Assembly: GCF_014207905.1 (NCBI RefSeq)
Contig: NZ_JACHLB010000007.1
Location: forward strand, 62,001 to 126,000
Length of the DNA stretch: 64,000 bases
DNA from: Flavobacterium notoginsengisoli
GTDB lineage: Bacteria > Bacteroidota > Bacteroidia > Flavobacteriales > Flavobacteriaceae
Direction: 5' to 3'
Of this stretch, positions 1-64,000 are shown in pieces (the stretch's first letter is position 1; every line of letters starts with the position of its first letter). A program made the position numbers and the translations under genes. The notes below the pieces were generated by a model. That model did not search any database. It was not told where the DNA came from and was given only the letters and a program-made list of their open reading frames with translations.

Positions 1-197
1 AAGTTTCTGTAAAAGGAAGCGATATGTGTGAAGTTTATAAATTCCTAACAGAAAAATCTAAAAATGGTTTGCAAGATTCTGAAGTTGAATGGAATTTTCA
101 AAAATATTTAATCAACGAAAAAGGAGAATTGGTTAAAGTGATTAAACCGAAAACTTTACCAACAGATCCAGAAATTATAAATTGGATTAAAAGTTAA
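1..197 (+). CDS. Glutathione peroxidase, C-terminal fragment
   Basis: This open frame enters from the left edge (codons start at base 3) and ends at TAA 195-197, so only the last 64 residues are visible. The segment has the glutathione peroxidase C-terminal signature: an EVEWNFQKYLI stretch, then a lysine/proline turn, and an ending in which a short helix closes the thioredoxin fold. Enzymes of this family reduce peroxides with thioredoxin or glutathione as donor. The catalytic Cys/Sec, Gln and N-terminal part lie outside the window, so activity cannot be judged. A clear terminator follows 24 bases after the stop. Confidence 0.8.
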   Translation, partial: VSVKGSDMCEVYKFLTEKSKNGLQDSEVEWNFQKYLINEKGELVKVIKPKTLPTDPEIINWIKS

Positions 198-220
198 ACT
201 GTAACTATCTAAACCCGAAA

Positions 221-261
221 AATCCACAAATTTGATTATTCAAGTTTGTGGATTTTTTTTT
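221..261 (+). terminator. Rho-independent terminator after glutathione peroxidase
   Basis: A perfect 10-bp stem (AATCCACAAA at 221-230 pairing with TTTGTGGATT at 245-254) has a 14-base loop and is followed by a T-run. It ends the glutathione peroxidase transcript. Confidence 0.85.
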
Positions 262-355
262 GAGGCTCAAAGAGGCAAAGTGACAAAGTTGCAAAGTTTT
301 TTAAAATTTATCCTTGCGAACTTTCGCGTAAATCATTGCGGTCTTTACGGTTAAT

Positions 356-853
356 TTATACCAAAATTAACTGCATAAAAACCAAATCTAGCCAATGATC
401 AAATTTGTATCCAACTTCACGAATTGTTCCGGTTGCAACAAAACCAAATTTTTCATGAAAAGCAATACTTCCCGCATTATCGGCGTCAATAGCGCCAATC
501 ATAACATGATAACCTTGTTCTTTCGCTAGACGAATTAATTCAGTTAAAAGTTTAGAACCAATTCCTTTTCCAATAATATTATCTACCACATAAACAGAAT
601 GCTCAACAGTGTATTGATACCCAATTTTTTCGCGAAACTGACCATAACTTCCAAAACCAACTACTTCACCATCTAAATCTGCAACGACAATCGGAAGATT
701 TTTAGCTGTTTTATCTTCAAACCATTTTTTTTGAACTTCTAAAGTCTGGATTTCGTAGCTGTAATTGGCAGTTGTATGCAAAATGGAGTGATTTACAATT
801 TCTAATATTTTTTGCAAATCGTTTTCAGTTGCTGGTCTTAAAATAATGCTCAT
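356..853 (-). CDS. GNAT acetyltransferase, phosphinothricin acetyltransferase-like
   Basis: This 165-residue protein is full length for a single-domain GNAT N-acetyltransferase. The start gives IILRPATENDL, the usual beta-1/alpha-1 opening of the fold. The acetyl-CoA motif is GKGIGSKLL (about residues 95-103), and the later GAIDADNAGSIAFHEKFGF segment followed by VGYKFDHWLD is characteristic of the Pat/Bar/YncA subgroup, which acetylates small amines such as methionine sulfone or phosphinothricin. The true substrate cannot be told. The gene starts 14 bases after the stop of the thioredoxin-like gene on the same strand, so the two are probably co-transcribed. Confidence 0.85.
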   Translation of the reverse strand: MSIILRPATENDLQKILEIVNHSILHTTANYSYEIQTLEVQKKWFEDKTAKNLPIVVADLDGEVVGFGSYGQFREKIGYQYTVEHSVYVVDNIIGKGIGSKLLTELIRLAKEQGYHVMIGAIDADNAGSIAFHEKFGFVATGTIREVGYKFDHWLDLVFMQLILV

Positions 854-867
854 TGGTAATTATTATA

Positions 868-2043
868 TTATTTTTTGTTTAGTTCTGTTAGTAGAATATC
901 GATTTCTTTAGAATCCCAACCCATTTCTTTTGCAATGGCTTTGGCATTTTTAGCATATTCTAAAGCTTTCTTTTTATCTTTTATTTTGTTGTAAAGTTTA
1001 GCTTCTAGTAAATTTCCGTCGTAAGAGTCATTTAATTCTAAAGAATGATTGACCCAAAAAATAGCTTTTTTAAGACTTTCAGTGTCATTAATATGTTTGA
1101 AATATGTATTTCCAATCTCTTTTAAGAAACTAGCATCATTCCAAACCAATTTTTGAGTGTCTTCAAGAGTCACTTTTTTATAAAAATCCCATTTTTCGGT
1201 TCTTTCAGCCAAAGTTAAATCATATTTAAAAACTAAAGAATCTGTTTTCTGTAAACGAATCGATTTGGCAACTTCCCTTTGTTTATAATAATTTATAGTA
1301 TCTAAATTGTCAACCAATGGGCGAAGTAATTCATTTACAATATTTTCAATCTTTTTGTCAATTCTATTTTGAGATGCAACAGCAGCAAATTCTTTTTGAT
1401 GCTGTAAAACAAATTGAAATTCTCTCGATTTTATATCTGTCACACCATTTGCAATAACTCTCCAGTTTAATTCGCTAATTAACTGTTTATCAGACTGCGT
1501 ATTTAGGTAAATATGCGTAGCTGGAGATAATTCTGTTCTGTCTTTTCCTTTTTTTAAAGTATTCAAATAAGTAAAGAATTTGTCCGAATTACTCGGATCT
1601 GCCATAAATTCTTTTTCTAAATAAGGCAATTGCATTTTTGGATTTAAAGAATATTGAAGCTCATTTAAAAAATCTGCTTTTTTCATTTCTCCTTTCAAAG
1701 CATAAATCAAATTTTCGTTCGAATCTAAAAACAAAAAAGTAGGCAACGATTTGGTTTTGAATTTATTCTTTAAAGCAATTCCTTCTTCCTTTTCAATGTT
1801 TTTATAAGTGCAGACAAAATTCTTATTTAAAAAATCTTTCACTGCTGAATCACTTAAAACTTCACTTTTCATCAAATTGCAATGCGGACACCAATCAGCA
1901 TATAGCATCACAAAAAGTGGTTTTGATTCTTTTTTAGCCGTTTCTAAAGCTGTTTTATACGGAATATCAATAGGAACAAATTGATTTTGAGAAATTGCGA
2001 CTTGAAAAATGATTGTAAAAATGGCTATAAATAAGAAACGCAT
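868..2043 (-). CDS. Secreted thioredoxin-family protein
   Basis: This is a 391-residue protein with an N-terminal signal peptide (about 1-19, hydrophobic, ending AISQ). A thioredoxin fold follows, with active-site C52-P-H-C55 in the context YADWCPHC; the cis-Pro loop is the later KSLPTFLFL. The roughly 240 residues after the domain are helical and charged and end in a TPR-like region near KAIFWVNHSLELN. Such proteins act outside the inner membrane as disulfide reductases or isomerases. It is the first gene of a two-gene minus-strand unit with the GNAT gene and is divergent from menD. The CPHC redox pair is intact. Confidence 0.8.
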   Translation of the reverse strand: MRFLFIAIFTIIFQVAISQNQFVPIDIPYKTALETAKKESKPLFVMLYADWCPHCNLMKSEVLSDSAVKDFLNKNFVCTYKNIEKEEGIALKNKFKTKSLPTFLFLDSNENLIYALKGEMKKADFLNELQYSLNPKMQLPYLEKEFMADPSNSDKFFTYLNTLKKGKDRTELSPATHIYLNTQSDKQLISELNWRVIANGVTDIKSREFQFVLQHQKEFAAVASQNRIDKKIENIVNELLRPLVDNLDTINYYKQREVAKSIRLQKTDSLVFKYDLTLAERTEKWDFYKKVTLEDTQKLVWNDASFLKEIGNTYFKHINDTESLKKAIFWVNHSLELNDSYDGNLLEAKLYNKIKDKKKALEYAKNAKAIAKEMGWDSKEIDILLTELNKK

Positions 2044-2149
2044 ATCGAGTTGGCTTTTAATAATTATTCGATTTTACAAATATATTTCCTTTTTTGCGAA
2101 AGAGCCTTAATATATTCCTAATTATAATTTAAATGAACTGCGAAGTTTG

Positions 2150-2157
2150 TAACTTTG
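2150..2157 (+). promoter_or_regulatory. Bacteroidota -7 box before menD
   Basis: TAACTTTG matches the Bacteroidota sigma consensus TAnnTTTG and lies 65 bases before the menD ATG. No convincing -33 TTG is present at the right distance. Confidence 0.45.
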
Positions 2158-2221
2158 TAAGCAACAAGAAGAAAATTTAGATTATCAATTTTCTCTCAAA
2201 AAAAAGTAATACACGACTAGA

Positions 2222-3883
2222 ATGATTTACCCCAAAATAGCGCTTGCACAAAGCATTATCGAAATTTTATCTGCCAAAGGGATTGTCAATATTATTATTT
2301 CTCCAGGATCTAGAAATGCTCCCTTAACTATCGGATTTGCTCAAAATTCTAATTTTAAATGTTATAGCATTGCAGATGAGCGTTGCGCCGCTTTTTTTGC
2401 TTTAGGAATTGCACAGCAAACTAAACAGCCAACTGCAATTGTTTGTACTTCTGGATCGGCTTTGCTGAATTATTATCCAGCTTTAGCGGAAGCGTTTTAC
2501 AGCCAAATTCCTTTAATTGTAATTTCTGCCGATAGACCGCAAAGTAAAATAGATATAGGTGATGGACAAACCATTCGTCAGGAAAATGTTTTTGCAAATC
2601 ATTCTGTTTTTAATGCTAATTTGACTGAAGATGCCTCAGAGGAAAATGATTTAAAAATCAATTTGGCTATCGAAACTGCGATTCGCTTAAAAGGTCCGGT
2701 ACATATTAATGCACCTTTTGAAGAGCCTTTGTATGAAACTACAGAAGAGCTTTCTGTAAAACCTAAAATTTGTCATACAGAAGTTGAGAACAGCTTAAAA
2801 ACAATCGAAAACAGAGAAGAATTTGTTTCAATTTGGAATAATGCAAAGCGAAAGTTAATTTTAGTTGGAGTAAACGAAGCTAATGTAATAGATAGGGAAA
2901 TTATCGAAAATCTAGCTTCAGATCCTTCAGTTGTTGTATTGACTGAAACAACTTCTAATTTGCATCATCCTAATTTTATTAATTCAATAGATACTTTAAT
3001 TACTCCATTTGATGATTCTGATTTTACGGCATTTAACCCAGAAGTTTTAGTGACTTTTGGTGGAATGGTAGTTTCAAAAAGAATTAAAGGTTTTTTAAGA
3101 AAATACAAACCTAAACAGCATTGGCATATAGATACTTTACGTGCTTATGATACATTTGGAGCATTGACTAAGCATTTTGAAATGAAACCAAATGACTTTT
3201 TTAAAGATTTGTTTTCAAAATCATCTTTTGCAGAAAGCGACTATTTCTCAAGCATTGATTCTGTTTACAAAGAAAGATTAGAAAAGAGAAAGGAATATTT
3301 AAGTCAAATTAATTTTTCAGATTTTAAAGTTTTTGAAAAAGTAATAGAATCTCTTCCTAAAAATAGCCAGCTTCAGATTAGTAATAGTTCAGCAATTCGT
3401 TATGCACAATTAATTGATATAGACGAATCAATTGAAGTTTTCTGTAACCGAGGAACTAGTGGTATTGATGGTAGTACTTCTACAGCTATTGGTGCAGCAG
3501 TCGGGAATGAAAAACAAAATGTATTTATTACAGGAGATATTAGTTTTCTATATGATAGCAATGCGCTTTGGAATGCTTATATTCCTAAAAACTTTAAAAT
3601 TATTCTGGTAAATAATGGAGGAGGAGGGATTTTCAGAATTCTTCCAGGACATGAAGAGAAACCTGTTTTTAATACTTATTTCGAAACTTCTCATCATTTA
3701 ACTGCTGAACATTTAGCAAAAATGTATAAGATGAATTATTTTGTTTCTAATGATGTTGATTCTCTTGAAAGTGGATTAAAATCGCTTTATGAAACGAATG
3801 ATGCTCCAGGTATTTTGGAGATTTTTACGCCTACATTGGTTAATGATCAGATTCTAAAACAGTATTTTAAATTTTTGAATTAA
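2222..3883 (+). CDS. menD: 2-succinyl-5-enolpyruvyl-6-hydroxy-3-cyclohexene-1-carboxylate synthase
   Basis: This is a 553-residue thiamine-diphosphate enzyme that condenses isochorismate with 2-oxoglutarate, an early committed step of menaquinone synthesis. Visible marks are the N-terminal SPGSRNAPL, DERCAAFFALG and CTSGSALLNYYPALAEA segments of the pyrimidine-binding domain. The ThDP motif GDISF...DSN is near residue 437, and the MenD-typical GGGGIFRILP lies at 466-475. Length is normal for the family. The other menaquinone genes menB, menA and menC lie 4-9 kb downstream on the same strand but are separated by unrelated genes. menE and menF are not in the window. Confidence 0.97.
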   Translation: MIYPKIALAQSIIEILSAKGIVNIIISPGSRNAPLTIGFAQNSNFKCYSIADERCAAFFALGIAQQTKQPTAIVCTSGSALLNYYPALAEAFYSQIPLIVISADRPQSKIDIGDGQTIRQENVFANHSVFNANLTEDASEENDLKINLAIETAIRLKGPVHINAPFEEPLYETTEELSVKPKICHTEVENSLKTIENREEFVSIWNNAKRKLILVGVNEANVIDREIIENLASDPSVVVLTETTSNLHHPNFINSIDTLITPFDDSDFTAFNPEVLVTFGGMVVSKRIKGFLRKYKPKQHWHIDTLRAYDTFGALTKHFEMKPNDFFKDLFSKSSFAESDYFSSIDSVYKERLEKRKEYLSQINFSDFKVFEKVIESLPKNSQLQISNSSAIRYAQLIDIDESIEVFCNRGTSGIDGSTSTAIGAAVGNEKQNVFITGDISFLYDSNALWNAYIPKNFKIILVNNGGGGIFRILPGHEEKPVFNTYFETSHHLTAEHLAKMYKMNYFVSNDVDSLESGLKSLYETNDAPGILEIFTPTLVNDQILKQYFKFLN

Positions 3884-3909
3884 TTTGAAAGAAAAATATT
3901 GTTAAAATT

Positions 3910-3940
3910 TTGTTTTACTTGTGCCTTTACTCTACATTTG
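3910..3940 (+). promoter_or_regulatory. Promoter of DUF2853 gene
   Basis: TTG at 3910-3912 and TACATTTG at 3933-3940 are separated by 20 bases, a textbook Bacteroidota -33/-7 pair. The ATG follows 32 bases after the -7 box, so this small gene is transcribed independently of menD. Confidence 0.75.
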
Positions 3941-3972
3941 GACTTTAATAAAGACCAAAAAAATGTATAGTT

Positions 3973-4314
3973 ATGAGCAAAAGAGAAGAATTAATTAAGA
4001 AGTATGCTTCAGATTTGAAGGAAAAATGTGGTGTGACTCCAAACATGGATTTATTGACAAAAGTTACAATTGGCTGTGGTCCTTCTATATACAACGATGA
4101 CGCGTCTGTTGTTGCTGGAACTCAAGAATCAGAATTAGAAACGGTTAAAAAGAACTTTTTAGTAAAAAAACTTGGTCTTAAAGACAGTCCTGAGTTGTTT
4201 GGAGCAATTCACGAAGTATTGGAAAAGTACGGAAAGTCTAATAAACACAAATATAGAGCAGTAGTCTATTATTTATTGACAGTGCATTTCAAGAAAGAAA
4301 GTGTTTACAAATAG
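3973..4314 (+). CDS. DUF2853 family protein
   Basis: This 113-residue soluble protein opens MSKREELIKKYASDLKEK and has the conserved GCGPSIYNDDA segment near residues 35-45. It ends in a helical region (KYRAVVYYLLTVHF). It matches the DUF2853 family as I know it from Proteobacteria and Bacteroidota; no function is established. It has its own promoter upstream and a strong terminator 8 bases after the stop, so it is a single-gene unit. Confidence 0.85.
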   Translation: MSKREELIKKYASDLKEKCGVTPNMDLLTKVTIGCGPSIYNDDASVVAGTQESELETVKKNFLVKKLGLKDSPELFGAIHEVLEKYGKSNKHKYRAVVYYLLTVHFKKESVYK

Positions 4315-4321
4315 AAAAAAT

Positions 4322-4352
4322 AAAAGCGCCTGTAAAGGCGCTTTTTGTTTTA
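4322..4352 (+). terminator. Bidirectional terminator between DUF2853 and M28 peptidase genes
   Basis: An 8-bp GC-rich stem (AAAGCGCC / GGCGCTTT) has a six-base loop and is followed by T5. It sits between convergent genes; the upstream A-run would give a weaker T-run for the minus strand. Confidence 0.85.
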
Positions 4353-4357
4353 TAATC

Positions 4358-5707
4358 TTATCGAATTGGAATCGGAAAAACAGGTAAACTTGCATGTCCG
4401 AAAGCATCTACTGCTTGTACTGCAAAGAAGTAATTGTCTTTAGAATATGGAATTTCAATTTGAGTTTCTTTGGTGAAAAATGTTTTTTCCCAATGAGAAG
4501 AGGCAGTTTCTCTCATCAAGATTTGATAACCGTATGGAGTTTTATTTTCCGGCGCTGACCAAATAAGTGTCGAAGAATTAGAAAGTTTTTTTACTTCGAT
4601 ACCTACATTTGTAGGTGCTTTTGGTGATGAAGCCAAATTTGCCAACGTAGCTAAGTTAGCACAAGTATTTTTTCTTAGATATTCAAAATCCATAAATTCG
4701 GGAAGATCGCCATAAACAACATTGTTTTCGGTTCTTAAATCTTGATGTTGGTGATCAAAATTTTCGTTCATTTCGCATAAACGAACTGCTGTAAATCCGT
4801 TTTGACTAAATGGTGTATGATCTCCACCGCGTAAAAAACGATCATTTCGATAAACCAATTTAACTGTTAACTGATCAACATATTGTTCTGTAGTGGTTTT
4901 AATGTAACGTGCTAATAATCTTGATGGACTGTCATTATCTCGACTTATCGCTTTTCGCATTTTTGCTTCTTCTTCAGTTTCTAAATACGGGATAGTTTCA
5001 CTAAAAACACGAACTTGAGTGTTGTCTCTTAAATTGGTTCCGCTAGACAAACTGTTTCCAATCATGTCGTTGTTAAGCATGGCTACGATATTCCAATTAG
5101 AAGCTTTTGCCTTTTCTGCAAGATAACGCGCGCCGACAAGTCCTTGCTCTTCGCCAGTAACAGCAACAAAAATAATGGTAGCAGAAAATGATCTTTTGCT
5201 CATTACTTTTGCCAATTCTATTAGAGCTGCAACCCCAGAACCATCATCATTAGCGCCAGGAGCATTCGATTTTGCATTCATTACATCTGTAACACGAGAA
5301 TCTAGATGGCCACTAATAATAAGAACACGATCATCCGTGGGATCTGTTCCTTTAAGAGTTGCCATTACATTTCCGATGTAGCTGTCTGTTGGAATTCTTT
5401 TTCCATCTGCTTTTGCAGTAAAATAATCAATTGTCGAAGTTAATCTTCCTCCAGATTCGAGAGCAGCTTTATCAAATTCACTTTTAACCCATTGCTGAGC
5501 AGCGCCCATTCCTTTTGTTTTACTTTTTGTATCGCTTAGCGTGTGTCTTGTGCCAAAAGAAACTAATTTATGAATTGTCGCTTCTAGATTTTCGGTTTTA
5601 ATTTCGCTAATCATTTTTCGTATTTCTGGATCTTCTGCAACTTGCGAAAGAGAAAGCTGTGTAAAAACTAAAAAAGAGAAAATGGAGTAAAAAATAGTCT
5701 TTTTCAT
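4358..5707 (-). CDS. Secreted M28-family zinc aminopeptidase
   Basis: This 449-residue exported peptidase has a signal peptide at about 1-22 (ending QLSLSQ). The M28 metal ligands are visible in order: H134 with D136 in SGHLDSR, D154 or D155 in GANDDGSG, the catalytic E-E pair at 186-187 in VTGEEQG, D214 in LNNDMIG, and the late His in GGDHTPF. Residues after about 360 form a fibronectin type III-like tail (ASSPKAPTNVGIEV... to VQAVDAFGHA) common in flavobacterial secreted enzymes. It should remove N-terminal amino acids from peptides outside the inner membrane. It is convergent with the DUF2853 gene. Confidence 0.9.
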   Translation of the reverse strand: MKKTIFYSIFSFLVFTQLSLSQVAEDPEIRKMISEIKTENLEATIHKLVSFGTRHTLSDTKSKTKGMGAAQQWVKSEFDKAALESGGRLTSTIDYFTAKADGKRIPTDSYIGNVMATLKGTDPTDDRVLIISGHLDSRVTDVMNAKSNAPGANDDGSGVAALIELAKVMSKRSFSATIIFVAVTGEEQGLVGARYLAEKAKASNWNIVAMLNNDMIGNSLSSGTNLRDNTQVRVFSETIPYLETEEEAKMRKAISRDNDSPSRLLARYIKTTTEQYVDQLTVKLVYRNDRFLRGGDHTPFSQNGFTAVRLCEMNENFDHQHQDLRTENNVVYGDLPEFMDFEYLRKNTCANLATLANLASSPKAPTNVGIEVKKLSNSSTLIWSAPENKTPYGYQILMRETASSHWEKTFFTKETQIEIPYSKDNYFFAVQAVDAFGHASLPVFPIPIR

Positions 5708-5790
5708 TGATTTGGGATAAATTATAGATATATTCCAAATTTAACTAAAAATTGATTAAAGCATAAAGTCTTTTTTATCTAAAACATTTT

Positions 5791-5822
5791 TTGTTTTACC
5801 ATTTTCAAACTTCGTACCTTTG
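5791..5822 (+). promoter_or_regulatory. Promoter of cvfB
   Basis: TTG at 5791-5793 and TACCTTTG at 5815-5822 are spaced by 21 bases. The ATG at 5868 follows 45 bases later. Confidence 0.75.
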
Positions 5823-5867
5823 CACCTCACAAACTTAGTTGTTTTATCAACTTAGAATATTTAGAAA

Positions 5868-6719
5868 ATGCTAGAAATAGGAAAATACAATACCCTAACT
5901 ATATTACGTGATACCAAAGTTGGTTTGTTTTTAGGAAATCCTGAAAGTGACCCAGAAGGAATTCATGATGTTTTGCTTCCAAATAAATACGTTCCAAAAG
6001 TATTTGAAATTGGAGAAGAACTGATTGTTTTTGTGTATTTGGATCACGAACAACGACCAGTTGCAACGACTTTAGTTCCTTATATTTTGCTGAATGAGTT
6101 TGCACTTTTAAGAGTAAATTACATAAATAATGTTGGAGCTTTTATGGATTGGGGAATGGAAAAAGATATTCTTGTTCCGTTTAAAGAACAGGCACGCCCA
6201 ATGGAAAAAGGAAAACGTTATTTGGTTTATTTATATATGGATAAACAGACTAATCGTTTAGTGGCTTCAAGTAAAACCAATCAGTTTCTGAGTAACGATC
6301 AATTGACAGTTGAAAAAGGAGAAGAAGTAGATTTGATTGTTTCTCATATTACAGATATGGGAATCAATGTAATTATAAATGAAAAACACAAAGGGCTTTT
6401 ATATAAAGACGAAGTTTACGATGATTCGATAAGAACTGGCCAGAGACTTCGTGGCTATATCAAAAATATTCGTCCAGATCATAAAATTGATGTAGCGCTT
6501 CAGGCACAAGGTTTTGAAAGTATTGAGCCAAATGCAGATAAAATCCTGAGCGAGTTGAGAGCTAGTAAAGGCTTTTTAAGATTAAATGATAATTCGCATC
6601 CAGAAGATATTAAGACTGTTTTGAAAATGAGTAAAAAATCATTTAAGAAAGCTATCGGATCTTTATATAAAGAAAAATTAATAGAGATAAAAGAAGACGG
6701 AATTTATTTGATTAATTAA
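5868..6719 (+). CDS. cvfB: CvfB-type S1 RNA-binding protein
   Basis: This 283-residue protein has the layout of the CvfB family: three successive S1-like beta-barrel domains (about 1-60, 65-140 and 145-215) and a C-terminal winged-helix (about 225-283). The MDWGMEKDILVPFKEQ segment is the family's most recognisable stretch, and MSKKSFKKAIGSLYKEKLIEI is the recognition part of the winged helix. In Staphylococcus and Streptococcus CvfB binds RNA and affects virulence-factor expression; the role here is unknown. The gene is monocistronic, with its own promoter and a hairpin/terminator pair downstream. Confidence 0.9.
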   Translation: MLEIGKYNTLTILRDTKVGLFLGNPESDPEGIHDVLLPNKYVPKVFEIGEELIVFVYLDHEQRPVATTLVPYILLNEFALLRVNYINNVGAFMDWGMEKDILVPFKEQARPMEKGKRYLVYLYMDKQTNRLVASSKTNQFLSNDQLTVEKGEEVDLIVSHITDMGINVIINEKHKGLLYKDEVYDDSIRTGQRLRGYIKNIRPDHKIDVALQAQGFESIEPNADKILSELRASKGFLRLNDNSHPEDIKTVLKMSKKSFKKAIGSLYKEKLIEIKEDGIYLIN

Positions 6720-6731
6720 ATACCAATATTA

Positions 6732-6790
6732 AAATTCCAAATTCCAAAATCTGATTGAACAAACAAAGTAAAATTGGAATTTGGAATTTC
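6732..6790. repeat. AATTCCAAATTCCAA inverted repeat
   Basis: Arms of about 16 bp (AAATTCCAAATTCCAA and its reverse complement) flank a roughly 25-base spacer, with a T-run after the right arm. The arms are themselves built from two tandem AAATTCC units. It lies 12 bases after cvfB and may serve as its terminator; the composition is that of a dispersed flavobacterial intergenic repeat. Confidence 0.7.
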
Positions 6791-6823
6791 ATTTTTTGAA
6801 GTTTACGAAGTTATTATAATACA

Positions 6824-6858
6824 AAAGGCTGCTCATTACAAGCAGCCTTTCGCTTTTT
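6824..6858 (+). terminator. Strong rho-independent terminator
   Basis: AAAGGCTGCT (6824-6833) pairs with AGCAGCCTTT (6841-6850) across a seven-base loop, followed by CGCTTTTT. It is a second terminator behind cvfB. Confidence 0.8.
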
Positions 6859-7512
6859 ATTCTAGTTTTAAAAAAAATTGTAATTAAAAAAAAACAGAAA
6901 TAAAATAATTCGAATCCCTCTTAGGATAATAGCTTTATAAATTTTAGAAACTATCCTTTGACGGTATGTCTTTTAAATAATTTGATGCATAAATTTTAAA
7001 AGCAAAAAGATAATTTCACGGCTTAATCCATTGGTTTATAAAATAACTTTTAGAAAGTGTGAATTAGTACTTTTTCTCTTTTTCGTTATCATTCATATAC
7101 TAATTATAGATACAATTCTAACTTTTAACCTTAGGTGTTACTTTTTTCTTTTTGAAGTTTCAACAAACACATAAATCATTTGCTCTTTATTTTGAGGTTT
7201 GTTACTTAAAACCCTAAAAAAATGAGCGACAAATTTTTTAAATTTTCTCAAAAAAATCATTTTTTAGGTTAATAAATCAGTGAAAGAAAATCAATCTAAA
7301 ATCAAATAAATAAAATGTATCTAGTTGATTTCTAGGGTGTAAAATTAATTATTATTTTTCTAAACTAATGTTAAAAAATGTTATTTTTTGTAAGTAAATA
7401 CCAATTGTTAACATTAGAGGTTAATTTCGTAAAGACTTAAGACAATTTGAGTAGGTAAAATTGTAAAAATGCCTTATTTTTACGCTATAATTATTAAAAC
7501 AAAAAAATCAAA
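6859..7512. other. Long gene-free leader before menB
   Basis: About 650 bases between the cvfB terminator and menB hold no open frame with coding character on either strand. The stretch is very AT-rich and contains no tRNA and no strong hairpin that I can see. Its length is unusual for this densely packed region, so an unrecognised small RNA or a long menB leader is possible but not shown. Confidence 0.4.
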
Positions 7513-8346
7513 ATGGATTGGATTACAGCCAGAGAATTTGAAGATATAACCTATAAAAAATGCAATGGAGTAGCGAGAATAGCCTTTAACAGACCAAATG
7601 TTAGAAATGCATTCCGTCCTAAAACTACTTCAGAATTATACCAAGCTTTTTACGATGCACAAGAAGACACTTCAATTGGAGTGGTTTTACTTTCTGCCGA
7701 AGGACCATCTACTAAAGATGGAGTTTATTCATTTTGCAGTGGTGGAGACCAAAATGCTCGTGGGCACCAAGGATATGTCGGAGATGATGGTCAGCATCGT
7801 TTAAATATTCTAGAAGTGCAACGATTAATTCGCTTTATGCCTAAAGTTGTAATAGCAGTTGTTCCAGGTTGGGCTGTTGGTGGCGGACATAGTTTGCACG
7901 TAGTATGCGATATGACGCTTGCAAGCAAAGAACATGCTATTTTTAAACAAACAGATGCTGATGTAACTAGTTTTGATGGCGGTTACGGATCAGCTTATTT
8001 GGCTAAAATGGTTGGTCAGAAAAAAGCTCGTGAAATTTTCTTTTTAGGTAGAAATTATTCAGCACAAGAAGCTTTCGAAATGGGAATGGTTAATGCGGTA
8101 ATTCCTCACGACGAGCTAGAAGCTACAGCTTACGAATGGGCGCAGGAAATTCTTCAGAAATCACCAACTTCTATTAAAATGCTAAAATTTGCCATGAACT
8201 TAACTGATGACGGAATGGTTGGTCAGCAAGTTTTTGCTGGAGAAGCAACTCGTTTGGCTTATATGACTGAAGAAGCAAAAGAAGGAAGAAATGCTTTCTT
8301 AGAAAAAAGAAAACCAAACTTCGGTGAAAATAAATGGTTGCCGTAA
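7513..8346 (+). CDS. menB: 1,4-dihydroxy-2-naphthoyl-CoA synthase
   Basis: This 277-residue crotonase-fold enzyme closes the second ring of the naphthoquinone (O-succinylbenzoyl-CoA to DHNA-CoA). The N-terminal ARIAFNRPNVRNAFRP, the SGGDQNARG loop, the oxyanion segment GWAVGGGHSLHVVCDMTLAS and the C-terminal FLEKRKPNF are all diagnostic of MenB rather than other enoyl-CoA hydratases. Length is typical. It is followed on the same strand by menA after a 104-base repeat-filled gap. The start ATG sits 7 bases after an A-run with no Shine-Dalgarno, as usual in this phylum. Confidence 0.97.
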   Translation: MDWITAREFEDITYKKCNGVARIAFNRPNVRNAFRPKTTSELYQAFYDAQEDTSIGVVLLSAEGPSTKDGVYSFCSGGDQNARGHQGYVGDDGQHRLNILEVQRLIRFMPKVVIAVVPGWAVGGGHSLHVVCDMTLASKEHAIFKQTDADVTSFDGGYGSAYLAKMVGQKKAREIFFLGRNYSAQEAFEMGMVNAVIPHDELEATAYEWAQEILQKSPTSIKMLKFAMNLTDDGMVGQQVFAGEATRLAYMTEEAKEGRNAFLEKRKPNFGENKWLP

Positions 8347-8348
8347 AT

Positions 8349-8447
8349 AATTTTAGATTTCTGATTTTAGATTTTAGATTTTTGAATCTTTAATTTTTAA
8401 TCAGAATATAAATAATCTAAAATCTACATTTTAAAATCTAAAATTAA
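8349..8447. repeat. AATCTAAAATC-type low-complexity inverted repeats
   Basis: The menB-menA gap is made of repeated TTTTAGATT units and their reverse complements (for example ATTTTAGATTTTAGATT near 8366-8382 against AATCTAAAATC near 8414 and 8435). It is a dispersed intergenic repeat typical of Flavobacterium and could fold into long imperfect stems between the two men genes. Confidence 0.65.
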
Positions 8448-8450
8448 AAT

Positions 8451-9413
8451 ATGAAACATTGGATTGAAGCCGCAAGATTGCGCACATTGCCTTTATCAGT
8501 TTCTGGAATTATAGTTGGGAGTATTTATGCTTTATCAAATCCAACAGAAACAATTAATACGCCGACAGAAGTATTTAGCTGGAAAATTTTTGGTTTCGCA
8601 CTTTTAACAACATTAGGTTTACAGGTTTTATCCAATTTTGCCAATGATTATGGTGATGGAGTTAAAGGAACTGATAACGCAGACAGAGTAGGGCCACAGC
8701 GTGCTATTCAAAGCGGTGTTATTACGCCTCAGGCAATGAAGAAAGCAATTATCATTACTTCTTTATTGACTTTGTTGTCTGCAATAATCTTAATTTATTT
8801 TGCTTTTGGTAAAGATAACTTCGGATATTCAATCTTCTTCCTAGCTCTTGGAGTTGCTGCGATTGTGTCTGCAATTAAATATACTGTTGGTAATTCAGCA
8901 TATGGATATAGAGGACTTGGAGATGTCTTTGTATTCCTCTTTTTTGGACTAGTAAGCACATTAGGAGTAAACTTTTTGTATGCAAAAGAAATTGATCCGC
9001 TTTTGATTCTGCCAGCCATTTCAATCGGATTATTGAGCGTTGGAGTTTTAAACCTAAACAATATGCGAGATCAAGAATCTGATAAAAAAGCCGGAAAAAA
9101 TACAATTGTGGTCCAAATTGGTGCTTCAAATGCTAAAATTTATCATTATAGCTTGATCATTACGGCAATGCTTTTAGTGGTTATTTTTGCCATTTTAAGT
9201 GATTATAATTTTGACCAGTATTTATTTTTATTGGCCTACATCCCATTAACTAAACATTTAATTACGGTTTATAAAAATCAGGATCCTAAGCTGTTAGATC
9301 CAGAATTGAAAAAATTGGCATTAAGCACATTTTTACTTTCAATCCTATTAACTGTTTGCATGATTTCATTGATTTCAGATATCATTGTAAACTTGTTTTT
9401 AGGAGGAAGATAA
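8451..9413 (+). CDS. menA: 1,4-dihydroxy-2-naphthoate polyprenyltransferase
   Basis: This 320-residue integral membrane protein of the UbiA superfamily has about eight or nine hydrophobic helices. It attaches the polyprenyl tail to DHNA, the penultimate step to menaquinone. The first Asp-rich motif is in NFANDYGDGVKGTDNADR (about residues 63-80), and the second is in NNMRDQESDKKAGK (about 202-215). The start MKHWIEAARLRTLPLS is the canonical MenA opening. It is downstream of menB, and the UPF0173 hydrolase follows after 31 bases and may be co-transcribed. Confidence 0.96.
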   Translation: MKHWIEAARLRTLPLSVSGIIVGSIYALSNPTETINTPTEVFSWKIFGFALLTTLGLQVLSNFANDYGDGVKGTDNADRVGPQRAIQSGVITPQAMKKAIIITSLLTLLSAIILIYFAFGKDNFGYSIFFLALGVAAIVSAIKYTVGNSAYGYRGLGDVFVFLFFGLVSTLGVNFLYAKEIDPLLILPAISIGLLSVGVLNLNNMRDQESDKKAGKNTIVVQIGASNAKIYHYSLIITAMLLVVIFAILSDYNFDQYLFLLAYIPLTKHLITVYKNQDPKLLDPELKKLALSTFLLSILLTVCMISLISDIIVNLFLGGR

Positions 9414-9444
9414 AAACAGAACTTTTAAACTTAAAAATTTACAA

Positions 9445-10122
9445 ATGAAAATTACATACTACGGACATGCTTCATTAGGAATTGAAGTAGGAGGAAAAAA
9501 TATTATTGTTGACCCATTTATTACAGGAAATCCAAAAGCTGCTGGAATTGATATTAATTCGTTAAAAGCAGATTACATTTTGGTTACACACGCGCATGGG
9601 GATCACGTTTTAGACGTTGAAACTATTGCAAAGAATACAAATGCTGTTATTGTTTCAAATGCTGAAATTGCTACTTATTACGGTAGCAAAGGATTTAACT
9701 CACACCCAATGAACCATGGCGGAAGCTGGAAATTTGATTTTGGAAGAGTAAAATATGTAAATGCAATTCATTCAAGCAGTTTTCCTGATGGAACTTACGG
9801 AGGAAATCCTGGAGGATTTGTAATTGAAGGTGAACATAAAAATATTTACATCGCTGGAGATACTGCTTTGACTTACGACATGAAATTGATCCCGCTTCGT
9901 ACGGAGTTAGATTTAGTGATTCTTCCAATCGGAGATAATTTTACTATGGATGTTGAAGACGCTATTATTGCTTCTGATTTTTTGGAATGTGATAAAATCT
10001 TAGGATATCATTTTGATACCTTCGGTTACATTGAAATTAATCACGAAGAAGCTATTCGTAAATTTTTCGATAAAGGAAAAGATTTGATGCTTTTAGAAAT
10101 CGGAGAATCTATAGAATTATAA
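9445..10122 (+). CDS. UPF0173 metal-dependent hydrolase (MBL fold)
   Basis: This 225-residue single-domain metallo-beta-lactamase-fold protein opens MKITYYGHASLGIEVGGKNI, typical of UPF0173/UlaG-like hydrolases. Metal ligands are the THAHGDHV motif (H-x-H-x-D-H near residues 50-55), a following His (NAIHSSSF region), the Asp in IAGDTAL and the terminal His in GYHFDTFG. The substrate is unknown. It lies 31 bases after menA on the same strand, so a shared transcript is plausible, but no direct menaquinone role is known for the family. Confidence 0.88.
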   Translation: MKITYYGHASLGIEVGGKNIIVDPFITGNPKAAGIDINSLKADYILVTHAHGDHVLDVETIAKNTNAVIVSNAEIATYYGSKGFNSHPMNHGGSWKFDFGRVKYVNAIHSSSFPDGTYGGNPGGFVIEGEHKNIYIAGDTALTYDMKLIPLRTELDLVILPIGDNFTMDVEDAIIASDFLECDKILGYHFDTFGYIEINHEEAIRKFFDKGKDLMLLEIGESIEL

Positions 10123-10144
10123 TAAAAGGCTAAAGCTGAAATTG

Positions 10145-10191
10145 ACTATATCTTCTAGAGGCAAAATAAAATTGACTTTAGAAGATATAGT
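10145..10191. repeat. Perfect 13-bp inverted repeat
   Basis: ACTATATCTTCTA (10145-10157) and TAGAAGATATAGT (10179-10191) form a hairpin with a 21-base loop just after the UPF0173 gene. There is no T-run, so it is more likely an intergenic palindrome than a classical terminator. Confidence 0.65.
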
Positions 10192-10288
10192 TGTAAATAG
10201 ACCAAATCAATCGGTTCTATTGGAAAGTTATTTGGCATAATCTATGTTATTGAAATACTGTAGTTTTAAAAATAAATCATTTTAATCT

Positions 10289-11527
10289 GTGAAATCTGTG
10301 GCAATCAAAACAACCTCACAAAATTCAACTTTCAAGAAAAGTATTCTCTTTCTGTTAACTCTGGTCTCTTATTCCTCATTTGCCCAAAAAGATGGCTACT
10401 GGGATAAAGAACGCGCTACCACGAAGGAGATTATGGTTCCTGCAAGAGATAGAATTGCAATATCGACAGAAGATTTGCCTGTTGGAACTACAGAAATTGT
10501 GTATCGAATTACACTTTTAGACAAAAATCAGGAAATGGCAAACAGTTTAGTTTCTTTATTAAAAGCCATTCCAGATCCAACTGGAGTAAGTCAAGGTTCT
10601 GCAGGAGCAGTTTTTCTGATGTCAAAAATTTCTGGTGATGACGAATGTACTTATTCCATTTTTACCTCTAATGAAAATGCTAAAAAATACATTGCAGATG
10701 GTAAAATAGATAAGGCTTGTTATTCGCAGGCTGAGCCCGTTAGTAAAGATGCAAAAAGGTTATCTGTAAATAGATCTTCATGTCTTAAAGAAAACATTAG
10801 TACTATTTGGTTTGGTTTTGAAAGCAAAAATTGGATTTTGAGTCAGAAAGTAGTTTTAGAAGTTGTGCCTTGGGTTGATACCAAATTAAGTCGTGGTTGG
10901 AATCAAGACAATAAAAACGAAATTATAAGTTTGTGCAAAACGTCTACAATGGCCCAAAAAATGGCCAATTCAGATGATTTTTGCGTTTGCATTTTAAATA
11001 AAATTATGAAACAATATCGATATGATGAGTTTCAAAAATTATTAGCAGTAGAAAAAACAAAAGTGTATAAAGATTTTGGAAATGCTTGTTACAAAGACGC
11101 TGATATTTCAAAAAATGTATTCAATGATTTGAGAACTCAGGCTGCTTCTTTGATAAAAACTCAAAAATATAATGAAGCAATTCCGAAATTAAATACAATT
11201 GTTAACGAAGGAAAAGCAACGGCATTAGATTATAGTTCTCTCGGCTATTGTTATATTTTGACCAAACAGTACGCTAAAGCATTGAAAGTATTATTAGAAG
11301 GTGAAAAACTAGATGATACCGAGTTGATGATAAAACTAAATTTAGCACATACTTATTTAGTAAGCAATGATTATAGCGCTGCTAAAGCAATCTATAAAAA
11401 ATACCAAACTCAAAATGTTACAGACAGCTTAAGCTGGATTGCAAAAACAAAGCTAGATTTTGCAGTATTTGAAAAGGCTGGCCTTCCGTCTAAAGACTTT
11501 GAAAGAATATTAAAATTATATAATTAA
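10289..11527 (+). CDS. Secreted tetratricopeptide-repeat protein
   Basis: This protein of about 410 residues has a signal peptide (KKSILFLLTLVSYSSFA, about residues 18-34). A middle domain carries several cysteines (for example CTYSIF, CVCILNK), and the C-terminal half contains TPR helices (AASLIKTQKYNEAIPKLNTI..., YSSLGYCYILTKQYAKALKVL). The function of the N-terminal domain is not recognised. There is no ATG before the signal peptide: the frame opens with GTG at 10289 or GTG at 10298, both inside an AATCTGTGAAATCTGTGGC intergenic repeat, so the start is uncertain. Presumed periplasmic or outer-membrane associated. Confidence 0.75.
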   Translation: MKSVAIKTTSQNSTFKKSILFLLTLVSYSSFAQKDGYWDKERATTKEIMVPARDRIAISTEDLPVGTTEIVYRITLLDKNQEMANSLVSLLKAIPDPTGVSQGSAGAVFLMSKISGDDECTYSIFTSNENAKKYIADGKIDKACYSQAEPVSKDAKRLSVNRSSCLKENISTIWFGFESKNWILSQKVVLEVVPWVDTKLSRGWNQDNKNEIISLCKTSTMAQKMANSDDFCVCILNKIMKQYRYDEFQKLLAVEKTKVYKDFGNACYKDADISKNVFNDLRTQAASLIKTQKYNEAIPKLNTIVNEGKATALDYSSLGYCYILTKQYAKALKVLLEGEKLDDTELMIKLNLAHTYLVSNDYSAAKAIYKKYQTQNVTDSLSWIAKTKLDFAVFEKAGLPSKDFERILKLYN

Positions 11528-11597
11528 GTTTCTTAGATATGAGGTGCTTTTATTAAACTTAGCACCTCGGTATCTTAGTATCTTAGCATCTTAAAAA

Positions 11598-12635
11598 ATG
11601 AAAGCTTCTTACCATAAATATCTATTAAATTTTAAACGCCCTTCTGGAACATCTAGAGGTGTAATGACCGAAAAAGAAACTTGGTTTATTATTTTGGAGG
11701 AAAATGGAAAGAGAGGAATTGGAGAATGTGGAATTTTACGCGGCTTAAGCGCTGATGATCGTTCTGATTATGAGGAAAAGCTAAAATGGACGTGTGATAA
11801 CATTCATTTGGGAGAAGCAGTTCTTTGGGATTCTTTGCTTGAATTTCCGTCCATTCAGTTTGGGGTTGAAATGGCGTTTTTATCTTTGAAAAATGAAAAT
11901 CCATATATTTTGTTTCCTTCAGAATTTACCAAACAAATTAGTTCGATTAGAATAAATGGCTTGGTTTGGATGGGTGAAGCATCTTTCATGAAAGAACAAA
12001 TTGAAGAAAAATTGGCAACAGGTTTTAATTGTATAAAACTTAAAATCGGCGCAATTGATTTTAATAAAGAACTCGAATTATTGCACTTTATTAGAAATCA
12101 TTTTTCTCCTGAGGAAATTGAAATTCGTGTAGATGCGAATGGTGCTTTTACTTCAATAGAAGCATTAGATAAACTAATTCAATTAAATCAATTTCAGCTT
12201 CATAGTATTGAACAACCAATTAAAAAAGGTGCTGTTTTAGAAATGGCTAAATTGTGTAAAGAAACTCCTTTTCCGATTGCTTTAGATGAGGAATTAATTG
12301 GTGTTTTTTCATTCGAGGAAAAAGAAAATTTATTACAGAAAATAAAACCACAGTATATTATTTTGAAACCAAGTTTTATAGGAGGTTTTAGGGGAACGCA
12401 AGAATGGATAACTTTAGCAGAAAAATATAATATTGGATGGTGGATAACATCAGCTCTAGAAAGTAATATTGGACTTAATGCAATCGCTCAATGGACTTTT
12501 ACTTTAAATTCAAATTTGCCACAAGGCTTAGGAACCGGAGCTTTGTATACTAATAATATAGATTGTCCACTAGAAGTTAAAAATGGAGAACTGTGGTATA
12601 ATTTAGAAAAAGAGTGGCAGAAAGATTTTTTTTAG
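11598..12635 (+). CDS. menC: o-succinylbenzoate synthase (enolase superfamily)
   Basis: This 345-residue enolase-superfamily protein fits MenC, which dehydrates SHCHC to o-succinylbenzoate. The capping domain opens with KRPSGTSRGVMTEKETW. In the barrel, the KLKIG segment carries the catalytic Lys pair, RVDANGAF the first metal Asp, SIEQPI the Glu, ALDEELIG the second acidic ligand, and ILKPSFIGG the second catalytic Lys. Dipeptide epimerases share the fold, but clustering with menD/B/A in the same 10 kb supports MenC. A perfect terminator follows. Confidence 0.92.
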   Translation: MKASYHKYLLNFKRPSGTSRGVMTEKETWFIILEENGKRGIGECGILRGLSADDRSDYEEKLKWTCDNIHLGEAVLWDSLLEFPSIQFGVEMAFLSLKNENPYILFPSEFTKQISSIRINGLVWMGEASFMKEQIEEKLATGFNCIKLKIGAIDFNKELELLHFIRNHFSPEEIEIRVDANGAFTSIEALDKLIQLNQFQLHSIEQPIKKGAVLEMAKLCKETPFPIALDEELIGVFSFEEKENLLQKIKPQYIILKPSFIGGFRGTQEWITLAEKYNIGWWITSALESNIGLNAIAQWTFTLNSNLPQGLGTGALYTNNIDCPLEVKNGELWYNLEKEWQKDFF

Positions 12636-12658
12636 AAGATTCAAAGGAACAAAGGAAT

Positions 12659-12693
12659 AAAGGCACAAAGTTTTAAACCTTTGTGCCTTTTTT
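12659..12693 (+). terminator. Rho-independent terminator after menC
   Basis: A perfect 12-bp stem (AAAGGCACAAAG / CTTTGTGCCTTT) with an eight-base loop is followed by T-rich sequence. The stem sequence recurs in related form at 265-295 and 12745-12770, so it also belongs to a dispersed AAAGGCACAAAG repeat family. Confidence 0.85.
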
Positions 12694-12784
12694 ATGATTT
12701 CTGATAAAAGCAAAAGAAACAGAGTAGCCACAAAGATTAAACCTTTACACCTTTGCAACTTTGTCCCTTTAAACCTATATTTTT

Positions 12785-13330
12785 TTACTCTTTTCCTCCT
12801 AAAAGGCTATCTTGCCAATCTTTTAATTCTTGCCATTTTCCTTGATAAGCCAGTAAAGCTTGTCTAGCCCAAGTACTCGGGTTGTGGATGGCGTAATTTT
12901 CTCCACCAGCATCTAGAATAGATTGTAGTTTTTCTGTTGATGCTTGAGAAAGATCGTGCCAAGTTTTTATTCCTGCATTATTAAACAAAGCTTCTATTTT
13001 CGGCCCAATTCCTTCTACAACTTTCAAATCATTCTCTTTTATTTTTTTTCCTAAAACAGTAGCCGCTAAAGTAGCATCAAATGGAATTAGGGTTGGAGCG
13101 GCTGAAGCAAATGATTGCGGAGCTATTTTTGCTTTTGCAGCCAAATCAGCCTCTAAAGAAGCAATTTTTGTATTTAAATTTCTAGTATTGGCTTTGCAGG
13201 CATCTAAATCTGCTTGTAAAGATAATGCTAAAGAATCATCATTTTTAGAATTCATTTTTCCTAGTAAGTAGCCTAAAATTCCACATATTAGACCTACAAG
13301 AGCGGGTATTAAGATACAAGGTATATTCAT
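12785..13330 (-). CDS. Membrane-anchored helix-hairpin-helix protein
   Basis: This 181-residue protein has one N-terminal membrane helix (about 4-24, rich in Gly and Leu), a predicted coiled coil (about 30-75, ALSLQADLDACKANT...LEADLAAKAK) and a C-terminal helix-hairpin-helix domain (LKVVEGIGPKIEALFNNAGI, about 100-120). The C-terminal domain resembles the DUF4332-type domain that often sits on envelope proteins. It is transcribed with and directly downstream of the OmpA-family gene (15-base gap), suggesting a cell-envelope role. Confidence 0.65.
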   Translation of the reverse strand: MNIPCILIPALVGLICGILGYLLGKMNSKNDDSLALSLQADLDACKANTRNLNTKIASLEADLAAKAKIAPQSFASAAPTLIPFDATLAATVLGKKIKENDLKVVEGIGPKIEALFNNAGIKTWHDLSQASTEKLQSILDAGGENYAIHNPSTWARQALLAYQGKWQELKDWQDSLLGGKE

Positions 13331-13345
13331 GATCGTATGTTTTAA

Positions 13346-14254
13346 TTATTTAATTGTAATGACTGTTCTTCGGTTCTCTGCCTTTCCTTCTGAGGTATTA
13401 TTGTCTCCAATTGGATCATCTGGACCTTTAGACTGCGTTTCAATTCTAGCGGCATCAATGCCATTTTTAGAAAGATAGTTTTTAGAGAAATCGGCCCTTT
13501 TTTGACCTAAAATTATGTTAGAATCACGATTTCCAACATTATCAGAATGACCAACAGCCAAGACAACAGCAACTTTAACATGCTCCAAATATTGCGTAAT
13601 TGCAGTAATTTTTTCTTTTTCTGCATCGCTTAAAGTTAAGCGGGATTGATTGGTGTTAAAATGAAGAATTAAAGGATCTGCATTAATCTTATCTCTTAAT
13701 GCGCTCCATTCATCAGTAGTTGCAGTAGAATCAATTGCTTCAAATGAATAATTTGCAGGTCCAAGAAGTGTATCTGCATTCATTTTCCATTTGTCGATTA
13801 TTTCTCCTTTTGTATTAAATTGATTTTCCGACATACCTTTCGAAACAAAATAATTCTTGACATCATTTGCTCTTGCTAAGCCCAGATTCTCAAAGGTTGT
13901 CGTATTTTTTTCGTCTGATGTAGCATAACCGGTTATAGTCACTTTCTGTTTTGGATTTGAAGACAAGAAAGCTTTCAATTTTTCGATACCAGTCGTTACA
14001 GAATCGCTTACAGGCATTACGAGAATGGCACTGTTTTTAAGGAACTTGAGATTATCATGTGTTTGATATTCAATTCCCGAACCATTTAATACAAACGGAA
14101 CAAAATTTGGCTCTTGAACAGCTGGGGAAACTATTTTAGGAGCATCATCCGTTGTTGTTTTGTCACAGCAGTTGCAGCAAAATTTCAGATATAAAAAAGT
14201 ACCTAAAATAATGGTTATCGCAATGCCTAATAGATAACTTACTTTTTTAGACAT
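13346..14254 (-). CDS. OmpA-family peptidoglycan-binding protein
   Basis: This 302-residue protein has an N-terminal hydrophobic anchor (about 5-24) followed by a cysteine cluster (FCCNCC) that may mark membrane-proximal disulfides. It has two OmpA-like domains: one at about 70-135 (NSAILVMPVSDSVTTGIEKLK...TGYAT) and a more canonical one at about 195-302 ending AENRRTVITIK, with the peptidoglycan-contact Asp/Arg region GHSDNVG...ILGQKRA. It probably ties the envelope to the cell wall. It is the first gene of a two-gene minus-strand unit. Confidence 0.85.
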   Translation of the reverse strand: MSKKVSYLLGIAITIILGTFLYLKFCCNCCDKTTTDDAPKIVSPAVQEPNFVPFVLNGSGIEYQTHDNLKFLKNSAILVMPVSDSVTTGIEKLKAFLSSNPKQKVTITGYATSDEKNTTTFENLGLARANDVKNYFVSKGMSENQFNTKGEIIDKWKMNADTLLGPANYSFEAIDSTATTDEWSALRDKINADPLILHFNTNQSRLTLSDAEKEKITAITQYLEHVKVAVVLAVGHSDNVGNRDSNIILGQKRADFSKNYLSKNGIDAARIETQSKGPDDPIGDNNTSEGKAENRRTVITIK

Positions 14255-14436
14255 AGATGATGAGTTTAGATTCTTTCAAATTTAACTAAAATTTTAATAG
14301 GTAACGTATTAATAATCAGTTATTTTAATGTTCTTCTTTTGTTTTGTAAAAAAGGAATTAACATATTTTTGCTTTTCTAATTTTTTAACCTCTTGATATA
14401 AATGAGTAACTTGCATTAAAATAATTCCAATTAAAA

Positions 14437-14910
14437 ATGGTTGAAATAGAAAGAAAATTTCTTGTCAAATCTGACGATTTCAAAAAGCAAGCTTTTGCTC
14501 AGAATAAAATTGCTCAAGGTTATCTAAGTTCTGTTCCTGAGCGAACTGTTAGAGTACGTATTAAAGGACATAAGGGCTTTATAACAATAAAAGGGATAAG
14601 CCAAAGTGGCGGTATGTCTCGTTTTGAATGGGAAAATGAAATTCCGTTAGAGGAAGCTCAAGAGCTTTTAAAACTTTGTGAAAAGGGAAAAATCGAAAAA
14701 ACTCGCTACGAAATAAAATCAGGAATTCATGTTTATGAAGTAGATGAATTTTACGGAGAAAATGAAGGCTTGGTTATGGCAGAAATTGAATTAAAATCTG
14801 AAGAAGAAACTTTTGAAAAACCTGAATGGCTTGGTGAAGAAGTAACCAATGACGAAAGATATTACAACGCCTATTTAAGTAAAAATCCTTTTAAAGACTG
14901 GCAAAAATAA
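14437..14910 (+). CDS. CYTH-domain triphosphate-processing protein
   Basis: This 157-residue protein starts with the ExExK signature (EIERKFLV, residues 3-10) of CYTH/triphosphate tunnel metalloenzymes. The alternating charged strands that form the tunnel are visible (RTVRVRIKG, FITIKG, FEWENEIP, KTRYEI, MAEIELKSEEE). Members hydrolyse inorganic triphosphate or, in class IV cyclases, make cAMP; most short bacterial forms are tripolyphosphatases. The next gene begins 1 base after the stop, so the two are co-transcribed. Confidence 0.88.
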   Translation: MVEIERKFLVKSDDFKKQAFAQNKIAQGYLSSVPERTVRVRIKGHKGFITIKGISQSGGMSRFEWENEIPLEEAQELLKLCEKGKIEKTRYEIKSGIHVYEVDEFYGENEGLVMAEIELKSEEETFEKPEWLGEEVTNDERYYNAYLSKNPFKDWQK

Positions 14911-14911
14911 A

Positions 14912-15880
14912 ATGACAGAAACAACATATGACCTCATTATTGTTGGAGGAGGGCCAATTGGTCTTGCCTGCGCAATAGAAGCAGAGAAGAAAAAGCTGAA
15001 TTATCTAATTATAGAAAAAGGAGCAATTGTAAACAGTATTTTTAATTATCCGTTGTACATGACTTTTTTTTCAACTGCAGAAAGATTGGAAATTGGAGAA
15101 ATTCCATTTAATTGTTTAGCGCCAAAACCTGGACGCCAAGAAGCTTTAGAATATTACAGAAACATTCATCGCTATTTTAAATTCAATATTAATTTGTTTG
15201 AAAAGGTTTTGAATGTTCAAAAAGAAAACGAGATTTTTGCTATTAAAACGGATAAACAAAACTACAAATCTAAAAATGTTGTAATTGCTACGGGTTTTTA
15301 TGATATTCCAATTGAAATGAATGTTTTAGGAGAAAGTCTTCCTAAAGTTCGTCATTATTACAAAGAAGCACACGAATATGCATTTAGAAAAGTTTTGGTT
15401 GTAGGAGCAAACAATTCGTCTGTTGATGCTGCTTTGGAATGCTGGAGAAAAGGAGCCGAAGTAACTATGGTTATTCGTAAAAACGAAATTAATAGCCGTG
15501 TAAAATATTGGGTTAAACCTGATATTGAAAATCGTATTGAAGAGGGAAGTATTAAAGCCTATTTTCAATCTAATATAACTGAAATTCGAGAAAACGAAGT
15601 TGAAATTGAAACGCCAGAAGGTAAAATTACTGTAGAAAACGACTTTGTTTTAGCATTGACAGGATATAAACCAGATTTAAATTTTCTTAAAGAAATGGGA
15701 ATTCAGCTTTCTGATGATGAATTGAAAATTCCCGTTTATAATCCTGCAACAATGGAAACCAATGTTAAAGGTTTATTCCTGGCTGGCGTAGTCTGCGGTG
15801 GTATGCAAACACATAAATGGTTTATAGAAAACTCAAGAATTCACGCTAATATGATTGTGGATTATATTACTTCGAAATAA
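14912..15880 (+). CDS. ypdA: YpdA-family putative bacillithiol disulfide reductase
   Basis: This 322-residue flavoprotein has an N-terminal FAD-binding Rossmann motif (IIVGGGPIGLACAIEAEK, about 9-26) and an NADPH-binding motif (VLVVGANNSSVDAALE, about 167-182) flanked by the ATG-like strand VVIATGFYD. The FFSTAERLEIG and APKPGRQEALEYYR segments are typical of YpdA (Bdr), which in Firmicutes reduces bacillithiol disulfide with NADPH. Bacteroidota including Flavobacterium are predicted to use bacillithiol. It overlaps transcriptionally with the CYTH gene and ends at a long palindrome. Confidence 0.9.
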   Translation: MTETTYDLIIVGGGPIGLACAIEAEKKKLNYLIIEKGAIVNSIFNYPLYMTFFSTAERLEIGEIPFNCLAPKPGRQEALEYYRNIHRYFKFNINLFEKVLNVQKENEIFAIKTDKQNYKSKNVVIATGFYDIPIEMNVLGESLPKVRHYYKEAHEYAFRKVLVVGANNSSVDAALECWRKGAEVTMVIRKNEINSRVKYWVKPDIENRIEEGSIKAYFQSNITEIRENEVEIETPEGKITVENDFVLALTGYKPDLNFLKEMGIQLSDDELKIPVYNPATMETNVKGLFLAGVVCGGMQTHKWFIENSRIHANMIVDYITSK

Positions 15881-15886
15881 TTTTCC

Positions 15887-15952
15887 CGCCACGAATTCAC
15901 GAATTATTTTCTTTTCATAGATTGTAAAAAAATAATTCGTGAATTCGTGGCG
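15887..15952. repeat. Perfect 24-bp palindrome, CGCCACGAATTCACGAATT family
   Basis: The left arm (15887-15910, starting CGCCACGAATTCACG) and right arm (15929-15952) are perfectly complementary over 24 bp with an 18-base loop. It sits between convergent ypdA and selO. The T- and A-runs are on the outside in the wrong polarity for a classical terminator on either strand, so it is best called a REP-like dispersed palindrome. Confidence 0.85.
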
Positions 15953-15960
15953 AAAAAAAA

Positions 15961-17529
15961 TTAAGAACTACAAGAAAGCATTGAACAGCCAACTTTTGTT
16001 CTTGCCCAATCGGGACGTTTTGCAAACCATTTTTCAGAATCGTGTTGTTCGTCATACGGTTTTTTCAAAAGTTGGAATAATTCGTCTATTAGAGAATAGT
16101 CTCCTTTATCGGCAGCATCTATTGCCAACTGTGCCATGTAATTTCGAAGCACATATTTCGGATTTATGAGATTCATTTTCGAAGCGCGTTCCTCATCTGA
16201 AAGCTTTTCAGAGTTTAATCGTTTTAAGTAAACTGAAAACCATTTTTGCCAAGCATCCAAAATTTGATTTTTTATTTCTTCTGGCAAATAAAATGCATTT
16301 TCGATCTTTTCGAATGCTTGCTCTACAGAATCTTCTTTTTTAATTTGACTTAGATTTCTAAAAAATATCGTCATATCAGTTTCAGATAATTTCAATATTT
16401 CTTCAAGACCTTTTATAATTTTATCATCAGCTTCACTTGAAGTAAATAATCCTAATTTACTTAAAAACATTGTTTTATAGTCTTCTTCAAAATCACTAAT
16501 AAATGAATCTAAGATTTTTTCTAGAGGAGCTGCCTCATTAATTAAAGGATAAAGTGCGTTGGCTAATTGAAACAAATTCCATTGTGCTACTTGTGGCTGA
16601 TTTCCGAAACGATATCTTCTATTCTGACTGTCTGTTGTATTTGGAGTCCAATCTGGATCATAATTTTCTAACCATCCATATGGGCCATAATCAATAGTAA
16701 TTCCATGAATAGACATATTATCGGTATTCATTACCCCATGAACAAATCCAACACGCTGCCAATGTAAAACCATTTCGCGTGTAGTGTCTGCTACTTTCTT
16801 AAAAAACTGCAAATATTGTTCTTTTGGTTCTCCTGAAATTTCAGGAAAATAATGTTTGATATTGAACTCTACGAATTGCTTCAGATTTTTTAATTCATTT
16901 CTAGCTGTAAGCATTTCAAAGCTTCCAAAACGGATAAATGAAGGCGCAACACGGCAAACAACAGCACCTTTTTCGTAAGCAGGATTTCCATTGTATAAAA
17001 TATCTCTTAAAACCTGATCTCCTGTTAGAATTAAAGAAAGAGATCGAGTAGTAGGAACTCCTAAATAATGCATTGCTTCTGCACAAAGATATTCTCTAAT
17101 TGAAGAACGTAAGACAGCCAAACCATCTGCGGTTCTAGAGTAGGGAGTTTTTCCCGCGCCTTTTAGTTGAAGTGTGTAAAATTCATTGTTGTTTTCAACT
17201 TCTGTCAAATTTATAGCACGACCATCTCCCAATTGTCCTGCCCAATTTCCAAATTGATGGCCGGCATAACACATGGCAAAAGGTTTTGTTTCTTGAAGAA
17301 TTTCTTTTCCGGAAAAGGTATTTAGAAAATCCTGAGAAAGAATTTCTTCTCTTTCGATTCCAACTAATTCTGCAACTTCTTCAGAAGCATGTATTAATTC
17401 AGGATTTGAGGGTTTTGTTGGATTTACATACGAAAACAAAGTATTTTTTACCTGACGAACTTCGTTTGTCAAATCAGGATCGGCAGGTAACTCTGCTGTA
17501 AATCGATTGTTTATTTTTAGATTTTTCAT
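15961..17529 (-). CDS. selO: SelO/YdiU pseudokinase-fold protein adenylyltransferase
   Basis: This 522-residue protein matches SelO, which transfers AMP from ATP onto Ser/Thr/Tyr of target proteins in redox stress. Visible marks are the N-terminal NNRFTAELPADP, GRAINLTEV, LQLKGAGKTPYSRTADGLAVLRSSIREYLCAEAM, and the GVMNTDNMSIHGITIDYGPYGWL catalytic/metal region. The C-terminus ends SMLSCSS; in many homologues the corresponding position near the end is Cys or selenocysteine, and here it is Cys. msrA lies upstream on the same strand, and both are linked to oxidative damage. Confidence 0.96.
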   Translation of the reverse strand: MKNLKINNRFTAELPADPDLTNEVRQVKNTLFSYVNPTKPSNPELIHASEEVAELVGIEREEILSQDFLNTFSGKEILQETKPFAMCYAGHQFGNWAGQLGDGRAINLTEVENNNEFYTLQLKGAGKTPYSRTADGLAVLRSSIREYLCAEAMHYLGVPTTRSLSLILTGDQVLRDILYNGNPAYEKGAVVCRVAPSFIRFGSFEMLTARNELKNLKQFVEFNIKHYFPEISGEPKEQYLQFFKKVADTTREMVLHWQRVGFVHGVMNTDNMSIHGITIDYGPYGWLENYDPDWTPNTTDSQNRRYRFGNQPQVAQWNLFQLANALYPLINEAAPLEKILDSFISDFEEDYKTMFLSKLGLFTSSEADDKIIKGLEEILKLSETDMTIFFRNLSQIKKEDSVEQAFEKIENAFYLPEEIKNQILDAWQKWFSVYLKRLNSEKLSDEERASKMNLINPKYVLRNYMAQLAIDAADKGDYSLIDELFQLLKKPYDEQHDSEKWFAKRPDWARTKVGCSMLSCSS

Positions 17530-17583
17530 TATAATTTTTCTTATTTCTGATGCAGATTTGAAGAATTAAAAAGTATCTTATTC

Positions 17584-17653
17584 TTTGTCAGGCTGAGCGA
17601 AGTCGAGCCACAGTCTAATAGGAATGCCCTTCGACTTCGCTCAGGGTGACAAA
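17584..17653. repeat. TGTCACCCTGAGCGAAGTCGA-type dispersed hairpin
   Basis: Arms TTTGTCAGGCTGAGCGAAGT... (17584-17606) and their near-complement ending GTGACAAA (17631-17653) pair over 23 bases with two mismatches. The core GAGCGAAGTCGA is a very common dispersed intergenic repeat in Bacteroidota genomes. It separates msrA from selO and may attenuate read-through. Confidence 0.85.
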
Positions 17654-17702
17654 CTAATTCATAAATAATTCTAATCGGTATAATCTGTGACTTATCAAAA
17701 AA

Positions 17703-18236
17703 TTAGTTCACTAACATATCAGCATACATTTTTTTCAGTTTCTGAATTTTCGGATCAATTACAACTTGGCAATATCCCGCTTCTTGATTTTCATTATAAT
17801 AATTCTGATGATAATCTTCAGCTTCATAAAAAACCTCAAAAGGTTTTAACTGTGTTACAATCGGATCGGCATAGGCAGGCTGTACTTCTTCAAAAACTTT
17901 TTCTGCAATCGCTTTTTGTTCCTCATCATGATAAAGTACAATAGAACGATATTGTGTTCCACTGTCCCCACCTTGACGATTTAAAGTTGTCGGATCATGA
18001 CTTGTCATGAATATAAAAATTAAGTCATGATATGAAATTATGTCAGAATTAAATGTTACCTGAATAACTTCTGCATGTCCAGTTCTTCCTGTACAAACTT
18101 CGCGATAAGCAGGATTTTTAATAAATCCATCTGAATATCCTGATTTTATTGATTCTATTCCTTTTAAACGCTGAATTACAGCTTCTATACACCAAAAACA
18201 ACCACCACCAAAGGTGGCTACTGATAAATTTCCCAT
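17703..18236 (-). CDS. msrA: Peptide-methionine (S)-S-oxide reductase
   Basis: This 177-residue enzyme reduces methionine-S-sulfoxide in proteins. The active-site GCFWC motif is at residues 12-16 (FGGGCFWCIEA), with Cys13 as the nucleophile. GYSDGFIKNPAYREVCTGRTGHAEVIQV and HDPTTLNRQGGDSGTQYRS are the expected substrate-pocket segments, and a recycling Cys is present near the end (GYCQVVIDPKI). The length is typical of a stand-alone MsrA with no fused MsrB. It lies upstream of selO on the same strand, separated by a dispersed hairpin. Confidence 0.96.
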   Translation of the reverse strand: MGNLSVATFGGGCFWCIEAVIQRLKGIESIKSGYSDGFIKNPAYREVCTGRTGHAEVIQVTFNSDIISYHDLIFIFMTSHDPTTLNRQGGDSGTQYRSIVLYHDEEQKAIAEKVFEEVQPAYADPIVTQLKPFEVFYEAEDYHQNYYNENQEAGYCQVVIDPKIQKLKKMYADMLVN

Positions 18237-18387
18237 AAATAATACTTTCTTTTTGTTTATTACCTATTAATTCGATAGGCTATTATGATAATTTATTAAA
18301 AAAAAGTTCTTTTAACTAAATATACTAAACAGATATTTAATGTTTGAAGTTTAGTATTGATAAATTCGCAATTTTATAAAAAAACGA

Positions 18388-18395
18388 TATATTTG
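18388..18395 (+). promoter_or_regulatory. -7 box before class V aminotransferase gene
   Basis: TATATTTG fits TAnnTTTG and lies 25 bases before the ATG at 18419. The nearest upstream TTG is 28 bases away, too far for a good -33 element. Confidence 0.6.
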
Positions 18396-18418
18396 CAGTC
18401 GAACACAAGGCACAACTA

Positions 18419-19906
18419 ATGAATAGCAAAAATAATACCATGACCCTGGAGACCTATTTTCAGGAATTTAGACAGAACATTGTCGGTATAAATCAGGAAT
18501 TTACGTCAGCTTATGGCAGAAAATCAATAATATATACTGACTGGACTGCCAGTGGAAGATTATATCGTCCGATTGAAGAAAAACTTTTGAATGAATTTGG
18601 ACCTTTTGTCGCTAACACGCATACAGAAACTACGGTATCTGGTACTGCTATGACAAAAGCATATCATCATGCTAGACATATTATTAAACGTCATGCTAAT
18701 GCAAATAATGATGATGTTCTAATTACAGACGGAACTGGAATGACGGGTGTGATCAATAAATTCCAGCGTATTTTGGGATTAAAAGTTCCTGAGAACTTGA
18801 AGTCTTTTACGAATGTTCCGGCAGAGAAAAAGCCGATTGTTTTTATTTCACACATGGAACACCATTCTAATCAGACATCTTGGTTAGAAACTATTGCGGA
18901 TGTTGAAATTATTCCGTCTTGCGAAAAAGGACTTTTTAATGTCGAAAACCTTGAAATATTATTAGACAAATATAAAGATAGAACTATTAAAATTGCTTCT
19001 ATTACTGCATGTTCAAATGTTACGGGATTAAGAACACCTTATCACGAAGCAGCAAAAGTTATGCACCAACATAATGGAGTTTGTTTTGTAGATTTTGCCT
19101 GTTCTGGACCTTATGTAGAAGTTGATATGCATCCAACTGACCCAGAAGCCTATTTAGACGCTGTATTCATGTCACCGCATAAATTCTTGGGAGGCCCTGG
19201 AACTTCTGGTGTTTTAATTTTTAATAAAAAATTATACAACAATATGATTCCAGATTGTCCTGGTGGAGGAACAGTAAGCTGGACAAATCCATGGGGAGAA
19301 CATAAATATATCGATAATATCGAAGATCGTGAAGATGGAGGAACTCCAGGTTTTCTTCAAGTAATAAAAACAGCTCTTGCTATTGAGCTGAAAGAAGAAA
19401 TGGGAATCGAAAACATTATGCAGCGTGAACATGAAATTGTAGATTATGTTTTTAGCGAATTAGAACCAGTTTCGAATATCAAAATTTTAGCTGGCCAGCA
19501 TAAAGAGCGTCTTGGTGTAATTTCATTTTTTATTGATGATCTTCACTTTAATTTAGGAGTGAAAATTTTGAATGACCGTTTTGGAATTCAGACTAGAGGA
19601 GGATGCAGCTGTGCAGGAACTTATGGTCACTATTTGTTGCACGTTGATCAGGAAACGTCTAATAAATTGGTTAATGAAATTACAATTGGCGATTTAATCA
19701 AAAAACCGGGATGGATTAGAATGTCTATTCACCCAACGACTACAGATAAAGAAATTGCTTTTGTATGTAAAAGTATAAAAGAGCTAGCTGCTAATCATAA
19801 AGAATGGGCTTTAGATTATTCTTATGACAAGATGAGAAATGAATTTATCCATAAAAATGCTACTTCTTTTGAAGATGAATTAGTTGAAGGATGGTTTAAA
19901 TCTTAA
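18419..19906 (+). CDS. Class V-fold PLP-dependent aminotransferase / cysteine desulfurase-like
   Basis: This 495-residue enzyme has the class V aminotransferase fold used by cysteine desulfurases. The PLP-site His/Asp region is in FVDFACSGPYVEV, and the Schiff-base Lys is in MSPHKFLGGPGTSGVL. ISHMEHHSNQTSW and TRGGCSCAGTYGHYLL are the other conserved loops. The Cys pair GCSCAG sits where desulfurases keep their catalytic loop, but the protein is about 90 residues longer than SufS and the substrate is unclear. A second ATG seven codons downstream (MTLETYF) could be the real start. It is monocistronic with a strong terminator. Confidence 0.8.
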   Translation: MNSKNNTMTLETYFQEFRQNIVGINQEFTSAYGRKSIIYTDWTASGRLYRPIEEKLLNEFGPFVANTHTETTVSGTAMTKAYHHARHIIKRHANANNDDVLITDGTGMTGVINKFQRILGLKVPENLKSFTNVPAEKKPIVFISHMEHHSNQTSWLETIADVEIIPSCEKGLFNVENLEILLDKYKDRTIKIASITACSNVTGLRTPYHEAAKVMHQHNGVCFVDFACSGPYVEVDMHPTDPEAYLDAVFMSPHKFLGGPGTSGVLIFNKKLYNNMIPDCPGGGTVSWTNPWGEHKYIDNIEDREDGGTPGFLQVIKTALAIELKEEMGIENIMQREHEIVDYVFSELEPVSNIKILAGQHKERLGVISFFIDDLHFNLGVKILNDRFGIQTRGGCSCAGTYGHYLLHVDQETSNKLVNEITIGDLIKKPGWIRMSIHPTTTDKEIAFVCKSIKELAANHKEWALDYSYDKMRNEFIHKNATSFEDELVEGWFKS

Positions 19907-19944
19907 GGATTTTAGAAACTATTAAACGTTTATAGTATAATTAT

Positions 19945-19986
19945 TAAACCCGATAGATTTTTTGAAATCTGTCGGGTTTGTTGTTT
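19945..19986 (+). terminator. Rho-independent terminator, AAACCCGA hairpin
   Basis: AAACCCGATAGATTT pairs with AAATCTGTCGGGTTT (one G-T pair), followed by T-rich DNA. It closely resembles the terminator at 30705-30748, so the same hairpin type recurs. Confidence 0.85.
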
Positions 19987-20010
19987 CTTATGAAAATGAA
20001 TTTTCTAATT

Positions 20011-20107
20011 TAGCCCCGATAGCAGTGGAAATCCTTTTGTACTGGGGTTCAGTACAAAAGATTACTTCGTCAGTTCGCTATCGCTCGTGTGCAACGGATA
20101 GCGGGAC
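20011..20107. repeat. TAGCCCCGATAG...GGATAGCGGGA dispersed repeat
   Basis: This is a GC-richer roughly 97-base block starting TAGCCCCGATAGCAGTGG and ending CAACGGATAGCGGGA. It contains an inner perfect hairpin (CTTTTGTACTG / CAGTACAAAAG, about 20034-20059). Its composition differs from both neighbours, and it matches the style of a repeat seen many times in Flavobacterium intergenic regions. An open frame crosses it but has no coding character. Confidence 0.75.
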
Positions 20108-20148
20108 AATTGGTCTTGGAAAAATCGATTTTGTCTGCTTCAAAAAAA

Positions 20149-21891
20149 TCACATAATCAATCGGACACCGCCGAGATCTGCTACACGATATGAAAATCTA
20201 TTTCCTGGAGAACCAATGAACATAAAGTTTTTTGGTATTTTCCATTTTTCGGAAAGTTCATCGATTATTTCTGGGCCAAATACTCCTTGTATTTCCAAAT
20301 ATTCTATGTCAAGTCCGTCGTAAGCACGATCTAAGACTTCGAGATCTTTTTTCAATGCTTCGTTGCTTGTTGAATCATTTTTAACGTGAACAATTTTTAG
20401 TTTTTTGGTTGTTTCATTGTCTTCAACATATTGTAAAACCTTATTTAAAATTGTGATATCATCACCTTTGGTAAAAAAGACAAACTCCTGCGAATTAATT
20501 TGCGTGCTTAAGTTTTGCAAATAACGATTACTGACAATAACCATTCTTCTTAAGGGTTGATAAAAATATTCTAAAGCTTCGATTAATAACCGAATCAGCA
20601 TTACGCGATTAAGCATGATTCCTATAAATACTAAAGCGGGAATCATATATTGAAGAAAGGTATAGAAAGAATTAATATTAAGTTCCATGTTCCCGATAAA
20701 AGCAGCAATTACAAAACTTACTGCAGCGACAACTGCGATACCACGGGCTCGTTCTGGTCTTGGAAGTTTACTGCGTTTATATTTTAAAAGTAAATTTCCG
20801 ATTCCAAATAAAGCCATAACGGCCAAAAATGAGAAAGTATAAACTCCAGCAAGAGATTCTAAATGCCCGCTTGTGGCAAAAAGTACAGAAATACAAAGGA
20901 TTAGAAAACTGATGACAATTCTATAATGTGCGCCTCTTTTGTTTGTTTTGAGGAAATAATTTGGGAGAATTCTATCTAATGTCATTCGGTTTAAAAGTCC
21001 AGAGACACCAACAAACGACGTTAAAACTGCTCCACATAATACCATAACGGCATCAATAGAAATTAACCAAGCCAGCCAAGCTCCTCCTGTTGTTTGCCCT
21101 AAATGTGCTAAAAGAGATTCTTTGTTTTCTCCAACTTCTGTAAGCGGAATTACACTGATTAATAATATGGCAATTACAGGATTAAAGAAACTTACAATTC
21201 CCCACATATTTCGAAGCGTTTTGGGAAAAACTCCATGTTCTTGCTCTTCAACGAAATTGGCAGAACTTTCGAATCCCGAAATTCCGAGCATTGCTGCTGA
21301 AAAACCAAGAAAAAGCGCCGTTCTGATACTTCCTGAAGTAATTGGAGTTTGCCAATTGAAATGAAATATATCTAATCCATGATTCAATATAAACCAAATG
21401 GAGGTTAGAACTAATAAAGTCAATGTTCCGATGTGTGTCAAGAAAATGACAACAGCTACAAATGCAGATTCTCCAATTCCTAAAATTGCCAGTCCAGTAA
21501 ATAAAATCAAAACGACAACAGTAGCGATGGTGACATTTAATCCTTCAAAAATTCCATGTAAATAATGCATTCCTTCTGAAGCAGAAATTACGGCAGTTGC
21601 CATATAAGACAAAACGGTTAAAGTTGCGGCTAAAGAGGCCAAGCGTTTTGTTGAAGTATTTAATAGAACATTATAAGCGCCTCCATTTAATGGAATTGCA
21701 CCAACAACTTCTCCATAAATTTTTCTGAAAAGAAATAAAACAATAGCAACGATCAATAATGAAATCCAAGCATACTGTCCTGCATATAAAATAGTTAATG
21801 CTGAAACATACAAACAGGAAGAGCTAATATCGTTTCCGCAAATTGCAGTTGCCTGTAATTGATTTAATTTTTTGTGTACAATTTCTTTCAT
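20149..21891 (-). CDS. APC-family amino acid permease
   Basis: This 580-residue protein has about 12 membrane helices between residues 15 and 445. The N-terminal ICGNDISSSCLYVSA segment stands for the APC helix-1 GxG-like substrate loop, and GAIPLNGGAYNVLLN is the typical second motif. The last 130 residues are soluble (QEFVFFTKGDDITILNKVLQYVEDN...), resembling a cytosolic regulatory domain related to universal-stress-type folds. The transported substrate cannot be deduced. It is the only gene of its unit and ends just beside the dispersed repeat. Confidence 0.85.
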   Translation of the reverse strand: MKEIVHKKLNQLQATAICGNDISSSCLYVSALTILYAGQYAWISLLIVAIVLFLFRKIYGEVVGAIPLNGGAYNVLLNTSTKRLASLAATLTVLSYMATAVISASEGMHYLHGIFEGLNVTIATVVVLILFTGLAILGIGESAFVAVVIFLTHIGTLTLLVLTSIWFILNHGLDIFHFNWQTPITSGSIRTALFLGFSAAMLGISGFESSANFVEEQEHGVFPKTLRNMWGIVSFFNPVIAILLISVIPLTEVGENKESLLAHLGQTTGGAWLAWLISIDAVMVLCGAVLTSFVGVSGLLNRMTLDRILPNYFLKTNKRGAHYRIVISFLILCISVLFATSGHLESLAGVYTFSFLAVMALFGIGNLLLKYKRSKLPRPERARGIAVVAAVSFVIAAFIGNMELNINSFYTFLQYMIPALVFIGIMLNRVMLIRLLIEALEYFYQPLRRMVIVSNRYLQNLSTQINSQEFVFFTKGDDITILNKVLQYVEDNETTKKLKIVHVKNDSTSNEALKKDLEVLDRAYDGLDIEYLEIQGVFGPEIIDELSEKWKIPKNFMFIGSPGNRFSYRVADLGGVRLIM

Positions 21892-22020
21892 CAGTATTTA
21901 TTTAACACTTTAAGCAAAAAACAATAAGTAACAAATAATTAGAATCGAGGAAGAGGCGGATATTAAATTGAATATTCATTATATACTTTTAGTACCATAA
22001 GAATATTCAATTTAGGGATT

Positions 22021-22491
22021 TTATTTTGTTTCTTGAAATTTTTGTAAGGATAATAAAGCTTGACTTTGAACTTTCTTTTGAAAAAAACCTGTCCAACCTA
22101 ATAAATAACCAGTAGTGCCAAAAGCTTGTTTTGACCATTTCCAAATATCGAAATTGTCTGTATGCTTAATAATTAATCCGTCTTGAAAAACGAATTCGGC
22201 ATAAATTCTATTGATTACTTTTCTGTTTGTTTTGCTGAAATTATAGGTTGCAACCCAATTGGCAGAACCAGTAGAATCGTCTGCTTTTACGTTCGAAAAT
22301 TCAATTTTTATATTTCCTTTACTTTTCAAAAGAAGCATTTCCCACATTTTAGCAACTTGATTTTCTTTTAGCAAACCGAATGCTGGATCAATGAAATGAA
22401 TTTTTGGGTGATAACATTCAATCATTGTTTTGGCATCGGCATTCGCAAAAGCGGTATAAAATTTAGCAATTAAAGCTTCATTAGCATTCAT
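22021..22491 (-). CDS. SnoaL/NTF2-like protein
   Basis: This 156-residue protein has the cone-shaped NTF2-like fold opening (NANEALIAKFYTAFANADAKTMIECYHPKIHFIDPAFG). It continues with strands IEFSNVKADDSTGSANWVATYNF and RVINRIYAEFVFQDGLIIKHTDNFDIWKW. These are the usual SnoaL-like features; such proteins bind or isomerise small ligands, but the ligand here is unknown. No signal peptide is visible. It is followed on the same strand by a run of envelope genes. Confidence 0.8.
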   Translation of the reverse strand: MNANEALIAKFYTAFANADAKTMIECYHPKIHFIDPAFGLLKENQVAKMWEMLLLKSKGNIKIEFSNVKADDSTGSANWVATYNFSKTNRKVINRIYAEFVFQDGLIIKHTDNFDIWKWSKQAFGTTGYLLGWTGFFQKKVQSQALLSLQKFQETK

Positions 22492-22539
22492 AAGAAATAT
22501 ATTTCTGATAAATATAAGATTTATTAGATAAAAAAGAGA

Positions 22540-23064
22540 TTATAATGTACTAATTTCTTTAGCGGTATCAAAAGATTTTTTAGATTTATCGAAAGCGGTA
22601 GAAAAGTAATTCATTTTATTATAGGCAGTAAAATGTCCTGTTTGATTGCCAAAGTTATCTGGACCTCCAGCGATAATAAATCGAACGGCATAAATATCAT
22701 TCTTTTTAAGTTTTAGCCATTCTGTTGGAGTAAAATAGTAATACGATGTTGTTTTGCCCTCTGAAGATTCTTTTACATTTTTGTCTGTGCATGCAATAAC
22801 ATCGGCATTGGCCAAATCTACATATAAACCTCCTGCAATTCTTGCTTTGTCATTTGCGGTGTCAACAGTGATTTTTAAAATACCACCTTTATCAGTTTTC
22901 GCAATTTGAACTTTTATTTCGCCCGTGTAAGCATATTTTTCACAGATAAAAGTATATTCCTGTGTTGCAGAAAAAGGAGCAGAGCCTTTTACGCTAATAC
23001 TTTGCTGCGCCGAAGCAAAAGTTGAAACAAACAATATAATAAAAAGTGGTAGTTTAAAATTCAT
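22540..23064 (-). CDS. Secreted hypothetical protein
   Basis: This 174-residue protein has a clean signal peptide (MNFKLPLFIILFVSTFASAQ, cleavage about 19-20). The mature part is beta-rich with repeated Lys/Thr strands (YTGEIKVQIAKTD, GILKITVDTAND) and a single aromatic YYYFTP segment; I do not recognise the family. It is encoded 13 bases downstream of a lipoprotein gene, which in turn follows the M23 peptidase and SpeE-like genes on the minus strand. Together they look like one envelope operon (24910 down to 22540). Confidence 0.6.
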   Translation of the reverse strand: MNFKLPLFIILFVSTFASAQQSISVKGSAPFSATQEYTFICEKYAYTGEIKVQIAKTDKGGILKITVDTANDKARIAGGLYVDLANADVIACTDKNVKESSEGKTTSYYYFTPTEWLKLKKNDIYAVRFIIAGGPDNFGNQTGHFTAYNKMNYFSTAFDKSKKSFDTAKEISTL

Positions 23065-23077
23065 AGTTAAAATGTAT

Positions 23078-23554
23078 TTATTGATTGGCTAATTTGGCAT
23101 CAAATTTTTCATCCCAATCCATTGATTTTATAGCTGAAACAAGATTGTCTTGATTTACAAAAACACGCAATTCTTTATTCGCTACTTTTTTTGAATATAG
23201 TGCATGGTATCTATAAATGACTTCTTGTTTGGTTTTGTATACTCCGTCTAATTTTAAATCTATGAAACTCCCGTAATACTGTCTAAATCTTTGGCATGTT
23301 TTGGTTAAACGCTCTTCTGTGGTGTTATCCATTACCGATTTGGTTACTTCAGTTTCATTAAAAGGTTTAAATTTTGAAGTATTACAAGTTTCTAAAACTC
23401 TTTTTCCTAAATCATAAGCTTTTCGCTGCTGATTTGCATTCACATCTGCTACAGAAACTTTTTTAATTTTTAAATCTTCAGTATCTCTACTAACTGTTTT
23501 AGATTTACATCCGATTAACAATAACAAACATATAATCAATCCTGCTTTCTTCAT
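23078..23554 (-). CDS. Hypothetical lipoprotein
   Basis: This 158-residue protein has a lipoprotein signal (MKKAGLIICLLLLIGC, lipobox LIGC, lipid-bearing Cys16). The mature domain is Lys-rich with two cysteines (LETCNTSKF and KTCQRFRQYYGSF) and a DUF-like alpha/beta pattern. I do not know its family. It lies 6 bases after the M23 peptidase stop on the same strand, so translation and function are probably linked to envelope maintenance. Confidence 0.6.
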   Translation of the reverse strand: MKKAGLIICLLLLIGCKSKTVSRDTEDLKIKKVSVADVNANQQRKAYDLGKRVLETCNTSKFKPFNETEVTKSVMDNTTEERLTKTCQRFRQYYGSFIDLKLDGVYKTKQEVIYRYHALYSKKVANKELRVFVNQDNLVSAIKSMDWDEKFDAKLANQ

Positions 23555-23560
23555 AACTAT

Positions 23561-24238
23561 TTAAGTAATTTTTAATAATAAGTTAGGATCGGGACAATTT
23601 TCAATATAAAAGTTTAGATCTTTTGCATTGCAAACACCAGGATAATCTCCCCAATAATTTTCAATATTATGAATGATTTGAAAATGGACATGAGGAGCAT
23701 AATCACCATTTACTGCGGGTTTTCCTAGAGTAGCGATTTTGTCGCCTTTTTTGAAATGGTCTCCGATATTTAAATTTTCTATACTTTCTAACGATAAATG
23801 TCCATATAAAGTATAAAATTTCTCATTTTCTACATTATGTTCTAAGATTATAGTTGGGCCGTAATCACCTAAACCTTCATTGTTTTTGAAACTATGTACC
23901 TTTCCATCAAGAGCGGCAAGCACTTGAGTTCCAGCTTCTGTCCATAAATCTAAACCAATATGAATATTTCGTTCAGGCTTGGAATCATTTAAGAATATTG
24001 AACTTCGTTGGTATAAAAACCTTCCCTCAATATAGCCTCCAAAAGCAACTCGAGCGTTGTTTTCTTTTAAATAATTAGAAATATATTTTTCGAAATCTTC
24101 AGAAGTTTCGAGTTTTGCATCAATCAATTCTTGATTTGAAACAGATAAATTCAATGGTATATAATCTGATAGATCAATTTCAGCATCGATTATTTTAGTA
24201 GGAGGTAAGGCATTTAATATGGAGGTAAGGGGTTTCAT
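23561..24238 (-). CDS. M23-family metallopeptidase-like protein
   Basis: This 225-residue protein has the LytM/M23 core without a signal peptide or membrane helix. Zinc ligands visible are H93 and D97 in HIGLD and the second site HVHFQ (about residues 180-184), with the LYGHLS strand between them carrying a further His. Members cleave peptide cross-links of murein or, if degenerate, act as EnvC-type activators; here the ligand set appears complete. The absence of an export signal is odd for this family and suggests a mis-set start or a cytosolic role. It is followed closely by a lipoprotein gene. Confidence 0.85.
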   Translation of the reverse strand: MKPLTSILNALPPTKIIDAEIDLSDYIPLNLSVSNQELIDAKLETSEDFEKYISNYLKENNARVAFGGYIEGRFLYQRSSIFLNDSKPERNIHIGLDLWTEAGTQVLAALDGKVHSFKNNEGLGDYGPTIILEHNVENEKFYTLYGHLSLESIENLNIGDHFKKGDKIATLGKPAVNGDYAPHVHFQIIHNIENYWGDYPGVCNAKDLNFYIENCPDPNLLLKIT

Positions 24239-24244
24239 AAAAAT

Positions 24245-24910
24245 TTAAGCAACTTTATTTATAATTATTAATTCATTGTGAGTTTCTATACGTGGAAGCA
24301 TTTTAGCAGTAAAGGTTTTCGGATTTACTTCAGAAATATATTTTCTGTTTCTAACATTGTGAGCTTCATCTAGAATCATTGTATTAAACAAAATAAAACC
24401 ATCATCTTTTAAAAGTGCACAAACTCTATTTAAAAAGAATTTTTCAAATAAAAAGTTTGGCATATTAGTATCTTCAAAAACATCTATGATGATAAGATTG
24501 TATTGCTCTTTCGTTTTTAGTACAAATTCGAACGCGTCATCAATTACAAGTTCTAATTGTTCAATTTGATTCAAATTAAAATATTGATTAGCTACCTGTA
24601 TCATATCTGGATCAATTTCTACTCCAGTAATTTTTTCTTTATATTCAATTTCATCAACTAAGGTTTTTACAACGCTACCGCCGGCAACACCAAGCAGTAA
24701 TATATGGTTCATCTTTAAAATTTTTTCGTAACCAATATTTCTTAGTCCGTACCTTAATATACGTTGCAGACTTCCGTACGAATAATTAGTGTTTTCAGAG
24801 TCCAATACCAATTCGCCATTTGCCCAGGTAACTTCGATTATTTTGCTTCTTGCAGATTTCTTTTTGAATATTTTTATTGGAATAATATAACTGAAAAATT
24901 TTTGAATCAT
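24245..24910 (-). CDS. Spermidine synthase-like methyltransferase-fold protein
   Basis: This 221-residue protein has a class I methyltransferase fold of the spermidine synthase type. The cofactor-binding loop is LLLGVAGGSVVKTL (about 71-84), followed by the acidic VEIDPDMIQVANQYF strand and IDDAFEFVLKTKEQYNLIIIDVFED, where the Asp of the polyamine synthase active site would be. It is shorter than true SpeE and lacks its N-terminal beta domain, so its substrate is uncertain. It heads the minus-strand envelope unit and is divergent from the plsC-like gene. Confidence 0.75.
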   Translation of the reverse strand: MIQKFFSYIIPIKIFKKKSARSKIIEVTWANGELVLDSENTNYSYGSLQRILRYGLRNIGYEKILKMNHILLLGVAGGSVVKTLVDEIEYKEKITGVEIDPDMIQVANQYFNLNQIEQLELVIDDAFEFVLKTKEQYNLIIIDVFEDTNMPNFLFEKFFLNRVCALLKDDGFILFNTMILDEAHNVRNRKYISEVNPKTFTAKMLPRIETHNELIIINKVA

Positions 24911-24974
24911 TTTTAATGCTTTTACTCAAATTTAGTATTAAATCTTTTATTTTGCATGAAATTTTGAATGATTA

Positions 24975-25526
24975 ATGAAAAAACTATTGTACAAATTCAT
25001 ATTTTTTAAGCTAATGGGCTGGAAAATAGTAGGAATAGAAAATGCTGAAGTAAAGAAATGTATTTTGATGGTTATGCCACATACAAGTAATCACGACTTT
25101 TATATCGGATTATTTACTAGAGGTATTTCTGGTTTACAAATGAATTGGGTCGGAAAAAAAGAATTATTTAAATTTCCTTTTGGTTTTTATTTTAGAAATG
25201 TTGGTGGTGAACCATTAGATCGTTCAGGCGGATTGAACAAAGTAGATGCAATTGCAGCAATTTTTGAACGTAAAGAAACTTTTCGTTTAGCCGTTGCTCC
25301 AGAAGGAACTAGAAAAGCGGTTGAAACAATTAAAACCGGATTCTATTTTATAGCGCTTAAAGCGAATGTGCCAATTGTTCCCGTAGCTTTTGATTGGGGT
25401 AAAAAAGAAGTAAATTTAGGAAAACCATTTTTCCCAACTGGAAACTACGATGCTGATTTCGAAATTTTGAAAAAACATTATAAAGGAGTTTTGGGGAAAA
25501 TTCCAGAAAATGGGGTAAAGCTATAA
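24975..25526 (+). CDS. 1-acyl-glycerol-3-phosphate acyltransferase-like protein
   Basis: This 183-residue PlsC-family protein has the catalytic HX4D motif in MPHTSNHDFYIG (residues about 35-41). The substrate-binding segment APEGTR corresponds to the family's EGTR motif, and VPIVPVAFDW is motif IV. It is shorter than canonical PlsC (about 240 residues) and has no long N-terminal anchor, which is common in the flavobacterial subgroup. It probably acylates a lysophospholipid or related lipid at the inner membrane. It is divergent from the SpeE-like gene by 64 bases. Confidence 0.85.
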   Translation: MKKLLYKFIFFKLMGWKIVGIENAEVKKCILMVMPHTSNHDFYIGLFTRGISGLQMNWVGKKELFKFPFGFYFRNVGGEPLDRSGGLNKVDAIAAIFERKETFRLAVAPEGTRKAVETIKTGFYFIALKANVPIVPVAFDWGKKEVNLGKPFFPTGNYDADFEILKKHYKGVLGKIPENGVKL

Positions 25527-25712
25527 TTTCTGAGAATTTTTTCAAACGCGTGAGAATCGCATATTTGAAAATTTTCTGGACCAATCTCCAAATACGCGCT
25601 AATTTTTCAATTATGAAAATCTGTGATTTAAAGTGACTTTTATTTCAATTCAATTGTTGTTTCAAAAAAATGATTAAACTATTAAATTGTTAAAGGTTTC
25701 GAGGTATTATAA

Positions 25713-25739
25713 TTGTAAAAATAAAGATCTTTACTTTTG
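25713..25739 (+). promoter_or_regulatory. Promoter of M14 peptidase gene
   Basis: TTG 25713-25715 and TACTTTTG 25732-25739 form a -33/-7 pair with a short 16-base spacer. The in-frame TTG at 25737 lies inside this box, which argues that translation starts at the ATG 25758 instead. Confidence 0.6.
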
Positions 25740-25757
25740 TCAACTAATCAAAACATA

Positions 25758-26912
25758 ATGAATTTAGAACAGCTTTTTACACAATACAAAGAACCATCAA
25801 TATCTGGAAGATATGTTACTCTAGATGATATCAAACCTCTTTTAGATAAATTAAATACAGACAATCAAGTTCAGCTTTTAGGAAAATCTGTTTTAGGAGA
25901 ATCTATATATAATTATCAAATCGGTACAGGTGCAACGCGTGTATATTTATGGTCGCAAATGCACGGAAACGAAAGTACCACTACAAAAGCATTATTTGAC
26001 TTCATCAACTTGCTAAATGATGAAACCGATTTTGCTAAGAAAATGCTGGAGACTTTTACCTTTTTGTGTATCCCGATTTTAAATCCCGATGGAGCACGAC
26101 TTTATACACGTGCAAATGCAAATGAAATTGACTTAAATCGTGATTCACAAAATCTAACGCAGCCAGAAAGTAATATTTTGCGTAAAGTATTTGAGCAATT
26201 TAAACCTCATTACTGTTTTAACCTACATGATCAACGTACCATTTTTGGAGCGGGAACCGATGGAAAACCTGCTACAGTTTCTTTTTTAGCTCCTTCTTAT
26301 AATGAAGAAAGAGATGTTAATGATGTTAGATTAAAAGCAATTAACATCATTGCAGGTATTAATGAAGAACTTCAAAAATATATTCCTGGGCAGATTGGTC
26401 GCTTCGATGATTCTTTTAATATTAATTGTATCGGGGACACTTTTCAATTTTTAGGAGTTCCTACGATATTATTTGAGGCAGGACACTATCCAGATGACTA
26501 CGAAAGGGAAATTACCCGTAAATTCATATTTTTCTCGTTAATTTTGAGCTTTAAATTGATTTCCGAAAACGATTTAGTTGATAATAGATTTGGTGAATAT
26601 TTGAATATTTCACAAAATAATGTGGTTTTTTATGATTTTATGTATAAAAATGTCAAAATAAATTATGATGGTATCGAAATTATTACGAATTTTGTCGCAC
26701 AATACAAAGAAGAATTAATCGAAAATAAGATTCATTTTAATGCTTACATCGTAGAAGTAGGCGAATTGGAAAAATATTTTGGACATTATGAATACGACGC
26801 TAAAGGGCAAGAATATTCAGACGATTTCTCAAATTTTCCAAAAGTGGGTCAAAAAGCAAATTTTTATTTAAATAAAAATGTTAAATTTGTTAACGGATTA
26901 ATAAAAAGTTAA
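25758..26912 (+). CDS. M14-family zinc carboxypeptidase
   Basis: This protein is about 384 residues long from ATG 25758; an upstream TTG at 25737 would overlap the -7 box and is rejected. M14 features are the HxxE zinc pair in SQMHGNESTT, the substrate Arg in LNRDSQN, the third zinc His in NLHDQRTIFGAG and the general-base Glu in LFEAGHYPDDYER. It has no signal peptide, so it is likely cytosolic; murein-peptide or protein C-terminal processing are the usual roles. The C-terminal 100 residues (NNVVFYDFMYKNVK...) form a separate beta domain seen in flavobacterial members. Confidence 0.85.
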   Translation: MNLEQLFTQYKEPSISGRYVTLDDIKPLLDKLNTDNQVQLLGKSVLGESIYNYQIGTGATRVYLWSQMHGNESTTTKALFDFINLLNDETDFAKKMLETFTFLCIPILNPDGARLYTRANANEIDLNRDSQNLTQPESNILRKVFEQFKPHYCFNLHDQRTIFGAGTDGKPATVSFLAPSYNEERDVNDVRLKAINIIAGINEELQKYIPGQIGRFDDSFNINCIGDTFQFLGVPTILFEAGHYPDDYEREITRKFIFFSLILSFKLISENDLVDNRFGEYLNISQNNVVFYDFMYKNVKINYDGIEIITNFVAQYKEELIENKIHFNAYIVEVGELEKYFGHYEYDAKGQEYSDDFSNFPKVGQKANFYLNKNVKFVNGLIKS

Positions 26913-26989
26913 TTTTTTTGTGAATTTGTTGTTTTTTATATATAATTTTATACTTTGTAATAGCAATTAGTAATATTAATTAAACAATT

Positions 26990-27469
26990 ATGAGTAAATT
27001 TCGTTTAGATGAAGTAGATCACCAGATTTTAGATATGTTAATAGACAATACGAGAGTTCCGTTTACTGACATTGCAAAAAAACTATTGATATCTGCTGGT
27101 ACAGTACACGTTAGAGTTAAAAAGATGGAAGATGCCGGTATCATCATGGGATCTTCATTAGCCTTAGATTACGATAAATTAGGTTATTCATTTATTGCTT
27201 ATGTAGGAGTTTTTCTTAATAATACATCTCAAACAAAATTTGTATTAGAAAGAATTAACCAAATTCCATTCGTAACTGTAGCTTCTGTAACTACAGGAAA
27301 ATTCAATATCTTTTGCAAAATTAGAGCAAAAGACACTAAGCACGCGAAAGAAGTTATCTTTATGATTGACGATATCGATGGTGTTTACAGAACAGAAACT
27401 ATGATTTCTTTAGAGGAAAGTATAAACGATAAGAAGCGTTTGATGCATACTATTTTCAAAAATATGTAA
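26990..27469 (+). CDS. Lrp/AsnC-family transcriptional regulator
   Basis: This 159-residue regulator has an N-terminal winged helix (LDEVDHQILDMLIDNTRVPFTDIAKKLLISAGTVHVRVKKMEDAGII, residues 5-52). The C-terminal RAM/AsnC ligand-binding domain follows (SFIAYVGVFLNN... to TETMISLEES). Such proteins oligomerise and sense amino acids; the effector is unknown. It is monocistronic with a terminator 30 bases after the stop. In Flavobacteria this orthologue is highly conserved and sits beside ppc, as here. Confidence 0.93.
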   Translation: MSKFRLDEVDHQILDMLIDNTRVPFTDIAKKLLISAGTVHVRVKKMEDAGIIMGSSLALDYDKLGYSFIAYVGVFLNNTSQTKFVLERINQIPFVTVASVTTGKFNIFCKIRAKDTKHAKEVIFMIDDIDGVYRTETMISLEESINDKKRLMHTIFKNM

Positions 27470-27499
27470 TAACTTTTCTTGAATGCTATATTAAAATAT

Positions 27500-27528
27500 A
27501 CCTCAAGTTTATTCTTGGGGTTTTTTTA
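27500..27528 (+). terminator. Terminator after Lrp-family gene
   Basis: CCTCAAG (27501-27507) pairs with CTTGGGG (27514-27520, one G-T pair) and is followed by seven T. Confidence 0.75.
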
Positions 27529-27560
27529 TGACTAATTAACCAACCAACTATAACACGATT

Positions 27561-30146
27561 ATGTATACGTTGCCAAAAATTGAACGTTTTAATCAAGATG
27601 TTCTCTCAAAATACCACATTTATAATAGTGTTTTTATAACATTACCTTTTGATTCTATAGATAATACGGGAGTTTTACTTCCTTTATTTACAGAAACTTG
27701 CGAAACGGGCTTTAAAAAACAAGAAACTCCAAAAGAAATTTTTGATTTCTTTTCTAATAAATTTTTAAACAACGCATCTGAAACAGAAAAAGTTGATTTA
27801 ATGTTTCGATTTATTCAATACATCGAAAGACAAATTGTATTGTTTGATGCGATTGAAGATGCGGCATTTCCAGAAGTAAACAATATGGAAGGGCGTGGTT
27901 CTTTGCGTGACATTAAAGAAAAGTCAGACGCTAAGGAAAAAGACGATGAATTAGTTGAGTTTTTAGAAAACTTCAACGTTCGTACGGTTTTAACAGCGCA
28001 CCCAACACAATTTTATCCTGGCCCTGTGTTAGGAATTATTAACGATTTAACTGAAGCAATTCGTCAAAACGATTTATTGCAAATTAAACAATTGCTAGCT
28101 CAGCTGGGTAAAACTCCTTTTATTCAGCATGAAAAACCAAATCCTTATGATGAAGCGGTAAGTTTGATCTGGTATTTGGAAAATGTATTTTATGCTACGG
28201 CTGGAGAAATTGTACATTATCTTCAAAAAAATATTAAAGAAGGAACTCCGATTGAAAACCAATTAATTAAACTTGGTTTCTGGCCAGGAGGTGATCGTGA
28301 CGGAAATCCATTCGTAACTACAGAAATTACACTTAAAGTTGCAGATCGTCTAAGAACTTCAATTTTAAAATGTTATTATGTTGAAATGAGAAATCTAAAA
28401 CGTAAGTTAACTTTCTCAGGTGTAGATAATTTGGTGGCCGATCTTGAACATAAACTTTACCGTTCTGTATTCTATTCAAAAGGTGATATTTTTATCACTT
28501 TAGAAGAATTATTGACGCAGTTGAATACTATTAGAGCCATTATAATCGAAAAACATCAGTCTTTATATTTAGATGAATTAGAGGCTTTATTAGTAAAAAT
28601 CAATTTATTTGGATTCCATTTTGCAACTCTAGATATTCGTCAAAACAGCAAAATTCACAATAAGGTATTTAAAGATGTTGTGGATTATTATTTGAACTCT
28701 GGTTCAACAATTTTCCCTACAAATTATTATGAATTGACAGAAGATCAAAAAATTGATGTTTTGTCTAAAGTGAAAGGAGATTTAAATCCTGCTGATTTCG
28801 AAGATGAAATTACCAGATCTACTTTAGAATCTGTTCAGGCAATTAAAACCATTCAGAAAAATAATGGAGAAGAAGGGGCGAATCGTTATATTATTAGTAA
28901 TAACGAAAGCGCTTTGAATGTAATGGAAACTTTTGCGATGATTCGTTTGAATAATTGGGAAAATCCTTCTGTAGATGTTATCCCGCTTTTCGAATCTGTT
29001 GATGATTTACAAAATGCGCATTCTATTATGGAACAGTTGTATACTAATCTGGAGTACGCTAAACATTTGAAATCGAGAGGAAATGAGCAGACGATTATGC
29101 TTGGTTTCTCAGACGGAACAAAAGATGGTGGTTATTTAATGGCGAACTGGAGTATTTATCAGGCAAAAATTTCGTTGACTGAAATCTCCAGAAAATATGG
29201 AATTAAAGCGATTTTCTTTGACGGACGTGGTGGACCTCCTGCACGTGGTGGTGGAAAAACACATAAATTCTATGCTTCTTTAGGACCAAAAATTGAAAAT
29301 AAAGAAATTCAGATAACAGTTCAGGGACAGACAATTAGTTCTAATTTCGGAACTTTAGATTCTTGTCGCTATAATATTGAAAATTTATTGACTGCCGGAG
29401 TTACCAATCAGGTTTTTGGTAAAGAAAAAAACGAGTTAACAGCAGATGAAACTCAAATATTAACTGATTTAGCGAATTTAGGATATGAGAAGTATTTAAG
29501 TTTTAAAAATCATCCTAAGTTTATTCCATATTTGGAAAAAATGAGTACCCTGAAATATTACTCAAAAACAAACATTGGAAGTCGTCCATCTAAAAGAAGC
29601 AAATCAGAATCTCTTGATTTTGCTGACTTAAGAGCGATTCCGTTCGTAGGTTCATGGAGTCAATTAAAACAAAATGTACCAGGATTCTTTGGTGTAGGTT
29701 CTGCTTTAAAACATTTTGAAGAAAGCGGTCAATGGGATAAAGTAAGTGATTTGTATCACAACTCTTTATTTTTCAAAACTTTATTAGAGAATAGTATGAT
29801 GTCATTGGCAAAATCATTCTTGCCCTTAACAGCTTACATGAGTAAAGATCCTGAATTTGGAGAATTCTGGAATATTATTCATACTGAATTTTTAGAAACA
29901 AAAAGACTTCTTTTGAAAATTGCAGGTCACAAAACTTTGATGGAAAACTATCCTGACGGTATTGCTTCAATTCAGATTAGAGAGCGTATTGTATTGCCAT
30001 TATTGACAATTCAACAGTATGCTTTACTTAGAATTAATGAATTAAACAAAGCAGAAACTCCAAACGAAGATTTGATTAAAGTTTACGAAAAAATCGTAAC
30101 GAGATCTCTTTTTGGAAACACTAATGCAAGTAGAAATTCGGCTTAA
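27561..30146 (+). CDS. ppc: Phosphoenolpyruvate carboxylase
   Basis: This 861-residue PEPC carboxylates PEP to oxaloacetate for anaplerosis. The catalytic His motif is VRTVLTAHPTQFYPG (about residues 137-151), and the Arg-rich loop is WPGGDRDGNPFVT (about 242-254). The Gly-rich loop is FDGRGGPPARGGGKTH (about 553-568) where enterobacterial enzymes have GRGGTVGRGG; the C-terminus ends NTNASRNSA where they end QNTG. These are differences expected of the Bacteroidota branch. A DinB-family gene follows 21 bases later and may share its transcript. Confidence 0.96.
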   Translation: MYTLPKIERFNQDVLSKYHIYNSVFITLPFDSIDNTGVLLPLFTETCETGFKKQETPKEIFDFFSNKFLNNASETEKVDLMFRFIQYIERQIVLFDAIEDAAFPEVNNMEGRGSLRDIKEKSDAKEKDDELVEFLENFNVRTVLTAHPTQFYPGPVLGIINDLTEAIRQNDLLQIKQLLAQLGKTPFIQHEKPNPYDEAVSLIWYLENVFYATAGEIVHYLQKNIKEGTPIENQLIKLGFWPGGDRDGNPFVTTEITLKVADRLRTSILKCYYVEMRNLKRKLTFSGVDNLVADLEHKLYRSVFYSKGDIFITLEELLTQLNTIRAIIIEKHQSLYLDELEALLVKINLFGFHFATLDIRQNSKIHNKVFKDVVDYYLNSGSTIFPTNYYELTEDQKIDVLSKVKGDLNPADFEDEITRSTLESVQAIKTIQKNNGEEGANRYIISNNESALNVMETFAMIRLNNWENPSVDVIPLFESVDDLQNAHSIMEQLYTNLEYAKHLKSRGNEQTIMLGFSDGTKDGGYLMANWSIYQAKISLTEISRKYGIKAIFFDGRGGPPARGGGKTHKFYASLGPKIENKEIQITVQGQTISSNFGTLDSCRYNIENLLTAGVTNQVFGKEKNELTADETQILTDLANLGYEKYLSFKNHPKFIPYLEKMSTLKYYSKTNIGSRPSKRSKSESLDFADLRAIPFVGSWSQLKQNVPGFFGVGSALKHFEESGQWDKVSDLYHNSLFFKTLLENSMMSLAKSFLPLTAYMSKDPEFGEFWNIIHTEFLETKRLLLKIAGHKTLMENYPDGIASIQIRERIVLPLLTIQQYALLRINELNKAETPNEDLIKVYEKIVTRSLFGNTNASRNSA

Positions 30147-30167
30147 TAAAAAATCAAATTTTATAAT

Positions 30168-30683
30168 ATGTACGTTAGCGAGATATCAGAAAATGAATAT
30201 TCAGGTCATTTTGGAACTTATTTAAAACAAGCAGGTGATGGAAAATTAATTGAAGAGTTAGAAATTTCTCTTCATCAATTCATTCGATTTGTTCAGGATA
30301 TACCGATGGATAAGTTTGATTACCGTTACGCGGAAGGAAAATGGACTATCAAAGAAATTATTCAGCATGTAATTGATACCGAGCGTATTTTTGCTTACAG
30401 AGCTTTACGTTTTTCAAGAAACGACAAAACACCTTTGCCTAGTTTTGAAGAGCAAGATTATGCTGATAATACAGATGCTAGTTCAAGACATCTTCAGGAT
30501 TTACTAACTGAACTTTCTGCTGTAAGACATTCAAACTTACTGTTCTATAAGAGTTTATCTGATGAACAGCTTAAAAGAATAGGAACTGCTTCTGGTAATC
30601 AAATTTCTGTTCGAGCTTTAGGTTTTATTATAATTGGACATCAAAAACATCATCAGAAAGTTTTTGAAGAGAGATATTTATAG
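30168..30683 (+). CDS. DinB-family protein
   Basis: This 171-residue four-helix-bundle protein of the DinB/YfiT type has a three-His metal site: one in IIQHVIDTERIFAYRALR (about residue 64) and two in GHQKHHQKVFEERY near the C-terminus. Family members are thiol-dependent transferases or hydrolases; no activity can be assigned here. It sits 21 bases after ppc on the same strand, with a strong terminator after it, so ppc and this gene probably form one transcript. Confidence 0.88.
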   Translation: MYVSEISENEYSGHFGTYLKQAGDGKLIEELEISLHQFIRFVQDIPMDKFDYRYAEGKWTIKEIIQHVIDTERIFAYRALRFSRNDKTPLPSFEEQDYADNTDASSRHLQDLLTELSAVRHSNLLFYKSLSDEQLKRIGTASGNQISVRALGFIIIGHQKHHQKVFEERYL

Positions 30684-30704
30684 AACTTCAATTTTAAAAT
30701 AAAG

Positions 30705-30748
30705 CAAACCCGACAAGTTTTAAAAACTTGTCGGGTTTTGTTGTTTTA
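30705..30748 (+). terminator. Rho-independent terminator, AAACCCGACAAGTTT hairpin
   Basis: A perfect 15-bp stem (30706-30720 with 30724-30738) is followed by TTG TTGTTTT. It is nearly the same hairpin as at 19945-19986. Confidence 0.88.
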
Positions 30749-30813
30749 ATAAAGATAGCTCGTGCATTCCTCTAATCTTCTCCTTCGTCGAAAGGACAAA
30801 AAAAATGAAGATT

Positions 30814-32931
30814 TTATTTAGTAGTTTGATTCTTTCTCTCTAAAAAAGCCAATCCAAATCGTATCTTGTCGTAAGACATTTTTTCTTCAAAATATTCAAA
30901 ATAAGGTCTTAATGCGTTCGGGTTTTCAAGTTCTATTTGAGCTTTTTCAATTTTCAAAATTTCCTCCTCCGACACAAACTGACTTAAATCTATATCATTT
31001 CCATCAACATACAATTTGGCTAAATGAGAAATAATAGTAGTTTCTCCTAAATTTCGTTGTCCAGCAATTTCTTCAACAGAAAATCCATTCTGAAATAATT
31101 CTAGAGTTTTTTTATAAGTGTTGTCTTTTTTTTCCTTTTTAACTACTGATTTATTTCTTTCAAACTCAATTATAGCATTAATAAATTCAGTTCCGTATTT
31201 TTCGAGCTTTGCCTTTCCAACACCTTCAACAGCAAGAAATTCATCATCACTCATTGGTCTTAAAACTTCCATTTGTCTTAGTGACGCATCACTAAAAATC
31301 ACATAAGCAGGAACCTCTTCTTCTTGAGCAATTTCGTAGCGTAATTTTCGAAGTGTTTCAAAAAGTGAGTTTTTAGCAGTTTTTGTTTTGGCTATTTTAA
31401 TTTCATTTTTATCAATTACCTTTTTAACTACTGTTGTTAGCTTTACTTTCTCGCCCTCAAATAGAACTTTTTTTGCAAAAGGCGTTAATAGTATTTTATT
31501 ATGCTGATGAAATGCGATTTCGCAGTAACCTAAATTTATTAACTGAATTAGATATTGATTCCAGTCATACCAAGAAACATCGGCTCCAATTCCGTACGTT
31601 TTTAGCTCTTGATAATTTTTTTCATAGATATATGCGTTTCTCGAGCCTCTCAAAAAATCAACAATTACGGCTAAGGGTTCAGATTCTTTTAAACGTGTTA
31701 TAGCAGATAATGCTTTTTGCGCGAGAATCGTTCCATCGAAAAAAGTTGGAGGATTTTTACAAATATCGCAGTTTCCGCAATTCTCAGTAACCAATTCACC
31801 AAAATAAGAAAGCAGAATTTTTCTACGACAGCTAACTGCATCCGCATATTGCTTCATACGATCTAATTTTGCCAACTGAATATCTGCATTTAGTCCTTCT
31901 GAAGCGAATTTCTGAAGTTGAATTACATCTGCATAACTTTCAAAAAGAACCGTTTCTGCCGGCAAACCATCACGACCAGCTCGCCCAATTTCTTGATAAT
32001 AGCCTTCTATATTCTTTGGAAGGTTATAATGGATTACCCAACGAACATTAGATTTGTCAATTCCCATACCGAAAGCGATAGTTGCACAAACAACTTGGCA
32101 ATCGTCATTTATAAATTGATCTTGGGTTTTAGCACGAGTTTCGTTGTCTAAACCAGCATGATAAGCTTTTGCTGTAATGCCGCTTTTCTTTAGTTTTTCA
32201 GCAAGTTCCTCAGTGGTTTTACGACTTAAGCAATAAATAATTCCAGATTCATTTGGCTTGTTTTCGATAAAATCAACTATTTGCTTTACACGATCTAAAG
32301 CCGGCCGAACTTCTAAACTCAAATTTTTTCTATCAAAAGATGCTATAAAAGTTTTTGACTTTTTTAAATTCAATTGTTTTATAATATCAGTACGAGTCGC
32401 TTTATCAGCGGTTGCTGTCAAAGCCAGTACGGGAGTAGAGGGGAAGCGGTTTTTTAAATATCCTAAATTAGTATAAGCAGGTCTAAAGTCGTGTCCCCAA
32501 GAAGAAATACAATGTGCTTCATCAATTGCTATTAAGCTAACATTCAGTTCGTTAAAAGCCATATCTAGATAAGAAAGACTTTCTGGTGCAACATAAACCA
32601 ATTTAAATGTGTTCGATTTTAAATTGTCAATATAATATTGCTGTTCTTGAGATGATTGTGAACTATTAATAAAGCAGGCTGAAATTCCATTCGTTTTTAA
32701 GCTGTCTACTTGATCTTTCATCAAAGCAATTAGAGGTGAAATTACAATAGTGATTCCAGGAAGTATCAAAGCCGGAAGCTGAAAGCATATAGATTTCCCT
32801 CCACCTGTTGGCATAATCGCCAATGTGTCTTGCCCTGAGAGGATTGTATTAATTATAGTTTCTTGATTTGGTCTGAATTTCTCAAAACCAAAATTTTCTT
32901 TTAATGTAGCGTGTAAAATTTCTGAAGTCAT
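30814..32931 (-). CDS. recQ: ATP-dependent DNA helicase RecQ
   Basis: This is a 705-residue 3'-5' helicase if started at ATG 32931 (MTSEILHATL). An upstream ATG at 32967 lies before the -7 box at 32953-32960 and is unlikely. Motifs are the Q-motif region KFRPNQETI, Walker A in MPTGGGKS, the DEAH box (AIDEAHCISSWGHDFRP), motif VI QEIGRAGRDG, the RQC zinc cluster (SCRRKILLSYFGE...CGNCDICKNPP) and an HRDC domain (PMSDDEFLAVEGVGKAKLEKYG). A C-terminal helix-turn-helix-like tail follows (EEIAGQRNLGETTIISHLAKL). It resolves recombination and fork intermediates. Confidence 0.96.
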   Translation of the reverse strand: MTSEILHATLKENFGFEKFRPNQETIINTILSGQDTLAIMPTGGGKSICFQLPALILPGITIVISPLIALMKDQVDSLKTNGISACFINSSQSSQEQQYYIDNLKSNTFKLVYVAPESLSYLDMAFNELNVSLIAIDEAHCISSWGHDFRPAYTNLGYLKNRFPSTPVLALTATADKATRTDIIKQLNLKKSKTFIASFDRKNLSLEVRPALDRVKQIVDFIENKPNESGIIYCLSRKTTEELAEKLKKSGITAKAYHAGLDNETRAKTQDQFINDDCQVVCATIAFGMGIDKSNVRWVIHYNLPKNIEGYYQEIGRAGRDGLPAETVLFESYADVIQLQKFASEGLNADIQLAKLDRMKQYADAVSCRRKILLSYFGELVTENCGNCDICKNPPTFFDGTILAQKALSAITRLKESEPLAVIVDFLRGSRNAYIYEKNYQELKTYGIGADVSWYDWNQYLIQLINLGYCEIAFHQHNKILLTPFAKKVLFEGEKVKLTTVVKKVIDKNEIKIAKTKTAKNSLFETLRKLRYEIAQEEEVPAYVIFSDASLRQMEVLRPMSDDEFLAVEGVGKAKLEKYGTEFINAIIEFERNKSVVKKEKKDNTYKKTLELFQNGFSVEEIAGQRNLGETTIISHLAKLYVDGNDIDLSQFVSEEEILKIEKAQIELENPNALRPYFEYFEEKMSYDKIRFGLAFLERKNQTTK

Positions 32932-32952
32932 TGGCGTATAATTTTTATATTT

Positions 32953-32960
32953 CAAATTTA
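32953..32960 (-). promoter_or_regulatory. -7 box of recQ
   Basis: TAAATTTG on the minus strand fits TAnnTTTG and lies 21 bases upstream of ATG 32931, deciding that start over 32967. Confidence 0.55.
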
Positions 32961-33022
32961 AAAACAAGAATAATCTTATAAATATAAAAATTTTATGTTA
33001 GTATGATTTTTTTGCTATAAAA

Positions 33023-33050
33023 AAAAGGAACCCGAGTTGAGTTCCTTTTA
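33023..33050 (-). terminator. Terminator for the acidic protein/polyamine transcript
   Basis: AAAAGGAAC pairs with GTTCCTTTT across a ten-base loop, and the minus strand continues with eight T. It separates this transcript from recQ. Confidence 0.85.
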
Positions 33051-33068
33051 TTTTATAAAGAAAATGAA

Positions 33069-33485
33069 TTAATCTTCATCATCTTCTTCGTCTTCATCAT
33101 AATCAGTATCTGCTTTGTCGTCATCATCATCATCGTCATCATCATCACCCCCGTCAGAATCTGGTTTGTCTTGATTGTCATCATCATCGTCATCATCACT
33201 TATATCATCATCAAGATCCATACCTTTAACTGGTGCAATTGCATCTACATCAACATCTAAATCATCATCTTCATCGTAGTTTTCAATTCTGTCAGCAAGT
33301 TTAGTACTAATTTTTACTAAGTAAATAGTATCTTCAGTACGAACTTCAACAGCTTCAACCAATTCGTTTTTAGCGTTTCTAAAACGGATTACATCCGAAT
33401 CATCATAACCATCAGGAAATTTTTCAACCAAAAGGTTCAAAATTTCATTGGTAAGTTTAGCGTAGTCTACTATAACTCTTTTCAT
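33069..33485 (-). CDS. Small protein with extreme Asp/Glu tail
   Basis: This 138-residue protein has about 70 ordered residues at the N-terminus (MKRVIVDYAKLTNEILNLL, PDGYDDSDVIRFRNAKNELVEAVEV). The low-complexity tail from about residue 72 is made almost only of Asp and Glu. The tail is encoded by GAT/GAC/GAA repeats (plus-strand ATC/GTC trinucleotide runs near 33070-33210), prone to slippage. Similar flavobacterial proteins are sometimes labelled DNA primase, but no primase motif is visible. It is encoded 8 bases after the deoxyhypusine-synthase-like gene, so it belongs to that transcript. Confidence 0.75.
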   Translation of the reverse strand: MKRVIVDYAKLTNEILNLLVEKFPDGYDDSDVIRFRNAKNELVEAVEVRTEDTIYLVKISTKLADRIENYDEDDDLDVDVDAIAPVKGMDLDDDISDDDDDDDNQDKPDSDGGDDDDDDDDDDKADTDYDEDEEDDED

Positions 33486-33493
33486 AAATTATT

Positions 33494-34462
33494 TTATAAA
33501 TCTAATAAATATGCAAAAATTAACGGAGCAACTATCGTAGCATCCGACTCAATAATAAATTTAGGGGTTTTGATGTCTAATTTACCCCAAGTGATTTTTT
33601 CATTTGGAACTGCTCCAGAGTAAGAACCATAACTAGTTGTTGAATCTGAAATCTGGCAGAAATAGCTCCAAAATGGTACATCGTGCATTTCCATATCTTG
33701 GTATAGCATTGGTACTACACAAATAGGGAAGTCACCGGCAATTCCACCACCGATTTGGAAGAATCCAATTCCGTTAGAACTGTTTTTAGAATACCAATCT
33801 GCTAGGAAAGTCATGTATTCAATTCCTGACTTCATTGTAGAAGCTTTTAAATCTCCTTTAATTACGTATGAAGCAAAGATATTTCCCATTGTACTATCTT
33901 CCCATCCAGGAACAATAATTGGTAAATTTTTCTCTGCAGCTGCATACATCCAGCTATCTTTTAAATCAATTTCGTAGTATTCTTCTAAAACACCAGACAA
34001 TAGCATTTTATACATAAATTCGTGCGGAAAATAACGTTCTCCTTTATCATCAGCATCTTTCCAAATTTTGTAAATATGTTTTTGTAAACGACGGAATGCT
34101 TCATGTTCAGGGATACAAGTGTCAGTAACACGATTTAATCCTCTTTCTAATAAAGCCCACTCGTCTTCTGGAGTTAAATCACGGTAGTTTGGAACTCTTT
34201 CATAGTGAGAATGAGCTACTAAATTCATGATATCTTCTTCTAGATTTGCACCTGTACATGAGATAATATGTACTTTGTCTTGTCTAATTACTTCGGCAAA
34301 AATTTTACCAATTTCAGCTGTACTCATTGCGCCAGCCATACTCACAAGCATCTTTGCACCATCGGCTAATTGCTGCTCATAAGCTTTTGCAGCGTCTACT
34401 AATGAAGCAGAGTTGAAATGCAAATAATGTTTTTCAATAAACTGACTGATTGGTCCTTTCAT
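33494..34462 (-). CDS. Deoxyhypusine synthase-like protein
   Basis: This 322-residue protein has the deoxyhypusine synthase fold. Bacterial members act on polyamines (for instance homospermidine synthesis) rather than on eIF5A. NAD-site segments SMAGAMSTAEIGK and HIISCTGANLEEDIMN are visible, and the active-site Lys is kept in ITWGKLD (K294, matching the WGK of eukaryotic DHS). PGWEDSTMGNIFASYVIKG and IGGGIAGDFPI are other conserved blocks. It is 109 bases downstream of arginine decarboxylase on the same strand, which supports a polyamine role. Confidence 0.9.
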   Translation of the reverse strand: MKGPISQFIEKHYLHFNSASLVDAAKAYEQQLADGAKMLVSMAGAMSTAEIGKIFAEVIRQDKVHIISCTGANLEEDIMNLVAHSHYERVPNYRDLTPEDEWALLERGLNRVTDTCIPEHEAFRRLQKHIYKIWKDADDKGERYFPHEFMYKMLLSGVLEEYYEIDLKDSWMYAAAEKNLPIIVPGWEDSTMGNIFASYVIKGDLKASTMKSGIEYMTFLADWYSKNSSNGIGFFQIGGGIAGDFPICVVPMLYQDMEMHDVPFWSYFCQISDSTTSYGSYSGAVPNEKITWGKLDIKTPKFIIESDATIVAPLIFAYLLDL

Positions 34463-34571
34463 TTCTTTTGTTTTTGTTTTTTTTTTTGAATTAAAAAGTT
34501 TAACCTTTTTGGATGTTAATGCAAATTAAGAATTTTCTAAAGATATACATTACTTAATTTGCCGTTTTTTT

Positions 34572-35975
34572 TTACAACTTTTTTTTATATCCTAATATCT
34601 TCAAAACGTCTTCTGAAGTCTGTTGTTCTGAGAAAACCTCAGTAGCCAGAATTCCGTTTTCGTCTCTATCAATTAAGATATGTTTTGGTTGTGGGATTAA
34701 ACAGTGGTGTAAACCTCCGTATCCTCCAATTGTTTCCTGATAAGCGCCAGTATTAAAGAAACCAATATATAAAGGTTTTTCTTTGTTGTATTTTGGCAAA
34801 TAAATGGCGTTCATGTTTTGCTCCGAATTGTAATAATCGTCACTATCGCAAGTCAAACCTCCCAACAGAACCCGCTCGTAAGTATCATTCCAACGGTTAA
34901 CCGCGAGCATAATAAAACGTTTGTTTATCGCCCAAGTATCTGGTAAAGTGGTAATGAAAGAAGAGTCAATCATATTCCATTTTTCTCTATCATTTTGTTG
35001 TTTTTGATACAAAATCTGATAGATTGCACCACCGCTTTCACCTACAGTAAATGATCCAAATTCCGTAAAAATATTTGGAACATCAACTTCAGCTTCATCA
35101 CAGGCAATTTTAATCTGATTGATAATTTCATCAATCATATATTGGTAATCATATTCGAAAGCAAGCGAGTTCTTAATTGGAAAACCTCCACCAATGTTCA
35201 AGCCATCTAGAGTAGGACATTCTTTTTTAAGGGCAATGTATACTTTAATACATTTTACAAGCTCATTCCAGTAATATGATGTATCGTTTATTCCGGTATT
35301 AATGAAAAAGTGAAGCATTTTAAGCTCTAATTTATCATTTTCCTGAATTTGTTTTTTATAGAAAGAAACAATGTTTTTGTAACCAATTCCTAATCTTGAA
35401 GTATAGAACTCAAATTTAGGTTCTTCCTCAGCAGCAATACGGATTCCAATTTTGAATTTTCCTTTAATTTCTGCTTGAAGCAAATCTAATTCTTCATAAT
35501 TATCAATAATCGGAATGGTGTTTTTATGTCCGCTATTGATTAATCTAGCAATATTAGTAATGTACTCATCTCTTTTGAAACCGTTGCAAATAACATAAGT
35601 ACTTTTATTGATTTTACCGTTTTCAAGTAAGTTTTCTACAATATTAACATCAAAAGCAGATGATGTTTCAATGTGAATATTATTCTTGAAAGCTTCATTC
35701 ATAATATATTCAAAATGAGAGCTTTTAGTACAATAGCAATAATAGTATTTTGCGTCGTATTTGTTTTTTTCCATTGATTTTCTGAACCAGGCTTTTGCCT
35801 TGTTGATATTTTCAGAAATCTGAGGTAGATAAGTAAACTTTAATGGCGTACCGTATTGTTCAACCAATTTCATTAAATCGATATTATGAAATAATAGGTT
35901 GTCTTTGTTTAGTTTAAATTCCTCTTGTGGAAAGTAGTATGTTTGGTTTATTAGATCCGAATATTTTGTATTCAT
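34572..35975 (-). CDS. speA: Arginine decarboxylase-like PLP enzyme
   Basis: This 467-residue fold-III PLP decarboxylase is much shorter than the roughly 630-residue E. coli SpeA but typical of the Bacteroidota arginine decarboxylase group. The PLP Lys is K84 in YYCYCTKSSHFEY. The Gly-rich phosphate site is LNIGGGFPI, and the C-terminal active-site segments are LLGGLTCDSDDYY and GFFNTGAYQETIGGYGG. The product would be agmatine for polyamine synthesis. The neighbour downstream is the deoxyhypusine-synthase-like gene. Upstream lies a 59-codon leader ORF. Confidence 0.85.
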   Translation of the reverse strand: MNTKYSDLINQTYYFPQEEFKLNKDNLLFHNIDLMKLVEQYGTPLKFTYLPQISENINKAKAWFRKSMEKNKYDAKYYYCYCTKSSHFEYIMNEAFKNNIHIETSSAFDVNIVENLLENGKINKSTYVICNGFKRDEYITNIARLINSGHKNTIPIIDNYEELDLLQAEIKGKFKIGIRIAAEEEPKFEFYTSRLGIGYKNIVSFYKKQIQENDKLELKMLHFFINTGINDTSYYWNELVKCIKVYIALKKECPTLDGLNIGGGFPIKNSLAFEYDYQYMIDEIINQIKIACDEAEVDVPNIFTEFGSFTVGESGGAIYQILYQKQQNDREKWNMIDSSFITTLPDTWAINKRFIMLAVNRWNDTYERVLLGGLTCDSDDYYNSEQNMNAIYLPKYNKEKPLYIGFFNTGAYQETIGGYGGLHHCLIPQPKHILIDRDENGILATEVFSEQQTSEDVLKILGYKKKL

Positions 35976-36044
35976 TTATTTGTCAACTTTTAGAGATTGT
36001 AATTGTATTTTAAATTTAGTGTTTTTTTGAACTAAATCTTAAAT

Positions 36045-36224
36045 TCAAACTCTAATATTGGCAAATATAATCGGCAGTTTTTCGTGCTCGGCTTTTGAAC
36101 ATTGGAAAACATCAAAACAGAAAGGACTTTTACTATTGTAAAAACGATTCAGCATTCTTAATAAAGAACTGCTAAGGCGGTTTCTATACGAGCTAAATTG
36201 TCTTCGCTGATTGTTTGTTTTCAT
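36045..36224 (-). CDS. 59-codon ORF upstream of arginine decarboxylase (possible leaderless leader peptide)
   Basis: From ATG 36224 this frame encodes 59 basic residues (start MKTNNQRRQFSSYRNRL) with seven Arg and two Lys in the first 30 codons or so, and two Cys. A -7 box lies only 4 bases upstream, so the mRNA would start at or next to the ATG. The ORF ends 69 bases before speA. The position and Arg richness fit a leader peptide for an arginine-consuming enzyme, but an ordinary small protein or a chance frame is possible; an ATG at 36260 lies upstream of the box and is unlikely. Confidence 0.45.
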   Translation of the reverse strand: MKTNNQRRQFSSYRNRLSSSLLRMLNRFYNSKSPFCFDVFQCSKAEHEKLPIIFANIRV

Positions 36225-36228
36225 GGGG

Positions 36229-36236
36229 CAAATGTA
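36229..36236 (-). promoter_or_regulatory. -7 box before the 59-codon ORF / speA
   Basis: TACATTTG on the minus strand exactly fits TAnnTTTG, with a TTG 16 bases upstream. Four bases separate it from ATG 36224, and speA starts about 250 bases downstream. Confidence 0.6.
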
Positions 36237-36280
36237 AAAAATAAAATATACCAAATGCAACGCTTTCGATTAAAAAAAGT

Positions 36281-37348
36281 TTAAGATTTATAATCTTGAA
36301 ACGCGTCTAGAATTAATTTATTTTCAACGGATTGGTTAATTTTTATTTTTCCGATTCCTTCAATCAATGCAAATTGAATTAAACCATATTCATTTTTTTT
36401 GTCGTGAATTAGTAATTCTAAGATCGGATCGATATCATTTTCTTCAAAAATAATATCCTCATAAATGCCCTTAATGATGGTTTTGATTTCTCTGTACTCT
36501 TCTGGAGAAATTAAACTTTTCTGTAAAGAAATGTAACTTTCTAAAATCATTCCTGCCGCAATAGCTTCACCATGAAGTAAAGTCGTTTTTTCTGTACTTT
36601 CTAGAAAATATCCTTCAATAGCATGTCCTAAAGTATGTCCGAAATTCAAAGCTTTACGGATATTTTTCTCAGTTGGATCCTGAATAACGATTTCATTTTT
36701 AATTTCAACAGAGCGATAAATTAGCTGATCCAATTCATCAAAAACAATTGATTTTAAATCAGAAAATTGTCTCCAGTATGGCGCATCATAAATAAGACCA
36801 TGTTTTAGCATTTCTGCCAAACCAGAACGCATTTCGCTCTGCGGCAGAGTTTCTAAATATTCAGTATCAATTAATACCATTTGAGGTACATTAATTACAC
36901 CAATCTGGTTTTTAAGATTTCCTAAATCAACTCCTGTTTTCCCTCCCACAGAAGCGTCAACCATAGATAATAGAGTAGTAGGAACATTTATAAAGTTAAC
37001 TCCTCTTTTAAATGTAGAAGCTACAAAACCTCCTAAATCAGTCACAACGCCTCCACCCACATTGATAACAAGTGATTTTCTATCTGCACCAAGTTCTGTT
37101 AAGATATTCCAGATTTCGATGCAAGTTTCAATGTTTTTATTTGCTTCACCAGCTTCAAATTCAATGATTTCAATTGCTAAATCAGTTTCTAAATGAGGGA
37201 TGAATTTAGGAAGGCAATATTCATTTGTTTGATCATCAACAATTATAAATATGTTAGAATATTTATTTTCTCTTAAATGTTTATTTAAAGCTTCGTAAGC
37301 ATTTTGGTTAAAATGTACAAGGTAATTATTGGCTTGAATAGACTGCAT
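36281..37348 (-). CDS. aroB: 3-dehydroquinate synthase
   Basis: This 355-residue enzyme makes 3-dehydroquinate from DAHP with NAD and zinc, the second step of the shikimate pathway. The NAD/phosphate site is in NVGGGVVTDLGGFVASTFKRGVNFINVPTTLLSMVDASVGGKTGVD (about 97-142). Zinc ligands fit E in LAEMLKHG and the two His in FGHTLGHAIE and LLHGEAIAAG. Length is normal. It is on the minus strand, upstream of the polyamine genes but with a gap containing its own separate promoter elements, so it need not share their transcript. Confidence 0.96.
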   Translation of the reverse strand: MQSIQANNYLVHFNQNAYEALNKHLRENKYSNIFIIVDDQTNEYCLPKFIPHLETDLAIEIIEFEAGEANKNIETCIEIWNILTELGADRKSLVINVGGGVVTDLGGFVASTFKRGVNFINVPTTLLSMVDASVGGKTGVDLGNLKNQIGVINVPQMVLIDTEYLETLPQSEMRSGLAEMLKHGLIYDAPYWRQFSDLKSIVFDELDQLIYRSVEIKNEIVIQDPTEKNIRKALNFGHTLGHAIEGYFLESTEKTTLLHGEAIAAGMILESYISLQKSLISPEEYREIKTIIKGIYEDIIFEENDIDPILELLIHDKKNEYGLIQFALIEGIGKIKINQSVENKLILDAFQDYKS

Positions 37349-37564
37349 AATTCTTTAGTTAATTGAAAGCGCAAAAATAAGGCATTTTAAACTAAATAAA
37401 CTTCAAACTTCTGTCCTAATTTGTTTAAAATCCTAGTTTCTGATTTTAAGTCTGTAAAATGCATTATAGTAAACATTTACTTTATAAAGTAACTTATTTG
37501 TTTATTGTATTAGAGATATTAAAAAATATGACATCATTTAGTGAATAATATTCAAAACACTCTC

Positions 37565-37572
37565 TATATTTG
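37565..37572 (+). promoter_or_regulatory. -7 box of proline dehydrogenase gene
   Basis: TATATTTG fits TAnnTTTG and lies 17 bases before the ATG 37590. No clear -33 element is present, which may mean an activator is required. Confidence 0.55.
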
Positions 37573-37589
37573 CATAAAAAATAAATTTA

Positions 37590-38759
37590 ATGGAAAAGAT
37601 ATTCGACAATACGCAAGTTGCATTTTCTCTAAAAAGTGATACAGAACTTGACCGAGCTTATTTTCTTTTCAAAATGATTGACAGTGAACCATTAGTAAGA
37701 ATTGGAACAGCTGTAACTAATTTTGCAATTAAAGCTCATTTACCAGTAGAAGGACTAATTCGTGCAACTGTTTTTGACCACTTTTGCGGTGGTGTAAACG
37801 AAAATGATTGCCTTACTGTAGTAGATAAAATGTTTACAAAAGGAGTTTCTTCAGTTTTGGATTATTCTGTTGAAGGAAAAGAAGAAGAAGAGCAGTTTGA
37901 TGCAGCTTTAGAAATGACTCTTAGAACTATCGACTTTGCCAAAGAACGTTTAGCTATTCCGTTTGCTGTTTTTAAACCAACAGGCTTAGGTCGTTTTGAA
38001 TTGTATGAAAAACTTGGAGAAAAACAAACTTTAACTCCCGCAGAACAAGCAGAATGGGATAGAGTAGTAGCTCGTTTTGACAAAGTTTGCGGTGAAGCAC
38101 ATAAAAAAGATGTAGCTTTATTAATTGATGGTGAAGAAAGTTGGATGCAAGATGCTGCCGACGATTTAGTTACCGATATGATGAGAAAGTACAATAAAGA
38201 AAAAGCTATCGTTTTTAATACTTTACAAATGTATCGTTGGGATCGTTTAGATTACCTTAAAAAACTTCACGAAATTGCTAAAATAGAAGGCTTTTATATT
38301 GGAATGAAATTGGTTCGTGGTGCATATATGGAAAAAGAAAACAAAAGAGCCGAAGAAAAAGGTTATGTTTCTCCTATTTGTGTTTCTAAAGAAGCTACAG
38401 ACGTTAATTACGATAATGCTGTGCAATATATGTTAGAGCATATCGATAAAATGGCCATTTTTGCTGGAACTCACAACGAATTAAGCTCTTACAAGTTAAT
38501 GGAAATGATGGCTCAGAAAGGAATTGCCAAAAACGATCCAAGAATTTGGTTTGGTCAATTGTATGGAATGAGTGATAATATTAGTTATAACTTAGCCGAA
38601 AACGGTTACAACGATGCTAAATATTTGCCATTTGGTCCTGTTAAAGATGTTATGCCTTACTTGATTCGTCGCGCTGAAGAAAATACTTCAGTTGCTGGAC
38701 AAACAAGTCGCGAATTATCTATGATTAAAGCAGAACGTAAACGTAGAAAAGGGAAATAA
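37590..38759 (+). CDS. Proline dehydrogenase
   Basis: This 389-residue FAD-dependent proline dehydrogenase (PutA N-terminal type barrel, stand-alone) oxidises proline to pyrroline-5-carboxylate. The barrel segment GFYIGMKLVRGAYMEKENKRAEEKGY carries the conserved Arg/Tyr of the active site. AGTHNELSSYKLMEMM and the C-terminal RRAEENTSVAGQTSRELSMIKAERKR are the usual closing signature. No P5C dehydrogenase partner is in the window. It is monocistronic with a bidirectional terminator. Confidence 0.93.
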   Translation: MEKIFDNTQVAFSLKSDTELDRAYFLFKMIDSEPLVRIGTAVTNFAIKAHLPVEGLIRATVFDHFCGGVNENDCLTVVDKMFTKGVSSVLDYSVEGKEEEEQFDAALEMTLRTIDFAKERLAIPFAVFKPTGLGRFELYEKLGEKQTLTPAEQAEWDRVVARFDKVCGEAHKKDVALLIDGEESWMQDAADDLVTDMMRKYNKEKAIVFNTLQMYRWDRLDYLKKLHEIAKIEGFYIGMKLVRGAYMEKENKRAEEKGYVSPICVSKEATDVNYDNAVQYMLEHIDKMAIFAGTHNELSSYKLMEMMAQKGIAKNDPRIWFGQLYGMSDNISYNLAENGYNDAKYLPFGPVKDVMPYLIRRAEENTSVAGQTSRELSMIKAERKRRKGK

Positions 38760-38796
38760 TTTTTAGTTTTCAGTCTCGGTTTACAGTTTACAGATA

Positions 38797-38829
38797 AAAA
38801 AAGCTCCAATTTTAATTGGAGCTTTTTTA
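38797..38829. terminator. Bidirectional terminator
   Basis: AAAAAGCTCCAATT pairs with AATTGGAGCTTTTT, with A- and T-runs outside. It serves the convergent proline dehydrogenase and ABC exporter genes. Confidence 0.85.
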
Positions 38830-38898
38830 TTGATTTGCGTTATGCTAAAACTGTGAAGTCCAGTTTTAGCATACGTAAGATTTTAAAAATGAAATTCT

Positions 38899-40689
38899 TT
38901 AAGAATTGCTAAACTGTAAATTGCTTAAATTCTTATAAATACCATTTTCTAAATTTATTAATTCCTGATGTGTTCCTTGTTCTGAAATTTTTCCATTATC
39001 TAAAACTAAAATTTTATCTGCATTTCTAATGGTAGAAAGTCTGTGTGCAATTATAATACTTGTTCTTCCTTCCATTAAAACTTCTAGAGCTTCTTGAACC
39101 AATTTTTCGCTTTCGCTATCTAAAGATGATGTTGCCTCATCTAAAATTAAAATACTTGGATTTTTAAGCAAAGCTCTTGCAATAGCAATACGTTGACGTT
39201 GTCCTCCAGAAAGTTTTACACCTCGTTCTCCAACTAAAGTTTCAAATTTTTCTGGAAATCCGTCAACAAAATTATAGGCATTTGCTTGTTTTGCTGCCGC
39301 AATAATTTCCTCTTCCGATGCATTGGGTTTACCGTATGCTATGTTTTCTCTAATAGTTCCTCCAAACAAAATAACATCTTGTGGAACAATACTCATATTA
39401 CCACGAAGATTTTCCAAATCATAGTCATGGATATTTTTTCCGTCAACTAAGATTTCTCCAGAAGTAATGTCGTAAAAACGCAATAACAAAGATGAAATAG
39501 TAGATTTTCCAGCCCCACTTGGACCGACGATTGCAATTTTTTGTCCAAATTCTGCATTAAAATTTACGTCTTTTAATACCTGAACCTCTTTTCTTGAAGG
39601 ATAACTAAATGCAACATTTTTAAACGCTACATTTCCTTTTATTTTCTCTATTGATGTAGTTTTTACATCAGCATTGATTTCTTCTGGGGTTTCTTCTAAT
39701 AATTCAAAAACACGTTCTGTTGCGCCAACTGCCTTTTGAATTTGTGCGTACATTTCGGCAATTCCTCCAAAAGAAGCACCAATAAAAGTTGTATAAAGCA
39801 CAAACGAAATTAAATCTCCCACACCTTCAACTTCTCCTTTAATTGTTAGGGTAATTCCGTACCAAACTACGGCAACTACACATCCAAAAAGGCATAAAAT
39901 AATAAATGAAGCAAAATAACCTCTGTATTGTCCGCCTTTAATAGCAATTTTTACAATTTCTCTAATTTTGTTTTTGTAACGTTGAATTTCGTACCATTCG
40001 TTAGCAAAAGCTTTTACATTGCTAATTCCTTGTAATGTTTCTTCAATAATAACTTGACTTTCGGCTACTTTATCTTGTGTTTTTTTTCCGTATTTACGAA
40101 TGAATCTTCCAAAAATAACGGCAGCAACTGCGACAACTGGCACAATGGCAAGCATCATTAAAGTTAATTTAGGGCTTATACTTCCTAAAATGATAAATCC
40201 ACCAATAATTAAAATAAACTGCCTTAAAAACTCAGCAATTGTAGTTGAGAAAGTATCTTGCAATTGTGAAATATCTGCGCTTATTCGGCTATTTAATTCA
40301 CCAACTCGTTTTTGAGAATAAAACGACATCGGCAATTTGATTAAGTTTTCATATAACGCAAAGCGAATATTAGAAAGAGAATTTTCTGTGAAGTTTACAA
40401 ACAACGAAATTCTAAAAAAAGAGAAAACAGCCTGAAGAACCAGGATTCCCATTAATCCAAGTGCAATTTCGTTTGCTTTTGAAAGATCTTTATTGGTAAC
40501 ACAATCAACCAGCATTCCCATTAATTTAGGAAAGGCTAGGGCAGTGGCGCTTGTTAAAAATAGAAAAATTAAACCTAGGAAGAATTTCCATTTGTGGTTT
40601 TTAGCATATTTAAAAATTCGAAGTGCTTTTTGAAGGGAGTTAGAGTTTAATTTAGCTTTCGGTAAATCATTTTCTTGAAATCTTGCCAT
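38899..40689 (-). CDS. MsbA-type ABC exporter (fused permease and ATPase)
   Basis: The protein is about 596 residues if started at ATG 40689 (MARFQENDLPK); an ATG four codons upstream (40701) would leave only about a ten-base leader. Six membrane helices occupy about 30-300, and the nucleotide-binding domain follows. Walker A is GPSGAGKST, the signature LSGGQRQRIAIARAL, Walker B ILILDEATSSLD and the H-loop IIAHRLST. It is a half-transporter that would work as a homodimer. Lipid or drug export is likely but the substrate is unknown; lipid A flipping by MsbA is one candidate. Confidence 0.9.
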   Translation of the reverse strand: MARFQENDLPKAKLNSNSLQKALRIFKYAKNHKWKFFLGLIFLFLTSATALAFPKLMGMLVDCVTNKDLSKANEIALGLMGILVLQAVFSFFRISLFVNFTENSLSNIRFALYENLIKLPMSFYSQKRVGELNSRISADISQLQDTFSTTIAEFLRQFILIIGGFIILGSISPKLTLMMLAIVPVVAVAAVIFGRFIRKYGKKTQDKVAESQVIIEETLQGISNVKAFANEWYEIQRYKNKIREIVKIAIKGGQYRGYFASFIILCLFGCVVAVVWYGITLTIKGEVEGVGDLISFVLYTTFIGASFGGIAEMYAQIQKAVGATERVFELLEETPEEINADVKTTSIEKIKGNVAFKNVAFSYPSRKEVQVLKDVNFNAEFGQKIAIVGPSGAGKSTISSLLLRFYDITSGEILVDGKNIHDYDLENLRGNMSIVPQDVILFGGTIRENIAYGKPNASEEEIIAAAKQANAYNFVDGFPEKFETLVGERGVKLSGGQRQRIAIARALLKNPSILILDEATSSLDSESEKLVQEALEVLMEGRTSIIIAHRLSTIRNADKILVLDNGKISEQGTHQELINLENGIYKNLSNLQFSNS

Positions 40690-40711
40690 TTGAATATACA
40701 ATTAAGGTATG

Positions 40712-40719
40712 CAAAGGTA
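40712..40719 (-). promoter_or_regulatory. -7 box of ABC exporter gene
   Basis: TACCTTTG on the minus strand is an exact TAnnTTTG match, 22 bases before ATG 40689. Confidence 0.6.
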
Positions 40720-40885
40720 TGATTATAGCAAATTATTACAAAAGGATTATTACGAAATAGCTTTTGAGTCCATCATATTTAACTAAAATTAAGAAAATGC
40801 AACTTTTTCTGTTTTTTTAAATTGCTGAAAAATAGATTTATAAATAATAAATTGAAATTATTTTTAACTTTTTTCAAAAAAAGAC

Positions 40886-40915
40886 TTGCAAATATAAAAT
40901 CTAACCGTATTTTTG
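40886..40915 (+). promoter_or_regulatory. Promoter of tRNA-Val
   Basis: TTG 40886-40888 and TATTTTTG 40908-40915 have a 19-base spacer, the ideal Bacteroidota arrangement. The tRNA starts 36 bases downstream. Confidence 0.8.
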
Positions 40916-40951
40916 CACCCGCAATCACAAAGAAAGCAACCTAGTAAAATA

Positions 40952-41026
40952 GGGCGATTAGCTCAGCTGGTTCAGAGCACCTCGTTTACACCGAGGGGGT
41001 CGGGGGTTCGAACCCCTCATCGCCCA
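40952..41026 (+). tRNA. tRNA-Val (anticodon TAC)
   Basis: The 7-bp acceptor stem (GGGCGAT / ATCGCCC), D arm with AGCTCAGCTGGT, anticodon stem CCTCG/CGAGG with loop TTTACAC, and T arm with GGGTTCGAACCCC are all intact. The discriminator base is A at 41026 and CCA is not encoded. The 3' end is overlapped on the other strand by the stop codon of the serine recombinase (41017-41019), which makes it the likely integration target of the island. Confidence 0.95.
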
Positions 41027-42540
41027 CTGTGAGGGATTACCGAAAGGTTTTCCCTCTTTTTTTTGTATATAAGACATCCCTTTTCCTCCATTTTACTGGC
41101 ATTATGAGAAAATATATCTAAAATTGTAGGTGTTCGATATATACCCTCTTGGTAGTATAAGTTATCATTGAACACCATCTTTACAAACTCACGCTTTTGC
41201 AAAGTATCTGACTTTGTGTAGACATGTCTGATATCACCCAATAAATCCAGATTACGGTCTAAAATCTCGAAGGCCTTCCCTTGATTTGGGCTAAGTCTTT
41301 CTATTGCTGCTGTAATGGTCAATATATGGTCACTGTAGGTTGAATACCATCTTTCGTAGGTATCCTTGTTTATCTCGTCCCTAAACCATTTTTCTTCTAC
41401 TGCATTTAATAGCCGCTGTACTTCCTCCAGCTCATGTTTTTTGTCTGCTACTTTTTTCTTGTTTGCCTTTACTTCCTGTTCAATTGAGGCGTAACTGCCA
41501 TCTCTTATCTCTTTAATCTGTCTTTCAGGAACGCTCATGAGATCGCAGACGTTCAAGAATTGCTCATGTGCTTTGACAGCACTAATGTTGTTATGCTTTG
41601 AATGCTTGCATTTATAATAGTAGAAGTATTTTCCAGATTTACCACGAGAAGGCGCACCAGTAAGCGGAGTTCCACAATGGCATTTTACAACGCCCCGTAG
41701 CGGTATTTCATCATCGATAACTACCTTTACTTTATCAACTTTCTTCATTTTGGACTGTACCATTGTCCATGTTGTCTTATCAACTATTGGCTCATGAATG
41801 GCTGGAAAAAGACCTCCCGGCAGATCTTTGAACGGCTCAACCCTTACAAGCCCTGCATAAACAGGATTTGCAAGCACACGATCAATAGCCATGTTGCCTT
41901 TCCTGTCAAAACCTGATTGATAAGCTATTTCCTTGATTTTATATAACGGCACATCACGCAGATACATATCATAAATTGTTTTGACAATTTTAGCTTCTAT
42001 CTCATTTACTTCAAGGTGGCGCTGTTTTCCTTCTCCGACCTTGCTGTAGCCGAAAGGTTTTTCCCTCGTCAGGAAACGACCTTCTTTTGCACGGGCGGTA
42101 TATAATCCCCCACGTACTTTGATACTCCTGTTGATATTGTCTTCTTCAGCTAGCAACAATTGTAAGCCTGCTCGGAAAAAGCTTCCCGGTGTATCATAAT
42201 CAAAAACGATCCCTTCGGTCACGCTGATAATCTGAATACTGTATTTTTTTTGGAATTGTTTGACCAAACTCATAGCTTCACCAGCATCCCTGCTAAAGCG
42301 GTCAAGCTGGTCTACAAGAAGGTAGTCTACCGATTTATAATGCTTAGCAATGAATGCCTGTAATTTTATAAAATCTGGACGGTCAAAAGTCTTGGCACTT
42401 TTACCCCTGTCGATAAAGGAATCTACCAACTGTATATTATTATATTGCAGGTATTGATCGGTATACAATTCCTGTCTTTCAATCGAGCCATTACTTTGAC
42501 CTAACTGACTAAATCTTAAATATCTAATCGCCCTCTTCAT
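41017..42540 (-). CDS. Large serine recombinase (site-specific integrase)
   Basis: This 507-residue large serine recombinase has a resolvase domain at about 3-150 with the catalytic Ser at residue 11 (YLRFSQLGQ) and the DQLDRFSRD segment. A recombinase domain follows at about 160-270 (REKPFGYSKVGEGKQRHLEVNEIEAKIV), then a Cys-rich zinc ribbon (VKCHCGTPL...YYYKCKHSKH, about 285-320), a long coiled coil (about 350-430) and a short tail. Such enzymes integrate and excise mobile elements at att sites. Its stop codon falls inside the tRNA-Val 3' end, and its start overlaps a 51-codon ORF by 17 bases. Confidence 0.93.
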   Translation of the reverse strand: MKRAIRYLRFSQLGQSNGSIERQELYTDQYLQYNNIQLVDSFIDRGKSAKTFDRPDFIKLQAFIAKHYKSVDYLLVDQLDRFSRDAGEAMSLVKQFQKKYSIQIISVTEGIVFDYDTPGSFFRAGLQLLLAEEDNINRSIKVRGGLYTARAKEGRFLTREKPFGYSKVGEGKQRHLEVNEIEAKIVKTIYDMYLRDVPLYKIKEIAYQSGFDRKGNMAIDRVLANPVYAGLVRVEPFKDLPGGLFPAIHEPIVDKTTWTMVQSKMKKVDKVKVVIDDEIPLRGVVKCHCGTPLTGAPSRGKSGKYFYYYKCKHSKHNNISAVKAHEQFLNVCDLMSVPERQIKEIRDGSYASIEQEVKANKKKVADKKHELEEVQRLLNAVEEKWFRDEINKDTYERWYSTYSDHILTITAAIERLSPNQGKAFEILDRNLDLLGDIRHVYTKSDTLQKREFVKMVFNDNLYYQEGIYRTPTILDIFSHNASKMEEKGCLIYKKKRENLSVIPHSGR

Positions 42541-42679
42541 ATAATTCTTTCAATGTTAATGATACAATAATTTCAATCATTAAATCTACGAATTTTTGTT
42601 CTTTTTCCCGTTCTATATCTTCATAATTTTTTGAGATATGTTCATCTATATCAGTCTGTTTGATATCTTCATGCTTCAT
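42524..42679 (-). CDS. 51-codon acidic ORF coupled to the recombinase
   Basis: This small ORF encodes 51 residues (start MKHEDIKQTDIDEHISKNY, end LKELYEEGD), strongly charged and with a helical amphipathic middle (FVDLMIEIIVSL). It has a perfect AAAGGAGG ribosome site 6 bases upstream of the ATG, unlike nearly every other gene here, and its TAG lies inside the recombinase start region, a 17-base overlap. That implies translational coupling and a role in recombination control, such as a directionality factor, though that is inference. No family is recognised. Confidence 0.65.
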   Translation of the reverse strand: MKHEDIKQTDIDEHISKNYEDIEREKEQKFVDLMIEIIVSLTLKELYEEGD

Positions 42680-42826
42680 TTTGTGCCTCCTTTGTCTTTT
42701 GGTAAAACAATATTTTTTAATGAGCCAATGAATTTAATACCATAGATGGCTTAAGAGTAAATACAGTCTCACCGAGGAACTCTTTGGCTGCATTAGTCTC
42801 AGAGCAATATTAGGAACAGTTATAAA

Positions 42827-42873
42827 AAAAACAAAGACAATCCCTATTTATAGTCGGGACAGTCTTTGTTTTT
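42827..42873 (-). terminator. Terminator after mobB
   Basis: AAAAACAAAGAC pairs with GTCTTTGTTTTT, with further pairing of the inner TCCC/GGGA. On the minus strand the arm is followed by a T8 run. It ends the relaxase transcript before the recombinase unit. Confidence 0.85.
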
Positions 42874-42959
42874 AAAAAGAGTTTGTACAGCCAATTTGAT
42901 GAATCACTCCTTTGTCGTGAATCAACAAAAAGGCTGGCGATTAAAATTGATAGTATGCA

Positions 42960-44249
42960 CTATCTTTTTTTGCGTCTGGCTTTCTTTTTCATTTGGTTGG
43001 CAAATAATCCTTCATCATAGTCATCTCCTTTTGCATTAGATAATAACGCTCCAAAGACTTCAATAAGTCTGTTTTCTTCGTGGCTATTGGACAGATCTTC
43101 CTTAACCAAAAAGCCAAACAGATTGTGTGATTGTTTGACATCTTCATTTATAGTCGCATTGTTCTTTGGAGCACCATTTCCCTGTACAGGCTGCTCCATT
43201 TTATTGCCATTATTCCACCAGTCATTGAAAACGTTAGCAGAAAGGTTTTTGCCTAATTGCGAACCATTCCACACGGATTTCGAACTATGGTCAACAAAGG
43301 TTATTCCATAAACTCTGCCTTCGGTATTTCTTCTTACAACGGTATTAATACCTCGTTCCAACAACCGTTTTTTGAATTCTTTTTCCTCCGATGCCGTCTG
43401 CAAGCACATCTCAATGGTTGTCTTAAGCAAAGCTTTGGATGGCTCATTTTTCAACAACTCTTTGGACTGGGCATAGCGTTGTTGAAGGTGAACATATCCT
43501 GCCTGTTTACCGAACAACGAAGCTTTAAAAGGATTGCTTGCTTTTTCTCCCTTTTCATTTAATGCAAAATATACCAGTCCTTGTTTTGGGATTCCATCAA
43601 ATTCGCCCTTGATTTCTTCGGCTGTAATATTGAAAAGGGAAAGCAGGGCATTGTAGGCGCCGAAACCCTCAAATTTATAGTTCTTTGGTAAATGACGGAT
43701 TACCGAAGCCATCTGGCTCTTTATGTCACCAGCCTTATAATCAACGGGTTTGAATATTTGATTTTGTGGATTTTGCTTTTTCTCGATAGCCGATATCAGG
43801 CAGTATTGTTTTTCCAATTCGCGACAGACATCCATCGAACGCCTTTTTTCAAATTTATCAGATATTTTCCTGCCATTTTCATCCACACAAACTGATACGA
43901 TATGAATATGGGTACGCTCAAGATCAGTATGTTTGAATACCACAAAAGGCTGTTCAGCGTAACCCATTTTCTGCATATACTTTTGCGCCAGCTTTTCAAA
44001 TTGTTCATCACTTACTTTATCCTTCGGATCAGGATTGAGAGAGATATGTAATATTGGTTTTTCAGTCTTTCGATTGGCCAGCAGGTACGGTTCAAATGAA
44101 CGCAACAGTTGACTAGTGGCGTAAATGCCATCAGGAGTTTCAATTATCTTATTGGTATACAAAACCTGCCCATTTTCCTTTTCCACTTTCTGCTGATTGT
44201 ATGCCAATGCGCCATACAGATTGTTTCCTCTTCCTATCTTAGCTATCAT
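42960..44249 (-). CDS. mobB: Relaxase/mobilization nuclease (MobB type)
   Basis: This 429-residue relaxase starts MIAKIGRGNNLYGALAYNQ. The HUH metal motif is in THIHIVSVCVDENG (about residues 110-123), with FEKRRSMDVCRELE following. It should nick at oriT and lead the strand during transfer. The rest is helical and ends in a Lys/Arg-rich tail (KKKARRKKR). It overlaps the upstream mobA gene by 4 bases and is therefore translationally coupled. A decayed paralogue lies at 47811-48142 on the other strand. No coupling protein gene is seen, so a helper element would be needed. Confidence 0.9.
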   Translation of the reverse strand: MIAKIGRGNNLYGALAYNQQKVEKENGQVLYTNKIIETPDGIYATSQLLRSFEPYLLANRKTEKPILHISLNPDPKDKVSDEQFEKLAQKYMQKMGYAEQPFVVFKHTDLERTHIHIVSVCVDENGRKISDKFEKRRSMDVCRELEKQYCLISAIEKKQNPQNQIFKPVDYKAGDIKSQMASVIRHLPKNYKFEGFGAYNALLSLFNITAEEIKGEFDGIPKQGLVYFALNEKGEKASNPFKASLFGKQAGYVHLQQRYAQSKELLKNEPSKALLKTTIEMCLQTASEEKEFKKRLLERGINTVVRRNTEGRVYGITFVDHSSKSVWNGSQLGKNLSANVFNDWWNNGNKMEQPVQGNGAPKNNATINEDVKQSHNLFGFLVKEDLSNSHEENRLIEVFGALLSNAKGDDYDEGLFANQMKKKARRKKR

Positions 44250-44677
44250 TTTTTCAGGTGTTTTGCTTCAAAATCTTCAGTTAGTAGAATGATTTTTTGG
44301 CACAATACCGCCATTTCTGCTGTCTGTTTTTCCAATTTATAGAGATAGGCTGCGGCTTTCTTTTCGGAAAAATTGCGGTACAGTATTTTTACCACTTGGT
44401 TATAATTGGTTCCTACAGCCCTGAACTGTCCGAATAGGGTAGTCAGGCGCATATAGTAATCCATGGTTGCCTTGTCAACCGTTACGTTCGTAATTGCTTT
44501 TTGGAAAATACATGCCGTAATAAAATGGGCCATTACATCCATGCGTGAAGCTTCGTAGAGAGAAAGGAATCGTGCATTTTCCTCAGCACTAAGGCTTATA
44601 GAATAGCGGTGAACGGCTGGATCTTTCTTAGGATGCCTGCCTCCTTTATGCGGGGTGGTTTTGCCGTTGCTTTCCAT
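44246..44677 (-). CDS. mobA: MobA-type mobilization accessory protein
   Basis: This 143-residue protein of the Bacteroidota MobA/MobC-like group binds oriT with the relaxase. The N-terminus is basic with HKGGRHPKKDPAVHRYSISLS, a ribbon-helix-helix-like start. The central RLTTLFGQFRAVGTNYNQVVKILYRNFSEKKAAAYLYKLEKQT is the family signature (called MobC in Proteobacteria). The stop overlaps the relaxase start by 4 bases. The nearest candidate oriT is the region just upstream (44680-44890), which contains a GGGTCCTGTCG sequence on the minus strand, but no assignment is proved. Confidence 0.85.
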   Translation of the reverse strand: MESNGKTTPHKGGRHPKKDPAVHRYSISLSAEENARFLSLYEASRMDVMAHFITACIFQKAITNVTVDKATMDYYMRLTTLFGQFRAVGTNYNQVVKILYRNFSEKKAAAYLYKLEKQTAEMAVLCQKIILLTEDFEAKHLKK

Positions 44678-44893
44678 TACCGTTATTACTGGTTTCGTTT
44701 AAACAATTTAAAAACCAATATACTTTATCATTAGTAATGACCTCTGGATATTGGAGAATATGGAAGCATTTGGCTTACTATTTCCGCATGTTGATTTTCG
44801 CCTTAAGGACAACTTCCGTCAAACAAAGCCACGACAGGACCCTTTCTAAGAGTGCCTCGCTTTCGGGATTAATTTCATGAGAAACGTGAAATT

Positions 44894-45583
44894 ATGCTCT
44901 ACAAAGAAACAGTTAGCAAGGAGATGTGGGAACTTCTCCAAAGGCTTATGAAAGATGAAAAATTGAAAGACTATATATTGGTCGGCGGTACGGCGTTAGC
45001 CTTACGACTGGGACATCGCTTATCAGTGGATCTAGATCTTTTTACAAAAAAAACTTTTAATTCGCAGATGATGCTCAAATATCTGCATGACACTTACGAT
45101 GTAAATGAAAAGGAAAGCCAGTTCTTCCCGAACACTGTTCTTACCTACATCGATGATATAAAAGTCGATATTGTTACACACAATTACCCTCTTCTGAATT
45201 CCGTGGAAACAGCTGAAGGAGTCCGCATGATTTCCAATGAAGATATTGGAGCAATGAAACTCCATGCGATTCATCAGAGCGGAGACAGGTACAAGGATTT
45301 TGTTGACATGTACTTTATGCTTGAACGAGAACCATTAAAGTTCTACCTACAAGCCTATCAGAGAAAATACGATAAGGATCCCTACTGGGCTTCCATAGGT
45401 CTGAATACATATGACAAGATTAGTACCTTTGAAGGTATAGATATGCTGAAAGAAAAAGAGCAAAACTGGAAAATTATCCAAAAACGGCTGGAACTGGCAG
45501 TAAAAAATCCTTTGTATAAATTTAAATCAGAAAGCCAGGATTTACCGATTAATCCCAACAAAAAGAGAGGATTTCGCAGGTAA
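44894..45583 (+). CDS. AbiEii/AbiGii-type nucleotidyltransferase toxin
   Basis: This 229-residue nucleotidyltransferase of the AbiEii group has the motif GGTALALRLGHRLSVDLDLF (about 35-54) with the DxD metal pair. Later KLHAI...GDRYKDFVDMYFML holds the Lys/Asp of the C-terminal conserved part. AbiEii toxins modify tRNA or NTP targets to stop growth on phage infection. The following gene (DUF6922) is the likely antitoxin. It is divergent from mobA. Confidence 0.85.
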   Translation: MLYKETVSKEMWELLQRLMKDEKLKDYILVGGTALALRLGHRLSVDLDLFTKKTFNSQMMLKYLHDTYDVNEKESQFFPNTVLTYIDDIKVDIVTHNYPLLNSVETAEGVRMISNEDIGAMKLHAIHQSGDRYKDFVDMYFMLEREPLKFYLQAYQRKYDKDPYWASIGLNTYDKISTFEGIDMLKEKEQNWKIIQKRLELAVKNPLYKFKSESQDLPINPNKKRGFRR

Positions 45584-45630
45584 TTAAGCAAAAAATACTT
45601 ATATTTGATACTACACCAATTAAAAAAACA

Positions 45631-45942
45631 ATGAAGCCATTAACCAAACATATACCTAATCTTCACCCTAAATTCTTCTGGGATTTTAGATTCGACAGTA
45701 TTGATTGGGATGGAGGATATAAAATGGTAATTGCCCGTATTGTTGAGCGTGGAGGTCAGGATCAAATTGACGAAATCGTCCGTTTTTATGGTCATGAAAA
45801 AGTAATTATTTCTATCCGTGACGAGATTTTCTTTCTTCCCAACTATGCCATTGAGAATGCTCTTAAATTCTTTCCCGAACTCAAAAAGGAAGAGATGTAT
45901 TGCTATCTCAACCGTAAAGACAAACCCTATCACTGGATTTAG
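45631..45942 (+). CDS. DUF6922-type protein, candidate antitoxin
   Basis: This 103-residue protein opens with KHIPNLHPKFFWDFRFDSIDWDGGYKMVIARIVERGGQDQ, the pattern of the DUF6922 family. These genes are often found beside AbiEii-type nucleotidyltransferases in Bacteroidota, which suggests an antitoxin role although the antitoxin is usually AbiEi. It starts 47 bases after the AbiEii stop on the same strand. Family assignment is moderately sure; function is inferred. Confidence 0.65.
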   Translation: MKPLTKHIPNLHPKFFWDFRFDSIDWDGGYKMVIARIVERGGQDQIDEIVRFYGHEKVIISIRDEIFFLPNYAIENALKFFPELKKEEMYCYLNRKDKPYHWI

Positions 45943-45949
45943 TGAATAC

Positions 45950-46429
45950 CTAAATCCCTAAACGGGTTTTTCTTGGTTTATTTAATTCCTCATCTTTGCT
46001 TTGTTCCGTCTTAACGCCAATATTAAGTGGCTGGTTTGTACGCTGTCTCAATGATTCTTTTTCGCTTGGAGTTAAATTGTTCCTGCTATCATTGTTTACA
46101 TAACGAAAAACCGTTTTTAAAGACCCCATTATATCCAAAGGTTTTTCAGGCTTCTGTACTGGCTTCTTTTCACTTTCCGTAATTTTAATAACCAATAGCT
46201 TATCTAATAGTCTGCTTAGCCCTGTTTTTGTTGGGTTTTTAAACTGTTTGAGAAAATTAGAGAAGAAATTGCTTAAAATGTTTCCACCCCTGTCTACCTG
46301 CATAAATGGAATTTTCTTTCCATTATCCTTTTTTTTAATTTTCCTCTTTTTTTCCTCTTCAGGTTTTGGAGTTAATAGTGGTTTTTTCTTTTTTTTCGAT
46401 GCTTTATCTTTATGCTTATCTTTTTTCAT
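45950..46429 (-). CDS. Basic hypothetical protein of the mobile region
   Basis: This 159-residue protein has a strikingly Lys-rich first 40 residues (KKDKHKDKASKKKKK and further KKR clusters). A short ordered middle follows (DRGGNILSNFFSNFLKQFKNPTKTGLSRLLDKLLVIK) and a Lys/Glu-rich end. I do not recognise the family. It is convergent with the DUF6922 gene and separated by 7 bases, so it has its own promoter. A nucleic-acid-binding function is suggested by composition only. Confidence 0.5.
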   Translation of the reverse strand: MKKDKHKDKASKKKKKPLLTPKPEEEKKRKIKKKDNGKKIPFMQVDRGGNILSNFFSNFLKQFKNPTKTGLSRLLDKLLVIKITESEKKPVQKPEKPLDIMGSLKTVFRYVNNDSRNNLTPSEKESLRQRTNQPLNIGVKTEQSKDEELNKPRKTRLGI

Positions 46430-46439
46430 GATATTTTAT

Positions 46440-47254
46440 TTTCAGACAAAAGGTAATTATTAGATTTTTAGATTCTTGTTTTTGACACAGTAAGTCTTTG
46501 ATTGGCAGTACATGTGAGACTTTGTACGGGTTGGACTTTATATTTTACCTAAAGAAATAATAAAAAGAAAAACAAGGTAGGACGTGCTGGATCAGTCTGT
46601 CCAAAAGACTACGGCATAATGGTTTGCTCGTTCCTCACAAACCACCCTTCGGGACTTATTCCGTTTCCTTTTGTCCTGTCTGCATCCCGTCCTTTGAAAT
46701 TGCTTTCTTTTTCTTTTTTCCGATTTTCGGTTTTCTTTGGAAAAAACATTTATGTTTTTAGATAGGGGTATATGTGTGTATCTAAAAGTCTATTTATTTA
46801 CTTATTTACATAAGGGAGTATTCATGTCTTTGCGTAAAAGCATACATATGTAAAAGAATAAAACTGTAAAAGCGTATGTACATACATACAGCTATACAAG
46901 CGCATTTAGTTATGGAATTAAATACTTCTATAAATCAGTGCATCCGTACAGAATTGCATTGATACCTCAATAGGCATGAGAAGATATATTTAAATATTTA
47001 TGTTTTAAGTTACGTATCTGCATATTGTCTAATTCGGCAGATAACTGCAGTTAAGCTTCTCTGGAATTTATAGAGTTGACCCCATTAAAACCAGGAATGC
47101 CAAAACTATCCTATTTCTACATAGCCTTATCATGGCTGATTTTGTTCAAACCAATAACAACACATAACAATTCCTAAATATCCGCAAAACAAAAAAAAGG
47201 GCCTCAAGCCCTTTCCATTAAAACCATATCCAATAATATTTTCTCAGGAAAATA
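46440..47254. other. Gene-poor stretch of the island
   Basis: About 800 bases hold no convincing coding frame. They contain a roughly 150-base GC-richer block (about 46570-46720), a T/A-rich run with many TATGTA/TACATA palindromes (about 46760-46920), and a small hairpin AAAGGG-CCTCAAG-CCCTTT (47198-47213) whose T-run is on the minus strand. The character is that of a recombination or transfer region, not coding sequence. Confidence 0.4.
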
Positions 47255-47308
47255 GCAAGTTGTGTTTTGAGCTGCTTGAAATACTTTCCGCAGCTCAAAA
47301 CCACTTGC
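47255..47308. repeat. 20-bp imperfect inverted repeat, candidate oriT
   Basis: The left arm (47255-47275, ...GTTTTGAGCTGC) and right arm (47290-47308, GCAGCTCAAAAC...) pair over the inner 12 bp perfectly, and GCAAGT/ACTTGC extends the outer part with one bulge. CCTTGCAGGGGGCTGG and an AAAACGCC/GGCGTTTT hairpin follow. The distance to the mobA remnant (about 90 bases) is right for an oriT, but nicking has not been shown. Confidence 0.45.
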
Positions 47309-47397
47309 CCTTGCAGGGGGCTGGAAAACGCCTCCAAAGTCGGCGTTTTATTAAAATTCTAAATAGATTTACGATTAACGAAAACTATTGTAAAAAA

Positions 47398-47809
47398 AAG
47401 CATAAAGGGGACGGACAACCAAAATCAATCCGAGTATTTACCGTCACGTTTTTCGCCTTACGGACGAAGAAATCGTGAAATTATTATCACTTTTTGAAGC
47501 ATCTGGAATGGTCAATAAAGCAAAATTTATCCTTTCCATACTGTTTGGAAGAGAGATTAAAACGGTCAAAATAGACAAAGCTGTGTTGAATTTTTATATG
47601 AGGTTAACCTATTTTCACAACCAGTTCCGTTCGATTGGCGTAAATTATAATCAGGTCGTAAAGCTGCTGTACCGCAAATTTTTGGAGAAAAAAGCGGCAG
47701 CTTATCTCTACAAATTGGAAAAACAAACGGCTGAAATCGCGTATTATGTCAAAAAATTATTCAGCTCACAGAAGAATTTGAAGCTAATCATTTGAAAAAA
47801 TATCACTAA
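47398..47809 (+). pseudogene. Inactivated mobA paralogue
   Basis: The translation recovers the mobA protein in pieces: HKG, then GRTTKINPS...RLTDEEIVKLLSLFEASGMVNKAKFI, then YNQVVKLLYRKFLEKKAAAYLYKLEKQT. It is about as long as the intact copy at 44246-44677. Two single-base contractions break it: a G-run (47407-47410) between HKG and GR, and an A-run (47751-47756) before the last 17 codons (IIQLTEEFEANHLKKYH). TAA ends at 47809, directly in front of the mobB remnant. Confidence 0.8.
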
Positions 47810-47810
47810 A

Positions 47811-48142
47811 ATGATAGCAAAAATCGGAAGAGGGAGCAATTTAGACGGCGCTTTGATATACAATCAGCTCAAAGTGGGGAAACAAAACGGGCAAATTCTT
47901 TTACCAATAGGATAATAGAAACACCCAATGGACGGTATTCTGTTGCAAAATTAACCCAATCTTTCGAACCTTTTTTGATAGCCAACCGCAATTCTGAAAA
48001 AACAATTTTGCATATTTCACTCAATCCTGATTCTAAGGATAATGTAAGTGATGAAAAGTTCAAATTAATGGCTCAGGAATATATGCAGGAGCTGGGTTAT
48101 GGGTAACAACATTTTATAGTATTCAAGTACACGGATACTGAC
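47811..48142 (+). pseudogene. Truncated mobB relaxase remnant
   Basis: The start MIAKIGRGSNLDGALIYNQ matches the intact relaxase. A single T lost from the T-run at 47899-47902 shifts the frame before TNRIIETPNGRYS. A nonsense codon replaces Glu just after GYG (near 48104), and after VFKYTDTDR (about 48142) the sequence passes into the IS3 fragment with no conserved HUH motif left. It is a fossil of a second mobilization module. Confidence 0.8.
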
Positions 48143-48364
48143 CGTAAAGGAAATTACTGGGATAATGCTGTAGCCGAAAGCTTCTTTAAATCTTTGAAAA
48201 CTGAATTGATTTATGGAAACAAACTGATTTCTTAAGAACAAATGAAATTAGAAATCTTTGAATATATTGAAATTTGGTACAACCGAAAAAGAAAACATTC
48301 TGCTTTAAATTACTAAAACATTTAAGAATTTAACAATCAAATTAATTACAAGAATGTAACTTAA
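48143..48364 (+). mobile_element. IS3-family transposase C-terminal fragment
   Basis: The frame gives [19 protein letters not shown] followed by the family's IEIWYNRKRKHSALNY. It contains at least three in-frame stops where other family members have Lys or Glu (LIS*EQM, NY*NI*EF). Only the last third of the integrase core is left, joined directly to the mobB remnant, so the rest was deleted. No intact inverted repeats are seen. Confidence 0.8.
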
Positions 48365-48370
48365 CTTAAT

Positions 48371-49218
48371 GTGCAGCATTCATTTGCATATCCAAAACAC
48401 GAAATAACTTCACAAGTAATCTATAAAGAAAGAATAAATAATGCCTGTTTTGTAGAGTTTTTAGCAAACATAACACCTGAGCTATTAACAAAAATAGATG
48501 GTATTCCGTAACGTTAAGACAGAGAACGAAAAAAAGAACTAATTGTAGGTGTTGGTGCTTTTAAATCAGTCGAAACCAATACATGTTTTGCAGGTTGTAT
48601 TTTTTGTTTCAATGACAAAGGAGAATTCAAATGCTTTAATTTTTTCCGTGACCACGAATACGATTTAATAGCCGGTGCAATTGGAAAACAAATATTAAAA
48701 TTTTTAATAGGTAATGGCAACGATTTAGAAAGATTAATAATACACTACTACAAACCAATGCGTAAAGAAGAAATAGACCCAATTCAAAAAGTATTAAAAC
48801 ATTAAGATTAGACATTCCAGTAATAATAATTACAATCAATAAAACAGAAGTAAACGACTATGTAGAATTCGATACTGATAGTCAAGAGTTTAATCCATCA
48901 AGTGATACAATTATAGCAAAGCTAAAATACTTACTATTCAATAATGCAAAATACAGTGAAACTGGCACAACAAAAGATTATCCATTTCCGGTAAAATTAA
49001 CCTTGAGCCGCACAGACGAAGAATATTTAACAGACATTCCAATAGTAAAGGAGTTAATAGATCAAGTATATTAATTCAGCCGAATGTATTGGAAATCCAT
49101 AAAACAACAAAACCTAACAGTAACCATAAAATACCCAGAAATTGTAGCCCAAATATTTCCACAATTTGAAGGAGACAAACTACCCGATTTCGGTAAAAAC
49201 AACTTTTGGTTTTTGTAA
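48371..49218 (+). pseudogene. Prokaryotic Argonaute remnant, C-terminal PIWI part
   Basis: Translation in one frame gives HEITSQVIYKE, FLANITPELLTKIDGIP, then IVGVGAFKSVETN and IIHYYKPMRKEEIDPIQKVL. After a one-base frame change at an A-run (48796-48799) it continues with LDIPVIIITINKTE, PFPVKLTLSRTDEE, RMYWKSIKQQN and TVTIKYPEIVAQIFPQFEG, ending NNFWFL. This order is the PIWI domain of flavobacterial long Argonautes up to the natural C-terminus. Stops appear in IP*R*D (48509-48517) and VY*FS (about 49073). The first catalytic Asp position is Gly (GVGAF), so it may have been nuclease-dead even when intact. Confidence 0.8.
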
Positions 49219-49260
49219 TACTAAAATACACAGTAAATCATTTATACATTAAAAAGTAAA

Positions 49261-49278
49261 TCTTTAGAAAATCTTTAG
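49261..49278 (+). promoter_or_regulatory. 11-bp-period direct repeat before PAP2 gene
   Basis: TCTTTAG at 49261 and again at 49272, separated by one helical turn, with a weaker third unit at 49283. The ATG of the PAP2 gene is 91 bases after the second unit. It is the same element as at 50244-50261; OmpR-family regulators bind such tandem repeats. Confidence 0.6.
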
Positions 49279-49369
49279 AATCTATTAAGCACTAACAAAT
49301 ATTGATTTTGAAATCTTTGTCAAATGATAGGTAATGACAATTATACAATTTATAAAATCAATATAAAAA

Positions 49370-50134
49370 ATGAAGGTACGTAAATTTATCACAGTGGTTG
49401 TAGTATTAAATATTGGGTTCAACTTTGCTAATGCACAGCAACAAGATACTATAAAGACATTTCAGAATTGCAATTCACATCAATTCAAACTCAAAAAACT
49501 TATCCTACCTTCAATATTAATTGGATACGGAATAGTTGGCATTGAAAGTGATCAATTAAAATTTTTCAACACAAATATAAAAGAGGAAGTCAACGAAAAC
49601 ATAGATAAAAAAATAACAATCGATGATTTTTCACAATATGCTCCTGTAGCATCTGTATATGCTTTAAATGCTTTTGGGATTAAAGGGAAGCATAATTTTA
49701 AAGACAGAACTATCATTATGGGTACTTCCTATTTAATAATGTCTACAACAGTTTTAAGTTTAAAATCAATAACTCACATACAAAGACCCGATGGCTCAGC
49801 TTTCAATTCATTTCCATCCGGTCATACAGCAACGGCTTTTGCAAGTGCAGAATTTTTATGGCAAGAATATAAAGATGTTTCTATTTGGTATGGTATTTCA
49901 GGATATGCAATTGCAGCCGCAACGGGTGCTTTTAGAATTTATAACGACAAGCATTGGCTAACAGATGTAGTTGCAGGTGCAGGTATAGGGATTTTAAGTA
50001 CCAAAATCGCCTATTGGATTAATCCGTTTATTCAAAAGAAAATATTCAACTCCAAAGAAAAAAATACTATGTCCTCAATTGCACCTTTTTATAATGGAAA
50101 ACAAGTGGGCATTGGTTTTTTAAGAACGTTTTAA
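49370..50134 (+). CDS. Secreted PAP2-family phosphatase
   Basis: This 254-residue protein has a signal peptide (about 1-23, ending NFANAQ) and the PAP2 acid phosphatase triad: motif 1 KSITHIQRP, motif 2 FPSGHTATAFAS and motif 3 AFRIYNDKHWLTDV with the His and Asp. The region between is hydrophobic. It could dephosphorylate phosphatidate, undecaprenyl pyrophosphate or lipid A phosphates in the periplasm. The promoter carries the TCTTTAG direct repeat, so it likely belongs to the regulon of the nearby two-component system. Confidence 0.88.
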   Translation: MKVRKFITVVVVLNIGFNFANAQQQDTIKTFQNCNSHQFKLKKLILPSILIGYGIVGIESDQLKFFNTNIKEEVNENIDKKITIDDFSQYAPVASVYALNAFGIKGKHNFKDRTIIMGTSYLIMSTTVLSLKSITHIQRPDGSAFNSFPSGHTATAFASAEFLWQEYKDVSIWYGISGYAIAAATGAFRIYNDKHWLTDVVAGAGIGILSTKIAYWINPFIQKKIFNSKEKNTMSSIAPFYNGKQVGIGFLRTF

Positions 50135-50243
50135 TTATAAAGTAGCGATAAATGATTATTTAAAACCGCAACAATCTAATTTTAAAGTTCATTTTTGATA
50201 ATCGTAAATAATTATTTCACACAAATTAAAGTATTCAAATACT

Positions 50244-50261
50244 TCTTTAGTCAATCTTTAG
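50244..50261 (+). promoter_or_regulatory. 11-bp-period direct repeat before the two-component operon
   Basis: TCTTTAG at 50244-50250 and 50255-50261, with a weaker TCATTAA at about 50265. The start codon at 50320 is 58 bases downstream. It implies autoregulation of the operon that encodes the response regulator. Confidence 0.6.
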
Positions 50262-50319
50262 ATTTCATTAATCCAAACCAAATACTCATTTTATAATCTT
50301 TGTAAAAAATAAAAACATT

Positions 50320-50796
50320 ATGATTAGTGCTACACATTTACACGCTATGGTAATACATTTTCCAATAGCATTGCTTCTTATCGGATTTATAAATGAAATA
50401 ATTGGAATTGTTTTTAAGAAAACATTTTTCAATAAAACAGCATTTTACCTGTTAATTTTAGGTACTTTTGGAACTATTGCTTCCTATTTATCTGGCGATG
50501 CGGCAGGTGAAGGTATGGACGGCGGAACATTAGGCAAAGCAATTGAACTACACGAAAATGCAGCAATAATAACACTTTGGCTTGCAATAATCACATCAAT
50601 TGTTTATTGTGCAGTTAATTGGTTTAAATATTCAAACAAGTGGATTAAAGTCGCAAGTGTTTTACTATTTGCGGCGCTAATTGGCGGTGTTTCTCGTACT
50701 GCTTATTTGGGTGGACAATTGGTTTACAATCACGGTGCAGGTGTAGAATTAGCATTACCCAATTTTAATGAAAACGAAAGTGGCTTAAATCTATAA
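50320..50796 (+). CDS. DUF2231-like membrane protein, copy 1
   Basis: This 158-residue protein has four predicted membrane helices and an opening HLHAMVIHFPIALLLIGF with His in the first helix. The conserved GDAAGEG and RTAYLGGQLVYNHGAGVE loops face the periplasm. Such His-rich DUF2231-like proteins may bind heme or metal. It lies directly before the response regulator (18 bases) and is about 30% similar by eye to the copy at 53990-54484, with the same RTxYLGGQ motif. Confidence 0.75.
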   Translation: MISATHLHAMVIHFPIALLLIGFINEIIGIVFKKTFFNKTAFYLLILGTFGTIASYLSGDAAGEGMDGGTLGKAIELHENAAIITLWLAIITSIVYCAVNWFKYSNKWIKVASVLLFAALIGGVSRTAYLGGQLVYNHGAGVELALPNFNENESGLNL

Positions 50797-50814
50797 TAAT
50801 TAGAGGTATCAAAG

Positions 50815-51492
50815 ATGAGAATTTTAATAGTAGAGGATGAATCGGCAATATCAGGTTTTTTAAAAGAAGGACTTGAAGAAGAAGGTTTTGCAGTGGACGT
50901 TGCTGATAACGGACGAAAAGGATTAGAATTAGCCTTAGATTTTACTAACGAGTATGATGTAATGTTGCTCGACTGGATGGTTCCTGGTGTGAGTGGAATA
51001 GAAATTTGCAGAAATGTTAGAAAAGTAAACCAACAAGTACCCATTATTTTTTTAACAGCCAAAGATACGGTCGATGATACCATTTTTGGTTTAGAAACAG
51101 GTGCAAATGATTATTTAAAAAAACCTTTTGCTTTTGAAGAATTACTTGCTAGAATTAGAGTGTTAATGCGAAGTAAAACAGGCGAACAAACAATATTTAC
51201 AGTGGGTTCAATTCAATTAAATATCGAAGCGCACACAGTACTTAAAGACGGCAAACAAATAATACTAACCCAAAAAGAATTTGGATTACTAGAATTATTA
51301 CTTCGAAGTAAAGGAAAAGTTTGTCGCCGTTCAAGAATTATGGAAAAAATATGGGACATCCATTTTGATAAGGATACAGCTGTGATTGATGTTTTCATCA
51401 ATACTTTACGAAAAAAGTTAGATACTGAAAACGAAGAATCTATCATACAAACCATAAGAGGTGTTGGATACATAATTAATGAACAAGAATGA
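50815..51492 (+). CDS. OmpR-family response regulator
   Basis: This 225-residue protein has a receiver domain with phosphoacceptor D53 (VMLLDWMVPG), acidic pocket ED at 7-8, and Lys in LKKPFAFEELLAR. A winged-helix DNA-binding domain follows (FTVGSIQLNIEAHTVLKDGKQIILTQKEFGLLELLLR to TIRGVGYIIN). OmpR-type domains recognise tandem half-sites about 10-11 bp apart, fitting the TCTTTAG repeats. The kinase gene starts inside its stop (4-base overlap). Confidence 0.95.
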   Translation: MRILIVEDESAISGFLKEGLEEEGFAVDVADNGRKGLELALDFTNEYDVMLLDWMVPGVSGIEICRNVRKVNQQVPIIFLTAKDTVDDTIFGLETGANDYLKKPFAFEELLARIRVLMRSKTGEQTIFTVGSIQLNIEAHTVLKDGKQIILTQKEFGLLELLLRSKGKVCRRSRIMEKIWDIHFDKDTAVIDVFINTLRKKLDTENEESIIQTIRGVGYIINEQE

Positions 51493-52865
51493 GATTGAGT
51501 TTTAAAAAACGAATAGCTACTTACAATTTATTTGCGATTGCTACACTGACAGCTATCGCTTTTGTCGTGATATATAGTGTCGTTTATTATACCTCATACA
51601 AACATTTAGATGATGACATTACAACAGAAAAAGTGGAAGTTTTTTCCAATTTAGATTGGGACGATAACCAAATTATAATGAATAAAATGCCCGAGTGGGA
51701 AGAAGCAGAACACAAACAACTTGAAGTAAATCCAACATTCATACAAATAGTCGATTTAAATGGAAATACCATTTTCAAATCGGTCAATTTACAAGAAAAT
51801 CACTTTCTATTTAATCCAAAAAACACAAAAACCGTTTTTTATAATGCTATAATCAACAACCAAAAAATAAGACAAGGACAGTTTCCTATATTTAACAATA
51901 ATCATAAAATAATAGGTCAACTTACAATAGGCGTTTCACAACAAGAATCCTACAATGTATTACACAACCTGATGATAATTTTAATTAGTACCTATGTTAT
52001 TATTTTACTGATTCTATATTTCATTATGTCGTTTGTGGCTTCAAAAGCTATTGAGCCAATATATCAATTGATTGATTCCGCTTCACAAATTAATTACACC
52101 AACATTAATGCTCGATTACCGCTACCAGAAAACCAAGATGAAATACACCAATTAGCAACTACTATAAACCAACTTCTAGCCAGATTAGAAAATAGTTTTT
52201 ACCAACAAAAACAATTTACATCAGATGCTTCTCACGAAATGCAAACACCTTTGGCAGCAATTAAAGGAATTATAGAAGTGCTTTTAAGAAAACCGAGAAC
52301 AGCTGAGCAGTATGAGTTAAAGATGAAAGAAGTTTTAAATCAAACAAACAGGTTATCTCAATTATACGATCAATTACTTCTGTTGGCACGTCTAGAGTCC
52401 AATGTATTAAAGAGCAACAAAAAACAAATTGTTCTCCATACATCAATTGAAAAATGTATAAACAATCACGAAGTAATCGTTAATGAAAATAAGGTTATAA
52501 TCAATAACACGGTGCCTAATGAAGTGCTAGTTTTAGCAGATACACTTTTATTAGAAATGATATTAGACAACTTAATCTCTAATGCCATTAAATACAATAA
52601 AACCGGAGGCAACATATATATATCTTGGGACAAATCAGATAGATTATTGTCAATCAAAGATGAAGGTGTTGGTATTGAAGCCGATAAATTGCAATTAATT
52701 TTTAATCGATTTTACCGAATTGATGATTCAAGAAATTCTCAAGTACCAGGAAACGGTATAGGACTTTCTATCGTAAAAAGAATATGTGAAGTTCAAAATA
52801 TTTTTCTTTCAGTAGATAGTATACAAAATCAAGGCACCACATTTCAATTGCAATTTCCTTCCTAA
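51489..52865 (+). CDS. Membrane sensor histidine kinase
   Basis: This 458-residue kinase has two transmembrane helices (about 13-33 and 160-182) flanking a periplasmic sensor of about 125 residues, then HAMP (about 183-235). The phospho-acceptor is H249 in FTSDASHEMQTPLAAI, where the usual SHELRT is altered to SHEMQT. The ATP-binding domain has N-box LISNAIKYN, G1 DEGVGI, F FNRFYR and G2 GNGIGLSIV. It is translationally coupled to the response regulator. The signal is unknown; redox or metal stress is suggested by neighbours. Confidence 0.93.
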   Translation: MRLSFKKRIATYNLFAIATLTAIAFVVIYSVVYYTSYKHLDDDITTEKVEVFSNLDWDDNQIIMNKMPEWEEAEHKQLEVNPTFIQIVDLNGNTIFKSVNLQENHFLFNPKNTKTVFYNAIINNQKIRQGQFPIFNNNHKIIGQLTIGVSQQESYNVLHNLMIILISTYVIILLILYFIMSFVASKAIEPIYQLIDSASQINYTNINARLPLPENQDEIHQLATTINQLLARLENSFYQQKQFTSDASHEMQTPLAAIKGIIEVLLRKPRTAEQYELKMKEVLNQTNRLSQLYDQLLLLARLESNVLKSNKKQIVLHTSIEKCINNHEVIVNENKVIINNTVPNEVLVLADTLLLEMILDNLISNAIKYNKTGGNIYISWDKSDRLLSIKDEGVGIEADKLQLIFNRFYRIDDSRNSQVPGNGIGLSIVKRICEVQNIFLSVDSIQNQGTTFQLQFPS

Positions 52866-52868
52866 AAA

Positions 52869-52896
52869 CTTTAGCTGAATTTAAGATTTCACTTAG
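52869..52896 (+). promoter_or_regulatory. Degenerate 11-bp-period repeats before the rubrerythrin operon
   Basis: CTTTAG, TTTAAG and ACTTAG occur at 52869, 52880 and 52891, exactly 11 bases apart, resembling the two TCTTTAG elements upstream. The ATG 52957 is 60 bases after the last unit. It is weaker than the other two sites. Confidence 0.4.
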
Positions 52897-52956
52897 ATAG
52901 GTAAAAGACAACTAGCTTGACCTTTACACTATTAAAAACTTAAAAACAGTTATATT

Positions 52957-53184
52957 ATGAAAACACAAATTTTCACCTTCGCAGTACTTGTTGCAACGCT
53001 TAGTTTTACATCTTGTAAAAATAATGAAGCACCACAAGCAGAAACTCCTGTAACTACAACTCAGGTTGCACCAACTACTCAAGCAGAACCACCTGCCCAA
53101 GTTCAAGACACAACGGCAAAAACCACAACAAAAACTCTTGAGAAAGAAGAAAATGAAGCAAACGAAAAAAACGACAAAGATTAA
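52957..53184 (+). CDS. Small lipoprotein
   Basis: This 75-residue lipoprotein has the signal peptide MKTQIFTFAVLVATLSFTSC (lipobox FTSC, Cys20). The short Thr/Pro/Gln/Glu-rich tail is probably disordered, and no domain is recognisable. It is followed by the rubrerythrin gene after 28 bases, likely on one transcript. Confidence 0.65.
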   Translation: MKTQIFTFAVLVATLSFTSCKNNEAPQAETPVTTTQVAPTTQAEPPAQVQDTTAKTTTKTLEKEENEANEKNDKD

Positions 53185-53212
53185 TCAAAAAATCAAAAAA
53201 AATAAAGAAATT

Positions 53213-53977
53213 ATGAAAACAGTAAATCGCGAATATCCAGAAAACAATCTTTTTAGTAGCAATAGAAAAAGGGTTATCCTATTTAGTCTTGCTTTATTTA
53301 TCGGCCTTGCTTTACAATCTTGTAAAAATTCTAATGATAATGAAGAAGGTATGAAAAACCCAACAGAGCTTGCAACGAACAATACAAAAACTGCTGAATC
53401 TAAAATAATTTCAGTAGATGAAGCAAAAGCAAAAACAGCAGCTAACTTGCAAGATGCCTTTAATGGAGAGTCAAATGCAACAGCTAGATATGCAGCTTTT
53501 TCTAAAAAAGCCAATGAAGAAGGTTTTAAAGAAATTGCGTTATTGTTCAAAGCGGCCTCATTAGCCGAAAAAATACACGCTAACAATCACAAAGCGGTAC
53601 TGGAAGAAATGGGAGTTGTAGTAAAACCAGCAACAATCGACGTAAAAGTACAATCAACAAAAGAAAACTTAGAATTTGCAATAAAAGGTGAAACCTATGA
53701 AGCAATAACAATGTATCCTAACTTCCTTAAAGATGCCAATGCTGCAGGAAATCAACTTGCTTTAATTAGTTTAAACTACGCATATAAAACTGAAAAAAAG
53801 CACAAAGCGCTTTATGAACTTGCTTTGAGTGCATTAAATAGTAATAAAACAAACACATTAGCGTCAACCTTTTATGTATGTCCAACTTGTGGTAATACAT
53901 ACGAAACAACTGCTCCAAAACGTTGTGGAATTTCAATGACTGGTGGAGAAAAGTTCATTAAAATTAATTCACTTTAA
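53213..53977 (+). CDS. Periplasmic lipoprotein rubrerythrin
   Basis: This 254-residue protein starts at ATG 53213; the longer frame upstream is not needed. A lipoprotein signal ends in LQSC (Cys37). The ferritin-like di-iron domain has Glu86 (NGESNATARY), Glu119/His122 (LAEKIHANNHK), Glu160 (IKGETYEA) and Glu194/His197 (TEKKHKAL). A C-terminal rubredoxin-like tail has CPTC at 223-226 and one more Cys at 238, so only three of four usual iron ligands are visible. It likely reduces peroxide with electrons from an unknown donor. It is unusual in being exported. Confidence 0.88.
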   Translation: MKTVNREYPENNLFSSNRKRVILFSLALFIGLALQSCKNSNDNEEGMKNPTELATNNTKTAESKIISVDEAKAKTAANLQDAFNGESNATARYAAFSKKANEEGFKEIALLFKAASLAEKIHANNHKAVLEEMGVVVKPATIDVKVQSTKENLEFAIKGETYEAITMYPNFLKDANAAGNQLALISLNYAYKTEKKHKALYELALSALNSNKTNTLASTFYVCPTCGNTYETTAPKRCGISMTGGEKFIKINSL

Positions 53978-53989
53978 ACTTTAGAAATC

Positions 53990-54484
53990 ATGGACCAAAC
54001 TCATATTCACTTATTAATTACACATCTTCCAATATTTGGCTCGCTACTTGGAACATTAGTATTAGGCTATGGTATGTGGAAAAAAAGTGATACAACTCAG
54101 TTGGCATCCTATTATTTACTTGTAATTTCCGCTTTAGGTGCTATGATTGCCTACTTAACGGGTGAAGCTGCTGAAGAAACCGTTGAAAATATTCAAGGTG
54201 TTTCCGAGAGTGTAATCGAACAACATGCTGATTTTGCAAGCTATGCTTTGGTAGCCTTAATAACGGTTGGCGTCTTTTCTTTAGTTGGTATCTACTTCAA
54301 GAGCACTAAAAGCACTTTTGCAAAGCCAGTGGCAATAATTACACTATTCTTAGCACTTATTAGCTTTGGATTAGTAGCTCGTACTGGATACTTAGGTGGT
54401 CAAATTAGACATACTGAAATTGCATCAGGAACTTTGCAAACCGCTGGAGAACAAGGAGGCGAACAAGATGGCGATGATGATTAA
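53990..54484 (+). CDS. DUF2231-like membrane protein, copy 2
   Basis: This 164-residue four-helix membrane protein starts with MDQTHIHLLITHLPIFGSLLG, with two His near helix 1. It has a GEAAEETVENIQGVSESVIEQHADF periplasmic loop and the RTGYLGGQIRH motif that matches the other copy. The C-terminus is acidic. It lies 12 bases after the rubrerythrin stop, so the pair may work together, for example as membrane-anchored redox or metal-handling partner. Confidence 0.75.
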   Translation: MDQTHIHLLITHLPIFGSLLGTLVLGYGMWKKSDTTQLASYYLLVISALGAMIAYLTGEAAEETVENIQGVSESVIEQHADFASYALVALITVGVFSLVGIYFKSTKSTFAKPVAIITLFLALISFGLVARTGYLGGQIRHTEIASGTLQTAGEQGGEQDGDDD

Positions 54485-54513
54485 TAGCATACCTTTCTCA
54501 AATAATCTGCACC

Positions 54514-54545
54514 AAAAAGCGATTCGCAACTGAATCGCTTTTTTT
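54514..54545 (+). terminator. Terminator after DUF2231-like copy 2
   Basis: AAAAAGCGATTC pairs with GAATCGCTTTTT, followed by further T. The VIT gene must therefore have its own promoter or rely on read-through. Confidence 0.85.
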
Positions 54546-54587
54546 AAGTAAACAATAGTATTATATTTAAATTCAAAAAACTACAAT

Positions 54588-55289
54588 ATGATAACAATCG
54601 ATAACTATTTAGACAGTCATTATATCCATAGAAGTAATTGGTTAAGAGCAGCGGTTTTAGGTGCTAACGACGGAATAATTTCTATTTCAAGTCTTGCAAT
54701 AGGTGTAGCGGCAGCAAGTTCAACACGTGAACCAATAATTCTAGCAACAGTTGCAGGTTTGGTAGCAGGTGCTTTGTCTATGGCTGCAGGTGAATATGTT
54801 TCTGTAAGTTCACAAACAGATACTGAAAAAGCAGACATCGAACGTGAAATACAAGAATTAAGAGATATGCCAGAAGAAGAGCTAAAAATATTAGCTCAAA
54901 TCTATGAAAAGAGAGGGTTAAAAAAAGAAACTGCAATGCAGGTAGCACTTGAATTAACAGAAAATGACGCATTAGGAGCTCACATAAGGGACGAATTAGG
55001 GATAAATGAAATAAGTCAAGCAAATCCTATTCAAGCAGCTTTAGCATCCGGCGCAGCTTTTACAGTTGGCGGTGTTTTACCGCTTTTAATAATACTTTTT
55101 ATGCCTGTTAAAGGTATGGAATATTCGTTATACGCAGCAACAATTATATTCTTAATCATTTTAGGAACAATGGCGGCAAAAACAGGTGGTTCAAGTATCT
55201 CAAAAGCTATTTTACGAATTACCATTTGGGGTACGATAGCAATGGTTTTATCGGCATTAGTAGGTTATATTTTTGGTGTAAAAGTATAA
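54588..55289 (+). CDS. VIT1/CCC1-family metal transporter
   Basis: This 233-residue protein opens with the VIT1/CCC1 signature: HYIHRSNWLRAAVLGANDGIISISSLAIGVA, and AGALSMAAGEYVSVSSQTDTEKADIEREI with the Glu-rich metal-binding domain (about 80-140). ANPIQAALASGAAFTVGGVLPLL and two C-terminal helices follow. Family members move Fe2+ or Mn2+ out of the cytosol. Next to a rubrerythrin, iron export is a natural role. Confidence 0.9.
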   Translation: MITIDNYLDSHYIHRSNWLRAAVLGANDGIISISSLAIGVAAASSTREPIILATVAGLVAGALSMAAGEYVSVSSQTDTEKADIEREIQELRDMPEEELKILAQIYEKRGLKKETAMQVALELTENDALGAHIRDELGINEISQANPIQAALASGAAFTVGGVLPLLIILFMPVKGMEYSLYAATIIFLIILGTMAAKTGGSSISKAILRITIWGTIAMVLSALVGYIFGVKV

Positions 55290-55342
55290 TAATAGTCAAC
55301 TCATTTGTTAGATGTATTGGTTTGATTAAAGAAAATTTTATT

Positions 55343-56242
55343 ATGATAAAAACAGAAAAACAAGGACTGTCACAATTAGGAAGAATTACCGCCCCCTTTA
55401 TTATTATTACATCTATATACACAATACTTGTGCTTGGTATTGAAGAACACTTTGGCGATCATATTTATAAAATATCAGGTCAAATAGGTTCTGTATTTGG
55501 ACTTGCGGTTGCGTTTTTCTTAGGATTTAGAATGAACTCTGCATACGACAGATGGTGGGAAGCAAGAAAAATTTTTGGTGAATTGACCAATAATACCCGA
55601 AGCTTTGTTACAAAGATATATGTGTATTATAGTAATGAGAGTCATTTTAAAGAATCAGAGCGAACTGATTTGAAACTAAAAGCAAAAAAAACAATCGATT
55701 TAAGCATCTTATTTATTAGACAATTAAAGAATGAAATGCACAACAACCATAAACCAACTTTTAGCGAAGAGTCAAACCATCTTATTTCTGAATTTGATAT
55801 TAATAAGCAGAATAAAATTTCAAATGAAATTCTAGTCGCAATTACAAAAAATATTGAAGATAGTTTTGCTTTTACGGCAAGAATTGAAAAAGGTGATTTG
55901 ATGCAACACTTAAACAGATTTTATGATATTCAAGGTAAGGCAGAGCGTATAAAAAACACACCGTTTTTAATGATTTACAGTGCATTCACGAGAATAATTG
56001 TATATTTCTACGTACTACTAATTCCTTTGTTTATAGGCGATATTGACTTAGGAGGAGAAAATAGTGGATTTGAGTTTTTAGCAATTCCAATTATGGTCAT
56101 TATCAGTACTGTCTTTTTAACAATTAATAAATTGGCGAATCTACACGGTGAACCTTTTTCAGAAAACAAAACCTCTGTGACAATAGATGAAATCTGCCAA
56201 ACAATTGAACAAAACTGCAATGAAATGAAAGCAAAATTATAA
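55343..56242 (+). CDS. Bestrophin-family channel protein
   Basis: From ATG 55343 this is a 299-residue bestrophin-like (RFP-TM, YneE) membrane protein; the longer frame upstream starts at an unlikely ATG within the VIT gene. Motifs are FGLAVAFFLGFRMNSAYDRWWEARKIFGEL, FLMIYSAFTRIIVYFYVLLIPLFIG and FLTINKLANLHGEPF. Bacterial members conduct monovalent cations or anions. The gene ends the stress/metal module. Confidence 0.85.
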   Translation: MIKTEKQGLSQLGRITAPFIIITSIYTILVLGIEEHFGDHIYKISGQIGSVFGLAVAFFLGFRMNSAYDRWWEARKIFGELTNNTRSFVTKIYVYYSNESHFKESERTDLKLKAKKTIDLSILFIRQLKNEMHNNHKPTFSEESNHLISEFDINKQNKISNEILVAITKNIEDSFAFTARIEKGDLMQHLNRFYDIQGKAERIKNTPFLMIYSAFTRIIVYFYVLLIPLFIGDIDLGGENSGFEFLAIPIMVIISTVFLTINKLANLHGEPFSENKTSVTIDEICQTIEQNCNEMKAKL

Positions 56243-56486
56243 ATAAATTATACGACTATTGGGCTAAGTAAGTCTCCCTCTTTCATTGTTTTCCATTTGT
56301 CATCTCACTTCATTAAAAAAAGACCATTACAGGTGTTTTTTGTTCAACAATCATTTATCGTTATAAGGATAAGATCTTGATTTGTATTGATCATAAGTAA
56401 ATTATATCTATGATGGCTATGGATTGTTATTCTTTTATTATATTTTCATCTTCCTCCCGAGAATCAGCAGGGAATAATATGCTGAT

Positions 56487-56783
56487 TTAATTTAGCAGTT
56501 CAAATTCATCAATTGGAAATAACTGCAAGGCAATTCCCAGTATAAGCCCGACGTCAATTGACTGATTTTTTATAGTAATGGGAACTTCAGCTCCATCTTG
56601 ATCCAGAGCCACAATACATAACTTTATAAGATTTCTAATAATTGAGGCAAGTTCCAAAAAATCAAATACTCTAATTTCTGCTGTATATAAACCGCTTTTG
56701 TTCCCTGCAGGTTTTAAGGTTCTCAGACACATGTCTTTTAATCTCTTGATAGCTTCAATATTTTTAACTTCATCTATTTCCAT
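56487..56783 (-). CDS. Small protein downstream of HEPN gene
   Basis: This 98-residue protein is not recognised. It opens MEIDEVKNIEAIKRLKDMCLRTLKP and has a hydrophobic middle (FLELASIIRNLIKLCIVALD). It starts 2 bases after the HEPN gene stop on the same strand, so they are certainly co-transcribed, and it may be the antidote or partner of that protein. Confidence 0.6.
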   Translation of the reverse strand: MEIDEVKNIEAIKRLKDMCLRTLKPAGNKSGLYTAEIRVFDFLELASIIRNLIKLCIVALDQDGAEVPITIKNQSIDVGLILGIALQLFPIDEFELLN

Positions 56784-56785
56784 GA

Positions 56786-57646
56786 TTATTTTTTATTTTC
56801 AATAATTTCAATTTGACTTAACCTCTCGAGTTCTGTTTGTATTAAAATATCCGCTTGATTTTTAAAATTTTTGCATCTTTCTTCCACAACTTGATAATAT
56901 AAATAATCAACATCGTTAGTCTTACTAAAACGTAACGTGTTGGGCTGTTGCTTAAGAAGTTTAAATATGGATTTGTCTTCCAGAGTTTGTCGGGGGAAAA
57001 AATCTGCAGTTATGGTAGTAAAGTATTCACAGAGATTAAATAAATACTCTAATGCAAAATGATTAGGAGTGTAGCCTGCAAAGACACGGATCAAAGACAA
57101 ACATATTTGCTCCACTATTTGATGAAGAGCGGACATTTTTACTTCATCCGAACTAGAAGCATCATCATCATTATATACCCAGCCCCAGATTGTAGCAATA
57201 TTATTCCTCCTCCATGCGATGTAATGCGATGTTGATTTTAAATTTCTTTTGGGAGTTTCGCTAATATTTAAATAAGGAGGCTTATTAATATCTTGAAATA
57301 ATAGCTCTGCGTTCTGCATGATCAGCCAAAAGAAAAACTGCAGGTCTTGGCAGAGGTCTTTTAGACTCTGCACGTGATGTATAAGAACAGTAACGGTCAA
57401 AGTACCCTGAGTCTTTGCTTTTATCTTATCACTTATATCACTGACAGCATTATCTTTGGTCTCCTGTACAAAAACTAAGAGGTATAAATGACTATGTTCT
57501 TTTTGGAGTTCTTTATCAGGATAAATTTTCCTGCTTGAACTATAAGCTGTTGCATGCCTGCCAAAACAATAAATCGCAGATGTTTTAATGTGCTCAGTAA
57601 TTACTTCCTTCAACTCTTTTTGCTGTGAAAATTCAATTTCATTCAT
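56786..57646 (-). CDS. HEPN-like protein with degenerate nucleotidyltransferase-like N-terminus
   Basis: This 286-residue protein has a beta-alpha N-terminal half (IYCFGRHATAYSSSRK...SHLYLLVFVQ) that resembles a MNT/nucleotidyltransferase fold but lacks the GSxARG and DxD motif. The helical C-terminal half has an ALHQIVEQICLSLIRVFAGYTPNHFALEYLFNLCEYF segment typical of HEPN domains. HEPN proteins are often toxin RNases; the catalytic RxxxxH is not clearly visible (RVFAGYTPNH is a candidate). It is divergent from the XRE regulator. Confidence 0.6.
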   Translation of the reverse strand: MNEIEFSQQKELKEVITEHIKTSAIYCFGRHATAYSSSRKIYPDKELQKEHSHLYLLVFVQETKDNAVSDISDKIKAKTQGTLTVTVLIHHVQSLKDLCQDLQFFFWLIMQNAELLFQDINKPPYLNISETPKRNLKSTSHYIAWRRNNIATIWGWVYNDDDASSSDEVKMSALHQIVEQICLSLIRVFAGYTPNHFALEYLFNLCEYFTTITADFFPRQTLEDKSIFKLLKQQPNTLRFSKTNDVDYLYYQVVEERCKNFKNQADILIQTELERLSQIEIIENKK

Positions 57647-57720
57647 AATTTTAAATTTTAGTTAATACTTATCCGAAAAATTGTATTTTTGTTTAAAACA
57701 CATTGCAAGTAAACAATAGA

Positions 57721-57780
57721 TTGTACCGTACCGAACTAATCGAAATTGTATCATACTAATTCAAACTTGTATTTTACCGA
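57721..57780. promoter_or_regulatory. TTGTA-N4-AC direct repeats between HEPN and XRE genes
   Basis: TTGTA-N4-ACCGA (57721), TTGTA-N4-ACTAA (57746) and TTGTA-N4-ACCGA (57767) form three imperfect copies with spacings of 25 and 21 bases in the divergent promoter region. They look like operator sites for the XRE repressor. Confidence 0.45.
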
Positions 57781-57806
57781 TCTGAAAAAAATTAAAGAAT
57801 TTTAAA

Positions 57807-57814
57807 TATCTTTG
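57807..57814 (+). promoter_or_regulatory. -7 box directly before the XRE gene
   Basis: TATCTTTG is an exact TAnnTTTG match, ending 4 bases before ATG 57819, which points to a leaderless transcript. Confidence 0.55.
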
Positions 57815-57818
57815 AACT

Positions 57819-58214
57819 ATGAGTACAGCAACAAAACCGAAACATATTGGCAGGAATATCAGCCGAATCAGAGAGCTTCGAGGAATGAAACAAGAAGCGT
57901 TGGCTATTGCAATTGGTGTAAGCCAGCAATCAGTTTCTAATATTGAGGGAAGTGAAATTGTAGAAGAAGAAAAATTACAGGTAATTGCTGAAGTTCTTGG
58001 AGTGTCTGCTGAAGCAATTAAAAATTATAGTGATGAAACGGTCTTAAATAATATTCAGAATAATTACGAAGGATCTGTTATTAATAGTGGTCCAACAGTA
58101 AACCATAATTGCACATTCAATCCCCTTGATAAAGTTGTAGAACTTTACGAACGTTTAGTTCAAGCCGAAAAAGATAAGGTTGAATATTTGGAAAATTTTT
58201 TGAAGGCTAAATAA
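57819..58214 (+). CDS. XRE-family transcriptional regulator
   Basis: This 131-residue protein has a helix-turn-helix of the XRE/Cro type at residues about 11-63 (ISRIRELRGMKQEALAIAIGVSQQSVSNIEGSEIVEEEKLQVIAEVLGV). A linker follows (NNIQNNYEGSVINSGPTVNHNCTFNPLD) and a short C-terminal coil (KVVELYERLVQAEKDKVEYLENFL) that probably dimerises. It most likely represses the divergent HEPN unit. The mRNA may be leaderless. Confidence 0.9.
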   Translation: MSTATKPKHIGRNISRIRELRGMKQEALAIAIGVSQQSVSNIEGSEIVEEEKLQVIAEVLGVSAEAIKNYSDETVLNNIQNNYEGSVINSGPTVNHNCTFNPLDKVVELYERLVQAEKDKVEYLENFLKAK

Positions 58215-58242
58215 ACCTTTTATAAAAGATATAATTAATTCC

Positions 58243-58270
58243 AAAAAGAGACCTCACAAGTCTCTTTTTT
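58243..58270 (+). terminator. Terminator after XRE gene
   Basis: AAAAAGAGAC pairs with GTCTCTTTTT across an eight-base loop and a T-run follows. Confidence 0.85.
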
Positions 58271-58353
58271 GTTTGTAGAATAGAAAGTAAATCAAGTTTT
58301 ATTAATGCATCATATTATTATTGTGCGTTAAATGAAAATCAACAAATAAACCG

Positions 58354-58611
58354 ATGGATAAAACTATTAAGCTAAGAGTTAAAAAAGAAATTGATAATAG
58401 CAGTGAGCTTAAAGTTTTGAAATTAAAGGGCACTCTAATTTCGAAAGGCTACACTGAAATTATTCATATTGCTGATGAAAATACAGAGTATTACCTCAAC
58501 TCATTTTCCACTTCACCTGAGAATAAAAAAGAGGTGGAGCATTTTGTCTTAGACTATATCACAAACCATGATCTTGCCGATACTATTTCTTTACTTGAAG
58601 AAAACAAATAA
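58354..58611 (+). CDS. Small hypothetical protein
   Basis: This 85-residue protein starts MDKTIKLRVKKEIDNSSELK and is charged and helical. Its C-terminus (SLLEENK) is acidic, and I do not recognise it. It follows the XRE gene after a terminator (gap 140 bases), so it is a separate unit. Start ATG has no Shine-Dalgarno. Coding character is modest. Confidence 0.45.
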   Translation: MDKTIKLRVKKEIDNSSELKVLKLKGTLISKGYTEIIHIADENTEYYLNSFSTSPENKKEVEHFVLDYITNHDLADTISLLEENK

Positions 58612-58710
58612 ATGATTTTTGATTGCGGTAATTTTTTCAAATCATGTGTAAAAACCTTCCTGAAAACAGTCAGGATTTTGTGGATTTCAAAAGTAATATT
58701 GTTTGAAAAA

Positions 58711-58757
58711 GTACGCTTCTTTTTCCCGTTATCTTCATATGATTTTGAGAAGCGTAC
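58711..58757. repeat. Perfect 10-bp inverted repeat
   Basis: GTACGCTTCT (58711-58720) and AGAAGCGTAC (58748-58757) enclose a 27-base loop with flanking AAA/TTTC. It is a possible operator or hairpin at the end of the small-ORF region. Confidence 0.5.
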
Positions 58758-58800
58758 ACTTTCAAAAGATATTTAAAAATTATTATAAAGTTTTTTTATA

Positions 58801-59203
58801 AGCTTAAAAATCTCCAACCAAAGGAGAAAATAAACTTAAGTATGGACACCTGCAACTGCGTGCATTGGGTGGTCGATATTGTTGGGATTTGCAATACGTT
58901 TTTGAAGCTTTGCGGCCATACATCGAAAAAAGGAAGTCAACAACTTCGTTTAACGAGCAATTGCTTCGACGATTTAGGAACAGAAAAGAACCTAAAATAT
59001 TACGGAAACGAATGCAACGTAATGGCAGAAATTCTATTAAGTCGCTACGACATTTTCACATCCAAAAAATCCAAACACATATTACTACAAACCTTTCAGC
59101 AAGTGAAATTGAAACGCTTTACGTAAATCGAGTAAGAAGCCGATTGAGAGAACTGTGTAATTTAATAACTTATGACAGACAAACAATAGACAAACGAAAA
59201 TAG
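58801..59203 (+). other. Unassigned remnant frames
   Basis: Two overlapping frames are open over about 300-400 bases: one from ATG 58842 to 59126 (94 residues, Cys-rich start MDTCNCVHWVV) and one from about 58801 to 59203 with no ATG start (Arg-rich, RYCWDLQYVFEALRPYIEKRK). I recognise neither. The codon use of the first looks more natural. The stretch may be the remains of a gene; the first direct repeat at 59207 begins right after it. Confidence 0.25.
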
Positions 59204-59206
59204 AAA

Positions 59207-59265
59207 TTAACTTGCGGCAAGAAAACTATATTACTGCCAAAGCTTAATTTTCTAATTAGAAAGTG
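59207..59265 (+). repeat. 59-bp direct repeat, copy 1
   Basis: TTAACTTGCGGCAAGAAAAC... to ...AGAAAGTG is repeated with few changes at 59430-59487. The core TTACTGCCAAAGCTTAATTTT is identical in both copies. Copy 2 precedes the AbiEi-like gene, copy 1 precedes nothing recognisable. Confidence 0.7.
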
Positions 59266-59379
59266 TGATTTCATATCATTTGTATCAGCTTTAACCTGAT
59301 ATTTAAACTATGCAACATAATTTTTAGGATTAATCGTATGATAGTCAAAACCATAATCAAATTTATTGAATAGATTACA

Positions 59380-59416
59380 TTTGCAATTCACTACACAATG
59401 TGTAGTAATTCGCAAA
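59380..59416. promoter_or_regulatory. Extended palindrome, candidate AbiEi operator
   Basis: ACTACACA-A-TGTGTAGT is a perfect 17-base palindrome, extended by TTTGC...GCAAA with small bulges to 37 bases. It lies between the two direct repeats, about 100 bases before the AbiEi-like start. Confidence 0.55.
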
Positions 59417-59429
59417 CCAAATCCAAAAG

Positions 59430-59487
59430 TTAACTTTCGGCAATAAAACTAATTTACTGCCAAAGCTTAATTTTTAAATAAAAAGTG
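59430..59487 (+). repeat. 59-bp direct repeat, copy 2 (upstream of AbiEi-like gene)
   Basis: TTAACTTTCGGCAATAAAAC... to ...AAAAAGTG, about 90% like copy 1. It ends 28 bases before the AbiEi-like GTG start. Confidence 0.7.
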
Positions 59488-59515
59488 GTACATTCACACC
59501 ATAAATAAGAATAAA

Positions 59516-60244
59516 GTGGTAAAAACGATTGAAAATACAATAGAGAATTACTTCAAATCTAACACACAACTTTCAAGAGATGAATTAGGAAACCTAATCA
59601 GTAGAGACTTTCCGGAACTTTCGGAAGGAACAATAACGGTTTACCTATCTAAACTCAAAAAGGCAGGTGTAATAAATAATCCAGCAAGAGGAATTTATTC
59701 AATAACAGATAAACAAATCTTCAATCCGGAAATAAACCAAAATTTAAAAAAGATATACAATAAAATTCATAAAGAATTTCCATTTATAGAAATCTGTGTT
59801 TGGAATACTAAATGGTTAAGTGATTTAATGCGGCACCAACCTTTTAAAAACTTCACCATCATTGAAGTCGATAAAGAAGCCGAAGAACAAGTTTTTAATG
59901 CGGTAAGCGAATGGACAAAAAACGTGTACTTCAATCCTAATGATGAAATCCTAGAAAGATACATTAGTTCAAATACGGAAGAAGTAACTATTATTAAAAA
60001 TTTAGTAACCGAATCACCAACTGTAAAAAATAATAAAATAGTGATCCCTACACTGGAAAAATTATTGGTAGACATCATGATAGATAAAGAACTTTTTGCA
60101 GCGCAACAAGGAGAGTTAGATTTTATTTACAAGTCTGCTTTTGATAAATACGATGTGAATAAAGCCAAAATGAAAAGATATGCAATAAGAAGAAACAAAG
60201 AGCAGGATTTAGAAAGAATGATAAGCAGAATAATTACCAAATAA
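59516..60244 (+). CDS. AbiEi-like antitoxin / DUF6577 transcriptional regulator
   Basis: This 242-residue protein starts at GTG 59516; no ATG fits before residue 100. It has an N-terminal winged helix (IENYFKSNTQLSRDELGNLISRDFPELSEGTITVYLSKLKKAGVINNPARGIYSI, about 9-65) and a C-terminal AbiEi-type domain ending LVDIMIDKELFAAQQGELDFIYKSAFDKYDVNKAKMKRYA. AbiEi represses its operon and neutralises AbiEii. The AbiEii-like gene follows 27 bases later. Assignment as DUF6577 is from pattern only. Confidence 0.8.
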   Translation: MVKTIENTIENYFKSNTQLSRDELGNLISRDFPELSEGTITVYLSKLKKAGVINNPARGIYSITDKQIFNPEINQNLKKIYNKIHKEFPFIEICVWNTKWLSDLMRHQPFKNFTIIEVDKEAEEQVFNAVSEWTKNVYFNPNDEILERYISSNTEEVTIIKNLVTESPTVKNNKIVIPTLEKLLVDIMIDKELFAAQQGELDFIYKSAFDKYDVNKAKMKRYAIRRNKEQDLERMISRIITK

Positions 60245-60271
60245 GCTGTATTTTGCGAATAATAGATAAAA

Positions 60272-61309
60272 ATGATTAACCAAGAAACCCATACAATAGA
60301 TTGGATCCTTAACTTAAAAAACAAGTTAGGAAAACGCGTCGATCCCAAATTAATTGAAAAAGTAATTTGGGCACTAACATTATTGGAGCAGTTGCAATTA
60401 AAAGGCCTAAATTTCATATTCAAAGGAGGAACAGCATTATTATTAGCAACCGAAAAACCTAAACGGTTCTCAATTGATATTGACATAATTACAGAACATT
60501 CTGAAAAAGAAATAATAGACATATTGCAGAAAATAGTCGAAGAAAAAATATTTTTGAGTTGGGAAGATGACAACGACCGTAAACACACACCAGATGCACC
60601 AATAGGGCATTTTAAAACCTATTATAAAAGTGTGGTAGATGGAAATATTGAGCCAATTTTATTAGACCTGCTCTATACATCAAATCCATACCCAGAAGTT
60701 CGGGAATTTCCAATAAAACATACTTGGCTATTAATTTCTGAAAAAGAAACTATAATTACTATGCCTTCCTTTGATGCTATTCTTGGAGACAAACTAACAG
60801 CATTTGCTCCCAAAACAACTGGAATCCTTTATAGTAAAGATCGTCCAGTAGAAATTATAAAACAGCTATACGATATTGCATTCCTATTCGACCATATAGC
60901 TAATTTAGAAATAGTCAAAGAAAGTTACAACAAAGTAGTCCAGGAAGAGATCGGTTTCCGAAAATTAGCGATAACCGCTAAAGAAGTATTAGAAGACACT
61001 TGGCGAGCCTGTTATACATTAGCAGAGCGCGATATAAAATCAGAAGAATTTAATCATTTACAATTGGGCATTCGAAATTTTACCAACTTTATTATTGACA
61101 GATTTAGCATTGATGAAGCAATAACAGCAGCAGCTAAAATCGCTTACTTAACTAAACTAATACAATCAGATGCAGAAGTAAAAATAGAAAGATTCAAAAA
61201 CCCACTCGAAATAAAAGATTGGATAATTGAAGATCCTCAATACAACAAACTGAATAAATTAAAAAAGAATAATCCAGAAGCTTTTTACTATTGGTATAAA
61301 AGTTTTTAA
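60272..61309 (+). CDS. AbiEii-type nucleotidyltransferase toxin
   Basis: This 345-residue protein has the nucleotidyltransferase motif FIFKGGTALLLATEKPKRFSIDIDIIT (about 49-75) and DKLTAFAPKTTGILYSKDRPVEIIKQLYDIAFLFD (about 170-204) containing the conserved Lys/Asp pair. AbiEii toxins block growth of phage-infected cells. It is the second AbiEii-like protein of the island, longer than the one at 44894. The STAND NTPase follows after 15 bases, so the three genes may form one defence operon. Confidence 0.85.
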   Translation: MINQETHTIDWILNLKNKLGKRVDPKLIEKVIWALTLLEQLQLKGLNFIFKGGTALLLATEKPKRFSIDIDIITEHSEKEIIDILQKIVEEKIFLSWEDDNDRKHTPDAPIGHFKTYYKSVVDGNIEPILLDLLYTSNPYPEVREFPIKHTWLLISEKETIITMPSFDAILGDKLTAFAPKTTGILYSKDRPVEIIKQLYDIAFLFDHIANLEIVKESYNKVVQEEIGFRKLAITAKEVLEDTWRACYTLAERDIKSEEFNHLQLGIRNFTNFIIDRFSIDEAITAAAKIAYLTKLIQSDAEVKIERFKNPLEIKDWIIEDPQYNKLNKLKKNNPEAFYYWYKSF

Positions 61310-61324
61310 TTAATGTAATTATCG

Positions 61325-63580
61325 ATGGATATAAAAAGAGATGCTTCGGATAAGCATAAAGGAATTAAACTACAAAAGCTTAGAGCTATCAAATTAGCTT
61401 TTGATACAATTATTGCAAATCCAAAGACACAATTCCATGTTGCTATCGAGAGTGATGGTGATGTGTTTATATATAGTGATAACAGAAAATTTATTGAAGA
61501 AAATAAAAATTATGAATCAAAAAACTTTTCTTTTTTTAGTCATCAAATATTAAATACTCTAGTATACTTTTTAGATTATTGGTTAAAGGATACAGTAAAT
61601 AAAAGCCCTAATGTTATTTTTAGCTTCTACTCAACTAATAGCATTTCTAAAGAATATAGTACTGAAAAAGTCAAAGATCTAAATATAAAATTACCTGAGA
61701 AACCTATTCTTGAATTACTCATTAGTAAAGAGTGGGATTCAGAAAATACACTTGTTGAAATATGTAAAAAAGTTATACTAAAAGAATATGAAAAACAATA
61801 TAAAGGGAAGAAAAATAAATATTTAATATTAGAAGAATTTTCAAACGATGATTGGCAATCTTTTTTTAGTCAAATTATTTGGAATTTTGAAATGCCTGCA
61901 AATGAAGATTTAGCAAATGAAATATTGGTATTGATAAGAGAATATGCAACTATTAAGCAAATAGATATTGACAACAAAGAAGTCTTCATCAAAGCTATGC
62001 TAGGACAAAGATTAGAGGACAAACAAGACGAAGGAGATACAGCAAATCGCTATTTAACTGATGAATCATTAGAGTTGATTTTTCACCAAATTGCCAATCA
62101 ACCTATTAATAAAAGCATATACAAATATGTAGATTTTGATTATGGCATATTTGTTCAAAACATTAAAGATTATACTTCTAGCTTTTTAAAAGAAAAATAT
62201 TTCTCCGTTAACAACAAAAAAGATCTCCCTAAGTTTTTATACAGAAATGTAAAAAAGCATAATTCAGAAATTAAAATACAAACTTCACATCTTGAAGAAA
62301 CTAGACCAGATAATTTGATTAAAAATGTTATCGTAGGAGATATTGATAGTTTTATTAATGACGTAAAACCTATTTTTCTGTTTGGTGAAATTGGAAGTGG
62401 GAAGAGTTCAATAATAGCACAATATGTAATTCATAAAAACAATGAAGATAACTTATGTTTACTGATTCCTGTCAATTCTATAAAAGGAAAAGTAACATCC
62501 GATTTTATATCTTTATTTGAATGTATTAATCAATTTATTAATTCTAATATATTGGTTCAAGTTGCATTTTTTAACTTTGAATTTATAATAAATAATAGAC
62601 CTGTTACTATTGTTCTTGATGGTTTAGATGAATTGAATAATCAAGAGGCAAGATATGTTGTAAGGCATTTAGCAAAGCTAAATAAGGATTATTCTGAAAT
62701 AACCATCATAGCAACAGGTAGACCAATAGAACTACAATCTATTATTAATTTTAATGATTGGAATTGCTTAACTACAATAGAATTAACGGAAAACGAAGTT
62801 CTCGAAATTCTAAAAAATGAAGCAATTGCAGCAAATATTCCTGAGGAACATGTTACAAACGATGCGATAAAAAGGCTTGATTTTTTAAAAAGCAGAAATG
62901 AATTATCTTTATTAGCCAAAACACCTTTAGTCGTTTGTTTACTTAGAGACTTTTTGACAGAAAGAGTTGAAGACGAAACTCTAGGTACTTTAATGTATAA
63001 GGTTTTATTGAAAAGATTAGAATGGGATGAAATTGATTTAAAAACAAACTATTTTAATTTCTTCAACGAGTTTCCAACTGCTATACAACGTGAAAATATT
63101 ATTGCAATCATTGCAGAAAAGATATTTTTATCTCAAACCAAACAAATAAAAGATGTTCAACTGTCACAAATAATCATAGATAGTCTAGAAAATGTTGAGA
63201 ATAAAAATAAAATCATCCCTGAAACAATTTTATTTTATAAAAATCTATTTTTACAATTAAATGGCAATTCTTTTAGTTTTATATCTCAACCATTACTAGA
63301 AATAGCTTATAGTCTCAAATTGGCTGAAAATATAAAAGACGAATCTTTTTTTATAGATATAAGTGATCATAATTGGAGATCTCTATCTTTTGCGATCGCA
63401 GTAAATCGTTTAAAAGGATATGCAATAGAACTTAATAAATCAATTTTTAAAATATTAAAAAAGTTATTGGTTTACGAAGACAATATACCTATTGCAGCAA
63501 TTATTGTTTCAGAATCTAAAAATTCAGAATTAGAAAACTTTTTATATCAGAAATTTCAAAACTTGAATTTAGACCTGTAA
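61325..63580 (+). CDS. NACHT/STAND NTPase with Cap4-like N-terminus, frameshifted
   Basis: These 751 residues are read before a frameshift. The first roughly 90 residues (IKLQKLRAIKLAFDTIIAN..., VAIESDGDVFIYSDNRK) resemble the start of Cap4/DUF4297-type nuclease domains, but catalytic residues are only partly visible. Walker A is GEIGSGKS at 354-361, Walker B VTIVLDGLDEL at 427-437, and ATGRPIEL plus helical repeats follow. STAND NTPases oligomerise on sensing a phage trigger and activate the N-terminal effector. It starts 15 bases after AbiEii. The open frame ends TAA 63578-63580, but protein-like sequence continues in another frame. Confidence 0.75.
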   Translation: MDIKRDASDKHKGIKLQKLRAIKLAFDTIIANPKTQFHVAIESDGDVFIYSDNRKFIEENKNYESKNFSFFSHQILNTLVYFLDYWLKDTVNKSPNVIFSFYSTNSISKEYSTEKVKDLNIKLPEKPILELLISKEWDSENTLVEICKKVILKEYEKQYKGKKNKYLILEEFSNDDWQSFFSQIIWNFEMPANEDLANEILVLIREYATIKQIDIDNKEVFIKAMLGQRLEDKQDEGDTANRYLTDESLELIFHQIANQPINKSIYKYVDFDYGIFVQNIKDYTSSFLKEKYFSVNNKKDLPKFLYRNVKKHNSEIKIQTSHLEETRPDNLIKNVIVGDIDSFINDVKPIFLFGEIGSGKSSIIAQYVIHKNNEDNLCLLIPVNSIKGKVTSDFISLFECINQFINSNILVQVAFFNFEFIINNRPVTIVLDGLDELNNQEARYVVRHLAKLNKDYSEITIIATGRPIELQSIINFNDWNCLTTIELTENEVLEILKNEAIAANIPEEHVTNDAIKRLDFLKSRNELSLLAKTPLVVCLLRDFLTERVEDETLGTLMYKVLLKRLEWDEIDLKTNYFNFFNEFPTAIQRENIIAIIAEKIFLSQTKQIKDVQLSQIIIDSLENVENKNKIIPETILFYKNLFLQLNGNSFSFISQPLLEIAYSLKLAENIKDESFFIDISDHNWRSLSFAIAVNRLKGYAIELNKSIFKILKKLLVYEDNIPIAAIIVSESKNSELENFLYQKFQNLNLDL

Positions 63581-64000
63581 AAACTTGGAGTGAGGGAAGT
63601 TTTTTTGGGGAACCAGATACATATTCACCTTATGCAATTGCAGAGGCAATACATTTAGCTGGAGATTCTGGATTTAATTGGTATTTTGAAGAATATTTAA
63701 ATCCTATACATCCAATACATAGTAGTGAAGAATCTCAAATAAAAGCTATTTTAGGTAGTTACTTTTTTATAGATAAATTTTCACTTAACGAAACAAAAAA
63801 AAGTAAATTAATAAATATTGTATATTATCATCTGGCTGCAAGAAGCCAAAGTTGCAGTTATTTTATCCCTTTGTTTGTTTTAATAGCCCCAGAAAAATTT
63901 GATTTAAAAACAAGATGTATAATGTTGGCACAGTTGCTACATCATAGGTTATATAATTCTAAATGTAAAGAACTACTACTTTTAGAAATTAAACAAGGTA
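63556..64000 (+). pseudogene. Frameshifted continuation of the NACHT/STAND gene
   Basis: From 63556 the frame one base back reads SKLEFRPVKTWSEGSFFGEP, and it stays open to the window end. It continues with YSPYAIAEAIHLAGDSGFNWYFE and IPLFVLIAPEKFDLKTRCIML. The natural join is QKF-SKLEF, needing one extra T in the T-run at 63554-63556. It is either a true frameshift or an assembly error in a homopolymer. The end of the gene lies beyond 64000. Confidence 0.7.

Follow-up and report, generated by a model that had tools for sequence, protein, structure and literature searches.

Organization of the locus

The window analysed here is the whole stretch of 64,000 nt from Flavobacterium notoginsengisoli (GCF_014207905.1, NZ_JACHLB010000007.1, positions 62,001 to 126,000, forward strand), to which all positions refer unless a locus is named. 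It contains a two-component system, made up of a response regulator (RR) and a sensor kinase (HK), together with the genes and promoter elements listed below. Operator scores are those of the matrix described in the next section.

49261..49300, + strand: predicted operator of the PAP2 promoter; TCTTTAG, TCTTTAG and TATTAAG at 11-bp period, weak fourth unit AACAAAT; score 37.4
49312..49319, + strand: -7 element of the PAP2 promoter, AATCTTTG; its TTTG 55 bp from where unit 1 begins
49370..50134, + strand: PAP2-family phosphatase (PF01569); signal peptide read by eye
50244..50283, + strand: predicted operator of the DUFa-RR-HK promoter; TCTTTAG, TCTTTAG, TCATTAA and a weak fourth unit; score 48.2; type A loci keep it upstream of DUFa
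50295..50302, + strand: -7 element of the DUFa-RR-HK promoter, AATCTTTG
50320..50796, + strand: DUFa, a DUF2231 protein predicted to form four helices; His 6, 8, 13 and 78 are invariant
50815..51492, + strand: RR, an OmpR-family response regulator, CusR/CopR-like
51489..52865, + strand: HK, a sensor kinase; PDC-like periplasmic domain with a conserved W-x-x-x-E-H segment
52868..52907, + strand: predicted operator of the LP-rubrerythrin promoter; ACTTTAG, ATTTAAG, CACTTAG and GTAAAAG; score 57.3; well conserved across type A loci
52919..52926, + strand: -7 element of the LP-rubrerythrin promoter, GACCTTTA
52957..53184, + strand: LP75, a small predicted lipoprotein; lipobox read by eye
53213..53977, + strand: rubrerythrin; lipobox-like signal peptide, rubredoxin-like end CPTCG...RCGIS with the fourth Cys missing
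53990..54484, + strand: DUFb, a second DUF2231 protein
54514..54543, + strand: terminator-like hairpin and T run at the end of the LP-RBR-DUFb unit (z -4.5)
54588..55289, + strand: VIT1-family transporter; no site found before the gene
55343..56242, + strand: bestrophin-family channel; no site found before the gene

The RR carries a receiver domain (PF00072, 100.7 bits) and a C-terminal winged helix (PF00486, 85.8 bits), both above cutoff. In the HK, W70, E74 and H75 are invariant among 18 kinases and lie in a low-confidence part of the predicted model. Both DUF2231 proteins exceed the PF09990 gathering score of 26.4 (54.2 and 28.8 bits), and the predicted four-helix fold of DUFa has no PDB match at E<=0.001. 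The rubrerythrin matches PF02915 (77.2 bits, cutoff 22.8) and stays below the cutoff of 200 on NF045767 of NCBIfam (94.6 bits). The Cys4 rubredoxin pattern expects a fourth Cys where this protein has Ser; a Cys4 centre is thus lacking, and all 24 proteins examined end in CPTCG...RC[GE]IS. The PAP2 protein bears a weak likeness to the lipid A 1-phosphatase LpxE (NCBIfam, 30.6 bits, cutoff 177), and a short similarity to LP75 (23 aa) was found at loci L051 and L057.

Repeat arrays at three promoters

The initial annotation described TCTTTAG-N4-TCTTTAG at the promoters of the PAP2 gene and of the response-regulator operon. This is confirmed, with exact copies at 49261-49278 and 50244-50261 on the + strand, which are the only two in the genome of 5,507,597 bases. 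TCTTTAG occurs 25 times on the two strands of the window, and about 0.005 exact pairs at 11 bp would be expected against the two seen. A third unit, which goes beyond the earlier description, follows the pair in both promoters. The degenerate set proposed before the rubrerythrin operon (CTTTAG at 52869, TTTAAG at 52880, ACTTAG at 52891) is found in place and proves to be a true member, with the highest score of all. The 60-bp scoring matrix, made solely from 21 sites of other genomes, gives 57.3 at 52868, 48.2 at 50244 and 37.4 at 49261; elsewhere in the window the score does not exceed -1.3, and 60 shuffles reach 6.3 at most. Each array consists of three 11-bp units, often with a weak fourth, and in all three window arrays TTTG or TTTA lies exactly 55 bp from the start of unit 1. 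We take the -7 boxes of the module to be the Bacteroidota-type promoter element.

Conservation of the arrays with the response regulator

The repeats are present upstream of orthologous modules, as expected of a regulon. The best site scores at least 17.0 in 21/21 loci in which RR and HK adjoin (top of 250 shuffled loci, 16.1), against none of four loci lacking an adjoining RR-HK pair, where nothing scores above 11. The sites are conserved over RR-bearing loci whose DUFa identity is 55-85%. In the intergenic DNA of 25 loci, 26 CTTWAG pairs stand at distance 11 (19 distinct places) and 8 at distance 22, with 7 in total over the remaining distances from 6 to 40. TTTG or TTTA occurs at offset 54 or 55 from unit 1 in 55/55 collected sites.

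Loose genome scans (up to 2 mismatches in the own genome; exact CTTWAG pairs across genomes) leave the signal poorly distinguished from the reversed control in most genomes. The genome-wide claims therefore rest on two 66-position models, R1 and R2, whose E-values are rough. In the own genome (G000), five sites reach E 1.8e-10 or better, all within two copies of the module, and the next stands at 5.3e-5. In ten other type A genomes, every one of the 19 sites below 1e-8 belongs to the module, with none of the remainder better than 0.0017. Among 100 family genomes, R2 at E<1e-5 finds a site in 5/5 with a close RR and in 0/95 without, a cut chosen after the values had been seen; at the scan's 1e-3, 3/95 RR-less genomes pass too. 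R1 finds at least one match at E<=0.05 in 52 of the same 100 genomes, with values of 4.5e-4 and 4.7e-4 in two that lack a close RR; weak sites are accordingly given no weight.

A held-out set for R2 comprised 32 of 296 order-level genomes: every genome whose RR reaches 56% or more (8), 8 of the 19 others that have an RR match, and 16 RR-less ones. A site lies within 4 kb of the RR in 10 of the 16 RR-bearing genomes, by a limit fixed after the places had been seen; of the other six, three have a site elsewhere and three have none. Two of the 16 RR-less genomes show a site at E<=0.01. Site presence tracks the RR over the 100 family genomes, and less completely in the held-out set. Over all 296 order-level genomes, R1 with limited filters (17 candidates scored per genome) finds a site better than 9e-6 in G000 only, and the same scan gives no match at E<=3e-4 in G125, G133 and G449, whose RR is type B-like.

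Further regulators and alternative explanations

Sequence comparison makes it very probable that the two-component system encoded in the module itself uses the repeats as its operators. The own genome encodes two further regulators, a paralog of the RR 83% identical to it and a relative 54% identical (RR3, G000 C7:211569), both with such sites and both probably reading the same operator code. These sites look alike in sequence, so that any of the three regulators may act at a given one. The proposal that the regulator at 50815 controls all three units is supported by the comparison to that extent: it may well do so, and need not act alone. Existence of RR3 also gives some ground to a different view, in which the arrays belong to another regulator, for instance a global one or that of the RR3 system, with the module RR a mere neighbour. 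An array of this kind lies in the divergent promoter of RR3 itself, another stands before a siderophore-receptor gene, and regulators of 51-59% identity are widespread in the genus, where 21 of the 25 other listed genomes have one. Common as these relatives are, full-strength type A sites occur only with the module (under the limited filters, in G000 alone among the order-level genomes), and the site is missing at DUFa orthologs without a neighbouring RR, although F. jejuense retains a 55% RR. We consider this view quite unlikely.

It is also conceivable, if unlikely, that the module RR binds the arrays as a repressor and keeps the module off until a signal arrives; the overlap of the array with the expected -33 position would suit repression too. 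Repression would need no fixed spacing. A set distance to the -7 element, together with the want of any clear -33 element, is what a class II activator such as PhoB or PmrA would show. A chance origin, or an AT-rich composition shared by promoters, could appeal to the loose forms of the pattern. With up to 3 mismatches, it has 24 matches in the window against 17.0 expected, and 10 of 100 shuffles reach 24; this form alone carries little meaning, because there is no clear excess. In the own genome and in those of type A, the loose pattern is for the most part outnumbered by its reversed control. The external matrix, the spike at 11 bp, the conservation, the fixed -7 spacing and the co-occurrence with the RR are all contrary to chance, which is refuted by the cross-genome comparison and is left with a negligible probability.

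Relation to known systems

OmpR/PhoB-type tandem repeats with a period of about 11 bp appear to be conserved at the presumed targets of the RR. The pho boxes of PhoB are 7-bp repeats with 4-bp spacers, and the module arrays share this tandem 7+4 architecture, which replaces the -35 region; they differ in sequence and targets, and the RR scores 198.9 bits on the PhoB model against a cutoff of 296.2. The best family models are those of the CusR/CopR/CzcR regulators for the RR (TIGR01387, cztR_silR_copR, 241.6 bits, below the curated cutoff of 279.2) and of the CusS-like heavy-metal sensor kinases for the HK (TIGR01386, 231.2 bits, below the curated cutoff of 292.55). As in heavy-metal systems, type B sites precede a gene of the CusA/CzcA family. 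CusR itself has a palindromic site, in contrast to the direct repeats of the module, whose targets include the rubrerythrin and the DUF2231 proteins. CusS with silver is among the top fold matches of the HK sensor, and these are bunched (WalK Z 11.2 and 9.7, CusS with silver 9.7, PhoQ 9.3) and point to no single ligand; Foldseek gave no match at E<=0.001.

The box of PmrA (BasR) is CTTAAG-N5-XTTAAT (PMC3973317, PMC4660055). The module resembles PmrA in having an OmpR/PhoB-family regulator, a site positioned to recruit polymerase, and near-identical hexamers arranged head to tail with a 5-bp gap and 11-bp period (CTTWAG-N5-CTTWAG). It differs from PmrA in its arrays of three to four units and in its targets, and the RR remains below the cutoff of 330 on the PmrA model NF007928 (165.8 bits). 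The base-contacting residues of PmrA are Asn188, Asn196 and Arg210 (PMC4660055); in a hand alignment with a PmrA sequence, Arg210 is kept, and Asn188 and Asn196 are apparently replaced. A PmrA-like lipid A regulon was considered and is not upheld, because no site was read in the DNA upstream of EptA, which stands beside a second PAP2 gene (L051:2210-3766).

Proposed mechanism

The CTTWAG half-sites recur every 11 bp, one helical turn, on the same face of the DNA, with two strong units first and one or two weaker ones after them. Since unit 1 sits 54-55 bp upstream of the -7 TTTG/TTTA, the array spans roughly -60 to -23, in place of a -33 element. Upon a periplasmic signal, the HK would phosphorylate the RR, a presumed OmpR/CusR-like activator, and phospho-RR dimers bound head to tail on the half-sites would recruit RNA polymerase, in the manner of PhoB or PmrA. 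Activation, as opposed to repression, is suggested by geometry. The predicted output is a rise of the DUFa-RR-HK operon (positive autoregulation), of the LP75-rubrerythrin-DUFb operon and, in the window copy, of PAP2. This would make a local regulon, whose regulator travels with its targets, here on a mobile island.

In a second lineage of loci, type B, the code stands in several cases before a CusA/CzcA heavy-metal efflux gene (1141-1152 bits in four proteins, cutoff 701), and at some of these loci VIT and DUFb come next. Because of this position, metal stress or linked periplasmic peroxide or oxidative stress is the likeliest signal.

Reach of the regulon

The metal transporter and bestrophin, entertained in the initial annotation as possible members, are probably outside the regulon, since DUFb and VIT are separated by a hairpin-T-run terminator in 8 of the 9 type A loci that were examined, and VIT showed no site upstream. 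The PAP2 gene has its array in the window, and none is present at its relatives at L051, L168 and the plasmid L186, so that the PAP2 site is known from the window copy alone. A plasmid of Chryseobacterium balustinum carries a PAP2 relative beside a CusA-type efflux gene and a P-type ATPase, and no position there scores above 9. An RR search of plasmids at 1e-60 gave no match.

Significance

To our knowledge, few Bacteroidota two-component regulons have a known binding site. Among the literature matches listed, judged by title and the start of the abstract, no description of this regulon or its box was found. A wider reading, which is possible and offered tentatively, joins one Bacteroidota RR subfamily and one strict code (CTTWAG at 11 bp, 54-55 bp before -7) with the module at 49261-54543 as a mobile, self-regulating cassette. 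It might serve an undescribed periplasmic detoxification, in which an exported Cys3-Ser lipoprotein rubrerythrin, perhaps receiving electrons or metal from His-rich DUF2231 membrane proteins, would be induced by periplasmic metal or peroxide. The operator code is sharp and testable and predicts targets across families, and it ties two DUF2231 proteins, which a single paper of the searched literature names, to a regulator and a partner. The regulator is seen travelling with its own operators: the window RR groups with Weeksellaceae, and the second copy in the genome with Flavobacterium salmonis.

The arrays and their geometry

Comparison across loci and genomes supports what the initial annotation read from the repeats: the module is very probably a two-component regulon marked by 11-bp arrays. 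Its features in the window are as follows.

49261, array before the gene of a PAP2 phosphatase
50244, array before the DUFa-RR-HK operon (DUFa, a DUF2231 protein; RR, an OmpR-family response regulator, 50815-51492; HK, a sensor kinase)
52868, array before the LP-rubrerythrin-DUFb operon (LP, a small predicted lipoprotein; rubrerythrin, 53213-53977; DUFb, also a DUF2231 protein)
54514-54543, terminator-like hairpin (z -4.5) behind DUFb, with the VIT transporter and bestrophin genes beyond

Re-reading the window bears out the positions given for the two TCTTTAG-N4-TCTTTAG pairs and the degenerate third set; the 5.5-Mb genome holds exactly two copies of this motif, both of them window pairs. In a gapless alignment of the three promoters, units 1, 2 and 3 are spaced at 11 bp, and TTTG or TTTA lies exactly 55 bp past the start of unit 1 in each. 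Of the three, the weak third promoter, at 52868, has the highest score with a matrix built from other genomes. Among 25 related loci, CTTWAG pairs stand 11 bp apart 26 times (19 if places read on both strands are counted once) and 22 bp apart 8 times, with a total of 7 at all remaining distances from 6 to 40 bp. The TTTG/TTTA offset is 54 or 55 in 55 of 55 collected sites; this region is outside the scan matrix, although the five sites from the window's own genome and the DUFa site of locus L060 were chosen by eye. The others are nine RR promoters found by pattern and 40 of 51 matrix-scan rows (of the rows left out, six were an already-taken site one unit off, four were located elsewhere and one re-entered as an RR promoter).

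Related loci

The 25 loci come from one DUFa search of genome contigs and are partly non-independent: the Maribacter rows, the Aequorivita rows and L051/L057 are closely related, and L073 and L052 are one and the same record. RR-HK adjoins DUFa in 21. The type A order is DUFa-RR-HK, then rubrerythrin, with DUFb and VIT mostly behind; the type B order is RR-HK-DUFa, with rubrerythrin mostly next. A search upstream of these orthologous modules with a 44-bp matrix, made from the five sites of the window's own genome, found the repeats in 21/21 RR-HK loci (best score 17.0-47.8; top of 250 shuffled loci 16.1) and in 0/4 loci lacking RR (L064, L068, L069, L076), where no place scored above 11.

In type B, a site lies upstream of a large ORF in L062, L066, L071, L072, L073 and L078 (1444-1445 aa in the four tested; the L073 ORF is whole in L052). 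Those of L052, L062, L066 and L071 belong to the CusA/CzcA family of heavy-metal efflux proteins (1141-1152 bits vs cutoff 701), the L052 protein being a fusion with an outer-membrane efflux part. L063, L075 and L077 have a site before DUFb (Pfam check for L063). One MAG contig, L070, carries two RRs of the module subfamily near each other (3402-3926 and 7884-8552).

Genome-wide scans

R1, a 66-position sequence-only model trained on 23 type A sites, finds five sites of E<=1.8e-10 in the F. notoginsengisoli genome (G000), each of them inside one of the two module copies. The same model run on ten more type A genomes gives 19 sites below 1e-8, every one within the module; elsewhere nothing is better than 0.0017. 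Since most of these were training sites, recall is true by construction and the informative result is the absence of further sites.

The next two G000 sites have E-values of 5.3e-5 and 6.4e-4. One is a similar array in the divergent promoter between a third RR-HK pair (C7:210163-212379, L164:3163-5379; RR 54%) and a sulfatase-family gene; RRs at 51-59% identity are common in the genus. The other is a strong CTTAAG array (C5:64149-64188, L165:5149-5188) upstream of a gene for a TonB siderophore receptor (285 bits vs cutoff 223.5), and genome G470 has a similar sequence.

Among 100 family genomes, R2, the type B model, gives sites at E<1e-5 in G000, G021, G040, G053 and G093, exactly those with an RR match at E<=1e-55 (chance of agreement 1.3e-8, with a cut chosen afterwards; at 1e-3, three RR-less genomes pass too). 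The G000 site is the siderophore-receptor one, away from RR. The other four genomes are outside the training set, their loci having <=87% DNA identity to the 25 loci or no match. R1 on the same genomes gives 2.5e-5 in G093 as its best outside G000, 4.5e-4 and 4.7e-4 in G026 and G008, which lack a close RR, and a match of some kind at E<=0.05 in 52.

In a held-out set, a site at E<=0.01 lies no more than 4 kb from RR in 10 of 16 RR-match genomes. In eight it lies directly before RR or about 1.4 kb behind, where we infer that the HK gene should end; in G333 and G452 it is about 3 kb away. The site is elsewhere in G410, G442 and G470, and G127, G303 and G490 have none at E<=0.01. Any site occurs in 2/16 genomes without an RR match (G119, 2.4e-4; G154, 0.0054).

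Second copy and mobile island

Contig C6 (L051) of G000 carries a second module copy (identity to the window: DUFa 73%, RR 83%, HK 74%, rubrerythrin 76%, DUFb 89%, VIT 91%, bestrophin 91%). Arrays precede DUFa and LP-rubrerythrin and stand 55 bp from the -7 box, just like those of the window. The PAP2 gene of this copy (57%) sits at the opposite module end on the opposite strand, with no array seen before it, nor before the divergent EptA-type phosphoethanolamine transferase gene (2210-3766; 751 bits vs cutoff 561).

The RR of the window clusters with Kaistella and Halpernia (98/88), that of the second copy with Flavobacterium salmonis (99/97). Window 40952-48330, upstream of the module, marks a mobile island with the module as cargo: tRNA-Val lies next to genes for a serine recombinase, relaxase and MobC, and 47475-48330 contains broken pieces of MobC, relaxase and transposase-like genes, read by eye. 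In Kaistella, a PAP2 piece precedes DUFa. On the simplest reading, the entire cassette was transferred with an island. The PAP2 and DUFa promoters agree at 49/66 bases, so the site of the former may have arisen by copying of the latter. Two AbiEii-type nucleotidyltransferase genes (44894-45583 and 59516-61309), one adjoining a DUF6577 gene, are toxin-antitoxin-like cargo. On a Chryseobacterium balustinum plasmid (NZ_CP033935.1, L186), a PAP2 relative adjoins a CusA/CzcA efflux gene, with a heme-binding-domain protein and a cation P-type ATPase as further neighbours.

Module proteins and regulation

RR and HK are closest to heavy-metal subfamilies, with scores under those cutoffs. The HK sensor domain is PDC-like, its best matches including WalK, CusS and PhoQ; W70, E74 and H75 are invariant across 18 HKs. 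Four His of DUFa are invariant in DUFb as well. In 24/24 rubrerythrins (the window's and 23 others, three from loci without RR) Ser replaces the fourth rubredoxin Cys. A lipobox-like Cys behind a hydrophobic stretch in 22 of them (none in the part inspected of L067 and L072) makes these proteins look exported.

Control of VIT and bestrophin by RR, which had been suggested as possible, is not upheld: the terminator-like hairpin stands behind DUFb in 8/9 type A loci examined (exception L056), and no array was found before either gene, so they are probably separate transcription units in the window. A functional link of VIT to the regulon is likely, because in some type B loci (L052, L062, L066) VIT and DUFb follow the array-bearing efflux gene. 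Judging from the array geometry and from PhoB and PmrA, RR would bind the units in tandem and thereby activate transcription.
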